The position numbers and the translations under genes were made by a program. The notes below the pieces were generated by a model that saw nothing but the letters and a program-made list of their open reading frames with translations, made no database searches and was not told the origin of the DNA. This document shows positions 1 to 48,392 of a stretch of DNA of 48,392 bases, one piece after another. The stretch spans positions 51,988 to 100,379 of the forward strand of contig PKWJ01000017.1 of the NCBI GenBank assembly GCA_003132025.1, read 5' to 3'. This DNA is from Gammaproteobacteria bacterium. GTDB taxonomy: Bacteria > Pseudomonadota > Gammaproteobacteria > Steroidobacterales > Steroidobacteraceae. Positions within the stretch are counted from its first letter, which is position 1. The number at the start of each line of letters is the position of its first letter.

Positions 1-981
1 GACATCCCGCGACCCGGGCCCGGTGAAGTCCGCATCAAGGTCGTCGCGGCAGGCACGGGCTTCACCGACTCGTTCATTCGACGAGGACGGTATCCGGATT
101 TCAAAGGGCCGCTGCCTTTCACGCCAGGCTACGAAATCGTGGGCGTCGTCGAGAAGACCGGTCGCGCCGTGGCCGTGCCAGGCGAAAATCAGATGGTCGC
201 CGATCTTTGCGTCGTCGGCGGCTATGCGCAGTATGCGATCCGGCCGGCGCGATTTCTGGTGCCGGTCCCTGATGGCATCGATCCGGCCGAAGCGGTGTGC
301 ATCCCGCTCGCCTATCTGACTGCCTTCCAAATGCTTACGCGCTACCGCCGCTTGGCGGCGGGTGCCACGGTTCTCATCATAGGCGCCTCCGGCACGGTGG
401 GCACGGCGCTGCTTGATCTGTCGCGCCATCTCGGCCTCAAGGCGATTGGCACCTGTTCGGCCGCGAACTTTCCCGTGGTTGAGCGCTTCGGCGCAACCGC
501 GGTCGACTATCACGCCGGCGACTTCGTCGCTGCCGTGCGTAGTTTGACGGCCGATCGCCCGGGTGGCGCCGGCGTCGACGCCGCCTTCGATGCGATCGGC
601 GGTGCGCATTTCGATCGTTCGTTTGCCTGCCTCGCTCCCGGCGGACTGCTCGTCGGCTACGGGTCTCAGACCATGGCCATAGGCCGCGAAGGCATGATCT
701 CCGCGGGACTCGGCATGGCCAGGCTCAAGCTGTGGAACGCGATGAGCTTCCTGCTGCGCCACCGTCAAGCCGTGTTCTACAGCATAACGGCCCTTCGAGC
801 GAGTCAGCTGGAGGAATTTAAAACCGATATGGCAGCGCTGTTCAAACTGCTGCGCGACGGCGCCATTCATCCTGTCGTGATCGATCGGCTGCCGCTCGCG
901 GCCGCGAGCCAGGTCCACGCACGCATCGATGCCGGCGGACTTGGCGGGAAGATCGTGCTGCTGCCCTGGGGCAGTGCCTGA
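1..981 (+). CDS. Medium-chain dehydrogenase/reductase, quinone-oxidoreductase-like (5' end outside window)
   Basis: The reading frame is open from base 1 to the TGA at 979-981, giving 326 residues. The start lies outside the window; by comparison with the family about 25 residues are missing. The visible N-terminal part has the GroES-like fold pattern (GEVRIKVVAAG, then PGYEIVGVVE). The centre has a Rossmann nucleotide motif IGASGTVGTALL, and the C-terminal segment ends GGLGGKIVLLPWG, typical of zinc-independent quinone oxidoreductase / VAT-1-like members. I see none of the structural cysteines of zinc alcohol dehydrogenases. The likely reaction is NAD(P)H-dependent reduction of a quinone or enone in the cytoplasm; the substrate cannot be told. 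The next gene downstream is decayed, so no operon partner is evident. Confidence 0.85.
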   Translation, partial: DIPRPGPGEVRIKVVAAGTGFTDSFIRRGRYPDFKGPLPFTPGYEIVGVVEKTGRAVAVPGENQMVADLCVVGGYAQYAIRPARFLVPVPDGIDPAEAVCIPLAYLTAFQMLTRYRRLAAGATVLIIGASGTVGTALLDLSRHLGLKAIGTCSAANFPVVERFGATAVDYHAGDFVAAVRSLTADRPGGAGVDAAFDAIGGAHFDRSFACLAPGGLLVGYGSQTMAIGREGMISAGLGMARLKLWNAMSFLLRHRQAVFYSITALRASQLEEFKTDMAALFKLLRDGAIHPVVIDRLPLAAASQVHARIDAGGLGGKIVLLPWGSA

Positions 982-999
982 GACGTCGGGCATGAGGCG

Positions 1000-1041
1000 T
1001 GACGTGTTGCGCCTCACGTGTCGCGTCTCACGTGTCGCGTC
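1000..1041. repeat. 14-bp tandem repeat, about three copies, with flanking inverted repeats
   Basis: Two perfect copies of TCACGTGTCGCGTC lie at 1014-1027 and 1028-1041, preceded by an 11/14 matching copy at 1000-1013. Inverted repeats overlap them: TGAGGCG 993-999 pairs with CGCCTCA 1010-1016, and GTCTCA 1039-1044 pairs with TGAGAC 1052-1057. They sit between the stop at 981 and the next start at 1115, so they may form a transcript end. No T-run follows, so a rho-independent terminator is not proven. Confidence 0.6.
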
Positions 1042-1114
1042 TCATCAATCGTGAGACTGCGCCCGGCCAGTCTCAAATACCTATGATATCGGCAGACAAG
1101 GGCAAGGGAGCATC

Positions 1115-2120
1115 ATGAAAAGACGTCGATTCGTCGGTTCAGGTCTGGCGCTTGCTGCGCGCTGGCCGCTGCGTGGGTTCACTTCCGTACTCAAGGATGT
1201 CGGCGACGTGCCGGCCAAAGGCGTTGCCGGCGGCGAGACCGTGCTGGCCGGTTCGGCCATCGAGGCCCTCGCTACCGGCGTGCGCGGCGAGGTGCTGCTG
1301 GCGGGTAGTCCGGATTACGACCGCACGCGTCGCGTCTGGAACGCTTCGTTCGACAAGAAGCCGGCGCTGATTGTGCGCTGTACGGGCGCCGCCGATGTCC
1401 AGCAGGCCGTGGCTTTTGCCCGCGAACACCAGGTGCTGACCGCCGTGCGCGCGGGCGGCCACAGCTATTCAGGCAAGTCGAGTTGCGACGGCGGACTGGT
1501 CATCGACCTGCAATCGATGCAGGGCGTGCGCGTCGATCCGGAAACCAGGCGCGCCTATGTGGAGTCGGGTTCGCTGCTAGGCGGGCACCGTCTCGCACAC
1601 GGGCGCGGCGGGCCTCACGCTCGGCGGCGGCCTCGGGCGGCTGGGCCGGCGCTTCGGGCTCGCCTGCGACAATGCCGCCTCGTTCGATGTCGTGACGGCC
1701 GACGGACGATTCGTCCGGGCGAACGAGAAGGAGAACCCCGACCTGTACTGGGGCTTGCGCGGCGGCGGTGGCAATTTCGGCGTCGTGACTGCGATCGAAT
1801 ACCGGCTGCACGACATGGATCCGGTCATTCTTGGGGGCAGTGTTGTCTGGCCCGTGGCCCAGGCGCGCGATGTGCTGCGCTTTTACCGTGACATCGCCCT
1901 GGACGCGCCCGACGTCGTCAATCTGGCCCCGGCCCTGTATTCGGAGCCAGATGGTCAGGTGATTGAAATCGAGGTGTGCTGGTCCGGGGATCGCGCACAA
2001 GGGGAAGCGTGGCTCAGGAAGCTGCGCGCTTTCGGCAAACCGGCGCATGACGGCATCGCGCCAATGCCCTATGTCGCCATACAGACGAGCGCCGATGAGT
2101 TGCTTGCGCCCGGCAGATAA
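1115..2120 (+). pseudogene. FAD-binding oxidoreductase (BBE/PCMH type), frameshifted and C-terminally truncated
   Basis: The first frame (from ATG 1115) begins with MKRRRF and a hydrophobic stretch, then gives the PCMH-type FAD domain, including the RAGGHSYSG motif whose His is the usual covalent flavin site. It runs to ESGSLLG at about 1582. The family sequence resumes in another frame at 1584 with GTVSHTGAAGLTLGGG and continues to the stop at 2118-2120. Family members normally have about 15 residues between LLG and GTVSHTG, so about 45-50 nt have been lost and the frame shifted. The product also stops well before the C-terminal berberine-bridge domain expected in a 450-500 aa protein. This is a dead gene. 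The loss at its 3' end abuts a headless MFS gene. Confidence 0.85.
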
Positions 2121-2134
2121 ACGGGGCGATCAGA

Positions 2135-2773
2135 TTGGATCGGGCTGAGGTCACGAAAGAACCGCCGACTTTCGCCGCCTTGTTCGCAGGCGTGCAGTTC
2201 GTGCGCCGCAACCCGACGATTCTTGGGACGATATCGCTCGATCTGTTTGCGGTGCTGCTCGGCGGTGCGACGGCGCTATTGCCGATCTACGCGCGCGACA
2301 TTCTGCACACCGGGCCGTGGGGACTAGGCGTACTGCGCAGCGCTCCGGCCGTCGGTGCCTTAGTGATGAGCGCCGCTCTGGCCCGGCACGCGCTCGACCG
2401 CCGGGTGGGAATACGATTGTACCAGGCCGTTATCGTCTTCGGCATGGCTACCGTGGTATTCGGGCTGTCGCATCTCCTCTGGCTCTCGATACTCGCGCTG
2501 GCGATTCTGGGGGCGGCCGACACGGTGAGCATGGTAATTCGAATCTCCCTGGTGCAACTGGCGACACCGGACGAGATGCGCGGGCGCGTGGGTGCCGTGA
2601 ATTTCCTGTTTGTCAATGCTTCCTATCAGCTCGGTGAATTTGAGAGCGGCATGACCGCGGCCCTATTCGGTGCGATGCCAGCTGCCGTACTGGGCGGCGT
2701 TGGAACAATCGTAGTAGCGCTCTTATGGATGAGGATGTTCCCGGCACTGCGGAAGGTGCAGCGACTGGAATAG
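2135..2773 (+). pseudogene. C-terminal half of an MFS_3-type transporter
   Basis: This 212-codon frame, opening at a TTG, matches only the back half of MFS_3 (EntS-like) exporters: an interdomain segment FAALFAGVQFVRRNP, then LDLFAVLLGGATALLPIYAR, TPDEMRGRVGAVNFLF and QLGEFESG, with about six hydrophobic segments. Full-length relatives are about 410-430 residues, so the first six helices are absent. The upstream sequence belongs to the broken FAD oxidase, so one deletion probably removed the end of that gene and the start of this one. It is unlikely to make a working pump. An intact MFS_3 gene of a different subtype lies at 46283-47923. Confidence 0.8.
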
Positions 2774-2793
2774 CGCAGCAGTCGTGAGCGGCC

Positions 2794-4431
2794 TCATCGC
2801 GTGGCCTGCTTTGCATTTGCAGTGTCGCGCAACGCGCTCACGGATTGCATCAGCGATTCCACCGTCTCCGCAGCGATCGGTTTCGTCACGTGATGATCGA
2901 ATCCGGCTTCAAAAGCGCGCCGCCGATCCGCCTCCTGGCCCCAGCCCGTCACAGCGATCAGGACCGCGCCCCGTCCCCAGGAGCTTGCTCGGATCTTCCT
3001 GGCCAGCTGGTAACCGTCAAGATCCGGCAAACCTATATCCAGCAGAAGCACATGAGGACAAAATGACTCGGCAAGTTCGAGCGCCCGCTGACCGGTATAG
3101 GCCGTCTGCACGTGATGGCCCGAAAGCTCCAGGAGTATGGCGCAGGTATCCGCCGCATCCCGGCTGTCATCGACTACGAGTATCTTCAGGCCGGCGCCGG
3201 GTACGGGTGCATCGGTAACTGCATCGCTTTCAGGGCGCTCCAATGCCGTGCCCACCGGAATGCGGACAATAAACTCGCTGCCCTTACCAGCCCCTTCGCT
3301 GAATGCCTCCACACTTCCCCCGTGCAGCGAGACGAGCCCGCGCACGAGCGACAATCCGACACCCAGTCCGCCCTCCGAGCGCCCCATGGCCGATTGAGCC
3401 TGTGAGAACAGCGTAAACAGGCGCGGCTTCATGTCGTCGGAGATGCCTATGCCGTTATCGCTTATGACGACTACCAGCTCACCTGCCCGCTGCGTTGCCC
3501 GCAGCTGAATGCGTCCACCCGGGTCCGTGTATTTTGCGGCGTTGATCAGGATGTTGGAAAACACCTGTGCCAATCGCACCGGGTCGACATCGAGCTGCAC
3601 GGCCTGCTTCGGCAGGTCGAGCGCGAGCGCATGGTGCTTGGAATCCAGAATTGGCCGGGCAGTTTCGATCGCGCTCCCGACTATCAGCGTCAGTTCGGTA
3701 GGACTCTTCTTCAGCTCGAGCGTACCGCGGGTAATGCGTGACACATCGAGTAGATCATCCAACAGGCGGCTCATATGCGTCACCTGGCGTTCAATCACCT
3801 CCTCGGCGCGTTTCTGCTGTTCTGGCGCTCTGCCCTCCTTCTTATTTGCGGCCAACGCATACCGGATAGGGGCCAGAGGATTTCGCAGTTCGTGCGCGAG
3901 AAGTGCCAGGAATTCATCTTTGCGGCGATCGGCATTCCGAAGCGCCTCTTCACTCGCGCGCAACCGCTGTTCACTTTCGCGCAACGCCTGTTCCGCCGCC
4001 TTGCGTTCGGAAACGTCGCGTGCGACTTTGGACGCGCCTACGATGGTCCCTTTCGAATCGCGCACCGGAGACACGGTGAGGGATATTGCAATGCGACGGC
4101 CGTCTTTGGTCACACGAATTGTGTCGAAATGATCTACCCGCTCGCCGTGTCTCACCCGCTGCAGGATGTGTCGCTCTTCTTCATGGAGCTCTGGTGGAAT
4201 GATGATCGTGATCGGCTTACCGATTGCCTCACTCGCCTGATATCCGAAGATGCGCGTGGCGCCTGCGTTCCATGACAGGATGAGCCCATCGAGCGTTTTG
4301 CTGACGATCGCATCGTCAGAAGAAGCCACTATGGCCGCCAGCAGTGCCAGTTGTACGGAATAGTCCGTTGTCTGGGCGTCGGCCAGGGACTGTGGCGCCG
4401 CTTTATCGTTGCAATCGCTGGATTTCATCAT
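2794..4431 (-). CDS. PAS-domain hybrid sensor histidine kinase with C-terminal receiver domain
   Basis: The product is 545 residues with no membrane segments, so it is a cytoplasmic sensor. Residues 30-145 form a PAS domain with its PAC tail (WNAGATRIFGYQASEAIGKP). Then comes a coiled linker, the HisKA H-box (AHELRNPL, His180), a HATPase domain with N-box (NILINAAKYT, about 293-302), DNGIGI at 325-330 and a glycine-rich GGLGVGLSLV lid at 354-363. Residues 416-535 are a receiver domain with VVDDS, phospho-acceptor Asp465 in LLLDIGLPDLDGY, TGWG and Lys517. ATG 4431 is preceded by GGGGAA at good spacing. A receiver on the same chain suggests a phosphorelay; no separate response regulator is nearby. 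The signal sensed is unknown. Confidence 0.92.
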   Translation of the reverse strand: MMKSSDCNDKAAPQSLADAQTTDYSVQLALLAAIVASSDDAIVSKTLDGLILSWNAGATRIFGYQASEAIGKPITIIIPPELHEEERHILQRVRHGERVDHFDTIRVTKDGRRIAISLTVSPVRDSKGTIVGASKVARDVSERKAAEQALRESEQRLRASEEALRNADRRKDEFLALLAHELRNPLAPIRYALAANKKEGRAPEQQKRAEEVIERQVTHMSRLLDDLLDVSRITRGTLELKKSPTELTLIVGSAIETARPILDSKHHALALDLPKQAVQLDVDPVRLAQVFSNILINAAKYTDPGGRIQLRATQRAGELVVVISDNGIGISDDMKPRLFTLFSQAQSAMGRSEGGLGVGLSLVRGLVSLHGGSVEAFSEGAGKGSEFIVRIPVGTALERPESDAVTDAPVPGAGLKILVVDDSRDAADTCAILLELSGHHVQTAYTGQRALELAESFCPHVLLLDIGLPDLDGYQLARKIRASSWGRGAVLIAVTGWGQEADRRRAFEAGFDHHVTKPIAAETVESLMQSVSALRDTANAKQATR

Positions 4432-4591
4432 TCGTTCCCCATCCGCAACTGTGCGGCCAGAGAAGCGGGTCGCGCGCTCATGTTATCCCACGGCGACTCA
4501 AGAGGTCACGAAATAGCGCGCCGTCCGGTATTGACGGAACCCATACCACGTGCGCTACGCTTCGGCGCATCAACTATCGAGGCAGCAATCT

Positions 4592-6295
4592 GTGACGGAC
4601 CGGCGTCGACCCGACCGCCCCGCGAAGTCGACCTGCGTGTCGCTATCGCGGCGCGCATTCTTCAAAGAAGCTGGAGCGACGGGTCTGGCAGCCGCCGCAT
4701 CGCCGCTGGCCTCTTACGGTGCCGATTCGCAGGCCGGGCGTGCCGACGGCACGCCGGAACAGATTCACCTTACCTGGGGCGACGATCCGTCCAGCACTGT
4801 AGTGGTCTCCTGGGCATCGCCAGGCCAGTCGATGAACCCGCGGGTGCAGATTCGCGAGTCAACCGGCCGGGAGCCATCCCAAGCCGGCCGCGTAGTCCAC
4901 GCCGTCCAGCGCTCCTATAGTGACGGCCTTAACGGCCATACGGTCTTTACCTATCACGCGAAGATTGACCGACTCCGGGCGGCTGCAAACTACGACTACT
5001 CGATCACCGCCGATAACGATCGCAATCGCGCACGACCGTTCGCCGCGAGTTTCCAGACGGCGCCGGCGCGCCACGCGCCTTTTCGCTGGACCAGCTACGG
5101 CGACCTTGCGACGCCGAATACGTCCTGGGCACTGTCATGGCCCCAGAGCCGCTACGCGGTGGAGGCGGTGGAACGATTCAGACCCCTGTTCCACTTGCTC
5201 AACGGCGATCTTTGTTACGCTAATCTAAATCCCGCGGCGCAACCGGCGGTGTGGGCCGATTTTGGCAACAACGTGCAAGTGTCGGCGGCCTTTCGTCCGT
5301 GGATGCCTTGCCCGGGCAACCATGAAATCGAATTCAATAACGGCGCGCAGGGATTCAGCTCTTACCTCACACGGTATTGGCTGCCGCACAATGGCACCGT
5401 TTTCGCCGGCCTGTGGTACCACTTCACGGTTGGCTCGGTGTTATTCATCTCCCTGTCCGCCGATGATGTGATCTACCAGGACAGCGGCGCCTTCGTCGCA
5501 GGTCCGGCGCCGCTGCAGCCCTCCCCCAGCACCGGGAATGCGCCGATTGCGCCCGGGACCTCGTTCTATATTCATGGCTACAGCGGCGGCGAGCAGACGC
5601 GCTGGCTGGAGAAGACGCTGTCGGCGGCCTCCGGGAACAGCAACATAGATTGGATCATCGTGCAAATGCACCAGGACGCGCTTAGTTCTTCCAGGAACGG
5701 TAACGGCTCTGATAAGGGGATACGTGAGAGCTGGCTACCGCTGTTCGATCGCTATGGAGTCGATCTCGTTCTCTGCGGCCACGACCACGACTACGAACGA
5801 AGCTGGCCAGTGCGGGGCTGCATCCGCAATGTGGGCAGGGACGCGGCGAGTGGCGCCGCCGTGGACACCTGTCAGCCGAAACCGGTGATCACGGCCGAAC
5901 CCGCCGATGGCAGATACGACACCAGCCGCGGCACGATTCATCTGATCCTGGGTGGCGGCGGTACCAGCGCTCCACTCGATGCCTACGGAGTGGATCCGTC
6001 GACCGGATTGCCGCAGGCCAAGGTCATCACAAGAGCGAATCGCCCGATACCCGCTGCCACTGCGGGAACATACGTCAAGCCCGGCGCCGATGCGCTGGAA
6101 GACGCCATCTGGTCCGCGCGCCGCGACACCGAAACAGGGTACGGCATCGCCGTGTTCGACCTCGATCCGGGAGTTCCTGGGGGCAAAACGTCGATCACCA
6201 TTCGCTACTACCATGCCGCCGGGGCCGACCGGGTACCCACGCCCGATTACCAGTTGTACGAAACCATGGTGCTTGCCAAGGACCGGCGGGGTTAG
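4592..6295 (+). CDS. Tat-exported metallophosphoesterase, purple acid phosphatase-like
   Basis: I chose GTG 4592 (567 aa) because GAGG lies nine bases before it and it puts a Tat signal close to the N-terminus: SRRAFFKEAGATGLAAAASP, with the twin Arg at residues 20-21. An upstream GTG at 4550 would add 14 residues. A fibronectin-like N-terminal domain (IHLTWGDDPSSTVVVSW) precedes the calcineurin-type core. The metal-site motifs are in order: YGDLA, LLNGDLCY, PGNHEIE, VQMHQD and LCGHDHDYERSWP. That set matches purple acid phosphatases, which hydrolyse phosphomonoesters or diesters at a two-metal centre, here in the periplasm. It diverges from the histidine kinase gene across about 160 bp, so a shared regulatory region is possible. 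Confidence 0.88.
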   Translation: MTDRRRPDRPAKSTCVSLSRRAFFKEAGATGLAAAASPLASYGADSQAGRADGTPEQIHLTWGDDPSSTVVVSWASPGQSMNPRVQIRESTGREPSQAGRVVHAVQRSYSDGLNGHTVFTYHAKIDRLRAAANYDYSITADNDRNRARPFAASFQTAPARHAPFRWTSYGDLATPNTSWALSWPQSRYAVEAVERFRPLFHLLNGDLCYANLNPAAQPAVWADFGNNVQVSAAFRPWMPCPGNHEIEFNNGAQGFSSYLTRYWLPHNGTVFAGLWYHFTVGSVLFISLSADDVIYQDSGAFVAGPAPLQPSPSTGNAPIAPGTSFYIHGYSGGEQTRWLEKTLSAASGNSNIDWIIVQMHQDALSSSRNGNGSDKGIRESWLPLFDRYGVDLVLCGHDHDYERSWPVRGCIRNVGRDAASGAAVDTCQPKPVITAEPADGRYDTSRGTIHLILGGGGTSAPLDAYGVDPSTGLPQAKVITRANRPIPAATAGTYVKPGADALEDAIWSARRDTETGYGIAVFDLDPGVPGGKTSITIRYYHAAGADRVPTPDYQLYETMVLAKDRRG

Positions 6296-6463
6296 GAACG
6301 CGACCAGAGTGACGCGGGCGCGGTAATCCACACATCAATGATTTCTGCAGCGCGGCGCACCATCCAAAGCACAAAGCCGTGATCCGCGTCACGTGGCGCG
6401 CCGGGCATGCTGGTAGCGTTCGCACTGGCCGGATGAATTGCGACAGGAACGGAGGCCGCTCGC

Positions 6464-7036
6464 ATGATTGCCATGTTGGTGTTGGGGGTGCTGCTGGTGC
6501 TCGTCATCGGTTACCTGGTAGGCATCTATAACGGGCTGGTCAGAGTACGCGCCGACGTCAAGCTTGCCTGGTCGAACATCGACGTCCTGCTGGTGCAGCG
6601 GCACGACGAACTGCCGAAACTGGTCGAAACCTGCAAGCAGTACCTGCAGTACGAACAGCAGACCCTGGAGCGAGTCATGCAGGCCCGCTCGGCGGTCGCG
6701 GCGGCGCGCACCAGCGGCAGCATCACAGCCCTCGGTGCCGCCGAATCCGGAATGCGTACCGGGCTGGCGGGCCTGTTCGCCGTAGCCGAAAGGTATCCGG
6801 ACCTGAAGGCCAACCAGGCCTTCCAGCACCTGCAGCAACGCATCACCGGGCTGGAACAGGCGATCTCGGATCGGCGCGAGATCTACAACGAGGCCGTCAA
6901 CATCAACAATGTGCGCATCGCGGCGTTTCCGGACGCCCTGGTCGCGACCCGTTACGAGTTTGAACCGGCGCATCTGCTCAGGTTCGATACCGCGCAAAAA
7001 ACCGACGTCGACATGAAGGCTGCATTCGCCGGCTAG
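6464..7036 (+). CDS. lemA: LemA family membrane protein
   Basis: A 190-residue protein with one N-terminal membrane helix (residues 3-22, LVLGVLLVLVIGYLVGIYNG region) followed by the helical LemA domain. The family hallmarks are NGLVRVRADVKLAWSNIDVLL, then RHDELPKLVETCKQY, and the C-terminal YNEAVNINNVRIAAFPD. GGAGG lies eight bases upstream of ATG 6464. The molecular function of LemA is unsettled. It commonly sits next to a GIDE-domain or TPM-domain membrane protein, as here, where the next gene begins 25 bp downstream, so the two probably form an operon and an envelope complex. Confidence 0.92.
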   Translation: MIAMLVLGVLLVLVIGYLVGIYNGLVRVRADVKLAWSNIDVLLVQRHDELPKLVETCKQYLQYEQQTLERVMQARSAVAAARTSGSITALGAAESGMRTGLAGLFAVAERYPDLKANQAFQHLQQRITGLEQAISDRREIYNEAVNINNVRIAAFPDALVATRYEFEPAHLLRFDTAQKTDVDMKAAFAG

Positions 7037-7060
7037 GCGCCGTCGCAACGCCCCTGCGCC

Positions 7061-7957
7061 ATGTACTGGGCCGTAAACCACTTCTACCTGGTGCTGGCCG
7101 TTTTCGGCAGCGCGGGTATAGCGGCTGGCCTGCACATGTTTTTTCGCCGCTGGCGGCAACGACGCCTGCTCGAGGACACCCCGACTGCCCACATCCGTTC
7201 GGCTGCCCAGGGCTACGTCAAGCTCAGTGGGCGCGCGCGATCGCTGGATGGCAAGTCGCTACGTGCGCCGCTCACCGGACGCAGCTGCGTCTGGTGGACC
7301 TTTCGCATCGAGCAGCGCGGCAGCTATGTCCGTGCCGCAAATCGCTTGCTCAACATCAACCGTGGTACCAGTGATCAGCCGTTCCTGCTGATCGAACAGG
7401 GCGATCATTGCCTAGTCGAGCCGGATGGTGCCGAGATTGAACCCAGCGATCGCAAGGTGTGGTACGGCGATTCCCCCGACGATATTCCGCCGCTACGGTG
7501 GGGCGGAGCGGCCATGGCCTTTGGCCACTCCTATCGCTACGTCGAGGCGATCCTGACTGAGGATGCGGAGTTATCGGTGCTGGGCGAGTTCCGCGCCGAC
7601 ACGCGCATGGTTACCAACACCATCGACGATGAGGCGGCAGCGCTACTCAGTCGCTGGAAGCAGAACCAGGCGGCCCTCATTGCCCGATTCGATGCCAATC
7701 ACGATGGGGTTATCGATGCTGCCGAGTGGGAGGCGGCCCGGACCGCAGCGCTCGCGGAGGCGCAGCGCGACAGGCTACGGCGGGCGCCGGCGCGCGTTTG
7801 CGTGCTCGCCAGACCCCGGGGGCATCAGGCGTTCCTGATCGCCGCGCAGTCGGCCCGGCAACTGGCGCGCACTGAAGGCCGGCGCGCGCTGGCGGGTCTG
7901 GCGCTCACATTGTTGTCGTTGGTCCTGACGTGCCACGCCATCGCGCACATCCCATGA
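7061..7957 (+). CDS. GIDE-domain membrane protein with an EF-hand-like insertion
   Basis: This 298-residue protein has membrane helices at about 8-28 and 277-294. Between them, residues 50-185 fit the GIDE domain, the intermembrane module of the mitochondrial E3 ligase MUL1 (GYVKLSGRARS, LRAPLTGRSCVWW, and a later GEFRAD segment). No RING domain is present, so ubiquitin-ligase activity is not implied. Residues 211-222 (DANHDGVIDAAE) are a textbook EF-hand calcium loop, with acidic or amide residues at loop positions 1, 3, 5, 9 and 12. It follows lemA by 25 bp. LemA-GIDE pairs are known; the calcium loop is the unusual part and suggests a calcium-dependent switch, which is inference. Confidence 0.85.
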   Translation: MYWAVNHFYLVLAVFGSAGIAAGLHMFFRRWRQRRLLEDTPTAHIRSAAQGYVKLSGRARSLDGKSLRAPLTGRSCVWWTFRIEQRGSYVRAANRLLNINRGTSDQPFLLIEQGDHCLVEPDGAEIEPSDRKVWYGDSPDDIPPLRWGGAAMAFGHSYRYVEAILTEDAELSVLGEFRADTRMVTNTIDDEAAALLSRWKQNQAALIARFDANHDGVIDAAEWEAARTAALAEAQRDRLRRAPARVCVLARPRGHQAFLIAAQSARQLARTEGRRALAGLALTLLSLVLTCHAIAHIP

Positions 7958-7958
7958 G

Positions 7959-8381
7959 TTACTTCGGCGGCATCGTCTCAAACAGCGTGAGGCCGGGCGG
8001 GATGATCGCCCATGCCGGGCGATCGCGGGTAAAGATTGCGATCTTCGGATGGAACAAGGCGGGCTCATCCAAGCTTCCGGCGTAGATCGTAAATGAGTCG
8101 TCCAGGCCGACTACCCCGCCGTGCACCAGGCCGCCGCAGGTGGGACAGAAGTTACGCACCGCGTCCCCGCCATGGGCGGCTTTGGATCTGACCTGCCGGC
8201 TGGGGCCCGTGAAGCGCACCGCGCTGCTTGCGAAGCCCACGAAAGGTATGAAACCGGAGCCTGACGCCTTGCGGCAGTCGGCACAGTAGCAGTGACCGGC
8301 GAACAGCGGCTCCCCTCGAGCCTCATAACGTAGTGCGCCACAAAGACAGCCGCCGGTGTAGCGCTGTTCGGTGTCGTTCAT
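7959..8381 (-). CDS. GFA-family (Gfa/CENP-V) zinc protein
   Basis: The product is 140 residues from ATG 8381. The family cysteines are visible: GGCLCGALRY near the N-terminus, then HCYCADCRKASGSGF and later CPTCGG. These bind zinc in the glutathione-dependent formaldehyde-activating (Gfa) fold. Many members are only distantly related to the enzyme and their substrate is unknown, so I do not claim formaldehyde chemistry. A longer frame reaching 8459 exists but overlaps the upstream gene, and its extra residues do not match the family. The gene upstream on the same strand ends 13 bp away, so the two are probably co-transcribed. Confidence 0.88.
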   Translation of the reverse strand: MNDTEQRYTGGCLCGALRYEARGEPLFAGHCYCADCRKASGSGFIPFVGFASSAVRFTGPSRQVRSKAAHGGDAVRNFCPTCGGLVHGGVVGLDDSFTIYAGSLDEPALFHPKIAIFTRDRPAWAIIPPGLTLFETMPPK

Positions 8382-8394
8382 GAAGACCGTCAAC

Positions 8395-8622
8395 TCACTT
8401 TGCGGGGGCGGATCGAAACAGCGTCCAGGCAGCGGCGGAGAACACCAGGATGTTGGCAACGATGACAGGCGACTTGCCGATCAATACTCCGTACAGCATC
8501 CACAGCGCCGCGCCACACATCTGAACACCGCGAAGCAGTGACGGACGTCGGCAGAAGTACGAGCCGACGAACACCGCAGTTGCGCACCAACCCAGGCATT
8601 CGATCGCTGTCTGGCTCAGCAT
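8395..8622 (-). CDS. Small membrane protein, SemiSWEET/MtN3-like half transporter
   Basis: A 75-residue protein with three predicted helices. The stretch LWMLYGVLIGKSPVIVANI is the best clue: SemiSWEET proteins carry the same pattern, a Trp-x-x-Tyr-Gly turn followed by Pro-Val-Ile-x-x-Ala-Asn at the start of helix 3. SemiSWEETs dimerise to move sugars across the inner membrane. The Pro-Gln motif usual in helix 1 is missing (SYFCRRPSLLRG occupies its place), and the protein is slightly short, so a YgjV-like or unrelated role is possible. GGGAG precedes ATG 8622 at nine bases. It is transcribed with the GFA gene and diverges from the MFS gene at 8682. Confidence 0.6.
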   Translation of the reverse strand: MLSQTAIECLGWCATAVFVGSYFCRRPSLLRGVQMCGAALWMLYGVLIGKSPVIVANILVFSAAAWTLFRSAPAK

Positions 8623-8681
8623 GTTGTAGTCTCCCGACGGCCAAAGCTAGACAACGCACGCTCATGGGATAGGATTTTCCG

Positions 8682-9998
8682 GTGCAGAGTATACCGATCG
8701 CAATCCCCATAGAATCGCAGGGGCTGGCGGCAGCGCCATTGGATCGCTGGGCGCTCGCGGCGACTGTAGCTGGCAACGCCCTCGAGTTCTACGATTTCCT
8801 GGCGTATTCGACCTTCTCGGTTTACATCAGCCACGCTTTCTTCCCGACCGGAAATGTATTTGTCAGTCTGCTGCTGACGCTGGCGACTTTTGGAGTCGGA
8901 TTCCTCACTCGCCCGCTGGGCGGCCTGTTGATCGGTGCCTATGCCGACCGTGCTGGCCGCCGACCAGCCCTGATGCTGACCATCAGCCTGATGGCGTTCG
9001 GCACGCTGGCTCTGGCATTGACGCCGTCCTACGCCAGCATAGGCCTGTCGGCGCCGGTGATTCTGATCCTCGCGCGCCTGGTGCAGGGGCTGGCGCTGGG
9101 CGGAGAGGTGGGGCCGGCGACGGCAGTACTGCTCGAGTGCGCTCCGGCCAGCCGCCGCGCCTATTTCGTCAGCTGGCAGAACGCCAGCCAGGGAGTCGCG
9201 GTATTGGCGGCCGGCGTAGTCGGATATGCGTTGTCGACGACCCTGGAACCGCAGCAGCTGGCGCTCTGGGGCTGGCGGGTTCCGTTCGCCCTGGGATTGG
9301 CAATCGTTCCAGTGGGTCTGTATATCCGCCGGCGCTTGCCGGAAACGCTGGCGGCACCCGGTACTCGCCGCAGCGCCGCCGTGTTGACGTTGCTGTGGCG
9401 CGCCCATCGCCGGCCGCTGGCGTTCGCGGTCCTGATCGTCATGTGCCTGACGATTTCCACCTATGTCACGGCCTACATGACGACCTACGCGCTCACCACC
9501 CTGGGAATGGCGGCGTCCAAGGCCATGTTCGCCTCGATCGCTAATGGCGGCGTCATGGCGGTGGGAGCCTTATTGGGCGGCCACCTGAGTGATCGCTTCG
9601 GGAAAAAGCCGGTGATGATTCTGCCGAGAATTGCGCTCGCCGTTGTGGTGCTGCCGGCGTTTCTGCTGTTGTTGTCCGTCTCGACGACAACCGTTCTGGT
9701 GTTAGTGACGGCATCGCTGACATTGCTGAGCGTGCTGAGCAGCGCCGCGGCGTTGACGGCGCTGGCCGAAGTGTTTCCCAACGAGGTACGTAGCTCCGGA
9801 GTGGCCATCTCCTATGCGCTGTCGGTCACCTTGTTCGGCGGCACGACCCAGTTCATCATCGCGTGGCTGATCGGCATGACCGGCAGCCGGGTGTCCCCCG
9901 CCTACTACGTTATTTTCACCAGCGCGATCGGCCTGTGGGCGATGTTCAAGCTTCCGGAACCGTCGAAAGGCGCGTCATCCGGGTCGTCTCACAGCTGA
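8682..9998 (+). CDS. MFS transporter, metabolite:H+ symporter (MHS) family
   Basis: The product has 438 residues and twelve hydrophobic segments. The N-terminus has the MHS signature AGNALEFYDFLAYS; the loop between helices 2 and 3 reads RPLGGLLIGAYADRAGRRP, and helix 4-5 carries LVQGLALGGEVGPA. ARLPET-type sequence (RRRLPETL) marks the end of the first half. MHS members import organic acids such as citrate, ketoglutarate, shikimate or betaine with protons; the substrate here cannot be read. The frame opens at GTG 8682 with only a weak ribosome site. Its 3' end overlaps the oppositely oriented carboxypeptidase gene by 10 bp. Confidence 0.88.
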   Translation: MQSIPIAIPIESQGLAAAPLDRWALAATVAGNALEFYDFLAYSTFSVYISHAFFPTGNVFVSLLLTLATFGVGFLTRPLGGLLIGAYADRAGRRPALMLTISLMAFGTLALALTPSYASIGLSAPVILILARLVQGLALGGEVGPATAVLLECAPASRRAYFVSWQNASQGVAVLAAGVVGYALSTTLEPQQLALWGWRVPFALGLAIVPVGLYIRRRLPETLAAPGTRRSAAVLTLLWRAHRRPLAFAVLIVMCLTISTYVTAYMTTYALTTLGMAASKAMFASIANGGVMAVGALLGGHLSDRFGKKPVMILPRIALAVVVLPAFLLLLSVSTTTVLVLVTASLTLLSVLSSAAALTALAEVFPNEVRSSGVAISYALSVTLFGGTTQFIIAWLIGMTGSRVSPAYYVIFTSAIGLWAMFKLPEPSKGASSGSSHS

Positions 9999-11710
9999 CC
10001 GTCCGGTAATCTGTCGACCAGCGTCGCCCGCGTCGCAATCCGGCCCGCGCGCTCGTGCCAGCTCACCATACCGATCTCGGTGCCAGCCCGCGCCTCGATC
10101 ACCCACTCGGCGTAGGCAAGGTCTGCGGTCGGCCGGTTGTTGGGCCAGAAACTGATGCCGGTGTGCAGATGGGCCCAACCTTCGAGCTCTCCCAACTCTT
10201 CCCGCGGCTTGCCGACCAGCAGGCGCGCTCCCGCGGGCAGGGCGATTTCGGCCAGGACTCCGCGCGTTTGTTTGCGTTTGAGCCCCATCTTGCTGACGTA
10301 ACTCGGTAGCCAGCCAGAGTTTTGCACTACCAGCCGGACACGCCAGCTATCGCCACCCAGTGCGACCACATTGAGCTCACGCAATTCGAGTTTCGGCCCG
10401 ATCAGATTCAACCACAACAGCCATTTCGGCAAGCGGGCGATCTCCTGCTCGCGCAACTGCGGCGGCGGGTTGCTGAATATCGCCGTGCGCTGCCAGCCGC
10501 CGATCTCGACCGGACCCAACTGCGGATGTGCGAATGGCCGCCAGTCGACATAACCCTCGCCCGGAGCGACCTGCTGCGCCCACGTATACATCTTCAGATC
10601 ATCCGAGACGCGATGATCGCGGAACCAGTGAATCCACTCGTTGTTGTCGATCCCGGCCGCCTGCTTCGGATTCCAGAGTTCGACCGTCCATGTGAAGCGA
10701 CCCAGGTGCTCGTAGATCCAGTCGAATGAACCGGAAATGAACTGGTTCGGGTAGTACTGGAAGTCGTGCCAGACCGAAATCGCCGGATATCCCGTAAGTT
10801 CCTCACCTTTCCTGCCCTGTGCCCGGAAGGTCCACAGGTCCTCAGGGATCATCTGGTCGTCGGGCTGGGATCCGAGCGGACGCAACAGAGCGCCGGAGAA
10901 GGTATGCAGGCTGGTGCCGCCGCAGATGTTCGGGTGCGATACAAAGAACTCGACGATCGCCCGTACCTCCGGTTCGCTGGTGGGATAGGGCCCGGCGCCG
11001 GCTTGTTCGAATTCCTGGCGCCACAGCGCGGGAAAGTTACGATTCAGGTCCAACCCCTGCGCATTTCCAGCCAGACCAGGCACCGGCACGTGGACGCCGT
11101 CATAGTTGTTCAGCAAACCTTCAGGCAGCACGCGAAAATACTCACCGCCCGGGGCATCGCTCGGGTCGCGACGCACCAGCAGCCGTGGTTCCAGCGGATG
11201 CGGCTTCCATGGGCCGTTGGGGTCTGCGACACGCATCTGCAGAATGCGCCCGTCGCCATCGATATCCTGAGTAATCAGGCCCTCAACCGGCTCTTCGTCG
11301 TACGGGTAGCGGCGTGTCCCGGAGCGCACCAATCGTGGATGCTCGGCCAGCGCCCATTCGGCGCCGTCAGGATTCACGCGCGGACAGATATAGAACGCGC
11401 GTGTGTCGAGACAGCGCGTGGTGTCCGGATCGGTACTGTAGCCGCCCAACAGCGTCTGAATGAAATACAGGCACGCCGTCGATGCCAGCAACTCGGTGGC
11501 GTGAATATTGCCGTCGATCCAGTAGGCCGGCTTGTCGTGCGCCGGGCCGGTGTCGCTATTCGTGATGACGACAACGTAGATGTCGCGCTTTTCATGGCTT
11601 TGGCCGATGACACGCAGTTCGACCAGTCGCGGCCGTTCGGCCGCAAAGTCGCGCAGGTGCGCTACCAGGGTGTCATAGCGCGGGAAGCGCGAAAAGTCGA
11701 TGCTCGGCAC
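9989..11710 (-). CDS. M14-family zinc carboxypeptidase
   Basis: A 573-residue protein without an obvious signal peptide. The zinc site is intact: His70 and Glu73 in GNIHATELLAS, and His269 in TSLHTFSG. Catalytic Glu344 lies in TWTVELWNP, and DLNRNFP (221-227) supplies the substrate-binding Asn-Arg. The C-terminal third (about 400-573) is an extra, probably beta-sandwich, region. M14 enzymes remove C-terminal residues from peptides; some act on murein peptides or amide conjugates, and the specificity here is unclear. The start is GTG 11710, chosen because AAGGA lies nine bases upstream and it gives the conserved N-terminus. It converges on the MHS transporter gene. Confidence 0.9.
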   Translation of the reverse strand: MPSIDFSRFPRYDTLVAHLRDFAAERPRLVELRVIGQSHEKRDIYVVVITNSDTGPAHDKPAYWIDGNIHATELLASTACLYFIQTLLGGYSTDPDTTRCLDTRAFYICPRVNPDGAEWALAEHPRLVRSGTRRYPYDEEPVEGLITQDIDGDGRILQMRVADPNGPWKPHPLEPRLLVRRDPSDAPGGEYFRVLPEGLLNNYDGVHVPVPGLAGNAQGLDLNRNFPALWRQEFEQAGAGPYPTSEPEVRAIVEFFVSHPNICGGTSLHTFSGALLRPLGSQPDDQMIPEDLWTFRAQGRKGEELTGYPAISVWHDFQYYPNQFISGSFDWIYEHLGRFTWTVELWNPKQAAGIDNNEWIHWFRDHRVSDDLKMYTWAQQVAPGEGYVDWRPFAHPQLGPVEIGGWQRTAIFSNPPPQLREQEIARLPKWLLWLNLIGPKLELRELNVVALGGDSWRVRLVVQNSGWLPSYVSKMGLKRKQTRGVLAEIALPAGARLLVGKPREELGELEGWAHLHTGISFWPNNRPTADLAYAEWVIEARAGTEIGMVSWHERAGRIATRATLVDRLPDGQL

Positions 11711-11895
11711 GGCGGGCGATCCTTAAGGTTTGAGCACGGCAGTCAATCGAGTGTTGACTCCAGCCTGCTTGAATTATCGACGAGTTTCTGAAGTCAGGAT
11801 ACCCCTGCATAAGGTCATTGCGCCGGCAGCTGCGCTTGGGCGCTCATACCGCGTAGTGATACAGTTGCCGCATAGATCAATCGAGGCGACACCGT

Positions 11896-12162
11896 ATGGC
11901 GACAGGCTGGGCGAAAGAAGGCGCGGTTCAAGATCAGATCGACGCCACGATCAAGGACGCCATCCGCCGTGCGCAGAGTCGCTTGCCGCAGGGCCCCGGA
12001 TTGTCCCATTGCGCCGAGTGCGGGGCTGAAATTCCGCAGTCGCGCAGGCAGGCGCTCCCCAGCGCTCGCCTGTGCCTTTCATGTCAGGAGGCACAGGATC
12101 GCGAGGCCGCCACCTTCAGTGGCTACAACCGGCGCGGGAGCAAAGACAGTCAGCTACGGTGA
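11896..12162 (+). CDS. DksA/TraR-type C4 zinc-finger protein (YbiI-like)
   Basis: An 88-residue protein with an N-terminal helical part and a C4 zinc finger (Cys39, Cys42, Cys60, Cys63; CAECG and CLSCQ). It is much shorter than DksA (about 150 aa) and lacks its long coiled coil, so it resembles YbiI-type or phage-type DksA paralogues. Such proteins may bind RNA polymerase through the secondary channel, but this has been shown only for some. It stands alone between the carboxypeptidase promoter region and the aldo/keto reductase. Confidence 0.85.
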   Translation: MATGWAKEGAVQDQIDATIKDAIRRAQSRLPQGPGLSHCAECGAEIPQSRRQALPSARLCLSCQEAQDREAATFSGYNRRGSKDSQLR

Positions 12163-12226
12163 GCGCCCATGATCCGACGGCGGTGACCGCCTATACTCGC
12201 GCGACGGTGCCTTTATCGGAGCGATC

Positions 12227-13111
12227 ATGAGCGGCAAGGTGACTGCGGCAAAATCAGGCAGCTTCAGGCTCGGTGGCACCACTGCGATCCACCGGCTGGG
12301 CTTTGGCAGCATGCGAACTACGGGCCCCGGAATCTGGGGTCCGCCCGAGGATCGAGCCGAGGTGCTGCGGACCTTAAAACGCCTGCCGGATCTGGGTATT
12401 ACTTTTGTCGACACCGCCGACTCCTATGGTCCCGACATTGCCGAGGAACTGATCCGCGAAGCGCTGCATCCCTACGGCGCCATGCTGATCGCCACCAAAG
12501 CGGGCCTTGCCCGTACCGGGCCTAGTCAATGGACTCCGCTGGGCAGGCCGGAATACCTGATCCAGCAGGCGCATACCAGCTGTCACCGGCTGGGCGTGGA
12601 GCAGATCGGCCTGTGGCAATTGCACCGCATCGATCCCAAGGTGCCGCGCGATGAACAGTTCGGCGCAGTGAAGTCGCTGATCGACAGCGGCATCATTCGA
12701 CACGCGGGCCTGAGCCAGGTGTCGGTGCCTGACATCAAGGCGGCACAGAAGGTGTTCGACGTGGCGAGCGTTCAGAATCGCTATAACCTGGCCGATCGCG
12801 CCAGCGAGGACGTGCTGGAGTATTGCAGCTCGCAGGGCATTGGATTCATCCCCTGGTTTCCGCTGGCGGCTGGAAGCCTGACCCGCGCCGGATCGGCGCT
12901 GGACACCATCGCCAAGCGACACCGTGCGACCCCAGGTCAGGTGGCTCTGGCATGGGTGCTCAAGCGCAGCCCCGTCATGCTCCCGATTCCAGGAACCTCG
13001 AAGCGCTCGCACCTGGAAGAGAACGTCGCGGCGGCCGGTATTGAACTCAGCGACGCCGAATTCGCCTCGTTGGACGACGATGGCAAAGGCATCGCGTTGA
13101 CACAGCAGTGA
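12227..13111 (+). CDS. Aldo/keto reductase
   Basis: The 294-residue product has the whole AKR catalytic tetrad: Asp62 and Tyr67 in FVDTADSYG, Lys91 in IATKAG, and His133 in LWQLHRID. Late motifs for NADPH binding ([14 protein letters not shown]) are also present. Family members reduce aldehydes or ketones with NADPH in the cytoplasm; the best overall resemblance is to YdbC-like or general stress oxidoreductases. The physiological substrate is not evident from the neighbours. ATG 12227 is preceded by GGAGCG. A hairpin at 13153-13171 probably ends its transcript. Confidence 0.92.
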
Positions 13112-13152
13112 TCGCGTTGCCGCTATTCTGCGGCGCGCCCCAGCGGCGCGCC

Positions 13153-13171
13153 GAGCCGAGCCTATCGGCTC
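13153..13171. terminator. Candidate bidirectional terminator hairpin
   Basis: GAGCCGA (13153-13159) and TCGGCTC (13165-13171) are perfect inverted repeats around a five-base loop. The hairpin lies between the convergent aldo/keto reductase (stop 13111) and the small lipoprotein gene (stop 13178), which fits a shared terminator. There is no clear T-run on either side. Confidence 0.45.
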
Positions 13172-13177
13172 AGCAGC

Positions 13178-13348
13178 TCAACGGCAGAAATTGTCCCCCG
13201 GACCGCAGTCATGCCATGCATGCTCGTGGTAGTACCGGTTGTGGTCGCGATCCCAATAGCCTTCCCGCGGCTCGACCACGCACGCCGACGTGAATGCTAT
13301 GAGTCCCAGCAGGAAACTGAATTTTGCAATGCGCAGCGTTGTAATCAT
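13178..13348 (-). CDS. Small lipoprotein-like exported protein, 56 aa
   Basis: This gene is under 60 codons and easy to miss. ATG 13348 is preceded by GGGAG seven bases away. Translation gives a basic start (MITTLRIAKF), a hydrophobic core (SFLLGLIAF) and a plausible lipobox TSAC, with Cys23 as the lipidation site. The mature part (CVVEPREGYWDRDHNRYYHE and the rest) is rich in Tyr, His and Asp and has two more cysteines, ending at TGA 13178-13180. This is the layout of small outer-membrane lipoproteins and of the YXWGXW-type exported proteins. I do not recognise a family. The hydrophobic signal, strong ribosome site and clean stop are the evidence that it is real. Confidence 0.7.
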   Translation of the reverse strand: MITTLRIAKFSFLLGLIAFTSACVVEPREGYWDRDHNRYYHEHAWHDCGPGDNFCR

Positions 13349-13476
13349 CAATTTCTCCCAAGTTAAAAGACGCCTAGGCTAACCCAATCGCCTACGATGA
13401 GCCGTCCTCCATTCATGAGCACTTATGGGTGCAGGATTCTTACAATATCCGCGGCGCACACCGCGTCGGATGAGCT

Positions 13477-13875
13477 CTAGTGTCTGGGTTCGCTGGCGTG
13501 TCCGCGGCCATCGCGCTCTTCGTTACCCCTGAAATGCTCTTTGTCGACCCGCTTCGCCGGGTCGAACCTCTCGCCGCGGTTCGGCATTGGGCCCCGATAA
13601 CCGTAGTCCGGGTGAAACGATCGGTTCACGTTGCCACGGAAGTTGCCCGGACCATGGAACCACGGGCCGGCACCAATGAATACGTCGCCACTGAACCATT
13701 CCGGGCCGTAATAACCCGACGGCGCGCAGCTATAGGGAGCGGCATCGTAGTAGCCATACGGGCAGACGGGGGCAACCCCGATATCGATGCTGACGCCCGC
13801 CACAGCGGGCGGCGGGGCTGCCGCGAGACAGCCCGCGACCGCTGTAGCCAACACCAGAACTTTAAATCCACGCAT
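13477..13875 (-). CDS. Secreted Gly/Tyr/Pro-rich protein of unknown function
   Basis: From ATG 13875 the product is 132 residues: a signal peptide (MRGFKVLVLATAVAGCLAAA, with probable cleavage after PPPAVA) followed by a mature region rich in Gly, Tyr, Pro and Phe (VCPYGYYDAAPYSC, GYYGPEWFSGDVFIGAGPW) and a charged C-terminus full of Arg, Asp and His. Similar small periplasmic proteins are common in Burkholderia- and Xanthomonas-type genomes and have no known role. A longer frame starting at 13947 would put 24 odd residues in front of the signal peptide, so I prefer the internal start. It is co-oriented with the 56-aa lipoprotein gene and may be regulated with it. Confidence 0.7.
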   Translation of the reverse strand: MRGFKVLVLATAVAGCLAAAPPPAVAGVSIDIGVAPVCPYGYYDAAPYSCAPSGYYGPEWFSGDVFIGAGPWFHGPGNFRGNVNRSFHPDYGYRGPMPNRGERFDPAKRVDKEHFRGNEERDGRGHASEPRH

Positions 13876-13999
13876 ACATGTACCCCGACTTAGGTCAGAC
13901 GACATTGGTTCCGATCGCGTCAGGTGAAGCATCCCACCTCGGCGCACAGCAGTCTGTACGGCAACACACGAAGGACATAATGTCGGCCGTGGTAGTCAT

Positions 14000-14284
14000 G
14001 TCTATTTCGCCAAGAGCCGCGCCGGGTTGGACAAATCGCTTCACTGGCTCGACCGGCATGCGACACAGATTATCGGTTCGCTGCCCGCGCGCGAGATCAG
14101 CCTGCTCGAGGTGTCGCTGTTCTGCCTGCTCGAGCACCTGGTGTTTCGCGCTACGTTACCGCTGGCGCCCTAGCTGGCACTGGTTCGCTTCAGCGACGGA
14201 TTTGCCGCGCGCCCCTCGGCGCAGCGTACTCGCTACCGCTTTGATGCTCCGGCGAGTGGACCCGCCCTGTCTTCCTCGATGTGA
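14000..14284 (+). pseudogene. Glutathione S-transferase C-terminal remnant with an in-frame stop
   Basis: Reading in the frame of 14003 gives YFAKSRAGLDKSLHWLDRH, then REISLLEVSLFCLLEHLVFR, then after a TAG at 14171-14173, ALVRFSDGFAARPSAQRT and RYRFDA, ending at TGA 14282. This is the helical C-terminal domain of a GST (about 90 residues). The thioredoxin-like N-terminal domain is not found upstream, where the DNA instead holds the promoter side of the 13477-13875 gene. The amber codon splits even the remnant, so it is non-functional. A complete, different GST (YfcG type) lies at 17767-18465. Confidence 0.7.
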
Positions 14285-14295
14285 ACTGCGCAGGT

Positions 14296-15312
14296 ATGCT
14301 CGGCAGTACCGTGTCGACTCCCGTTATAGTTCACAGTTATCCGCTGGCCGTGCGCGATTGCAGCCTGTTCGCCGCATTTGGCCTGCTGCTGCGGACTTTG
14401 CCCTATGCCCTGATCCGATTCGCGATTCTGCTGGCGTTTTCGCTCGCCACGATCATCTGGCTGGTCCTGACAGTGGGCGGGCTGATCTGGTTCAGCGCCC
14501 ACGTGGCGCCCGCTTTCGGTTGGATCTGGTTCCTGTTCGGCGTCGTGCTGGCCGGATGGTACTGGATGGTTTCGCTGCGCTACTTCCTGCATCTGATTGA
14601 ATGCGGCCACGTAGCCGTATTGACGCAGTTGATCGTTCATGGCCAGATCGGCAATGGCAGCGAATCCATGTTTGACTACGGGCGCCGCGTCGTGACGGAG
14701 CATTTCGGACAGGTCAATCTATTGTTCGTCATGAATCTGCTGGTACGTGGCGTGCTTAACGCCTTTCATCGCACGCTCGACTGGATCGCGGAGGCGCTGC
14801 CGATCCCCGGCCTGGGCGCGATCGCCAACCTGCTGACGGCAGTTGTGCGCGCGGCGACGCGCTACATGGACAAAGCGATCCTGTCCTACAACCTTGCCTG
14901 CAACGCCGACAACCCGTGGACCGGCGCGCGCGACGGCCTGGTCTATTATTGCCAGAATGCCAGGCCGATACTGAAGACCGCAGCCTGGATCGTGATCGCA
15001 GAATTCGCGCTGAGCGTTCTGCTGTGGCTGCTGCTGCTCGCGCCGACGGCGGCGATCACCGTGATGTTGCCGCCGTCGGTGCGCGGAGTGGGCGCGATCT
15101 CGGTATTCAGTGCGGTGCTGTTTGCCCTCGCCGCGCGCGGTGCGTTCATCAAGCCGCTGTTCCTTATCATGATCCTGGTGCGGTTCCACACCGCGATCGA
15201 AGGGCAACCTATCCGCCAGGACTGGGTCGCGCGACTCGACCAGTTGTCCGGTAAGTTTCGCAGTCTCGAGCAAAAGGCACAGGCCTACACCCGCCCGGCC
15301 CCGCAGCCCTAA
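14296..15312 (+). CDS. Multi-pass inner-membrane protein of unknown function
   Basis: About 338 residues from ATG 14296; a GTG at 14281 in the same frame would add five. Hydrophobic segments lie at roughly 25-60, 65-95, 135-155, 175-200, 235-265 and 270-300. Between them is a conserved-looking polar stretch RYMDKAILSYNLACNADNPW followed by ARDGLVYYCQNARP. That arrangement and the late K-P-L-F-L-I-M-I helix faintly recall the C-terminal half of choline-transporter-like (SLC44) proteins, but I would not assign it. It starts right after the GST remnant and converges with deoC. Confidence 0.65.
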   Translation: MLGSTVSTPVIVHSYPLAVRDCSLFAAFGLLLRTLPYALIRFAILLAFSLATIIWLVLTVGGLIWFSAHVAPAFGWIWFLFGVVLAGWYWMVSLRYFLHLIECGHVAVLTQLIVHGQIGNGSESMFDYGRRVVTEHFGQVNLLFVMNLLVRGVLNAFHRTLDWIAEALPIPGLGAIANLLTAVVRAATRYMDKAILSYNLACNADNPWTGARDGLVYYCQNARPILKTAAWIVIAEFALSVLLWLLLLAPTAAITVMLPPSVRGVGAISVFSAVLFALAARGAFIKPLFLIMILVRFHTAIEGQPIRQDWVARLDQLSGKFRSLEQKAQAYTRPAPQP

Positions 15313-15340
15313 AGGGATGTAGCAACGATCGGGGCCCGAG

Positions 15341-16168
15341 CTACTGCAGTTGCGCGAGCAGCTCGTGAATCAGCGCTGAGGCGCCGATCCTGAAATTCTC
15401 CGGCCGTGCGCTGTCGGCGCCGAAGCGATCCTCATACAGCCGCAGGTACGATTGCGCCTGCTCGATACTGCGAATGCCGCCCGATGCCTTGAATCCGATC
15501 CGCACGCCGTGGCTGCCGGCATCGCCGATGGCTGCGATCAACGCGGCCGCCGCTTGGGGCGTCGCGCCCGGATCGGTCTTGCCGGTAGAGGTCTTGAGGA
15601 ATTGCGCGCCGCCCTCGATTGCAATCTCGGCGGCGCGGCGGATGCGCTCCGGCGCAGCAATCTGGCCGGTCTCCAGGATGACCTTGAGCAGCGCGCGCTC
15701 GCCGCAGGCGGCGCGACAGGCGCGCACCAGCTGCAGCCCGATTTCGGGCCTCCCGGCCAGGAATTCACGATAGGGAAACACCACATCCACCTCACCCGCG
15801 CCGGCCGCAATCGCCGCCGCAGTTTCGGCGGCCGCAGCTTCGACGTCGGCGGCGCCGGTGGGAAAATTGGCGACCGCGGCGACTGCAATCTCGCTGTCAC
15901 GCAGTGCGGCACGCGCGACGGCTACCAGCCGCCCCCAGGTACACAGCGCCGCGACACGACCGGCCGGCGTGTGCGCCAGGCTCGAGAGCTTAACGATGGT
16001 GGCCGCGTCATCCGACTCGTTGAGGCTGGTCAGATCCACGAGCGGCAGCAGGCGCCGCGCCAGCGACGCGCGCGCACTGCCGATGGCATCGTGGCTGGAG
16101 GACACTAGGGTTGCGGGGACTGACAATGACGCGCCATCGGTGAGATTATATGCAGCACAACGGTTCAA
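15341..16168 (-). CDS. deoC: Deoxyribose-phosphate aldolase
   Basis: The enzyme cleaves 2-deoxyribose 5-phosphate to acetaldehyde and glyceraldehyde 3-phosphate in nucleoside catabolism. The class I aldolase signatures are complete: LVDLTSLN, AVANFPTG, GEVDVVFPYREF (Asp128), KVILETG, the Schiff-base lysine in FLKTSTGK (Lys192), and the second lysine in FKASGGIR (Lys227). The frame opens at TTG 16168 (275 aa). A GTG at 16105 would give 254 aa, closer to E. coli DeoC; neither has a strong ribosome site, so the start is uncertain. It diverges from the tautomerase gene across only 30 bp. No other deo genes are nearby. Confidence 0.93.
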   Translation of the reverse strand: MNRCAAYNLTDGASLSVPATLVSSSHDAIGSARASLARRLLPLVDLTSLNESDDAATIVKLSSLAHTPAGRVAALCTWGRLVAVARAALRDSEIAVAAVANFPTGAADVEAAAAETAAAIAAGAGEVDVVFPYREFLAGRPEIGLQLVRACRAACGERALLKVILETGQIAAPERIRRAAEIAIEGGAQFLKTSTGKTDPGATPQAAAALIAAIGDAGSHGVRIGFKASGGIRSIEQAQSYLRLYEDRFGADSARPENFRIGASALIHELLAQLQ

Positions 16169-16198
16169 AACTACCGCAACCTCAGGAGAGGATTTCCT

Positions 16199-16606
16199 AT
16201 GCCGTTAGCCCGCATCGATCTTCCAAAGGGCACGACCGCTGACTACCGCAGCGCCGTGGGCGACACTGTCTACAATGCGATGATCAGCGTGCTGAATGTG
16301 CCGCAGGACGATCGCTTCCAGGTTATCGCCGAACATGCGGGCGCGGACCTGGTGATTGATGCCGACTATCTGGGCATCCACAGGTCCCCCGATGCCATCG
16401 TGATTCAGGTCACCCTGAACGAGGGTCGATCCGTGGAAATGAAGCGGGCGTTCTACAAGGCGGTCGCAGACGGCCTTCATGAGCGCCTGGCACTGCGCCG
16501 CGAAGACGTCGTCATCAACCTGGTCGAGGTAAAGAAGGAAAACTGGTCGTTCGGCAATGGCGAGGCACAGTACGCCCCGGCGCCGGGGGCGGCCAACGTC
16601 AAATGA
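16199..16606 (+). CDS. Tautomerase superfamily protein (Tautomerase_2 / MIF-like)
   Basis: A 135-residue protein whose initiator Met is followed directly by Pro (MPLARIDLPKG), the catalytic N-terminal proline of the 4-oxalocrotonate tautomerase superfamily. The second half repeats the beta-alpha-beta fold (VIQVTLNEGRSVEMKRAFY, then DVVINLVEVKKENWSFGNG), as in two-unit members of the Tautomerase_2 group. Such enzymes tautomerise or dehalogenate keto-enol substrates; the substrate is not known. AGGAGAGG lies just upstream of ATG 16199. The gene is divergent from deoC and convergent with the OmpV-like gene. Confidence 0.88.
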   Translation: MPLARIDLPKGTTADYRSAVGDTVYNAMISVLNVPQDDRFQVIAEHAGADLVIDADYLGIHRSPDAIVIQVTLNEGRSVEMKRAFYKAVADGLHERLALRREDVVINLVEVKKENWSFGNGEAQYAPAPGAANVK

Positions 16607-16621
16607 GATCCCGGCCCGCAG

Positions 16622-17491
16622 CTACCATCGATACTCGGTTGAAAACTCGATCACGCCCTGCTCATTCGACTGCGTGATCGGGCTGGCACTGGCACTGCCT
16701 TCCAGCCGGTTCCACGCCAGATCCGCATTCACCAGCCAGTGATCGGTGATGAAGCGGCTGGCACTGAAACCCATGCCGACCGCTGTCAGGCCGCCATGCG
16801 CGCTGTAGATTGGATAAATGGAGTCCGCCGCCTGAGCCGCGTCCACACCAAATACCTTTCGATCGTATTGGCGATCGGAAAATGTCACTGACGGCCCGGC
16901 GAACATCACGAATTTCTGCGAACTTCCCGGCAGCGGCATGAAGGCCGAGAAATCGCCCAGCAGGCCGTCCGAGCCGCCTACGATGCGCCGCACGTCGGCA
17001 CGGAACACCAGTGGAAACGACTTCGAGATCACGTAAGACGCGAACGCCTTGACCACCGGCGCGGCATCGATGTTGCCCAGCCCATGCAAATGGTCCCAGT
17101 CATCCGACATATAGCGACCTAGGTCATAGCCGACCGACACCCCGGCTCTATATTTGTCGCCGTGAAGCAGGTTCACGCCGACGCCCTCACCGACGGAGGC
17201 GAATACAATATCCTTATAAAGAATGACGATGACCGGGCCGGGGGTGACGTGGTATGCCAGGCCGCCGTCGTAGCGCGGTTCTGCTATCACCGCGGCGCCG
17301 AGTACCACGCGCCAATCGTTGGTGTTTGGCTCGTAGAGCTTCTCCAGAATGGTGCCGCCTGGATACTGCCATTCCTGCAGCGGTGATGGCGTCTGCGCCC
17401 AAGCCATTCGCGGCAGCGCCACACACAGAATGAATGCCAGATAAGCCAAGCAACGGGGAACGATAGGTGTTCTCAGGAGACGACCGTGCAT
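16622..17491 (-). CDS. MipA/OmpV family outer-membrane protein
   Basis: From ATG 17491 the product is 289 residues with a signal peptide ending AWAQ. A longer frame begins at 17548 but would put 19 charged residues before the signal. The mature protein alternates polar and aromatic beta-strand residues and ends in an aromatic residue (FSTEYRW), as outer-membrane barrels do. The family pattern is visible: AAVIAEPRYDGG, VSVGYDLGRYMSDDWDHLHG and GPSVTFSDRQY. MipA binds murein hydrolases in E. coli, but most MipA/OmpV members have unknown roles, some in adhesion or drug resistance. It lies alone, with 275 bp to the divergent yfcG-like gene. Confidence 0.85.
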   Translation of the reverse strand: MHGRLLRTPIVPRCLAYLAFILCVALPRMAWAQTPSPLQEWQYPGGTILEKLYEPNTNDWRVVLGAAVIAEPRYDGGLAYHVTPGPVIVILYKDIVFASVGEGVGVNLLHGDKYRAGVSVGYDLGRYMSDDWDHLHGLGNIDAAPVVKAFASYVISKSFPLVFRADVRRIVGGSDGLLGDFSAFMPLPGSSQKFVMFAGPSVTFSDRQYDRKVFGVDAAQAADSIYPIYSAHGGLTAVGMGFSASRFITDHWLVNADLAWNRLEGSASASPITQSNEQGVIEFSTEYRW

Positions 17492-17766
17492 CCTTTTCTC
17501 ACCGGCGAACCGGCCCACGAGCCACCGACATAGGCGCTGCCCTATCATGACACAGCTTTATTCCTGACTTTCTTAACTCGCGCTCACATTGGTGAACTCG
17601 AAGCACTCACTGTACCCTCATCGGTTGGGCGTTTTTACAACGATGCCGTCCGCCGACCCCGGTGGTACCTTCCCCAGCCACCAGCAACGGCCTGACGTGC
17701 ACACGGTTGACGCACGCCGTCAGGCCCGGCATTGCGCAGCGGGACTGAGTTTGCGATCCTCCCCGG

Positions 17767-18465
17767 ATGATCGATCTGTACTACTGGCCGACGCCTAACG
17801 GCCACAAAATCACAATGTTCCTCGAGGAAGCCGGGCTGGCGTACCGGATCGTGCCGGTGGATATCTCCAGCGGCGATCAGTTCAAGCCGCAGTTTCTGGC
17901 TTTCAGTCCCAATAACCGGATGCCCGCGATCATCGATTCGGCACCCGCCAACGGTGGCGACTCGATCCCGGTATTCGAATCGGGCGCGATCCTGGTGTAT
18001 CTCGCCGAGAAAGCCGCACGGCTGCTGCCGCAGGATGTACGCGGGCGCAGGGCGGTACTCGAATGGCTGTTCTGGCAGGTCGGCGGTCTCGGGCCGATGG
18101 CCGGCCAGAACCATCATTTCAACCGCTACGCGCCGGAAAAAATCCCTTACGCCATCGAGCGCTACGTCAACGAGACCAACCGGCTGTACGGCGTCATGGA
18201 CCGGAGACTCGCGACGCAAGCGTATCTGGCCGGCGACGACTACTCGATCGCCGACATCGCCGCCTACCCGTGGATCGTTCCCTGGCAACTGCAAGCGCAG
18301 GATCTGGCGCAATTTCCCGCCCTAAAGCGCTGGTTCGATGGGATCGCCGCAAGACCTGCCACGCTGCGCGCGTACGCGCGTGCGGAGGAATTCCGCAGCA
18401 CCCCGGTGGTCACGGAGGAGAGCCGCAAGATACTGTTCGGACAGACCGCTCGCAGCACGCGTTAG
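17767..18465 (+). CDS. yfcG: Nu-class glutathione transferase / disulfide-bond oxidoreductase, YfcG-like
   Basis: A 232-residue GST starting MIDLYYWPTPNGHKI, nearly the N-terminus of E. coli YfcG, with the Thr9 and Asn11 that bind glutathione disulfide in nu-class enzymes. FSPNNRMPAI supplies the cis-Pro loop and FESGAILVYLAEK the glutathione gamma-Glu site. The C-terminal helical domain is complete. YfcG reduces disulfides with glutathione and has little classical transferase activity. It lies 16 bp before mtnB and probably opens the methionine-salvage transcript; a thiol-redox enzyme beside a sulphur pathway is sensible, but the link is inference. Confidence 0.9.
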   Translation: MIDLYYWPTPNGHKITMFLEEAGLAYRIVPVDISSGDQFKPQFLAFSPNNRMPAIIDSAPANGGDSIPVFESGAILVYLAEKAARLLPQDVRGRRAVLEWLFWQVGGLGPMAGQNHHFNRYAPEKIPYAIERYVNETNRLYGVMDRRLATQAYLAGDDYSIADIAAYPWIVPWQLQAQDLAQFPALKRWFDGIAARPATLRAYARAEEFRSTPVVTEESRKILFGQTARSTR

Positions 18466-18481
18466 TGCCGGGCGCGAACTC

Positions 18482-19108
18482 ATGCCAGCAGCGCTCGAAG
18501 CCGCCACTCAGCAGATCGTCGCCGTCGGGCGGCGTCTGGACGCCCGCGGTCTTGCGCCGGCAACATCGGGTAACTATTCCGTTCGAGTACAGGATGGGAT
18601 CGCTATCACGGTATCCGGATCGCACAAGGGACGATTGAGCGCCGCCGACGTCATGCTGGTGGATGGCCTGGGCCGCCCACTGGATGGCAGGACACCCTCG
18701 GCCGAGACCGCGCTGCACATCGGACTGTACCGGCTTTATCCGAACGTCAATGCCGTGCTGCACGTGCACTCCGTGCCGGCGGTGACCCTGAGCAGGTCGC
18801 TACCGGACACTGGACAGCTGGTACTGGATGGCTATGAGATGCTCAAGGCGCTCCCGGGTATAACCACGCATGAAACCCGCATCAGCGTTCCGGTATTCGA
18901 TAATTCACAGGACACGACGGCATTGGCCCGGATCGTCACTACGCGCCTGCAACAGCAGCCGTCACCACCGGCCTATCTGATCCGCGGTCACGGCATCAAT
19001 ACCTGGGGGGCGAGCCTGGATGAGGCCGAGCGTATCCTTGAGGCATTCGATCATCTGTTGACCTGCGAACTGCACACACGGCAGTTGCAGCGAGGAGGTA
19101 GCGCATGA
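18482..19108 (+). CDS. mtnB: Methylthioribulose-1-phosphate dehydratase
   Basis: This class II aldolase-fold enzyme dehydrates methylthioribulose 1-phosphate to diketo-methylthiopentyl phosphate in methionine salvage. ATG 18482 gives 208 residues, the normal family size; the open frame runs upstream to 18338, inside yfcG, without matching sequence. Motifs: ATSGNYSVR (phosphate side), SGSHKGRL, the zinc ligands His94 and His96 in LHVHSVP, and His170 in IRGHGIN. The gene overlaps mtnD by four bases (ATGA), so translation is coupled. Confidence 0.95.
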   Translation: MPAALEAATQQIVAVGRRLDARGLAPATSGNYSVRVQDGIAITVSGSHKGRLSAADVMLVDGLGRPLDGRTPSAETALHIGLYRLYPNVNAVLHVHSVPAVTLSRSLPDTGQLVLDGYEMLKALPGITTHETRISVPVFDNSQDTTALARIVTTRLQQQPSPPAYLIRGHGINTWGASLDEAERILEAFDHLLTCELHTRQLQRGGSA

Positions 19109-19659
19109 GTCGCCTAACGGTGTACCCGGACAGTGGCCCCCTGGTGGCGCAACTCGATACCGCGGACGGGCGGGAAATCGCCAGCGCGTTGCGCGACATC
19201 GGGGTGCGGTTCGAACGCTGGCATGCACAGCGCCAGCTCTCTCGCACGGACGATGATCAGTCGGTGTTGGCGCTCTACCAGGCGGACATCGAGCGCCTCA
19301 AGCGCGAAGGCGCCTATCAATCGGTCGACGTGGTGCGCTGCCTGCCCGACAATCCCAACAGGGATGAACTGCGCGCCAAGTTTCTCAGCGAACATACACA
19401 CGATGAGGATGAGGTACGCTTTTTCGTCGAGGGTGCCGCGGCGTTCTACCTGCGCGCTGCGGGAAGAATTTATGTGACCCGGTGCGAGCGTAACGACCTG
19501 ATCGGCGTGCCGGCCGGTACCCGTCATTGGTTCGACATGGGCCCGGCGCCGCGCTTCACCGCCATCCGGCTGTTCACCACTCCTAAGGGATGGGTTGCCA
19601 GTTTTACCGGTGATACGATTGCCGCCAGGTTCCCGGCATTCGACCATCAAGCCGCGTGA
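19105..19659 (+). CDS. mtnD: Acireductone dioxygenase
   Basis: A 184-residue cupin that oxidises acireductone with O2 to the methionine keto-acid precursor plus formate (Fe form), or off-pathway with CO release (Ni form). All four metal ligands are visible: His97, His99 and Glu103 in EHTHDEDEVRFFVEG, and His141 in PAGTRHWFDMG. The start ATG overlaps the mtnB stop. Its own stop overlaps the next start by one base. The formate it can release may be worth noting beside the formate/oxalate genes 16 kb away, but no direct link is shown. Confidence 0.96.
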   Translation: MSRLTVYPDSGPLVAQLDTADGREIASALRDIGVRFERWHAQRQLSRTDDDQSVLALYQADIERLKREGAYQSVDVVRCLPDNPNRDELRAKFLSEHTHDEDEVRFFVEGAAAFYLRAAGRIYVTRCERNDLIGVPAGTRHWFDMGPAPRFTAIRLFTTPKGWVASFTGDTIAARFPAFDHQAA

Positions 19660-21629
19660 TGGGTAACGGCGATGTACGCGCGATAGTTCTCGACATCGAG
19701 GGAACGACCAGCAGCATCGAATTCGTCAAGCAACAGTTGTTTCCATTTGCGCGCAGGCACATGCCGGCCTACGTACGTGACCATGCAGCGGAAATTCGCC
19801 ACATCCTCGATGAAGTATGCCGCATCGGAGGCAATGCGCCGCTGAGCCCTGCGCAGATCATCCAGCTGCTCATGCGCTGGATGGATGAGGATCGCAAGGT
19901 CACGCCCCTCAAAGCGCTGCAGGGCCTGGTCTGGAGGCAGGGATTTGAAAGCGGCGAGCTGCGCGCGCACGTCTACGATGACGCAGTGGGTGCGCTGCGA
20001 CGATGGCACGCGAACGGGCTGCCGCTGTATGTGTACTCCTCCGGCTCCGTGGCGTCGCAGCAGCTGCTGTTTTCCCACACCCATCACGGGGACCTGACGC
20101 CGCTTTTTTCCGGCCACTTCGACACCACCATAGGATCGAAGCTCGATGCTGCCTCCTACCGCGCCATTGCCGCATCGATCGCGCTGCCCGCCGGCGCCAT
20201 CCTGTTTCTCTCCGATCATCCGGGGGAGATTGTGGCGGCCGCCGCCGCAGGCATGCAGGCCATTCTGGTGCAGCGGGACGCCGCGCCGCCGCTGGCCACC
20301 AGCGCCGTTGTCATCAGGACCTTCGATGATCCTGCGTTGCCGGGTATACCACAGCGCACAGCTGCGAGCGCGTCCGCCGCGTACAGCGCACTTACCCCGG
20401 ACACGGTGCCGGAGTATCTGGCCGGTCGCCACGAGATTGCCGCAAGACTGGGCGCCACCGCGGCACATTGGAGGACGCGTGAGGTCGGCGACGGCAACCT
20501 GAACCAGGTCTTTATTGTCCAGGGGCCTTCGGGCTCGGTCGTGGTCAAGCAGGCGCTGCCCTACGTGCGCCTGGTCGGTGAGAGCTGGCCACTGCCGCTG
20601 TCCCGGTCGCATTTTGAATACCTCGCCCTGTTCGAGCAGGCCCGATGGGCCAAGCCGTTCGTGCCGGCTCTCTACCACTCTGATACGCAGATGGCACTGA
20701 TCGTGATGGAGCACCTGGCTGCGCATATTGTGCTGCGCAAGGGTCTGGTCCGGGGCATTCGCTACCCCGAGGTTGGAAAACATCTGGGTACGTTCCTGGC
20801 CCGTACGCTGTACTTCAGCTCTGATCTTCATCTGAGTGCTGAGGACAAGAAAGGAGGCGTTGCGCAGTTTCTCGGCAACACCGCCATGTGCAGGATCAGT
20901 GAAGATCTCATTTTCGACGAACCGTATTTTGCCGCGCCGATGAATCGCCATACCAGCCCGCAACTGGATGGCATCGCCGCCGCGCTACGACGCGACGTGG
21001 CCCTGAAGCTGGCCGTGCAGGAGATGAAGTGGTGCTTTCAGAACTGCTGCGAATCCCTGATTCATGGCGATCTGCACACCGGCTCGGTGATGGTGACGGA
21101 TCTGGACACACGTGTGATCGACCCGGAATTCGCTTTCTACGGTCCCATGGGCTTCGACGTCGGGGCGATCATCGGCAACATGCACATGGCGTACCTGTCG
21201 CAGCCCGGGCATGAGAAAACGCCCGGCGACAGGCAAGCGTATCAGGCGCACCTGCTGCTTCAAACAGAGTCGCTGTGGGACACGTTTCAGTACACCTTCT
21301 CCCAGTTGTGGCGCGATCACGTGGCCGATGCGCGCGGCGGCGGCATCTACCAGCCACGGCTCAATGTCGATGCCCCGGATCTGCTGCAACGGGCGATCGA
21401 ACGGCGCCTGACGGCGATCTGGAACCAGGCGCTTGGATTCGCCGGCAGCAAGATCATTCGCCGCATCCTTGGCCTGGCGCATGTGGAGGACTTCGAGGCC
21501 ATAACCAATCCGGATCTGCGCGCCCGGTGCGAAGCCAACGCACTGCAGCTGGCGCGTGACCTGCTGGTTCAGCGCAGCGGCTTTACCGACATGAAGACCG
21601 TTATCGACGCGGCGGTGCGCTACGCCTGA
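19659..21629 (+). CDS. Bifunctional enolase-phosphatase MtnC fused to methylthioribose kinase MtnK
   Basis: One 656-codon frame carries two salvage enzymes (residue numbers below count from a GTG one codon upstream). Residues 8-230 are the HAD-type enolase-phosphatase E1: DIEGTTSSIEF (Asp13, Glu15), YSSGSVASQQ (motif II), SKLDAASY with Lys162, and FLSDHPGEIVAAAAAGM (motif IV). After a 20-residue Ala/Pro/Ser-rich linker, residues 250-657 are methylthioribose kinase: REVGDGNLNQVFIV (nucleotide loop), VVVKQALPYVR, the catalytic IHGDLHTGSVM, and the metal segment VIDPEFAFYGPMGFDVG. Both halves are full length with their catalytic residues, so both should work. ATG 19659 overlaps the mtnD stop (TGATG). 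MtnC acts late and MtnK early in the cycle. mtnA and the MTA nucleosidase are not in the window. Confidence 0.93.
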   Translation: MGNGDVRAIVLDIEGTTSSIEFVKQQLFPFARRHMPAYVRDHAAEIRHILDEVCRIGGNAPLSPAQIIQLLMRWMDEDRKVTPLKALQGLVWRQGFESGELRAHVYDDAVGALRRWHANGLPLYVYSSGSVASQQLLFSHTHHGDLTPLFSGHFDTTIGSKLDAASYRAIAASIALPAGAILFLSDHPGEIVAAAAAGMQAILVQRDAAPPLATSAVVIRTFDDPALPGIPQRTAASASAAYSALTPDTVPEYLAGRHEIAARLGATAAHWRTREVGDGNLNQVFIVQGPSGSVVVKQALPYVRLVGESWPLPLSRSHFEYLALFEQARWAKPFVPALYHSDTQMALIVMEHLAAHIVLRKGLVRGIRYPEVGKHLGTFLARTLYFSSDLHLSAEDKKGGVAQFLGNTAMCRISEDLIFDEPYFAAPMNRHTSPQLDGIAAALRRDVALKLAVQEMKWCFQNCCESLIHGDLHTGSVMVTDLDTRVIDPEFAFYGPMGFDVGAIIGNMHMAYLSQPGHEKTPGDRQAYQAHLLLQTESLWDTFQYTFSQLWRDHVADARGGGIYQPRLNVDAPDLLQRAIERRLTAIWNQALGFAGSKIIRRILGLAHVEDFEAITNPDLRARCEANALQLARDLLVQRSGFTDMKTVIDAAVRYA

Positions 21630-21653
21630 GGAGGCGGTGGCAATGATCTGGCT

Positions 21654-22316
21654 TCAGCCGGACGCCTTGGCACTGCACTCATTGCGTTTGTCGCGGGTCT
21701 GTCCCCGCAGCCAGGTCATCAGGCCGTCGAAGCCGCCCTTCTGTTCGAATACGCTGGCATATTGCTCGGATTGCAGCGACAGGGTACTGACTCCGTCGGA
21801 TATGACATTGGCGACGCGCCAACCGCCGGCCGCGGGGTGCAGCACGTAATCGAACGTATGGGCATCGCCCTGACCCGGTTTGAGCCGCGCATGCACCACC
21901 TCGAAGCCGTTTGGCAGATCCTTCGAATCCAGCGTGCTAAACGTGTCGCCATCGAAGCTGCGAAATTCCGTGGCGTAGGTCGTAATGACCATGTCCCTGT
22001 ACGCGGCAACGAACTGGGTGCGCTGATCGGGTGTCAGCTGCGACCAGTCGCGTCGCAGCGCCCGCTCGGCGATGAACGGTATGTCGTAAGTGGCATCGAC
22101 CGCCGCCGACAGGCGTTGCGCGCGCCCATCGCAACCGTATTGCTTGCCATGCTTCATGTTATCGAGCAGCGTGGCATGGAAGGCCGTGATCACGTCGGCC
22201 GGAGCTCCGGCGGGATCAGCCGCCGCGCCGGCCGTTGCAATCAGGCCTGTAGCGGCCGCACTCAGAAACAGTCTCGAATAAGGCGACAACAGCATTCTCC
22301 GTGGATACCGGCGCAT
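21654..22316 (-). CDS. hpnM: Hopanoid-associated Ttg2D/MlaC-like periplasmic protein
   Basis: A 220-residue exported protein: signal peptide with a hydrophobic core (LFLSAAATGLIATAGAAA), then an MlaC fold (DVITAFHATLLDNMKHGK, YDIPFIAERALRRDW, YRDMVITTYATEFRSF, WRVANVISDGVSTLSLQSEQY). MlaC proteins ferry phospholipids across the periplasm. The HpnM branch is found with the HpnN pump, and here hpnN diverges from it directly, so I assign hpnM. ATG 22316 lacks a good ribosome site; ATG 22295 has GGAG too close. The mature domain is unaffected by the choice. Confidence 0.85.
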   Translation of the reverse strand: MRRYPRRMLLSPYSRLFLSAAATGLIATAGAAADPAGAPADVITAFHATLLDNMKHGKQYGCDGRAQRLSAAVDATYDIPFIAERALRRDWSQLTPDQRTQFVAAYRDMVITTYATEFRSFDGDTFSTLDSKDLPNGFEVVHARLKPGQGDAHTFDYVLHPAAGGWRVANVISDGVSTLSLQSEQYASVFEQKGGFDGLMTWLRGQTRDKRNECSAKASG

Positions 22317-22464
22317 CTGAATTTGGCATCGGACCGGCAGAATCTCTTAAACTGCCGGACTGCAGGAAGCACGCACTGACGATCAATACGGCAGCCACGG
22401 CAACACTTCAATAGTATAAACAAAAGCAAACATGGCGTTGGCGAAACGCGCCGCCAACATGCTC

Positions 22465-22494
22465 GATGCCACCGTGAACGATGCCACCGTGAAC
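22465..22494. repeat. Perfect 15-bp tandem duplication upstream of hpnN
   Basis: GATGCCACCGTGAAC occurs at 22465-22479 and again at 22480-22494. It ends 13 bp before the hpnN ATG, so it lies in the likely leader. It may be a simple slippage duplication; a regulatory role is possible but unsupported. Confidence 0.7.
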
Positions 22495-22507
22495 AAACTA
22501 CAAAATC

Positions 22508-25204
22508 ATGCATAACAACGATCCGCAACCCCAACCTGCTCCGATCGGCAGCGGCCGGGTGTTGAGCTGGTGGATCGACGCTGTGCAGCGACGCGCAGCC
22601 TGGGTGGCGGTAGCCGCGCTAGTGCTGGCGCTTGTTCTTGCGCGTTACATCGCCGGCTACCTGAGCGTCGATACCAATACCGAGCACATGCTGTCGGCGC
22701 AGCTGCCGTGGCGCCAGGCGGAAATACAAATGGATCGCCTGTTCCCGCATCTCGATCCCGGCATCGTCGCGGTAATCGACGGCGACACACCGGAACAAGC
22801 CGACAGCGCCCAGCAGCGGCTGGTAGCGGCGCTGCGCGGCCAGCCGCGTTTGTTTCCGGAAGTGTTCGCTTTTGAAACCGAGAACTACTTTCGCCGCAAT
22901 GGGCTGCTGCTGCTGGACACCAACGATTTGCAGACCGTGGCCGACCGCCTGAACCAGGCGCAGCCGTTTCTCGGTGCGCTGGATCGCGACCTGAGCCTGC
23001 ACGGTCTGTTCACGCTGCTCGATCAGGCGGTGACCCACGCGGACGCCGCGGCCGGCTTCGACCTGGCGCCAGCCTTCAATGGTTTTGCCCATGCAGTGGA
23101 TGCCGCCGTGTCCGGTATCGACGACCCGATGTCGTGGGAATCGCTGATCGGTGCCGGGTCCGCCGTGCAGCCGGAACCGCTGCGGCGCTTCGTGCAGATC
23201 ACCCCGGTGCTTGATTACACGCGTTTGTTCCCGGCCGCGACAGCGATGTCGGCCATCCACGTCCTGGAGCAGCAACTGCAGCTGGATCGGGCCCACCACG
23301 TCAGCGTGCGCCTGACCGGGTCGGTGGCGCTGGAGCACGAGGAGTTGCAAAGTGCCTTCTCCGGCGGCCTGCGCGCATTTTCCGGCGGCATGGTGGTGGT
23401 GGCCCTGTTACTGTTTCTCGCGCTGCGTTCACTGCGACTGGTGGCCGCGGCCGTGCTTACGCTGCTGTTCGGTCTGATCGTTACCGGCGCGTTTGCGACC
23501 CTCACGGTCGGCCACCTGAACCTGATTTCCATCGCCTTCAGCGTGCTGTATGTCGGCCTCGGTATCGACTATTCGTTGTACTTGTGCATGCAGTACCGCG
23601 AATTACTGGCGGCAGGCGTTGCACCCGAGGAGGCGTTACCGCGCGCGGCGCGCGACATCGCCGGCTTCATGGCGGTGTGCGCTGCCACCACATCAATCGG
23701 CTTCTTTGCCTTCATCCCCACCTCCTTCACCGGCATCGCGGAACTGGGCCTGATCGCCGGTAGCGGCATGTTCATCAGCCTCGCCGCAAGTCTCAGCCTG
23801 CTGCCGGCGCTGATCAGGCTCATGCCGCCCGACCCGGCGCGTGTACAGCTGCGGCCACCGGGCGCAGGCGGGCTGGGGCGCCTGCTCGACCTACCGTATA
23901 CCCATGCGCGCGCCATCTGGATCGGTGCCATCGTTTTGGCCGCTGGTGCGATCGTGGTCGCGCCGCGCGCGCACTTCGACTATGACCCGCTGGACCTGCG
24001 CGATCCCAAGAGTGAGTCGGTGGCGACCTTCCGCGATCTGCTGCGCGACGCCAACCTGCCGCCACTGACGCTGTCCGTGGTGACGAGCGACGCCGATACA
24101 GCACGCGCCATGGCAAAGAAACTCGCCGCGCTGCCGCTGGTGGCGCATGCACTCACGCTCGCGGACTTCGTGCCGCAGGATCAGGACGCGAAATTGAGCA
24201 TCCTGGCAGATCTGAATTTGTCGCTCGGCCCGTCCCTGGCGGACGCCGTGGCCAGGCCGGTAACGCGCGCGGACGACGCCGCCTCCATCGCCACTTTCCA
24301 CGCCGATCTGCCGGCCTATATCGCACGCCTCACCGCGCATGCGGGGACGGCCAGCGGCATCGCGGCCGCGCGCGCACTGCTGAAATCACTGGACGGGCTG
24401 CAGGCAGCCGCGAATCAGGCCGACGCGAGGGCACGTGCCGCGCTGTATGCGCGGCTGCGCGATGGCCTGTTGGGTGCGCTGCCGGCGCAGATCAGGAGTC
24501 TGCAACTCGCCCTTCAGGCCGGACCAGTCACCGACAAGGACCTGCCCGCCGCGCTGGTGGCAAAATGGAGAAGCGCGGACGGGCACTATCGCGTCGAAGC
24601 CTGGCCCAAAGAGGTGCTGAACGGTCCGGCAGCGATGGAACGCTTCGTAACCCAGGTGCGCAGTGCAGCGCCGAATGCCGTTGGTGCGCCGATCGGCTTC
24701 ATCGAATCGGGACACTCCGTGGTAGCGGCGTTCCGCCAGGCTTTTCTGTACTCATTCATCGCGATCACGATATTGCTAGTGGTACTGCTGCGCAGCGTGG
24801 TGGGCATGTTGCTGGTACTGATACCCTTGACGCTTGCGGGACTGCTCACCGTGGCTGGCTCGGTGCTGCTCAACGTGCCGTTCAACTTTGCCAACGTCAT
24901 TGCACTGCCGCTGGTGCTGGGCGTCGGCGTGGACTACGGGGTTTACCTGGTGCAACGCGGCCGGCTCGCTGCCGCGACGCAGGTCAATATCCTGCGCACC
25001 GGCACGGCGCGCGCGGTGTTGTTCGGCGGACTGATCACTACCGCCAGTTTCGGCAATCTCATGCTCGCCAAGCACCCGGGTACGGTCAGCATGGGTATCC
25101 TGCTGACGGTCGGCCTGGCGATGACGCTGCTGTGCGCGTTGGTGCTGCTACCCAGCCTGCTGGCCTGGCGCTACGGCGGCGGAATTTCCGCCGGGCAGCG
25201 TTAG
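22508..25204 (+). CDS. hpnN: Hopanoid transporter, RND/MMPL family
   Basis: An 898-residue inner-membrane RND protein with one helix near residues 30-50, a large periplasmic loop, a five-helix bundle (about 280-445), a second loop and a second bundle (about 740-890). The N-terminal LSVDTNTEHMLSAQLPWRQ matches the HpnN family, which moves hopanoids to the outer membrane in Rhodopseudomonas. The bundles keep the SSD-like features AFSVLYVGLGIDYSLYLC and PLVLGVGVDYGVYLVQRG, with the Asp that carries the proton path. It diverges from hpnM, and hpnI follows after about 110 bp. The ribosome site of ATG 22508 is weak. Confidence 0.92.
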   Translation: MHNNDPQPQPAPIGSGRVLSWWIDAVQRRAAWVAVAALVLALVLARYIAGYLSVDTNTEHMLSAQLPWRQAEIQMDRLFPHLDPGIVAVIDGDTPEQADSAQQRLVAALRGQPRLFPEVFAFETENYFRRNGLLLLDTNDLQTVADRLNQAQPFLGALDRDLSLHGLFTLLDQAVTHADAAAGFDLAPAFNGFAHAVDAAVSGIDDPMSWESLIGAGSAVQPEPLRRFVQITPVLDYTRLFPAATAMSAIHVLEQQLQLDRAHHVSVRLTGSVALEHEELQSAFSGGLRAFSGGMVVVALLLFLALRSLRLVAAAVLTLLFGLIVTGAFATLTVGHLNLISIAFSVLYVGLGIDYSLYLCMQYRELLAAGVAPEEALPRAARDIAGFMAVCAATTSIGFFAFIPTSFTGIAELGLIAGSGMFISLAASLSLLPALIRLMPPDPARVQLRPPGAGGLGRLLDLPYTHARAIWIGAIVLAAGAIVVAPRAHFDYDPLDLRDPKSESVATFRDLLRDANLPPLTLSVVTSDADTARAMAKKLAALPLVAHALTLADFVPQDQDAKLSILADLNLSLGPSLADAVARPVTRADDAASIATFHADLPAYIARLTAHAGTASGIAAARALLKSLDGLQAAANQADARARAALYARLRDGLLGALPAQIRSLQLALQAGPVTDKDLPAALVAKWRSADGHYRVEAWPKEVLNGPAAMERFVTQVRSAAPNAVGAPIGFIESGHSVVAAFRQAFLYSFIAITILLVVLLRSVVGMLLVLIPLTLAGLLTVAGSVLLNVPFNFANVIALPLVLGVGVDYGVYLVQRGRLAAATQVNILRTGTARAVLFGGLITTASFGNLMLAKHPGTVSMGILLTVGLAMTLLCALVLLPSLLAWRYGGGISAGQR

Positions 25205-25313
25205 TCGTGGTCCAGACTGCTTTTGTGCAACGCACCAATGGATCCCCTCCCAAGACTGAAACGCGACCGCGGGTGCTCGAAAGCGGTACCTTATCTGCAT
25301 CGGTGAGGTGTCG

Positions 25314-26474
25314 ATGATCGCTCTAGTTCCGGTCGTGGTGTTCATTGGATTCGCCTGCCTGGCGGTGGCAGCGCTCTACTCCGTTCTCACCCTGATCGCG
25401 ATGCTGGTCTGGCGCGCCCGTGCGGCGACCGCCAGCGCGCCTGGCCTGCCGCCGGTGACCGTGCTCAAGCCGCTGTGCGGCGCGGAGCCCGGTCTGCACC
25501 AGCACCTGCGCTCGTTCTGTCGCCAGGACTATCCGCAGTTCCAGATCGTGTTCGGCGTGCGCGATGCGGCGGATCCGGCGCTGGCAGCGGTGCGGCGGCT
25601 GATGGCGGAGTTCCCCGCGCAGCCGATCGACGTGGTGATCGATCCCCAGCAGTACGGCAGCAATGCCAAGGTCAGTAATCTGATCAACATGATCGCGCGG
25701 GCGCGGCACGATGTTCTGGTGATGGCCGACAGCGACACCTGTGTCGCGCCCGACTATCTGGCCGCGGTGACGGCACCGCTGCAGGATCGCAACGTGGGCC
25801 TGGTGACCTGCCTGTACCGCGGTGTGCCGACGCGACAGCTCTGGTCGCGCCTGGGTGCGATGTACATCAACGACTGGTACGCACCGTCGGTGCTGTTGGC
25901 GTGGCTGTTCGGTTACCAGGGCTATGTTTCGGGTCAGACCATCTGCCTGCGGCGCGATACCTTGCAGGCCATTGGTGGCCTGCGGCAGATCGCCAGTCAT
26001 CTTGCCGATGACCATCGTCTGGGCGAGCTGGTGCGCGGTCTTGGGCTGCGCACCGTGCTGTCGAGCTATTGGCTCACCGCCGAACACGACGAGCCGAACC
26101 TGAGCTCACTCATCGGCCACGAGTTACGCTGGATGCGCACCATACGCGTGCTGCGCCCGATGAGCTTTCGCTGGATGTTCCTGAGTTTCAGCCTGCCGCT
26201 GGCCGCCGCAGGTCTCGCACTGAGCGCGATCGATGAGGCATTGTCCCCCACTGCCTGGGGATTGTTCCTGACGACGCTGGTGGCGCGGCTTGCCCTGCAC
26301 ATGTTGCACAGGCGGCAGGATCATCGCCCGTTGCTGTCGGACTGCTGGCTGCTGCCGGCGCGTGACCTGCTGATCCTATGGGTGTGGTGCAAAAGCTTCC
26401 TCGGCAGCCAGGTCATCTGGCGCGGCAATCAGTTCGCGGTCGACAACGACGGCGTCATGCATCGGCGTTCATGA
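25314..26474 (+). CDS. hpnI: Hopanoid-associated glycosyltransferase
   Basis: ATG 25314 is five bases after GGTGAGG; a GTG at 25308 is in the same frame. The 386-residue product has an N-terminal helix (VVVFIGFACLAVAALYSVL) and a GT21-type (ceramide-glucosyltransferase-like) catalytic domain: VTVLKPLCGAEPGLHQHL, VMADSDTCVAPDYL (DSD metal site), GQTICLRRDTL, LADDHRLGELV and the (R/Q)XXRW-like HELRWMRTIR, followed by C-terminal membrane helices. In Burkholderia, HpnI adds N-acetylglucosamine to bacteriohopanetetrol on the way to cyclitol ethers. The next steps (HpnK, HpnJ) are not in this window. Confidence 0.92.
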   Translation: MIALVPVVVFIGFACLAVAALYSVLTLIAMLVWRARAATASAPGLPPVTVLKPLCGAEPGLHQHLRSFCRQDYPQFQIVFGVRDAADPALAAVRRLMAEFPAQPIDVVIDPQQYGSNAKVSNLINMIARARHDVLVMADSDTCVAPDYLAAVTAPLQDRNVGLVTCLYRGVPTRQLWSRLGAMYINDWYAPSVLLAWLFGYQGYVSGQTICLRRDTLQAIGGLRQIASHLADDHRLGELVRGLGLRTVLSSYWLTAEHDEPNLSSLIGHELRWMRTIRVLRPMSFRWMFLSFSLPLAAAGLALSAIDEALSPTAWGLFLTTLVARLALHMLHRRQDHRPLLSDCWLLPARDLLILWVWCKSFLGSQVIWRGNQFAVDNDGVMHRRS

Positions 26475-26532
26475 GAGCCCCCACCACGTCGCGCGGTTCG
26501 CGTCCAGCTGACGGCACTGGCGGGAACAGAAT

Positions 26533-27519
26533 CTGAGAATTTCGGCATATATCGGCGGTCTGCTGGGCCTGGCACTGCTGATCACGCTGGTCGTTCGTGC
26601 AGACCTGTCCGCCATGCTCCAGACCTTCGAACTGGCGGGCTGGCGACTGCTCTGGCTGGTACCGTATCGCGCCCTGCCGCTGCTGCTGTACGCCATCGGC
26701 TGGTTGATTCTGCTGCGCCCGTACGATCCCGAGGGACGCGCCGGGCTTGGCTACCTGCTGTGGGTCGCGTTCGTGCGCGACTCGATCGATCGCCTGCTAC
26801 CTGTCGCCAGCGTCGGCGGCAGCGTCGCAGGCGTGCGGCTGGCGCGCTGGCGCGGGCTCGCGGCAATTCCCGTCAGTGCCAGCATCATCGTGGAGATTCT
26901 GCTGACGCTGATCGTGTCCTACCTGTTTGCCGCATTCGGCCTGGTGCTGCTGATGGACCTGCATGCCAGCGGCCCGCAATACCAGCGGCTGCTGGTTCCA
27001 TTCCTCTGCAGCCTGCTGGTGCCGACGGTGACCGCGCTGCTGTTACGTTACGGCTCGGTGTTCAAGCGCCTGCACGGCCTGTTGCGCCCGTTCGTGGGCG
27101 AAGGCGCCATCGCCGAAGGAGCCGCGTCCCTGGATCATGAACTGCGCGCCAGCCTGCGTCGCGGCTGGAGGTTGCTGGCCGCCGGCGCACTGCAGCTCGC
27201 GGCGTTGGTCTGCGGGTCATTCGAAATCTGGTTCGCCTTGCGCCTGTTTGGCCATCCGGTGGGCCCGAGCGCTGCGATGATGCTGGAGAGCCTGACCCAG
27301 GCCGTGCGGCTGCTGGCGTTCATGGTTCCGGCCGGTCTGGGTGTGCAGGAAGCCGGCCTGGTCCTGTTCGGGCAGGCGTTGGGCATCAGCGGCGAGCTCG
27401 CCCTGTCGGTGTCCATGGCCAAGCGCATGCGCGAAGTGCTGTGCGGCCTGCCCTCACTGCTGTCCTGGCAGTGGATGGAAGGGCGGCGACTGCGGCGTCT
27501 GGCGCCGACGACGTCCTGA
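26533..27519 (+). CDS. hpnL: Hopanoid-associated membrane protein, LPG-synthase-like fold; start uncertain
   Basis: The frame encodes a membrane protein of the HpnL/UPF0104 type with about eight helices. Motifs such as FVRDSIDRLLPVASVGGSVAG, LESLTQAVRLLAFMVPAGLG and VQEAGLVLFGQ fit the family. Its role in hopanoid export or modification is not settled. Homology begins at ISAYIGGLLGLALLITLVV, but this frame has no ATG, GTG or TTG between the TGA at 26509 and ATG 26614. I start it at CTG 26533, seven bases after GGGA. ATG 26614 would cut off the first helix. Another possibility is a one-base frameshift from an ATG at 26471, which overlaps the hpnI stop as ATGA and would encode 21 residues before the junction. 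Confidence 0.8.
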   Translation: MRISAYIGGLLGLALLITLVVRADLSAMLQTFELAGWRLLWLVPYRALPLLLYAIGWLILLRPYDPEGRAGLGYLLWVAFVRDSIDRLLPVASVGGSVAGVRLARWRGLAAIPVSASIIVEILLTLIVSYLFAAFGLVLLMDLHASGPQYQRLLVPFLCSLLVPTVTALLLRYGSVFKRLHGLLRPFVGEGAIAEGAASLDHELRASLRRGWRLLAAGALQLAALVCGSFEIWFALRLFGHPVGPSAAMMLESLTQAVRLLAFMVPAGLGVQEAGLVLFGQALGISGELALSVSMAKRMREVLCGLPSLLSWQWMEGRRLRRLAPTTS

Positions 27520-27524
27520 CGCGA

Positions 27525-28313
27525 TCACTGATCACGGGACGATCGATCCACCGCGAGTGGCGCGAACGCCTGCTGCACCGGCATCACTTCGATCGCGTTG
27601 ACGTTCACATGCGCCGGCAGACGCAGTATCGACTCGATGACCTGCGCCACGTCCTGCGCCTGCAGCGGACGCATGCCGGCATACGGGGCGTGGGCGGCTG
27701 TCGCATCGCCCTTGAAGCGCACCAGCGAGAATTCCGTTTCGCACAGACCCAGCTCGACCGAGCTCACGCGGATCGCCGTGCCCAGAAGATCGGCTCGCAG
27801 GTTCAGCGACAGCTGCCGGACGTAGGCCTTGGTGGCACCGTACACGTTGCCACCCGGGTAAGGATAGGTCGCCGCCACCGATGACATGTTGATGATGTCG
27901 CCGCGATTACGCGCCACCATGCCTGGCAGGATCGCCCTGGTGACGCGGGTCAGGCCTAGGACGTTGGTCTGTATCATCGTCTCCCAATCCGGGAGGTTTG
28001 CCTCCTGGGCCTTATTCAGCCCGAGCGCCAGCCCGGCGTTGTTGACCAGGATATCGATGGCGGTGAAGGCCGCGGGTAGGCCCGCCAGGCAGGCCTGCAG
28101 CGATGGGGCCGACTGTACATCAAGTACGCAGGTCATCAATCGCTCGCAGTTGACCTGCTGTTGCAGTTCGAGCAGGCGCTCGGAGCGTCGGCCGGTGGCA
28201 ATCACATGCGCGCCGGCGTCGAGCAGACTCACTGCCAGCCCGCGGCCGATACCCGAAGTGGCGCCGGTGACGAAGGCCACCCTGCCCTGTGCCCATGGGG
28301 CGCGCGTTGTCAT
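27525..28313 (-). CDS. Short-chain dehydrogenase/reductase, YdfG-like
   Basis: A 262-residue classical SDR. The cofactor loop is TGATSGIG (16-23), followed by NNAG (91-94), the catalytic Ser at 144-145 (NMSSVAAT), and Tyr158 and Lys162 (VYGATKAY). The late segment VNAIEVMPVQQAFAPLAV is typical of the YdfG branch, which oxidises L-allo-threonine and 3-hydroxy acids with NADP. An arginine pair after beta-2 (ATGRRSERL) also favours NADP. It converges with hpnL (stops 6 bp apart), so it is probably unrelated to the hopanoid genes. A malonic-semialdehyde or 3-hydroxyacid role is possible. Confidence 0.9.
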   Translation of the reverse strand: MTTRAPWAQGRVAFVTGATSGIGRGLAVSLLDAGAHVIATGRRSERLLELQQQVNCERLMTCVLDVQSAPSLQACLAGLPAAFTAIDILVNNAGLALGLNKAQEANLPDWETMIQTNVLGLTRVTRAILPGMVARNRGDIINMSSVAATYPYPGGNVYGATKAYVRQLSLNLRADLLGTAIRVSSVELGLCETEFSLVRFKGDATAAHAPYAGMRPLQAQDVAQVIESILRLPAHVNVNAIEVMPVQQAFAPLAVDRSSRDQ

Positions 28314-28373
28314 CGCCCATTCTAGGGGGCCGTCGGCGTCGATCGCCAGTGCCCGCCGTCAGGCGCTGGCTGG

Positions 28374-29303
28374 CTAACGCGCCGCGAGGGCAGTGTGTAT
28401 CCTTTTCTCGATCGTGACCTGCAAATCGAGCGTTCGCGCGACTTGCAGCAGTGCCCTGGCCACCGACGGCAACGGTTCGTGGTCCGACGCCACGAGGCCG
28501 ATCAGATGCGCGGCACTGGGTTCGGTGAGCGCAATAGCCACCAGGCCGTCCATGTTTTCGAGCAGCAGCAGGAAACTCTCCGGTACCACGGTCGACAGCG
28601 CACCGAATCTGATGTGCGACCACAGTGTGATCATCGAGTTGGTTTCCACGACGGCATGCACCTCCGCCGCGGCCTCGTGAAAATGCATGTCGAGGATGCG
28701 CCGGTTCTGCATATCCGGCGTCAGCAGGCACATCGGCTGAGTGGCGGCCTGCGTCCAGCTGACGCGCTCCTGCCCGCCCAGTGCGGACTCGCGGTGTGTC
28801 AGCAGCACATAGCGTTCCAGATACAGCGGCAGCGTCTGTACCCGCGACAGGGGCTCGTTGTCGAGGTAGGTCAGGCCGATGTCGAGGCTGAAATCGTCCA
28901 GACCGCGCTGGATGTCGATCGAGGTCTGGGATCTGACGACGATGGTCGTACCTCCGTGCCGTTCAATGAACGGGGTGGTGAGCAGCGACACGATCGGCAG
29001 CGTCACCGGAATGGCGCCGATGCGCAGCCGACCGACCAGGCCCTCGCGCATTTCGCTCAATTCCTGCTTCAGCCCGTCATAGTCGGCAAGCACGCGCTGC
29101 GCCATGGCCAGGGCGCGCTCCCCCTCGGGCGTCAGGCCGACATAGCGTTGTCCGCGCTCGACCAGCAGTACGCCCAGACTCTCCTCCAGTTGCTTGATGC
29201 CGGCGGACAGCGTGGGTTGGGAAACGTTGCAGGCAGCGGCCGCGCGCGCGAAATGACGCTCCCTGGCCAAGGCCGTCAGATATTGCAGGTGCCGGGTGAT
29301 CAT
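28374..29303 (-). CDS. LysR-family transcriptional regulator
   Basis: From ATG 29303 the product has 309 residues; a slightly longer start at 29327 is possible. The N-terminal winged helix-turn-helix is clear (ITRHLQYLTALARERHFARA, then VSQPTLSAGIKQLEESLG, LLVERGQRYVGLTPEG). The effector domain starts with VGRLRIGAIPVTLPIVS and ends in the usual periplasmic-binding-like fold. The target is unknown: no divergent gene partner remains, because the upstream neighbour is an EAL remnant. I recall related LysR proteins beside formate dehydrogenase genes, which would suit an organism producing formate from oxalate, but I cannot verify that here. Confidence 0.9.
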   Translation of the reverse strand: MITRHLQYLTALARERHFARAAAACNVSQPTLSAGIKQLEESLGVLLVERGQRYVGLTPEGERALAMAQRVLADYDGLKQELSEMREGLVGRLRIGAIPVTLPIVSLLTTPFIERHGGTTIVVRSQTSIDIQRGLDDFSLDIGLTYLDNEPLSRVQTLPLYLERYVLLTHRESALGGQERVSWTQAATQPMCLLTPDMQNRRILDMHFHEAAAEVHAVVETNSMITLWSHIRFGALSTVVPESFLLLLENMDGLVAIALTEPSAAHLIGLVASDHEPLPSVARALLQVARTLDLQVTIEKRIHTALAAR

Positions 29304-29376
29304 CACGGATGACCCGTATGATGGCACGGCGGGTGCGCCCGGCGACAGCGGCCGCCCACACGGTGCTGGCGCTGAC

Positions 29377-29676
29377 CAGGTACCTGCTCTCGAACAAATC
29401 GGCTGGCAGCGGCTTGGAAAACAGAAAGCCCTGGAATTCGTCGCAACTGAGCAATTTCAGAAGCCGCGATTGCTCCTCGGTCTCCACGCCTTCCGCCACC
29501 ACGGTCAGGCGCAGTGCGTGCGCCACATTGATGATGGTGGACACCAGCGACAGCCCCTCCGGGCCGGCGGTCATATCGATGGCGATTTTCACATCCAGGG
29601 CGCGGATTGCCTGCAGCGTCGTAATGCTGTTCTTGATGTCCTCCGCCGCCAGCCGAAGGTCTGTACGCCGCCGCAC
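29377..29676 (-). pseudogene. EAL-domain (c-di-GMP phosphodiesterase) remnant with internal deletion
   Basis: About 100 codons match the C-terminal part of EAL domains: EDIKNSITTLQAIRALDVKI, then INVAHALRLTVVAEGVETEE, then CDEFQGFLFSKPLPADLFES. The sequence jumps from VKIAID straight to MTAGPEGLSLVSTI at about 29575. Intact EAL proteins have roughly 28 residues there, including the DFGTGYSSL metal-binding loop and the KIDRSF lysine. The EAL motif itself and everything before it (GGDEF or PAS domains) are missing too. The protein could not hydrolyse c-di-GMP. The frame runs on into the LysR start region without a proper end. Confidence 0.8.
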
Positions 29677-29741
29677 ACAGCACGCTGCTGGAGCTGTAGC
29701 GCTGTGGGACGGTATGACCTCGACCGCGTGCGAGCAGCCGC

Positions 29742-31022
29742 TCAGCGGATCAGGACGGCTCTGAAATCATTCACGTTGGTCAGCGTCGGGCCGGTCACGA
29801 CCGCATCGCCGAGGCTTTCGAAAAAGCCATGACCGTCGTTGTTGGCCAGGCTGGTCCCGGGATTGAGCCCCAAGCCGCGCGCGCGCGCCAGGGTGTCGGG
29901 AGTCAGGATTGCGCCCGCGACGTCTTCGGTACCATCAACGCCATCGGTGTCACCGGCAATGGCGTACACGCCCGACTGCCCATCGAGCGCGATACCCAGT
30001 GCCAGCAGGAACTCGACATTGCGGCCGCCGCGACCGGCACCGCGCACGGTCACCGTGGTCTCGCCCCCCGACAGCAGCACGCATGGTGCCGCGCACGGCT
30101 GGCCGTGCGTGATCACCTGGCGTGCAATGCCCGCCATGACTTTGCCGACGTCGCGCGCTTCACCCTCGATACTGTCGCCAAGGATCATCGGCACAATACC
30201 CGCCTCACCTGCCACTGCGGCTGCGGCCTCGAGCGCCATCTGTGGCGTGGCTATCATGCGGGTGGCCGCGCCCGCCAGCCGTGCATCGCCGGGCTTCGGG
30301 CTCTCGCCGCGTCCGCTCTCGAGCAGCAGCAGCACATTCGGCGGCACGGTGATGGCATGGCGCCTGAGTATCGCCAGTGCATCCGCGCACGTGGTCGGAT
30401 CGGCAACCGTTGGGCCCGAGCCAATATCGACCGGGTCGTCGCCGGGGACGTCGGAGATCAACAGGGTGATGAGCTGCGCCGGGTGACACGCTGCCCCGAG
30501 TCGTCCGCCCTTGATCGCAGACAGATGCCGGCGCACGCAGTTCATCTCCCGGATCGTGGCACCCGATTTCAGCAGCGCCCGATTGACCGCTTGCTTGTCG
30601 TCGAGACTGAGGCCGGGCAGCGGCAGCACCAGTAGCGCGGAGGCACCGCCGGAGATCAGGCACAGCACCAGATCCTCGGGGCCCAGACCCTGCACCAGCT
30701 GCAGGATCCGCTGCGCTGCCGCAAGTCCCGCCGCATCGGGCACCGGATGAGCCGCCTCGACGATTTCGATGCGACGACAAGGCACCTCATAGCCATAACG
30801 AGTGACGACCAGGCCAGACAGGTCGCCAGCCCAATTGTCCTCCACCGCGCGCGCCATCGCCGCGGAGGCCTTGCCGGCGCCGATCACCACCAGCCGGCCG
30901 CGCGGTGGCTGCGGCAGATGTCGCGGCACGCACCGCGCGGGTTGCGCCGCCTCAATGGCGGCGTCGAACATGCGCCGTAACAAAGCGCGCAACCCGCCCG
31001 CATCGCCTGCGCTGATGGGCAT
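29742..31022 (-). CDS. Glycerate 2-kinase (MOFRL family, TtuD/GckA-like)
   Basis: A 426-residue class II glycerate kinase that converts D-glycerate and ATP to 2-phosphoglycerate, the last step of the glycerate pathway. Motifs: GRLVVIGAGKASAAMARAVE, SGGASALLVLP, ISDVPGDDPVDIGSGPTVAD, LLSGGETTVTV, GRGGRNVEFLLALG and the MOFRL tail AGDTDGVDGTEDVAGA. Older databases call this family hydroxypyruvate reductase, but the kinase role is established for TtuD/GckA. Its ATG (31022) abuts the garR stop at 31023, so the two are translated together. It is the last gene of the minus-strand C2 operon. Confidence 0.93.
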   Translation of the reverse strand: MPISAGDAGGLRALLRRMFDAAIEAAQPARCVPRHLPQPPRGRLVVIGAGKASAAMARAVEDNWAGDLSGLVVTRYGYEVPCRRIEIVEAAHPVPDAAGLAAAQRILQLVQGLGPEDLVLCLISGGASALLVLPLPGLSLDDKQAVNRALLKSGATIREMNCVRRHLSAIKGGRLGAACHPAQLITLLISDVPGDDPVDIGSGPTVADPTTCADALAILRRHAITVPPNVLLLLESGRGESPKPGDARLAGAATRMIATPQMALEAAAAVAGEAGIVPMILGDSIEGEARDVGKVMAGIARQVITHGQPCAAPCVLLSGGETTVTVRGAGRGGRNVEFLLALGIALDGQSGVYAIAGDTDGVDGTEDVAGAILTPDTLARARGLGLNPGTSLANNDGHGFFESLGDAVVTGPTLTNVNDFRAVLIR

Positions 31023-31907
31023 CTATTGCCCGATCTCGTGGTTCGCCAGTAGTTCCAGCGCGCGCACCATGGCCGAATGGTCCCAGGCCTTGCCGCCGCG
31101 CGCGCCGCAGGCATTGAACAGCTCCTGAGCCGTGGCCGTGTTGGGCAAAGAAAGTCCGATCTGGCGCGCAGCGGTCAGCGCCAGATTCAGATCCTTCTGG
31201 TGCAATTCAATGCGAAATCCAGGTTCGAAACTGCGTTTGATCATCCGTTCACCGTGCACTTCCAGGACGCGCGACGACGCGAAGCCGCCCATCAGTGCCT
31301 GACGCACCTTGCCCGGGTCGGCGCCCATTTTGGAAGCGAACAACAGCGCTTCGCCCACCGCCTCGATCGTCAGGGCAACGATGATCTGGTTCGCCACCTT
31401 GCAGGTCTGGCCGTCGCCGTTGCCGCCCACCAGCGTGATGTTCTTGCCCATCAGCTCAAACAGCGGCCTGACCTTGCCGAAGGCGCTTTCGGGCCCGCCG
31501 ACCATGATCGTCAGGCTCGCCGCGCGCGCGCCGAGCTCCCCGCCCGACACCGGCGCGTCCAGGTACTGACAGCCCAGAGCCTCGATCCTGGAGGCAAATG
31601 CCCGGGTCTCGAGCGGGGAAATGGAGCTCATGTCGACCACGATCTTGCCGGGCGACAGCCCCGCCGCAATGCCGTCGGCGTCGAACAGCGCGGCCGCGAC
31701 ATGCGGGGTGTCAGGAACCATGGTGATGATGACGTCGGCGCGTTCGGCCACCGCCTTGCCAGAAACGCACTGGATCGCTCCCTGCGCGATCAGCGCCTGC
31801 GGGGCGGGCTTGTGATCATGAACGTAGAGCTCATGGCCGGCCGCGCGCAGATGCGCCGCCATCGGTCTGCCCATGATGCCAAGACCGACGAAACCGACTT
31901 TGCTCAT
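31023..31907 (-). CDS. garR: Tartronate semialdehyde reductase (2-hydroxy-3-oxopropionate reductase)
   Basis: ATG 31907 gives 294 residues, the usual family length; the open frame upstream runs into hyi and has no homology. It is a beta-hydroxyacid dehydrogenase: GFVGLGIMGRPMA (NADH loop), DAPVSGGELGARAASL (substrate loop at 118-132), and the catalytic Lys170 in GDGQTCKVANQ. The reaction is tartronate semialdehyde plus NAD(P)H to D-glycerate. Other beta-hydroxyacid dehydrogenases look similar, but its place between hyi and glycerate kinase makes this assignment firm. Confidence 0.93.
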   Translation of the reverse strand: MSKVGFVGLGIMGRPMAAHLRAAGHELYVHDHKPAPQALIAQGAIQCVSGKAVAERADVIITMVPDTPHVAAALFDADGIAAGLSPGKIVVDMSSISPLETRAFASRIEALGCQYLDAPVSGGELGARAASLTIMVGGPESAFGKVRPLFELMGKNITLVGGNGDGQTCKVANQIIVALTIEAVGEALLFASKMGADPGKVRQALMGGFASSRVLEVHGERMIKRSFEPGFRIELHQKDLNLALTAARQIGLSLPNTATAQELFNACGARGGKAWDHSAMVRALELLANHEIGQ

Positions 31908-31920
31908 GCTCGTTGCAGCA

Positions 31921-32697
31921 TCACAGGTAAGGCTTGATCCAGCACAGGCCTTCCACGGTACTCTTGGCTGGTTTGTATTCGCAACCGATCCAGCCGGAGT
32001 AGCCCAGCCGGTCGATGAATCCGAACAGGAAGGGGTAGTTGATCTCGCCGCTGCCCGGCTCGTGGCGTCCGGGATTGTCCGCCAGCTGCATGTGGCCGAT
32101 GCGATCCAGATTGCCCTGGATGGTCGCCGCCAGATCCCCCTCCATGACCTGCATGTGATAGATGTCGTACTGCAGGAACAGATTGTCCGAGCCCACCGCA
32201 TCGATGATCTCGAGCGCCTGGCGCGAGCGATTGACGAAGAACCCCGGAATGTCGCGCGTATTGCACGCCTCCAGCAGCAGCCGGATGCCGGCCGCCTTGA
32301 GCTTCACGGCGGCGAAGCGCAGGTTACCGACCAGTGTGTCGAGCGCCCGCTCCCGATCGATGCCGTGCGGCGCGATACCGGCCAGGCAATTGAGCTGCCG
32401 GCACTGCAGTGCCTGCGCGTACTCGATCGCCTGCCCCACGCCGTCCTGAAACTCACCCACGCGGTCGGGCAGACAGGCGATGCCGCGCTCGCCGCCGGCC
32501 CAATCGCCGGCAGGCAGGTTGTGCAGCACCTGGGTCAGGCCGTTGGCCTGCAGGCGCTCGGCCAGATCCTGCATTCGATGCGCATAGGGGAACAGGTATT
32601 CGACCCCCTCGAAGCCGGCGTCCCTGGCAGCACGAAAGCGCTCCAGGAACTCGACCTCGTTGAACAGCAGCGTCAGATTGGCGTTGAACCTTGGCAT
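31921..32697 (-). CDS. hyi: Hydroxypyruvate isomerase
   Basis: From ATG 32697 (AGGTG upstream; a GTG six bases earlier is also possible) the product is 258 residues with the TIM-barrel sugar isomerase pattern. It starts PRFNANLTLLFNE like E. coli Hyi and keeps DAGFEGVEYLFPY, NTRDIPGFFVN, GHMQLADNPGRHEPGSGEIN and GCEYKP. Metal-binding Glu143 and Glu240 are present. The usual LIEPIN sequence reads LLLEACN here, a small local change. It interconverts hydroxypyruvate and tartronate semialdehyde, joining the C2 and C3 steps of glyoxylate use. Confidence 0.92.
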   Translation of the reverse strand: MPRFNANLTLLFNEVEFLERFRAARDAGFEGVEYLFPYAHRMQDLAERLQANGLTQVLHNLPAGDWAGGERGIACLPDRVGEFQDGVGQAIEYAQALQCRQLNCLAGIAPHGIDRERALDTLVGNLRFAAVKLKAAGIRLLLEACNTRDIPGFFVNRSRQALEIIDAVGSDNLFLQYDIYHMQVMEGDLAATIQGNLDRIGHMQLADNPGRHEPGSGEINYPFLFGFIDRLGYSGWIGCEYKPAKSTVEGLCWIKPYL

Positions 32698-32706
32698 CCG
32701 CACCTG

Positions 32707-33477
32707 CTATCGCAGCGTATTGAGCAGCGAGCCTATGCCGTCGATCGTCACCTCAACGGTCGAGCCATCCCTGATCGACCCGACGCCGAGCGAAGTGCCA
32801 CAGGCAATGACGTCGCCCGGCAGCAGCGACATGTCGTGCGATATGCGGCTGACCAGCTCCAGCGGTGGGAAGATCATGTCGGACAGCGGATAGTTCTGTC
32901 GCTCAACGCCGTCCAGCCGGGTAATCACCCGTGCGCGCGAACAGTCGAGCTCGGAGGCGATCACCGGACCTAAGCAGCCGAAGCTGTCGTAGCCTTTGGA
33001 GCGACACCATTGCGCAAAGTCCGGGTTCTCGTTCAGCACCTCGGCGGCGGTGACATCGTCAACGCAGGTGTATCCAAAAATATAGTCAGCGGCACTGCTG
33101 GCCGCAACGTCCTTGCACTGCCGCCCGATCACGATGCCGAGCTCGCCTTCAAATGCGATCTTACCCCGGTACGCCAGCGGCCGCTTTATCGCCTCGCCCG
33201 GTCCGGCGAGCGAGCTGGCCGGCTTGATCAGGTACATCGGATGCGAAGGCGCCGGCTTGCCGAGCTTGGCGCCCAAGGCATGAAAGTTGTTCCATAGCGC
33301 GATGATTTTCGATGGCGTGCACGGAGGCAGCAGCGTGAACGCACCATCAACCACCGTGGCACCGCTCGGCGTCGGGCGATCGAACATGCAACCTTGATAT
33401 TGCGTGATCCCGCCGGCCCCGAGCACGCCGAAACCGACAGCACCATCCGCGGCCCGGAAGCGCGCCCAGCGTGTCAC
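32707..33477 (-). CDS. Fumarylacetoacetate hydrolase (FAH) family protein
   Basis: A 256-residue FAH-fold protein from GTG 33477. The metal ligands are visible: Glu110 and Glu112 in FEGELGIVIG, and Asp141 in YTCVDDVTA. Later motifs QNYPLSDMIFPPLELVSRIS and GDVIACGTSLGVGS complete the active-site pattern. The family includes fumarylpyruvate hydrolases, 2-keto-3-deoxyarabonate dehydratases and oxaloacetate decarboxylases/tautomerases. It lies 4 bp after the PanE-like gene and 9 bp before hyi, so it belongs to the operon. A role on a keto-diacid made in this pathway is likely, but the reaction cannot be named. Confidence 0.88.
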   Translation of the reverse strand: MTRWARFRAADGAVGFGVLGAGGITQYQGCMFDRPTPSGATVVDGAFTLLPPCTPSKIIALWNNFHALGAKLGKPAPSHPMYLIKPASSLAGPGEAIKRPLAYRGKIAFEGELGIVIGRQCKDVAASSAADYIFGYTCVDDVTAAEVLNENPDFAQWCRSKGYDSFGCLGPVIASELDCSRARVITRLDGVERQNYPLSDMIFPPLELVSRISHDMSLLPGDVIACGTSLGVGSIRDGSTVEVTIDGIGSLLNTLR

Positions 33478-33481
33478 CGGC

Positions 33482-34474
33482 TCACGGTCCGGCGCGATCG
33501 GCGGCGATGGTCCGCGCCAGCAGATCGGTGAGCGCGTATACCGCGTTGATGTGGGGCGTCGGCGTGTGCGTGAGGCGGCCGAGTTCCACCACCGAGCCTA
33601 CCAACGCCTCGAGCTCCAGCGGCCGCCCGGCCTCCACATCCTGCAGCATCGAGGTCTTGTGCTTGCCGACTTTCTCCGCGCCGGCGATGCGTTTCTCCAG
33701 ATCAACGCGAAAGGTGATACCGAGTTTGGTGGCCACCGCCTGCGCCTCGGTCATCATCGCGGCCGCAAGCGCTCGCGTGGGCGGAAACTGGCAGATATCG
33801 ACCAGCGTGGAACGCGTGAGCGCACTGATCGGATTGAACGTCAGGTTGCCCCAGACCTTAAGCCATATCTCGGCGCGTATATCATCCAGCACCGGCGCCT
33901 TGAATCCGGCCCGAATGAAACAATCGGCGACCTGCGTCGCCCGCGGGCTGTGCGAGCCATCGAGCTCTCCGACCGGAAAGCGTTCGCCCTCGATGTGTTT
34001 GACGACTCCCGGGGCGACCAGCTCGGACGCCGGGTAGACCACGCAGCCCACGACCCGCTCGGCAGAAATTTTCTGGCTGATCACTCCGTTCGGATCCACG
34101 CTGCGCACGACGCTGCCGGCCAGCTGACCGCCATGCCGATGGAAATACCAGTACGGTATTCCGTTCTGCATCGTCACTACGACGGTATCGGCGCCAAACA
34201 GCCTCGGCACCTGGTCCGCAACCGCCTCGAGCTGGTTGGCTTTCACCGCCAGGATCACCAGGTCCTGCGGCCCGGCGGCGCCGTAGTCGTCGGTTGCCTT
34301 GACGTTCGACGCCAGCTGTTCGCTGCCATCGTTCATCATCAGCTTGATGCCGTTGCTGCGAATGGCCTGCAGGTTCGCGCCGCGCACCATGCAGGTGACG
34401 TCTTCGCCGGCCAGAGCGAGCCTGGCGGCGACATAACCGCCGATGGCGCCCGCGCCAACAACCGCGATCTTCAC
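33482..34474 (-). CDS. PanE-like 2-oxoacid reductase; candidate oxalyl-CoA reductase
   Basis: A 330-residue ketopantoate-reductase-fold protein: N-terminal AVVGAGAIGGYVAARLA, Asn104 in TMQNGIPYWYF, and the catalytic Lys206 with Asn210 and Asn214 in WLKVWGNLTFNPISALT. TSMLQDVEAGRPLELEAL carries the late conserved acid. In Methylobacterium extorquens AM1 the paralogue PanE2 is an oxalyl-CoA reductase that makes glyoxylate from oxalate. This gene sits in the operon with hyi, garR and glycerate kinase and opposite an oxalate transporter and formyl-CoA:oxalate transferase, the context expected for that activity rather than for pantothenate synthesis. The assignment is inferred from context. A related copy lies at 45137-46111. 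Confidence 0.8.
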   Translation of the reverse strand: MKIAVVGAGAIGGYVAARLALAGEDVTCMVRGANLQAIRSNGIKLMMNDGSEQLASNVKATDDYGAAGPQDLVILAVKANQLEAVADQVPRLFGADTVVVTMQNGIPYWYFHRHGGQLAGSVVRSVDPNGVISQKISAERVVGCVVYPASELVAPGVVKHIEGERFPVGELDGSHSPRATQVADCFIRAGFKAPVLDDIRAEIWLKVWGNLTFNPISALTRSTLVDICQFPPTRALAAAMMTEAQAVATKLGITFRVDLEKRIAGAEKVGKHKTSMLQDVEAGRPLELEALVGSVVELGRLTHTPTPHINAVYALTDLLARTIAADRAGP

Positions 34475-34513
34475 CGTTCCCCCTGGGCGCGCGTAGCTGT
34501 TATAAGGTGCCCG

Positions 34514-35233
34514 CTAGTCGAGAAAGTCGCAATAGCGTTCGACGTGCGCGGCCAGGTCGAGCGTGTGCTGCCGGCTCAGTTGCTCGGCCAGTTCGGTATC
34601 CCGACGCTCCAGCGCTTCGATGATCCTCAGATGATCGACGATCGAGCGCGCGGCGCGGTTGTCCTGCGAGATCGTGACCTTGCGGATGGCGCGCACGTGG
34701 ATAAACAGGTTCTTGGTCGCCTCCGCAATCAGCCGTGAGCCGCCCAAGCGGATGATCAGCTGATGAAACGCGATGTTGGCGTCCGAATACTCGCCGATGT
34801 GCTCCGACGGCGGTGAGTTCTCGAACTCGTCGAACAGGTGGCGCAGCTTGCTGATTTCGGAATCGGGCGCATGCAGCGTCGCCAGGCGCGCCGACATGCC
34901 TTCGAGCGCCGCCCACACCTGGATCATCTCGATGATTTCACGCTTGGATTTGCGCACGATGAAGATTCCGCGGCGCGGGATCGTGCGCACGAAGCCTTCC
35001 TGCTCCAGGATCGACAGCGCTTCGCGCACCGGAGTGCGGCTCACGCCCAGCGCCTGCGTCAGCTGCCGTTCGTCGAGTCGCAGCGGCCGCCGTTCACTGT
35101 AGATGTCGGTGTCCGCAATGGCGTCCTTGAGCAGCGCGTAGGCCTGGTCGCGCAAGCTGACCGAATTCAGCGGCGCCAGCGCCAGCGGACCGGCCATGCT
35201 GCGGATCGGCCGCACTGTGGCCACCGTACTCAT
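34514..35233 (-). CDS. GntR-family (FadR/FCD) transcriptional regulator
   Basis: A 239-residue regulator. Residues 25-93 are the winged helix DNA-binding domain (SVSLRDQAYALLKDAIA, LTQALGVSRTPVREALSILE, GFVRTIPRRGIFIV). Residues 100-230 are the FCD effector domain with likely metal ligands Asp151, His157, His179 and His201, where small carboxylates usually bind. It heads the minus-strand operon 39 bp before the PanE-like gene and diverges from the oxlT-like operon, so it probably controls both in response to oxalate, glyoxylate or a related acid. Confidence 0.92.
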   Translation of the reverse strand: MSTVATVRPIRSMAGPLALAPLNSVSLRDQAYALLKDAIADTDIYSERRPLRLDERQLTQALGVSRTPVREALSILEQEGFVRTIPRRGIFIVRKSKREIIEMIQVWAALEGMSARLATLHAPDSEISKLRHLFDEFENSPPSEHIGEYSDANIAFHQLIIRLGGSRLIAEATKNLFIHVRAIRKVTISQDNRAARSIVDHLRIIEALERRDTELAEQLSRQHTLDLAAHVERYCDFLD

Positions 35234-35587
35234 GCCAGCACCGATGACGGCAAAAACATCAGCATCCTGAATACCTTGTTGTTATCGAGTCGGATCCAAG
35301 GAATCGAGTGGGATTCAGGGAAATTTATTATGCGCTGAATTACAGTGTCAAGATATATCACGCACCGGATATCAAGTACATTGAACTCCCGAAGGCCAGT
35401 TGACAACGCCGAGATATATCACATATGGTCCGCAGCAACCAAAAATATGTGGGTCTAAATTCACGCTTTGGGGGTTCCGGGGCGATCGAATGGGGTACAG
35501 GTCGCACAACTTCGCTCCGATCATATACCGAGGCCGCCCGGCCGCGGACCTCGTGGCTCCCGACACGTGACATAAGGAGAACCAGCC
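35234..35587. promoter_or_regulatory. Divergent promoter region between gntR and the oxlT operon
   Basis: This 354-bp stretch has no convincing gene. It is clearly more AT-rich than its surroundings, especially 35320-35470, as expected for two divergent promoters. It contains the repeated GATATATC motif listed separately and, at its right end, AAGGAG eight bases before the oxlT ATG. I could not pick firm -35/-10 pairs. Confidence 0.7.
35351..35422. promoter_or_regulatory. Repeated palindrome-containing motif, candidate GntR operators
   Basis: AGATATATCAC occurs twice, at 35351-35361 and 35412-35422, exactly 61 bp apart (close to six helical turns). Each contains the perfect palindrome GATATATC. 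A partial version, GGATATCAAG, lies between them. Identical spaced palindromes in a divergent promoter next to a GntR gene are good operator candidates. The motif differs from the common FadR-type TGGT-N-ACCA half sites, so this is a prediction only. Confidence 0.5.
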
Positions 35588-36910
35588 ATGGCTGCCAGCT
35601 CGAAGTCACCGTCCGCCTCGGTTTTCGCCCATCCGTGGCTGCAGTTAATACTCGGCGTCATCTGCATGGCGTCCGTGGCAAACCTGCAATACGGCTGGAC
35701 CTTGTTCGTCAACCCGATCGATTCCCAGTACCACTGGGGGCGGCCCTCGATTCAGGTAGCCTTCACGATCTTCGTGCTGATCGAGACCTGGCTGGTACCC
35801 ATCGAAGGTTACCTGGTCGACCGCTTTGGGCCGCGCCCAGTCGTAATCGGCGGCGGCATCCTGGTGGGGCTCGCCTGGATGCTCAATTCAGTGGCGGATT
35901 CACTGTCGCTGCTGTACTTCGCCGCCGCCCTGGGCGGTATCGGCACCGGTGCGGTGTACGGAACCTGCGTCGGCAATGCGCTGAAGTGGTTCCCCGGCCG
36001 GCGCGGGCTCGCGGCCGGCATCACCGCTGCCGGCTTTGGCGCTGGCGCCGCGATAACCATCGTGCCGATCTCGAAAATGATCGCCACCGACGGCTATCAG
36101 CACGCGTTCATGTTCTTTGGCGTCCTGCAGGGTGCCATCGTATTTGTCATGGCCTGGGGCCTGCTGGCGGCACCACCGGCGCTAGTCGCGGCTGCCCCGC
36201 GTCCCAACCAGGCCGCGCGCAGCTTTACCCCGCCCCAGGTGCTGCGCAAACCGGTGTTCTACGTCATGTACCTGATGTTCGTGCTGGTAGCCGCCGGCGG
36301 CCTGATGATGGCGGCGTCGATGGCACCGATCGCCAGGGATTTCAAGATCGATAAAATTCCGGTAGCACTGCTCGGCATGGCGATGCCGGCGCTGACCTTC
36401 GCGATTTTCCTGAACCGGATATTCGACGGCGTCGGCCGGCCGCTGTTTGGATGGGTGTCGGACCAGATCGGGCGTGAGAACACCATGGCGATCGCGTTTG
36501 TGATCGGCGCCGGCGCTCTGTTTACGCTCGGCCAGGCCGGCCGCAATCCGGTGGTGTTCGTGCTGATTACGGCGCTGTACTTCGGCGTGTTCGGTGAAAT
36601 CTACAGCCTGTTTCCGGCCACTCAGGGCGACACCTTCGGCGCCAAGTTCGCCGCCGCCAACGCCGGCATGCTCTACACCGCCAAGGGCATGGGCTCACTG
36701 CTGGTCCCGGTTGCAGCCAAGCTGGCACTATCGGCGGGCTGGCATGTCGTGTTTACCATCGCGATGGGCTTCAACCTCGTGGCTGCGGCGCTCGGCTTGT
36801 TCGTTCTCAAACCGATGCGCGCCCGGCATTTCGCGGCGACGCGCGCAGAAGTCGACACCGCGGCGATCGCAAGCGGCGGTACACCGATGCAGCATGCGCC
36901 CGGCCGCTGA
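35588..36910 (+). CDS. oxlT: Oxalate:formate antiporter (OxlT)-like MFS transporter
   Basis: A 440-residue twelve-helix MFS protein of the OFA family. It aligns with Oxalobacter OxlT through NLQYGWTLFVNPI, VDRFGPRPVVIGGG, WFPGRRGLAAGITAAGFG, and the two residues that bind the substrate in OxlT: Arg284 in GVGRPLFGWVSD and Lys366 in LYTAKGMGS. OxlT swaps oxalate for formate and so helps generate proton motive force. With both charged residues kept and frc two genes downstream, oxalate (or a similar dicarboxylate) is the likely cargo. AAGGAG precedes ATG 35588. It opens the operon. Confidence 0.85.
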   Translation: MAASSKSPSASVFAHPWLQLILGVICMASVANLQYGWTLFVNPIDSQYHWGRPSIQVAFTIFVLIETWLVPIEGYLVDRFGPRPVVIGGGILVGLAWMLNSVADSLSLLYFAAALGGIGTGAVYGTCVGNALKWFPGRRGLAAGITAAGFGAGAAITIVPISKMIATDGYQHAFMFFGVLQGAIVFVMAWGLLAAPPALVAAAPRPNQAARSFTPPQVLRKPVFYVMYLMFVLVAAGGLMMAASMAPIARDFKIDKIPVALLGMAMPALTFAIFLNRIFDGVGRPLFGWVSDQIGRENTMAIAFVIGAGALFTLGQAGRNPVVFVLITALYFGVFGEIYSLFPATQGDTFGAKFAAANAGMLYTAKGMGSLLVPVAAKLALSAGWHVVFTIAMGFNLVAAALGLFVLKPMRARHFAATRAEVDTAAIASGGTPMQHAPGR

Positions 36911-36991
36911 GCAACGCATGGCGCTCATGCACGCCAGCCGGGACACCTGCCGGCGCATTTAGTTGATCTGGTCGACGACCTCGGAGCAATT

Positions 36992-38755
36992 ATGACACCC
37001 GCAAACTCTGCCGCCGCAGCGGCACCAGCCGCCACCACCGCCGACAACACCCTGCAGCCCAAGAGCCGCGACGCCGGGGTGGTCTCGGGCGGTCATCTGG
37101 TGGCAAAGGCCCTCAAAAACGAGGGCGTGGACACCATCTTCACCTTGTGCGGCGGCCACATCATCGACATCTACGACGGCTGCATCGACGAGGGCATCCG
37201 CATCATCGACGTGCGCCACGAACAGGTCGCCGCACATGCCGCCGACGGCTACGCGCGTCAGACCGGCAAGCTCGGCTGCGTGGTCACCACCGCCGGCCCG
37301 GGCTGTACCAATGCCATGACCGGAATCGCCACTGCATTTCGCTCCGAGAGTCCGGTGCTGCATATCGGCGGCCAGGGCGCGCTCACACAGCACAAGATGG
37401 GCTCGCTGCAGGACCTGCCGCACGTGGAGCTGCTGCAGCCGATCACCAAGTTCGCCGCCTCGGTGCCCAGCACCGAGCGCGTGGCCGACATGATCTCAAT
37501 GGCAGCACGCGAAGCGTTCAACGGCGCCACCGGACCGGTTTATCTGGAGATACCGCGCGACGTGCTCGATCGCGAAGTCGAGCTGTCGAAGGCGGTCATT
37601 CCCAAACCAGGTCACTACCGCGCCTCGACCAAGTCGATCGGTGATCCGCGCGACATCGACAAGCTGGCCGACATCCTGGTCAATTCCGAGCGTCCCGCGA
37701 TCCTCTACGGCCAGCAGGTGTGGTCAGCTCGCGGGCACGAGGAAGCGATCGCCCTGCTGCGCGGCCTGGACATTCCCGGCTACTTCAATGGCGGCAGCCG
37801 CGGGCTGCTGCCGCCAGGCGATCCCCACCACTTCGATCGTACCCGCGGCAGTGCATTTTCCGATGCCGACGTCATCGTCATCGTCGGCACGCCGTTCGAT
37901 TTTCGCATGGGCTACGGCCGGCGCATCAGCACCAAGCTCAAGCTGGTGCAGATCGACATGGACTATCGCACGGTCGGCAAGAACCGCGACATCGACCTCG
38001 GGCTGGTGGGCGATCCAGGGGCAATCCTGGGCGCGGTGCTGCAGGCCGCCTCCGGCCGCCTCAAGCAGGACAAGCGCCAGGCGCGCCGGCAATGGATGAA
38101 AAAACTCACCGATGCGGAGAGCGCAGCCACGGAAAAGCTGATGCCGCTGTTCAAATCCAATGCGGTGCCGATTCATCCGTACCGCGTGGCCTATGAGCTC
38201 AACGAGTTCCTGGCCGACAACACCATTTACATCGGCGACGGCGGCGACGTGGTGACCATCTCAGCGCAAGCCGTGCGTCCGCGCGCGCCGGGCCAGTGGA
38301 TGGATCCCGGCGCCCTCGGCTCGCTTGGTGTCGGCACCGGATTCGCCATCGCCGCGGGCCTCGCCCACCCGAGCAAGGAGGTGCTGTGTTACTACGGCGA
38401 CGGCTCCTTCGGCATGACCGCGTTCGACATGGAGACCGCCAATCGGTTCGGCGTGCCCTACATCGCCGTCATCGGTAACAACTCGGCGATGAATCAGATC
38501 CGCTACGGTCAACTGGCGAAATACGGCGAGGAACGCGGCAACGTCGGTAACCTGCTGGGCGATGTTCCGTTCGGCAAATTCGCTGAAATGCTTGGCGGCT
38601 ACGGCGAAGAGGTGCGCGATCCGGCACAGATCGCCGCTGCCCTGGTGCGTGCGCGCGAATCGGTACACCGCCTGGGCCGCTCGGCGGTGATCAACATCTG
38701 GGTCGACCCGCGCGAGTACGCGCCGGGAACCAAGAATCAGACCATGTACAAATAA
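36992..38755 (+). CDS. TPP-dependent 2-hydroxyacyl-CoA lyase / oxalyl-CoA decarboxylase-like enzyme
   Basis: A 587-residue ThDP enzyme. The cofactor-activating Glu77 lies in DVRHEQVAAHAADGYAR. GPGCTNAMTGIATAFRSESP and TQHKMGSLQDLPHVE line the active site, and the GDGSFGMTAFDMETANRF motif followed by GNN binds TPP-magnesium. Glyoxylate carboligase lacks that Glu, so it is not a standard Gcl. Between frc and oxlT one expects oxalyl-CoA decarboxylase, but the Oxc signatures I know (NEGANTLDN, NNGGIY) are absent. The SAMNQIRYGQ region and the C-terminal APGTKNQTMYK tail instead recall bacterial 2-hydroxyacyl-CoA lyases, which split 2-hydroxyacyl-CoA to formyl-CoA and a carbonyl. Both reactions yield formyl-CoA, the CoA donor used by Frc. 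An extra Ala-rich N-terminus of about 25 residues is present. CGGAG precedes ATG 36992. Confidence 0.8.
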   Translation: MTPANSAAAAAPAATTADNTLQPKSRDAGVVSGGHLVAKALKNEGVDTIFTLCGGHIIDIYDGCIDEGIRIIDVRHEQVAAHAADGYARQTGKLGCVVTTAGPGCTNAMTGIATAFRSESPVLHIGGQGALTQHKMGSLQDLPHVELLQPITKFAASVPSTERVADMISMAAREAFNGATGPVYLEIPRDVLDREVELSKAVIPKPGHYRASTKSIGDPRDIDKLADILVNSERPAILYGQQVWSARGHEEAIALLRGLDIPGYFNGGSRGLLPPGDPHHFDRTRGSAFSDADVIVIVGTPFDFRMGYGRRISTKLKLVQIDMDYRTVGKNRDIDLGLVGDPGAILGAVLQAASGRLKQDKRQARRQWMKKLTDAESAATEKLMPLFKSNAVPIHPYRVAYELNEFLADNTIYIGDGGDVVTISAQAVRPRAPGQWMDPGALGSLGVGTGFAIAAGLAHPSKEVLCYYGDGSFGMTAFDMETANRFGVPYIAVIGNNSAMNQIRYGQLAKYGEERGNVGNLLGDVPFGKFAEMLGGYGEEVRDPAQIAAALVRARESVHRLGRSAVINIWVDPREYAPGTKNQTMYK

Positions 38756-38775
38756 GGAACGCACGGAGACCGTAG

Positions 38776-40023
38776 ATGGCGAGAGCATTGGATGGCGTCC
38801 GTATACTCGACTTTACGCACGTGCAGTCGGGTCCAACCTGCACCCAGCTGCTGGCTTGGTTCGGCGCCGACGTCATCAAAGTGGAGCGCGCCGGCCACGG
38901 CGACATTACGCGCGAGCAGCTGCGCGACATTCCCGACGTGGACAGCCTGTACTTCACCATGCTAAACCACAACAAACGCTCGATCACACTCGACACCAAG
39001 AACAAGACCGGCAAAGCGGTGCTTGAAAAGCTCATCGGGTACTGCGACGTGCTGGTCGAGAACTTCGCGCCCGGCGCACTCGATCGCATGGGCTTCACCT
39101 GGGAGCGCATCCAGCAACTCAATCCGAAGATGATCGTCGCTTCGGTCAAGGGATTCGGCCCTGGACCGTACGAGGACTGCAAGGTGTATGAAAACGTCGC
39201 CCAGTGTGCCGGCGGCGCCGCATCCACCACCGGCTTCGATGACGGGCCGCCCCTGGTCACCGGCGCGCAGATCGGCGACAGCGGCACCGGCCTGCACCTG
39301 GCTCTTGGCATCGTCTGTGCCCTGTACCAACGCAAGACCACTGGCCGCGGCCAACGCGTATTGGCGGCGATGCAGGACGGCGTCTTGAACCTGTGCCGCG
39401 TCAAGCTGCGCGATCAACAGCGCCTTGCCCGCAACAAGGTCATGAAGGAATATCCGCAGTACCCCAAGGGGAAGTTCGGTTCCGCGGTGCCTCGCGCCGG
39501 CAATGCCTCGGGCGGCGGCCAACCGGGCTGGATCATCAAGTGCAAGGGCTGGGAGACCGACCCTAATGCGTATCTTTATTTCATCACCCAGGCGCCGGTG
39601 TGGAAGGAGATCTGCAACGTGATCGGCAAACCCGAGTGGATTACCGATCACGACTACGCGACACCGCACGCGCGCCTGCCGCGCCTGATGGAGATTTTTG
39701 CCGCGGTCGAACACTGGACGATGACCAAGACCAAGTTCGAGGCCATGGAGGAGTTCAACAAGCACGACATCCCCTGCGGTCCGATCCTGTCGATGGAGGA
39801 ACTGGCCGCCGAGCCGTCATTGCGCGCCAGCGGCACCATCGTGGAGGTCGAGCATCCGACCCGCGGCAAGTACCTGTCGGTCGGCAACCCGATCAAGTTG
39901 TCCGACAGCCCTACCGAGGTCACGCGCTCGCCGCTGCTCGGGGAGCATACCGATGAAGTGCTGGCCGAGCTTGGCCTGGGCGCCGATGAAATCGCGGCAC
40001 TGCGCGCCGAAAAGGTGATCTGA
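38776..40023 (+). CDS. frc: Formyl-CoA:oxalate CoA-transferase
   Basis: A 415-residue class III CoA-transferase that closely follows Oxalobacter Frc: [64 protein letters not shown], the catalytic Asp168 in [10 protein letters not shown], and LGEHTDEVL near the end. The glycine loop that closes over the acyl-aspartyl intermediate reads SGGGQPGW, one Gly replaced by Ser relative to GGGGQ. It is a little shorter than OfFrc because of a deletion before that loop. It moves CoA from formyl-CoA to oxalate, giving oxalyl-CoA and formate. GGAG lies seven bases before ATG 38776. Confidence 0.93.
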
Positions 40024-40024
40024 C

Positions 40025-42214
40025 ATGCCCCAGGACAGCGCGCTTGGCCGTGCAGCCGTCAGCCAGGCAGACCACTCGCCACATGACCGGGCTGCGGTGC
40101 GTAAGCTGCTCGACTGTGCCCGCGCCGCGGGGCGCGGTGCACTGACCGCGCCGGAGTCGAAGGCCATTTGCGACGCCTACGGTATCGCTGTACCCAAGGA
40201 AGGCGTGGCCGCGGATGCCGCCCACGCGGCCAGACTTGCCACGGACATCGGCTTTCCGGTGGTCATGAAGATCGTATCGCCGCAGATCCTGCACAAGACC
40301 GAGGCGGGCGGCGTCGTGGTGGGCGTCAAGAACGCCGAGCACGCCGCGCAGGCCTTCGACAGTATCATCGCCAATGCGCGCCGTTACGACCCGAAGGCGA
40401 GCATCAACGGCGTGCAGGTGCAGCAGATGCTGGCCGGCGGCCAGGAAGTGATCATCGGCGCGGTCACCGATCCGGCCTTTGGCAAACTGGTCGCATTTGG
40501 CCTGGGCGGCATCCTGGTCGAGGTACTGAAGGACATCACCTTTCGTCTGGCACCCGCCACACGCGAGGACGCCCTGTCGATGCTGGATGGCATCGCGGCG
40601 GCGGAGATCCTGCGCGGCGTTCGCGGCGCCGATCCGGTCGACCGCGATGCCCTGGCGGGCATGATCCAGAGCGTGTCGCGGCTGGTGGCGGACTTTCCGG
40701 AGATCTCGGAGCTCGATCTCAACCCGGTGTTTGCCACCAACAGCGGCGCCACCGCAGCCGACGTACGTGTGGTGCTCGATTTCACTCCCCCGGTGCCGCG
40801 CTATCGGCCGAAAAAGGAGGACATCGTCCGGCAGATGAACCGCATCATGAAACCCGACGCGGTAGCGGTGATCGGTGCCTCGAACGAAAGCGGCAAGATC
40901 GGCAATTCGGTGATGAAGAATCTCATCAACGGCGGCTACCAGGGCGAGATCTATCCGATTCATCCCAGCGCTGATTCGATCATGGGCAAGAAGGCCTATA
41001 AGAGCGTCAAGGACGTTGCCGGCGTCATCGACGTGGCAGTGTTCGCGATTCCGGCCAAATTCGTCGCCCAGGCGCTGATCGAGGTGGGCGAGAAGAAGAT
41101 CCCCGGCGCCGTGCTGATCCCTTCCGGCTTTGCCGAAACCGGCAACGTCGCCGGTCAGCTCGAGTTGGTGGCCATCGCGCGCAGGTACGACATCCGCCTC
41201 ATGGGGCCAAATATCTACGGTTTTTATTACACCCCGAAGAACCTGTGCGCCACATTCTGCACCGCCTATGACGTCAAGGGCACGGCCGCCTTGTCGTCCC
41301 AGTCCGGCGGCATCGGCATGGCGATCATCGGCTTCTCGCGCTCGGCCAAAATGGGCGTGTCGGCGATCGTCGGGCTGGGGAATAAATCGGATATCGACGA
41401 GGACGATCTGCTAACCTTCTTCGAGCAAGATGACAACACCCAGATCATCGCCCAGCACTGCGAGGATCTCAAGGACGGCCGCGCATTCGCCGAAGTCGCC
41501 AAGCGCGTGTCGAAGAAGAAGCCGATCGTAGTGCTCAAGGCGGGACGCACCAGCATGGGCGCGCGCGCGGCCAGCTCACACACCGGCGCCCTCGCCGGCA
41601 ACGACAAGATCTACGAAGACGTATTCAAGCAGTCCGGCGTGATCCGTGCGCGCTCACTGCGCGACCTGCTCGAATTCGCTCGCGGCATCCCGGTACTGCC
41701 TACGCCGAAGGGCAACAACGTCGTGATCATCACCGGCGCAGGCGGCTCGGGCGTGCTGTTGTCGGACGCCTGTGTCGACAATGCACTGACGCTGATGGCG
41801 ATGCCGGCGGATCTGGATGCCGCGTTCCGCAAGTTCATTCCGCCCTTTGGCGCCGCCGGCAACCCGGTGGATATCACTGGCGGTGAGCCGCCGAGCACCT
41901 ACCAGAACACGGTGCGCCTGGGGCTCGAGGACCCGCGCATTCACGCGCTGATCCTGGGCTACTGGCACACCATCGTCACGCCACCGATGGTATTCGCGCG
42001 CCTGATGGTCGAGGTGGTCAGCGAGATGCGCAGCAAGGGCTTCGTCAAGCCGGTCGTCGCCTCACTGGCCGGCGACGTGGAAGTGGAGCAGGCGGCGGAG
42101 TTCCTGTACCAGCACGGCATCCCGGCCTATGCCTATTCGACCGAGATCCCGGTGGCCGTGCTGGGAGCCAAGTTCAAATGGGCGCGTGGCGCCGGGTTGA
42201 TCCCGGCGGCCTGA
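40025..42214 (+). CDS. NDP-forming acyl-CoA synthetase, ATP-grasp half first
   Basis: A 729-residue fused synthetase starting one base after the frc stop. Residues 25-250 form the ATP-grasp (beta) part (FPVVMKIVSPQILHKTEAGG, LVAFGLGGILVEVLKD, ISELDLNPV). Residues 270-729 form the CoA-binding and ligase (alpha) part: AVIGASNESGKIGNSV, LIPSGFAETG, LSSQSGGIGMA and the phospho-His region AASSHTGALAGN (His519). Such enzymes make acyl-CoA from an acid, CoA and ATP (giving ADP and phosphate) or run in reverse. In an frc operon it could activate oxalate or formate, or recover ATP from formyl-CoA. The usual GPNCLG sequence reads GPNIYGFYYTPKN, which may mark an unusual substrate. Confidence 0.88.
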   Translation: MPQDSALGRAAVSQADHSPHDRAAVRKLLDCARAAGRGALTAPESKAICDAYGIAVPKEGVAADAAHAARLATDIGFPVVMKIVSPQILHKTEAGGVVVGVKNAEHAAQAFDSIIANARRYDPKASINGVQVQQMLAGGQEVIIGAVTDPAFGKLVAFGLGGILVEVLKDITFRLAPATREDALSMLDGIAAAEILRGVRGADPVDRDALAGMIQSVSRLVADFPEISELDLNPVFATNSGATAADVRVVLDFTPPVPRYRPKKEDIVRQMNRIMKPDAVAVIGASNESGKIGNSVMKNLINGGYQGEIYPIHPSADSIMGKKAYKSVKDVAGVIDVAVFAIPAKFVAQALIEVGEKKIPGAVLIPSGFAETGNVAGQLELVAIARRYDIRLMGPNIYGFYYTPKNLCATFCTAYDVKGTAALSSQSGGIGMAIIGFSRSAKMGVSAIVGLGNKSDIDEDDLLTFFEQDDNTQIIAQHCEDLKDGRAFAEVAKRVSKKKPIVVLKAGRTSMGARAASSHTGALAGNDKIYEDVFKQSGVIRARSLRDLLEFARGIPVLPTPKGNNVVIITGAGGSGVLLSDACVDNALTLMAMPADLDAAFRKFIPPFGAAGNPVDITGGEPPSTYQNTVRLGLEDPRIHALILGYWHTIVTPPMVFARLMVEVVSEMRSKGFVKPVVASLAGDVEVEQAAEFLYQHGIPAYAYSTEIPVAVLGAKFKWARGAGLIPAA

Positions 42215-42293
42215 GCGGACGGTGCCAGACGACGGTTTGTTGACTCGATCCTAAAGGGTTCAGTTTTTGTTACTACTCAAGCGGGGGGATGAC

Positions 42294-44051
42294 ATGGCTA
42301 TCAACAAGGCGCCCGGAATGCTGGTTGCGCTGCTGGCTTCCGGTTTGATGATCTGTATCTACGCGGGCCCGAGCGCCGCGCAATCGGCGCAGGACCAGTC
42401 CATGCAGGACCGCATACGTGCCCTGCAACAGCAGATGGACGAACTGTCCAGACAACTCAATCAGGTGAAGCAGGAGCAGCAGGCGCAGGCGGCACAACAG
42501 GCCGCGGTCCCTGCGCCCGTGGTCCCTGTGCCCGCCGCCCCGGCGCCAGGAGGCAAGGCACCGTCGGCTCCGGAGAGCCGCTTCGACCAGTTCGTCAAGG
42601 GCTTCTTTGGCACCTTCGACATGTCGTTAGACGACACGACCAAGGGCATCGACCAGAAGTCGGCCTTCCCGTGGAGCTACGTCAATCCGCTCAACCCCGC
42701 CTCGGGGCTGGTGGCAGGGCCGAACAAGGGTACGGCCACCGGTCGCGTCGGCTGGATTCCGGCCATCTCCAGCAACGGTTCCAATATCGGTTATCGCGGC
42801 ACGCACCGGATCGGCAATTCGGACACGGACTTCATCTACCAGATCTCCACTGGGCTGAATATGGCGGCTGCGCCGGGTCTGCAGGACACGTGGACGAAGT
42901 CGTCCAACACCGTTGTCGGTGCCGTCGGCCTGGGGGATACCTATATCGGCTTCAAGGGCCAGAGCTGGGGTAGCGTCAAGATCGGGACCATGTACAGCGG
43001 ATACAAGACCTCGACCGACCGGCTCAATCCGTTCGGCAGCACGCTGGGCAACTACAACGCGATCGTCGGCAATTCCGGCGGCGACAACCGCGTGGAGTTC
43101 GGCCAGCGCTTTGATCACATCATCCAGTACCAATCGCCCGTGTGGTCCGGCGTCCGCTTTGAGGCAATGGTGTCACCCTCGCAGAACGTGAACTACAACA
43201 ACGTCACGATTCCGCTGGGTTCATCCGATTGCTCGGGCAGCAATGCGCCGGGTAGCGGCAATCTGCCGGAAAACTGCGACGACGGCGCCTTCGGCGATGC
43301 GTACGGCATCGACGTCGAGTACGAGACGGGCGGCCTGTACCTGACCGCGGCCTATGAGATGCACCGCTCGACCAATCGCAACAGCGATGGCATCGGTGCC
43401 AATAGCCCCTACTACAACTACCTGCTGGCCACCAACAGCCCGCTGCTGGACTTCGCGGAATGGAATGCATGGGCGGCCGAAAACCCAGGTGAGGCAGCCC
43501 AGGGTTCTCCGCCCTACCTGAACGATGTCTACAACGAGTACGCCTTCAAGTATGGCGGCCAGTATCGCTTCCCGTTTGGCTTCGTGGTCGATGCGCTGTA
43601 CGAGCACATGTTCCGCAAGGTGCCCGCGGACATGGAGTGGCAGAACGAGCGTGAGCGCCCCGACACCTGGATCGCACTGGAGCAGGACCTGGCCGACGGC
43701 CGCGACGTGCTCGCTGTCGGCTGGGCGCATGCGTTCAAGACGAACGGTGATCCATCCGGTCAGCACAACTTCAATGCGCTGCTGGCTTCGGAGGGCGATT
43801 ACGTCGCGAACATGTACACGTTCCTGTACCGGCATCGCCTCGACAAGCAGCTGACGTTCTACTTCAACGGTGCGGCGACGATCAACGACGGCAACGCGCA
43901 CTATGACATCGGTGCCGGTGGGCACGGCATCAAGACCGATTGCCACGACGGCACCAATACTGTGTTCCAGGACTTCAGCAGCTCCGGTCCCACGACCTGG
44001 GGCGGCTGTCATGACATGGGATTCACGACCGGCGTGGACTACAAGTTCTGA
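42294..44051 (+). CDS. Outer-membrane porin with N-terminal coiled coil
   Basis: ATG 42294 follows GGGGGGATGAC; the frame opens at TTG 42267. The 585-residue product has a signal peptide (MLVALLASGLMICIYAGPSAAQ), a Gln-rich coiled coil (RIRALQQQMDELSRQLNQVK, about residues 38-65), a Pro/Ala linker, then a long beta-barrel domain ending in the aromatic signature GVDYKF. The barrel repeats motifs such as GDTYIGFKGQSWGSVKIG typical of general (porin_4) porins. Two Cys pairs in loops (about SDCSG/ENCDDG and KTDCHD/WGGCHD) could form disulfides. It lies about 80 bp after the oxalate operon, so oxalate or other small anions are a plausible cargo. Confidence 0.85.
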   Translation: MAINKAPGMLVALLASGLMICIYAGPSAAQSAQDQSMQDRIRALQQQMDELSRQLNQVKQEQQAQAAQQAAVPAPVVPVPAAPAPGGKAPSAPESRFDQFVKGFFGTFDMSLDDTTKGIDQKSAFPWSYVNPLNPASGLVAGPNKGTATGRVGWIPAISSNGSNIGYRGTHRIGNSDTDFIYQISTGLNMAAAPGLQDTWTKSSNTVVGAVGLGDTYIGFKGQSWGSVKIGTMYSGYKTSTDRLNPFGSTLGNYNAIVGNSGGDNRVEFGQRFDHIIQYQSPVWSGVRFEAMVSPSQNVNYNNVTIPLGSSDCSGSNAPGSGNLPENCDDGAFGDAYGIDVEYETGGLYLTAAYEMHRSTNRNSDGIGANSPYYNYLLATNSPLLDFAEWNAWAAENPGEAAQGSPPYLNDVYNEYAFKYGGQYRFPFGFVVDALYEHMFRKVPADMEWQNERERPDTWIALEQDLADGRDVLAVGWAHAFKTNGDPSGQHNFNALLASEGDYVANMYTFLYRHRLDKQLTFYFNGAATINDGNAHYDIGAGGHGIKTDCHDGTNTVFQDFSSSGPTTWGGCHDMGFTTGVDYKF

Positions 44052-44074
44052 CAGGTTTGACCGCGTAGTGGCAC

Positions 44075-44116
44075 TCCGGCCGAGGCTTCGGCATTGATGC
44101 GGACGCTTCGGCCGGA
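44075..44116 (+). terminator. Candidate terminator hairpin after the porin gene
   Basis: TCCGGCCGAGGCT (44075-44087) pairs with CGCTTCGGCCGGA (44104-44116) over 12 positions, counting one G-U pair, around a 16-base loop, and is followed by TTTG. It lies 24 bp after the porin stop and would end the oxlT-to-porin transcript. Confidence 0.55.
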
Positions 44117-44201
44117 TTTGATGCGCAGGCAGCGCGGTCTGGATTAGGATTCAGGCCGACAGCCGCACAGAAGCGGTGTTGACCGCGAGAGGTAAGTCCC
44201 T

Positions 44202-44543
44202 ATGAATCGATACATGAAGCGCTGTCTGGGCGCGACCGCGATCGTGTCGTTGCTCATCGGTGCAGCGGCGTGTGTAACCACGAAGAGCCCGGAACAGGAG
44301 TCGCAGGATCGAACGACCGAGAATGCCGTCCGGAGTGCGCTGGAGGCGGACTCTCATATCTACACCGATCACATCAAGATCCACGTCGATAAAGGAGTGG
44401 TTCACCTCAGTGGCTATGTCTGGAACGATTTCGACATGTACACCGCGCAGCAGGATGCGCTGTCGGTTGATGGCGTCAGGCGCGTCGTCAACGACATGGA
44501 GCTGGAACTGGAGGGTATCGGCAACTCGCCATACAGCGACTAG
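44202..44543 (+). CDS. BON-domain lipoprotein
   Basis: A 113-residue exported protein. The signal region (RYMKRCLGATAIVSLLIGAAAC) ends in a likely lipobox with Cys24. Residues 37-105 form one BON domain: TENAVRSALEADSHIYTDHI, then KIHVDKGVVHLSGYVWND and a late VVNDMEL strand. BON domains bind membranes or lipids and are often in OsmY-like envelope stress proteins. It is followed by a related gene at 44653, so the pair looks like a tandem duplication. Confidence 0.82.
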   Translation: MNRYMKRCLGATAIVSLLIGAAACVTTKSPEQESQDRTTENAVRSALEADSHIYTDHIKIHVDKGVVHLSGYVWNDFDMYTAQQDALSVDGVRRVVNDMELELEGIGNSPYSD

Positions 44544-44652
44544 GCTGCTTCGGCGGTGAGATTTTCGGGTGCGTCTGTGGAAGGCCCCGAATTTGGATTA
44601 GTCTTTAGCCAGGATACGCTCTATTTTTGGCGCAGTTTTCAGACGCTTTGCC

Positions 44653-45051
44653 ATGAGCCGCCGCACCTGCCACGGGATGTTAACGGGGCTGGGATTCTGT
44701 GCGCTGTCAGCTTGCATCACTGTCCTTTGCTGGCGTGCGGAGGCAGCCGACAAACCGGCCAAGCCGCGATCCTCCGAACTTGCGCCGATCGTGATCACGG
44801 GCCAGCGACTGCCGCCCAACGCCTCGGACGAGGAGGTTACCCGGGCGGTCGTCCACTCGATTGCGGAAGACCCGTGGATCTTTGCGGACCATGTGACCAT
44901 TTCCACCAGGAACGGCGTGGTATATCTCGAAGGCGTGGTCTCTGATGAATGGGACCTCTACCATATTCTCGATCGCGCGCGCAAGATCGCCGGCCGCAGA
45001 AAAATTGTGGACCAGCTGGAATTCGACTCGGTCGGTGACGATAGCGACTGA
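44653..45051 (+). CDS. BON-domain exported protein, tandem paralogue
   Basis: A 132-residue protein with a signal peptide (GLGFCALSACITVLCWRAEA) and a single BON domain: SDEEVTRAVVHSIAEDPWIF, then HVTISTRNGVVYLEGVVSDEWD and KIVDQLEF. The last helix-strand pattern is the same as in the gene at 44202 (both have DHI/V-x-I-x-x-x-x-G-V-V-x-L-x-G-x-V), so the two arose by duplication. A Pro-rich insert (APIVITGQRLPPN) precedes the domain. The role is probably at the envelope; it is separated from the first by about 110 bp and may have its own promoter. Confidence 0.78.
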   Translation: MSRRTCHGMLTGLGFCALSACITVLCWRAEAADKPAKPRSSELAPIVITGQRLPPNASDEEVTRAVVHSIAEDPWIFADHVTISTRNGVVYLEGVVSDEWDLYHILDRARKIAGRRKIVDQLEFDSVGDDSD

Positions 45052-45136
45052 TCTGGCGCGCGAATCGTTGCATCTCCCTGAACGCTGCGCCGTGGGCGTG
45101 CGTCTCGTGCTACACCGCTAGGATCAGTCACGCGCC

Positions 45137-46111
45137 ATGAAAATATGCGTATTTGGTGCCGGAGCCATCGGCGGCTATCTCGCCGTGGAGCTTGCGCTTG
45201 CGGGCAACGAGGTCAGTGTCATCGCCCGCGGCGCTCATCTGCGAGCCATCCAGCATGACGGCCTGCGTTTGCGGATCGGGGGCCTGGAGAAGATCGCGCG
45301 AGTGCCTGCGAGCGACCGGCCGGCCGACTTTGGACCGCAGAGCGTCGTCATTTGTGCGCTCAAGGCGCATCAGGCGTGGGAAGCGTGTGAGCAGTTTTTG
45401 CCGCTCCTCGGTCCACAGACCTCGGTGGTCACCGCCATGAACGGCATCCCATGGTGGTACTTCAATCAGGTGGGGGACGCCTTCGAGGGCCATCATCTGC
45501 AATCGGTGGATCGCGACGGGCGCCAGTGGAACACCATCGGTCCGGCACGCGCGATTGGCTGCGTGGTGGATCCGGCCTGTGCCGTGCTGTCCCCCGGGGT
45601 GATCGCCCACCATGAATTCAATCGATTCACATTGGGTGAGCCCGACGGCAGCCGCTCTGAGCGCGTCCAGGCCCTGGCGCAAACCCTGGTGCAGGCCGGT
45701 TTCGATGCCCCGGTGCGCGAGAATATTCGCTGGAACATCTGGCTGAAGCTTTGGGGTAACGCCTGCTTCAATCCGATCAGCCTGCTGACACTGGCGACCC
45801 TCGACCAGATCACCAGCGAGCCCGGACTACGCGGCGTGTGTACCGCGGTGATGCATGAGTGCCGGAGCGTCGCCGCTGCGCTCCAGATCGATATTCCCGA
45901 GTCGATGATACAACGCCGGCTGGACGTAGCCGGGCTCGCCACCGGGCACAAGATGTCGATGCTGCAGGACCTGGAGAGTGGTCGCAGCATCGAAATCGAC
46001 GCGCTGGTATCGGCGGTCCACGAATTGGGAGTGTTGACCCATGTGTCTACCCCTACGGTAGACATTCTGCTCGCGCTGACGCGCGAGCGCGCCCGACAGG
46101 CTGGCATATAG
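45137..46111 (+). CDS. PanE-like 2-oxoacid reductase, second copy
   Basis: A 324-residue ketopantoate-reductase-fold protein with CVFGAGAIGGYLAVELALAG, Asn102 in AMNGIPWWYFNQ, and Lys204 with the Asn pair in WLKLWGNACFNPISLLT. MSMLQDLESGRSIEIDAL carries the late acid. It is about 40-45% like the copy at 33482-34474 by eye and shares the unusual NGIP(Y/W)WYF segment, absent from E. coli PanE. It may be the pantothenate enzyme of the organism or a second 2-oxoacyl reductase linked to the C2 locus. No pan genes are nearby. The start ATG 45137 has no strong ribosome site. Confidence 0.85.
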   Translation: MKICVFGAGAIGGYLAVELALAGNEVSVIARGAHLRAIQHDGLRLRIGGLEKIARVPASDRPADFGPQSVVICALKAHQAWEACEQFLPLLGPQTSVVTAMNGIPWWYFNQVGDAFEGHHLQSVDRDGRQWNTIGPARAIGCVVDPACAVLSPGVIAHHEFNRFTLGEPDGSRSERVQALAQTLVQAGFDAPVRENIRWNIWLKLWGNACFNPISLLTLATLDQITSEPGLRGVCTAVMHECRSVAAALQIDIPESMIQRRLDVAGLATGHKMSMLQDLESGRSIEIDALVSAVHELGVLTHVSTPTVDILLALTRERARQAGI

Positions 46112-46282
46112 CGCTGGGCGGGTGCAAGCAAGAACACCAGTTGCCGCGCCCTTTCGATCGAAATGTCCGTGCGGTTTGGCGCCCGAGTGCGACCACGTGG
46201 CGTGTGCCATCCAGGCTGGCGTGCGGCGATGCGTTCGGGCGGTCGGATCGCTTTCCGGGGCCGACTGCAATAGATTTCAGCT

Positions 46283-47923
46283 GTGAGCAGCCGCGAACAC
46301 CCCGCACCGAGCCAGCGCGCAACCCCGTCAACCATCACCACATCGCCGCGGGCGGCATTCCGGCACCGTGCCTTCACGGTCGTCTGGATCGCAACGGTGG
46401 TCTCGAATATCGGCAGCTGGATGTACAACGCGGCGGCCGGGTGGCTGATGGTGAGTCTGAACGGCGACGCGCTCATGGTGTCGCTGGTCCAGGTCGCGAA
46501 CAACCTGCCGATGTTCATGTTCGCGCTGGCCGCCGGCGCCCTGGCTGACATCTTCGACAAACGGCGGTTTCTGATCTGGGTCGAGGCCGCCACGACATTG
46601 CTGTCGGCGGTATTCGCAGCGCTGGTGGCATTGGGCCACGTCACGCCCGCGACGCTGCTGCTGTTCATGTTCCTGATCGGCGTCGGCGGCGCGCTGTCCG
46701 CCCCGGCCTGGCAGTCGGTGGTGCCGTTGCTGGTGCCGGCGCAGGATCTGGCGCCCGCGGTGGCGGCCAACAGCGTCGGTATCAATATCAGCCGCGCCAT
46801 CGGGCCGGCCCTGGCCGGAAGCATCATCGGCCTGGCCGGTATCGCGGCGCCGTTCTGGGTCAATGCGCTGAGCAATCTGGGCGTGATCGGGGCGCTGCTG
46901 TGGTGGCGCGCGCCGCGTGGCGACGCAAGCCGCCTGCCGGCGGAAGGATTCGTCGGCGCCATGCAAACCGGCTTTCGCCATGCGCGGCATAACCCGTTCT
47001 TGCGCGCCACACTGCTACGCGCGGTGGCGTTTTTTCTTTTCGCCAGCGCCTATTGGGCACTGCTGCCGCTGGTGGCGCACAACCGGATCTCCGGCGGCCC
47101 GAGCCTGTACGGAGTGCTGCTCGGTGCCATCGGTGCCGGGGCGCTCGGGGGCGCCTTCGTGCTGCCGTGGCTGAAATCCAGACTCGGGCCGGACCGGATG
47201 GTGGCGGCGGCGACGGCAGGTACCGCCGTATCGCTGGTCCTGTTCGGCCTGGCACGCACCCCCGCTGTCGCGGTGGCAGCCAGCTTCCTCGCCGGAGCGT
47301 GTTGGATCGCCGTGCTTGCGAATCTGAACGTATCGGCGCAGGTGGCATTGCCGGATTGGGTGCGCGGGCGCGGTCTGGCAATATTCGTCACCGTATTCTT
47401 CGGCGCCATGACGCTCGGCAGCGTCGTCTGGGGCGAACTGGCCGACATCGCCGGCTTGCCACTGGCGCACTTCATTGCAGCGCTAGGCGCACTGCTGGCG
47501 ATACCGCTGACCTGGCGCTGGAAGCTGCAGACCGGCGCCGGTGTGGATCTCACGCCGTCGATGCATTGGCCGGTGCCGGTGGTCACGCACCAGATCGAAA
47601 GCGATCGCGGACCGGTGCTGGTGACGGTGGCGTACCGGCTGGCCCCCGACGGCGATCGCAGCGCGTTCCTCGCGGCCGCGGGGCACCTGGCCCACGAACG
47701 CCGCCGCGATGGCGCGTACGCCTGGGGATTGTTCGAAGACACGGCGAAGAAAGGCAGTTTCATGGAAACCTTCATGGTCGAGTCGTGGATCGAGCATCTG
47801 CGTCAGCACCAGCGCGTGACTCACGCCGATCGGGTGCTGCAGGATCGGATGCACCGGCTGCTGCTGCAGCCGCCGACCGTCACCCACCTGATTGCGGTCG
47901 AATCCGGGCGCGAGCCGCCGTGA
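46283..47923 (+). CDS. MFS_3 exporter with C-terminal ABM-like domain
   Basis: A 546-residue protein. Residues 20-415 are an MFS_3 (EntS-like) transporter: VWIATVVSNIGSWMYNAAAG, LAAGALADIFDKRR, GVGGALSAPAWQSVVPLLVP, and NSVGINISRAIGPALAG. The last 120 residues form a soluble part (VLVTVAYRLAPDGDRSAFLA, GLFEDTAKKGSFMETFMVE, SWIEHLRQHQRVTHAD) that fits the antibiotic-monooxygenase-type alpha-beta fold seen on this subfamily. Such fusions are common in proteobacteria and their cargo is unknown. It starts at GTG 46283 and overlaps the next gene by four bases. Confidence 0.87.
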   Translation: MSSREHPAPSQRATPSTITTSPRAAFRHRAFTVVWIATVVSNIGSWMYNAAAGWLMVSLNGDALMVSLVQVANNLPMFMFALAAGALADIFDKRRFLIWVEAATTLLSAVFAALVALGHVTPATLLLFMFLIGVGGALSAPAWQSVVPLLVPAQDLAPAVAANSVGINISRAIGPALAGSIIGLAGIAAPFWVNALSNLGVIGALLWWRAPRGDASRLPAEGFVGAMQTGFRHARHNPFLRATLLRAVAFFLFASAYWALLPLVAHNRISGGPSLYGVLLGAIGAGALGGAFVLPWLKSRLGPDRMVAAATAGTAVSLVLFGLARTPAVAVAASFLAGACWIAVLANLNVSAQVALPDWVRGRGLAIFVTVFFGAMTLGSVVWGELADIAGLPLAHFIAALGALLAIPLTWRWKLQTGAGVDLTPSMHWPVPVVTHQIESDRGPVLVTVAYRLAPDGDRSAFLAAAGHLAHERRRDGAYAWGLFEDTAKKGSFMETFMVESWIEHLRQHQRVTHADRVLQDRMHRLLLQPPTVTHLIAVESGREPP

Positions 47924-48392
47924 GCGAGACGACTGGCTGGAGTGATTTTCTGGTGGCGACCTCCGGTACCGCGGGCGCGCTCGCCGGCCTGGTGTTCGTC
48001 GCGCTGTCGATCAACCTCAGCCGCATACTGCAGTTGCCCGGTATCCCCGGACGGGCGGCCGAGACCATCGTGCTGCTGGCCGCCGCGCTGATCGGCGCGC
48101 TGCTCGCCCTGGTACCGGGCCAGCCCGCGGCGCGACTGGGGCTGATGTTGCTGCTGCTTTGGCTTCCCGCCTGGGGACTGCCGACGGCGCTGCAGATCAA
48201 GGATCTGCTGCGGCGACAATACCTGCGCTACAACCTGCTTCGTTTTTTGTTGTACCAGGCAGCAACGCTGCCGCTCCTGCTGGCCGGGCTGTCGCTGCGC
48301 GGCTATCTGGCCGGAGGCCTTGCGTGGTTCGCGCTCACGGTCGTGTTGTCGATCACCGTGGCGCTGCTCAACGCCTGGGTGCTGCTGGTGGA
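47920..48392 (+). CDS. Multi-pass membrane protein (3' end outside window)
   Basis: GTG 47920 overlaps the MFS_3 stop (GTGA), and the frame stays open to the right edge (157 codons), so it is invisible to a search that needs a stop. The sequence SETTGWSDFLVATSGTAGAL, then LVFVALSINLSRILQLPG, then AETIVLLAAALIGALLALVP and later VALLNAWVLLV has about four or five membrane helices. The FVALSINL-x-RIL-x-x-PG pattern is common in small, uncharacterised membrane proteins that are often beside transporter genes. No function can be named. Confidence 0.75.
   Translation, partial: MSETTGWSDFLVATSGTAGALAGLVFVALSINLSRILQLPGIPGRAAETIVLLAAALIGALLALVPGQPAARLGLMLLLLWLPAWGLPTALQIKDLLRRQYLRYNLLRFLLYQAATLPLLLAGLSLRGYLAGGLAWFALTVVLSITVALLNAWVLLV

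What the first reader, a model, noticed from the sequence alone, without database searches (positions are those of the whole stretch)
29742..44051. Two divergent operons that together describe an oxalate-to-glycerate route
Seen directly: a minus-strand run (gntR, PanE-like, FAH-family, hyi, garR, glycerate 2-kinase) with gaps of 0-39 bp, divergent from oxlT-like, a TPP enzyme, frc, an acyl-CoA synthetase and then a porin. Established: Frc makes oxalyl-CoA; OxlT carries oxalate and formate; PanE2 of Methylobacterium extorquens reduces oxalyl-CoA to glyoxylate; GarR and glycerate kinase finish assimilation. Inference: the locus encodes both energy-yielding (decarboxylation) and carbon-assimilating (reduction) use of oxalate under one GntR regulator. 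The full combination in one divergent locus, including a porin and an NDP-forming synthetase, is not one I recall being described.
Basis: partly seen in the sequence, partly recalled or inferred. Interest (0 to 1): 0.82.

Follow-up and report, generated by a model that had tools for sequence, protein, structure and literature searches.

The report
Oxalate locus with swapped-in decarboxylase
This is a bacterium's gene set for living on oxalate, in which the usual oxalyl-CoA-splitting enzyme is apparently replaced by a distant and so far unnamed relative; in two genera examined, genomes tend to carry one or the other, which could explain oxalate-eaters that lack the textbook gene.

Summary
One link differs: the ThDP enzyme (36992-38755) is not the known oxalyl-CoA decarboxylase (Oxc; 220 bits, cut-off 739) nor glyoxylate carboligase (141, cut-off 711). 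It belongs to a separate, tightly conserved family (76-98% identical in Proteobacteria, about 65% in Streptomyces), with Frc next to it in 79 of 81 loci.

Three results suggest a functional stand-in for Oxc. (1) The genes avoid each other: 24 genomes with only this enzyme, 92 with only Oxc, 13 with both, of 144 Paraburkholderia; 13, 40 and 1 of 60 Cupriavidus. (2) Ten of ten Oxc-only Paraburkholderia loci read keep GntR, operator and Frc with this gene missing. (3) Five strains published as oxalate-degrading have this enzyme, no Oxc over cut-off, and one Frc beside it.

A conserved site (GTGATATATCAC) lies, in two imperfect copies, between the operons, supporting one GntR regulon. A second PanE-like gene (45137-46111) was missed. 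Weak link: no glyoxylate carboligase was found in the genome, so the step to tartronate semialdehyde is unknown; hyi-garR-kinase were seen only here and in one close relative. No activity has been shown.

The parts
29742..31022 (-). glycerate 2-kinase type (DUF4147 + MOFRL)
   Evidence: Pfam PF13660 300 bits, PF05161 123 bits; under the two NCBIfam equivalog cut-offs
31023..31910 (-). GarR, 2-hydroxy-3-oxopropionate (tartronate semialdehyde) reductase; the ORF start at 32201 is spurious
   Evidence: TIGR01505 401 bits, cut-off 341; translation
31921..32703 (-). Hyi, hydroxypyruvate isomerase; also passes the 2-oxotetronate isomerase model
   Evidence: TIGR03234 389 bits, cut-off 353; NF043033 375, cut-off 325
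32707..33477 (-). fumarylacetoacetate-hydrolase family enzyme, role unknown; a FAH relative is in 38 of 53 related loci
   Evidence: PF01557 182 bits
33482..34474 (-). PanE-A, PanE/ApbA-family reductase, candidate oxalyl-CoA reductase
   Evidence: PF02558/PF08546; 46% to PanE-B and 51-53% to Cupriavidus cluster PanE
34514..35233 (-). GntR/FCD regulator of the proposed regulon
   Evidence: PF07729, PF00392; GntR in 44 of 53 related loci
35322..35351 (-). sigma-70-like promoter of the minus-strand operon
   Evidence: TTGACA-18-TAAATT, consensus match only
35350..35361 (.). GntR operator-like site AAGATATATCAC (2 mismatches to GTGATATATCAC)
35400..35429 (+). sigma-70-like promoter of the plus-strand operon
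   Evidence: TTGACA-18-TATGGT, consensus match only
35411..35422 (.). GntR operator-like site GAGATATATCAC (1 mismatch), inside the spacer of the + promoter
35588..36910 (+). OxlT-like oxalate/formate MFS antiporter
   Evidence: TIGR04259 580 bits, cut-off 335
36992..38755 (+). ThDP enzyme of a separate family; proposed functional replacement of oxalyl-CoA decarboxylase
38776..40023 (+). Frc, formyl-CoA:oxalate CoA-transferase
   Evidence: TIGR03253 727 bits, cut-off 504; E. coli YfdW 611 bits; only Frc over cut-off in the genome
40025..42214 (+). NDP-forming acyl-CoA synthetase, single chain
   Evidence: PF13549, PF13607, PF19045; ACS or SucC in 31 of 53 related loci
42267..44051 (+). porin-like outer-membrane protein, likely start 42294
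   Evidence: no Pfam match, no NCBIfam match at 1e-20, no convincing PDB match (best E 0.087); anatomy; relatives in 6 of 53 loci
44917..44928 (.). weak operator-like site GTGGTATATCTC (2 mismatches) upstream of PanE-B
   Evidence: not conserved in L025
45137..46111 (+).
   Evidence: PanE-B type in 24 of 53 loci

Best explanation
The locus is a GntR-controlled regulon for growth on oxalate. OxlT brings oxalate in; Frc moves CoA from formyl-CoA onto oxalate; the ThDP enzyme (36992-38755) decarboxylates oxalyl-CoA to formyl-CoA and CO2, taking the place of Oxc although it belongs to another branch of the ThDP superfamily; the formate made can be exported or oxidised. Part of the oxalyl-CoA is reduced by PanE-A and/or PanE-B to glyoxylate. 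That reduction uses up a thioester, so the NDP-forming acyl-CoA synthetase is needed to make new ones. Hyi, GarR and the kinase bring hydroxypyruvate or tartronate semialdehyde to 2-phosphoglycerate. Shown here: gene content, family limits, co-occurrence, absence of the ThDP gene from its slot in the Oxc genomes read, the shared operator-like site. Inferred: the reaction of the ThDP enzyme, the role of the synthetase, operator function. Unknown: how glyoxylate reaches the C3 level without glyoxylate carboligase, and the role of the FAH protein.
For: Presence pattern: of 144 Paraburkholderia genomes 24 have only this enzyme, 92 only Oxc, 13 both, 15 neither (Fisher p = 1.2e-8); of 60 Cupriavidus 13, 40, 1, 6 (p = 6.5e-8; one partial hit of each gene counted). 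Frc goes with either: 37 of 37 this-enzyme-only genomes (36 with one copy), 16 of 16 Oxc-only genomes given to the call, 3 of 21 with neither. Slot: 10 of 10 Oxc-only Paraburkholderia loci read have GntR, operator-like site and Frc with this gene missing (alignment breaks for 3 of the 10); L143 likewise lacks it between divergent sucDC and Frc-ACS, with Oxc 4-5 kb away. Phenotype: PMC3886118 Table 1 lists LMG21444, LMG19447, LMG22037, LMG18924 and LMG19076 as oxalate-positive; their genomes (L067, L051, L079, L073, L104) have this enzyme, no Oxc over cut-off, and one Frc directly downstream. Regulon: similar GntR and operator-like site in this-enzyme loci and in Oxc loci. Reductase: a PanE-type gene stands in 6 of 7 Cupriavidus Oxc loci read, one of them with a truncated Oxc match; deleting apbA2 near frc-oxc slows C. 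necator on oxalate (PMC7486775, passages).
Against: No activity is shown for any member. None of the Oxc substrate-positioning residues compared is kept (Tyr and Glu of GDYEE, Tyr of NNGVY, Glu-Ser of the lid); in PMC7190790 changing Tyr126, Glu127 or Tyr485 to Ala each left about 10% activity (passages). 13 Paraburkholderia carry both enzymes, so exclusion is not strict, and 15 plus 6 genomes have neither. Genomes are not independent and the tests are not corrected for phylogeny. Only 5 of the oxalate-positive strains of PMC3886118 were tied to genomes here, and two of these identities (LMG18924 = C4D1M, LMG19076 = NBRC 102488) are recalled. The AlphaFold2 model was poor (mean pLDDT 64). Genes for formate oxidation were not looked for in this genome.
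Confidence: 0.72

Rival explanations
1. The ThDP enzyme is a carboligase: it joins the formyl unit of oxalyl-CoA or formyl-CoA to glyoxylate (giving tartronyl-CoA), or joins two glyoxylates, and so feeds GarR in place of glyoxylate carboligase.
For: No glyoxylate carboligase over cut-off in this genome or in G229, the genome of L025, the two seen with hyi-garR-kinase in the locus. [quoted passage not shown] Oxc-type enzymes can carboligate (PMC8411744, passages).
Against: 36 of 51 genomes with this enzyme also have glyoxylate carboligase, while the gene that avoids it in two genera is Oxc. A pure carboligase would leave no formate as energy source and no formyl-CoA donor for Frc (inference).
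Confidence: 0.12
2. The cluster is for another 2-hydroxy or 2-keto acid (for example tartronate): the ThDP enzyme cleaves a 2-hydroxyacyl-CoA to an aldehyde and formyl-CoA, and Frc recycles the formyl-CoA.
For: Closest solved relatives are 2-hydroxyacyl-CoA lyases (271 bits); FAH genes and distant aldehyde-dehydrogenase relatives (about 25% identical) occur in some loci.
Against: The acid-base Glu493 of the actinobacterial lyase aligns with Ile503 here. Frc and OxlT pass the oxalate-specific models. Oxc takes the place of this enzyme in the same kind of regulon, and five Oxc-less carriers degrade oxalate.
Confidence: 0.08
3. The enzyme is an old bystander; avoidance of Oxc reflects clade structure, and oxalate growth of Oxc-less strains rests on other genes.
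For: Genomes are related and the tests are uncorrected; 13 genomes carry both.
Against: The pattern repeats in two genera, Frc is rare in genomes with neither gene (3 of 21), and the gene is missing at a fixed slot in 10 of 10 Oxc-only loci read.
Confidence: 0.08

Closest known systems
Oxalyl-CoA decarboxylase (Oxc) - Frc - OxlT oxalate degradation cluster (Oxalobacter, P. phytofirmans Bphyt_6739-6741)
   Same: OxlT- and Frc-family neighbours, ThDP enzyme beside Frc, proposed reaction
   Different: The ThDP enzyme is about 25-27% identical to Oxc, far under the Oxc cut-off and without its substrate-positioning residues
Cupriavidus PanE-GntR-Frc-FAH-PntAB-OxlT-Oxc-Frc locus (all genes in L146; OxlT not in the stretch of L144 and L145; PanE not found in L142; physiology of C. 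necator in PMC7486775)
   Same: Similar GntR, operator-like site, Frc, FAH and PanE type; degradation plus reductive assimilation
   Different: Oxc instead of the window's ThDP enzyme; no Hyi, GarR or glycerate kinase in the stretches read
Actinobacterial 2-hydroxyacyl-CoA (2-hydroxyisobutyryl-CoA) lyase, PDB 7pt1-4
   Same: Closest solved structure by sequence, conserved Gln and GGH motif
   Different: 271 bits only; 350 bits on NF058623 against a cut-off of 600; acid-base Glu493 aligned to Ile
Glycerate pathway operon gcl-hyi2-tsr-ttuD1 (C. necator, PMC7486775)
   Same: hyi, GarR-type reductase and a glycerate kinase in one run
   Different: No gcl in the run and none over cut-off in the genome

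Membership tests
Oxalyl-CoA decarboxylase (TIGR03254) | score over the curated cut-off (739.4 bits) | tested here: not met
   220.6 bits; best in the genome 220.4
Oxalyl-CoA decarboxylase (TIGR03254) | substrate-positioning residues Tyr-Glu (Me 134/135), Tyr497, Glu567-Ser568 of the lid | tested here: not met
   Leu139, Gln140, Ile503 or its neighbour (gap in the alignment), Lys581, Asn582; residue roles from passages of PMC8411744 and PMC8760513
Oxalyl-CoA decarboxylase (TIGR03254) | ThDP-activating glutamate | tested here: met
   Glu77, invariant in 20 sequences and shared with Oxc
Oxalyl-CoA decarboxylase (TIGR03254) | decarboxylation of oxalyl-CoA | not testable with these tools
   needs an enzyme assay
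Glyoxylate carboligase (TIGR01504) | score over cut-off 711.2 bits | tested here: not met
   140.9 bits
Glyoxylate carboligase (TIGR01504) | Val in place of the activating Glu (recalled as a hallmark) | tested here: not met
   Glu77 here, Val in the two carboligases
Actinobacterial 2-hydroxyacyl-CoA lyase (NF058623) | score over cut-off 600 bits and acid-base Glu493 | tested here: not met
   350 bits; Ile503 aligned to Glu493
Formyl-CoA:oxalate CoA-transferase (TIGR03253) | score over cut-off 504.2 bits | tested here: met
   727.3 bits
Oxalate/formate antiporter (TIGR04259) | score over cut-off 335 bits | tested here: met
   580.1 bits
Oxalyl-CoA reductase (PanE2/ApbA2) | PanE/ApbA family protein beside oxalate genes | tested here: met
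Oxalyl-CoA reductase (PanE2/ApbA2) | reduction of oxalyl-CoA to glyoxylate | not testable with these tools
   needs an assay; PanE2 and ApbA2 themselves were not fetched, so identity to them was not measured
Glycerate pathway | glyoxylate carboligase present | tested here: not met
   none over cut-off in G000
Glycerate pathway | tartronate semialdehyde reductase and hydroxypyruvate isomerase | tested here: met
   TIGR01505 and TIGR03234 over cut-off

The most novel reading that the evidence does not exclude
In lineages without glyoxylate carboligase, such as this one, the ThDP enzyme does both jobs: it decarboxylates oxalyl-CoA and uses the same formyl-CoA carbanion to extend glyoxylate to tartronyl-CoA (or makes tartronate semialdehyde directly), so that one enzyme links the energy and carbon branches and feeds Hyi-GarR-kinase. 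That would be a natural formyl-CoA carboligation route for carbon assimilation.
Probability: 0.1. Interest if true: 0.88.

Novelty: new variant of a known kind. Interest (0 to 1): 0.64.

Why it matters
Surveys of oxalotrophy take oxc as the key gene (for example PMC10192776, passages). If a second enzyme class does the same step, oxc-based counts of oxalate degraders are too low, strains that grow on oxalate without oxc are explained, and proteins now named only 'thiamine pyrophosphate-binding protein' (the name in the three annotated relatives of at least 64% identity) gain a testable function. It would also add a second active-site design to an enzyme group that is being engineered for one-carbon chemistry (PMC8411744, passages).

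Tried and rejected
Considered and rejected: that the ThDP enzyme is plain Oxc or plain glyoxylate carboligase. AlphaFold2 on 20 family members gave a poor model (mean pLDDT 64, pTM 0.47), so no fold search was run. The porin-like ORF had no Pfam match, no NCBIfam match at 1e-20 and no convincing PDB match. The FAH protein's nearest solved relatives are uncharacterised or isomerase/decarboxylase types, with acylpyruvases further down, which did not suggest a role. Papers on a GntR regulator of oxalate genes, on an Oxc stand-in or on tartronyl-CoA in such loci: the searches listed none that I recognised as describing this enzyme; listings were capped and mostly not opened, and subscription papers are mostly not held. 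P. phenazinium (oxalate-negative in PMC3886118) would be a good negative control but I could not tie it to a genome.

Circularity to note: the scan used two peptides of the query (GMTAFDM, TKNQTMY) as patterns, so conservation of the C-terminus among its loci is partly built in; relatives found in other ways also end in QTMYK.

Papers: PMC3886118 parts 1-2 of 5 plus one passage; PMC7486775, PMC8411744, PMC8760513, PMC11271303, PMC10192776, PMC12927642, PMC5116747, PMC7190790, PMC5986945 passages only; PMC9476978 whole text. Schneider 2012 (PanE2) was seen only through PMC7486775, PMC8411744 and reference lists; Blackmore & Quayle 1970 only as a reference title.

Full report
Setting. The window lies in contig C29 of a 4.2 Mb assembly, 97% complete, 4.7% contamination. 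The closest locus found, L025, is from a gammaproteobacterial MAG (97% identity of the ThDP enzyme), with the same gene order through PanE-B except that the porin was not detected. In its own class the enzyme is rare: 4 of 229 genomes, this one included.

What is there. In detail: a minus-strand run GntR - PanE-A - FAH - Hyi - GarR - glycerate kinase with gaps of 0-39 bp, divergent from OxlT - ThDP enzyme - Frc - acyl-CoA synthetase - porin-like ORF. Frc, OxlT, GarR and Hyi pass curated cut-offs; the kinase matches Pfam strongly but is under the two NCBIfam equivalog cut-offs; Hyi also passes a 2-oxotetronate isomerase model. A second PanE/ApbA gene, PanE-B, stands at 45137-46111.

The ThDP enzyme is not Oxc. 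It scores 220 bits on the Oxc model (cut-off 739) and 141 on glyoxylate carboligase (cut-off 711). Its relatives form a tight family. On plasmid records it is 79.5-87% identical in Cupriavidus, Caballeronia and Phyllobacterium (5 records) and 64-65% in Streptomyces and Nonomuraea (3 records); the other 10 of 18 records are at about 35% or less. Read to the stop codon, 84 of 84 loci end in QTMYK, with YAPGTKNQTMYK in 71; the scan pattern TKNQTMY makes this partly circular, but the Streptomyces and class relatives were found without it. It keeps the ThDP-activating Glu77 but not the Oxc substrate-positioning residues compared, nor the acid-base Glu493 of the actinobacterial lyase. The lid position aligned to the Oxc serine is Asn in most members and Ala in 7 of 84.

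Neighbourhood. Of 81 loci (out of 88) with at least 1.5 kb beyond the match, 79 have Frc within 1 kb on the same strand; exceptions are L082 and L094. Of 53 loci with at least 7 kb on both sides: Frc 52, GntR 44, OxlT 42, FAH 38, ACS or SucC 31, a PanE 27, hyi+garR+kinase 1 (L025). So the core is GntR - ThDP enzyme - Frc - FAH - OxlT, and the glycerate genes look like a local addition. A Phyllobacterium plasmid carries most of the core (no GntR listed) with PEP carboxylase, two sucCD pairs, transhydrogenase and a PanE, which fits NADPH-driven reduction and C3/C4 assimilation.

Exclusion with Oxc. Among 51 genomes with the enzyme (47 behind 49 of the 80 named loci, two not held, plus four of the window's class), 9 have Oxc over cut-off and 36 have glyoxylate carboligase; 15, including this one, have neither. 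In the genus set of 144 Paraburkholderia: enzyme only 24, Oxc only 92, both 13, neither 15, Fisher p = 1.2e-8. In 60 Cupriavidus: 13, 40, 1, 6, p = 6.5e-8; this counts one partial hit of each gene, G400 and G437. The tests treat genomes as independent, which they are not. Frc (E <= 1e-140) was found in 37 of 37 enzyme-only genomes, 16 of 16 Oxc-only genomes (16 of 132 were given to the call) and 3 of 21 with neither; one of those three, G434, has a truncated Oxc match (L148). The 14 genomes with both were not in that call.

Missing from its slot. Around the Frc copy that is not beside Oxc, 10 of 10 Oxc-only Paraburkholderia genomes read (10 of 92) have GntR, an operator-like site, Frc and OxlT with the ThDP gene missing; FAH and PanE-B are there in 9 of 10, and in one (L158) sucDC stands between GntR and Frc. 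For the three of these compared by DNA alignment with three loci that have the gene, the match stops upstream of it and resumes at its end or just before Frc; for example 2.3 kb in L035 against 0.4 kb in L151. In Cupriavidus, L143 has divergent sucDC - operator - Frc - ACS without the ThDP gene, and Oxc 4-5 kb away; in 6 of 7 Oxc loci read a PanE - GntR - Frc - FAH set stands beside Oxc-Frc (the seventh, L142/L138, lacks the PanE; L148 has the truncated Oxc).

Phenotype link. PMC3886118 Table 1 reports growth with clearing on calcium oxalate for LMG21444, LMG19447 and LMG22037, which are named in the titles of L067, L051 and L079, and for LMG18924 and LMG19076, which I recall to be the strains of L073 and L104. 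All five genomes carry the ThDP enzyme, no Oxc over cut-off, and one Frc, directly downstream. The other oxalate-positive strains of that table were not tied to genomes here. The same paper's PsJN oxc mutant lost growth on oxalate; the one genome of 144 with its oxc primer (G334, inferred to be PsJN) has Oxc and not this enzyme, so no backup was present. The paper's remark that frc and the antiporter are not single-copy there fits L149.

Regulation. GATATATCAC occurs twice in the window, both times between the operons (0.04 expected). The 12-base palindrome GTGATATATCAC, with at most one mismatch, lies within 700 bp upstream of OxlT or the ThDP gene in 45 of 82 loci (0.1 expected from base shuffles; many loci are close relatives; loci titled as Alphaproteobacteria, Hyphomicrobiales or Streptomyces had 4-5 mismatches). 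It also stands in front of PanE, Frc or Oxc in the Cupriavidus Oxc loci and between GntR and Frc in 10 of 10 loci; three stretches around canonical Paraburkholderia OxlT-Oxc-Frc clusters (L137, L139, L140) have none. In the window one copy, with one mismatch, sits in the spacer of the + promoter-like site and the other, with two, overlaps the edge of the - one, as expected of a repressor. That GntR binds it is inferred.

Mechanism and gaps. Oxalate entry, CoA transfer and reduction follow known families; decarboxylation by the ThDP enzyme is inferred from displacement of Oxc. Reduction of oxalyl-CoA consumes a thioester that Frc cannot regenerate, which would explain the synthetase (inference). 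How glyoxylate reaches tartronate semialdehyde without carboligase is open: the ThDP enzyme itself, or a serine route to hydroxypyruvate followed by Hyi and GarR. [quoted passage not shown] Formate dehydrogenase and serine-route genes were not searched.

Verdict. Observation confirmed; the oxalate reading and single regulator well supported; the decarboxylase is not the textbook one; the glycerate half is, on what was read, lineage-specific and incomplete. The interest lies in the probable second class of oxalyl-CoA-processing enzyme.

Noticed in passing
L105 (Phyllobacterium zundukense plasmid NZ_CP104969.1), 389-20583: The cluster lies on a 394 kb plasmid together with PEP carboxylase, two sucCD pairs, transhydrogenase and a PanE: a C2-acid module on one replicon.
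   Followed up: partly
L106 (Streptomyces fungicidicus plasmid), 6156-17827: Actinobacterial version of the core: aldehyde dehydrogenase, sucDC divergent from ThDP enzyme - frc - acyl-CoA synthetase - OFA transporter, then a sugar-phosphate isomerase-family gene.
   Followed up: partly
L055, L063, L107, L143 and others: A SucDC-like pair divergent from the ThDP enzyme or from Frc in Cupriavidus and relatives; substrate unknown, perhaps a second oxalate- or formate-activating synthetase.
   Followed up: no
L148 (G434), about 7030-8100: Oxc match truncated (about 1.1 kb) in a Cupriavidus-set genome with two Frc; assembly error or decayed gene not told apart.
   Followed up: no
window 19656-21629: 657-aa ORF with a HAD hydrolase domain followed by an APH-type kinase domain, an uncommon fusion as far as I recall.
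   Followed up: no
window 22508-27519: MMPL-family transporter, glycosyltransferase family 21 type and LPG-synthase-TM type genes in a row; possibly a lipid modification set.
   Followed up: no
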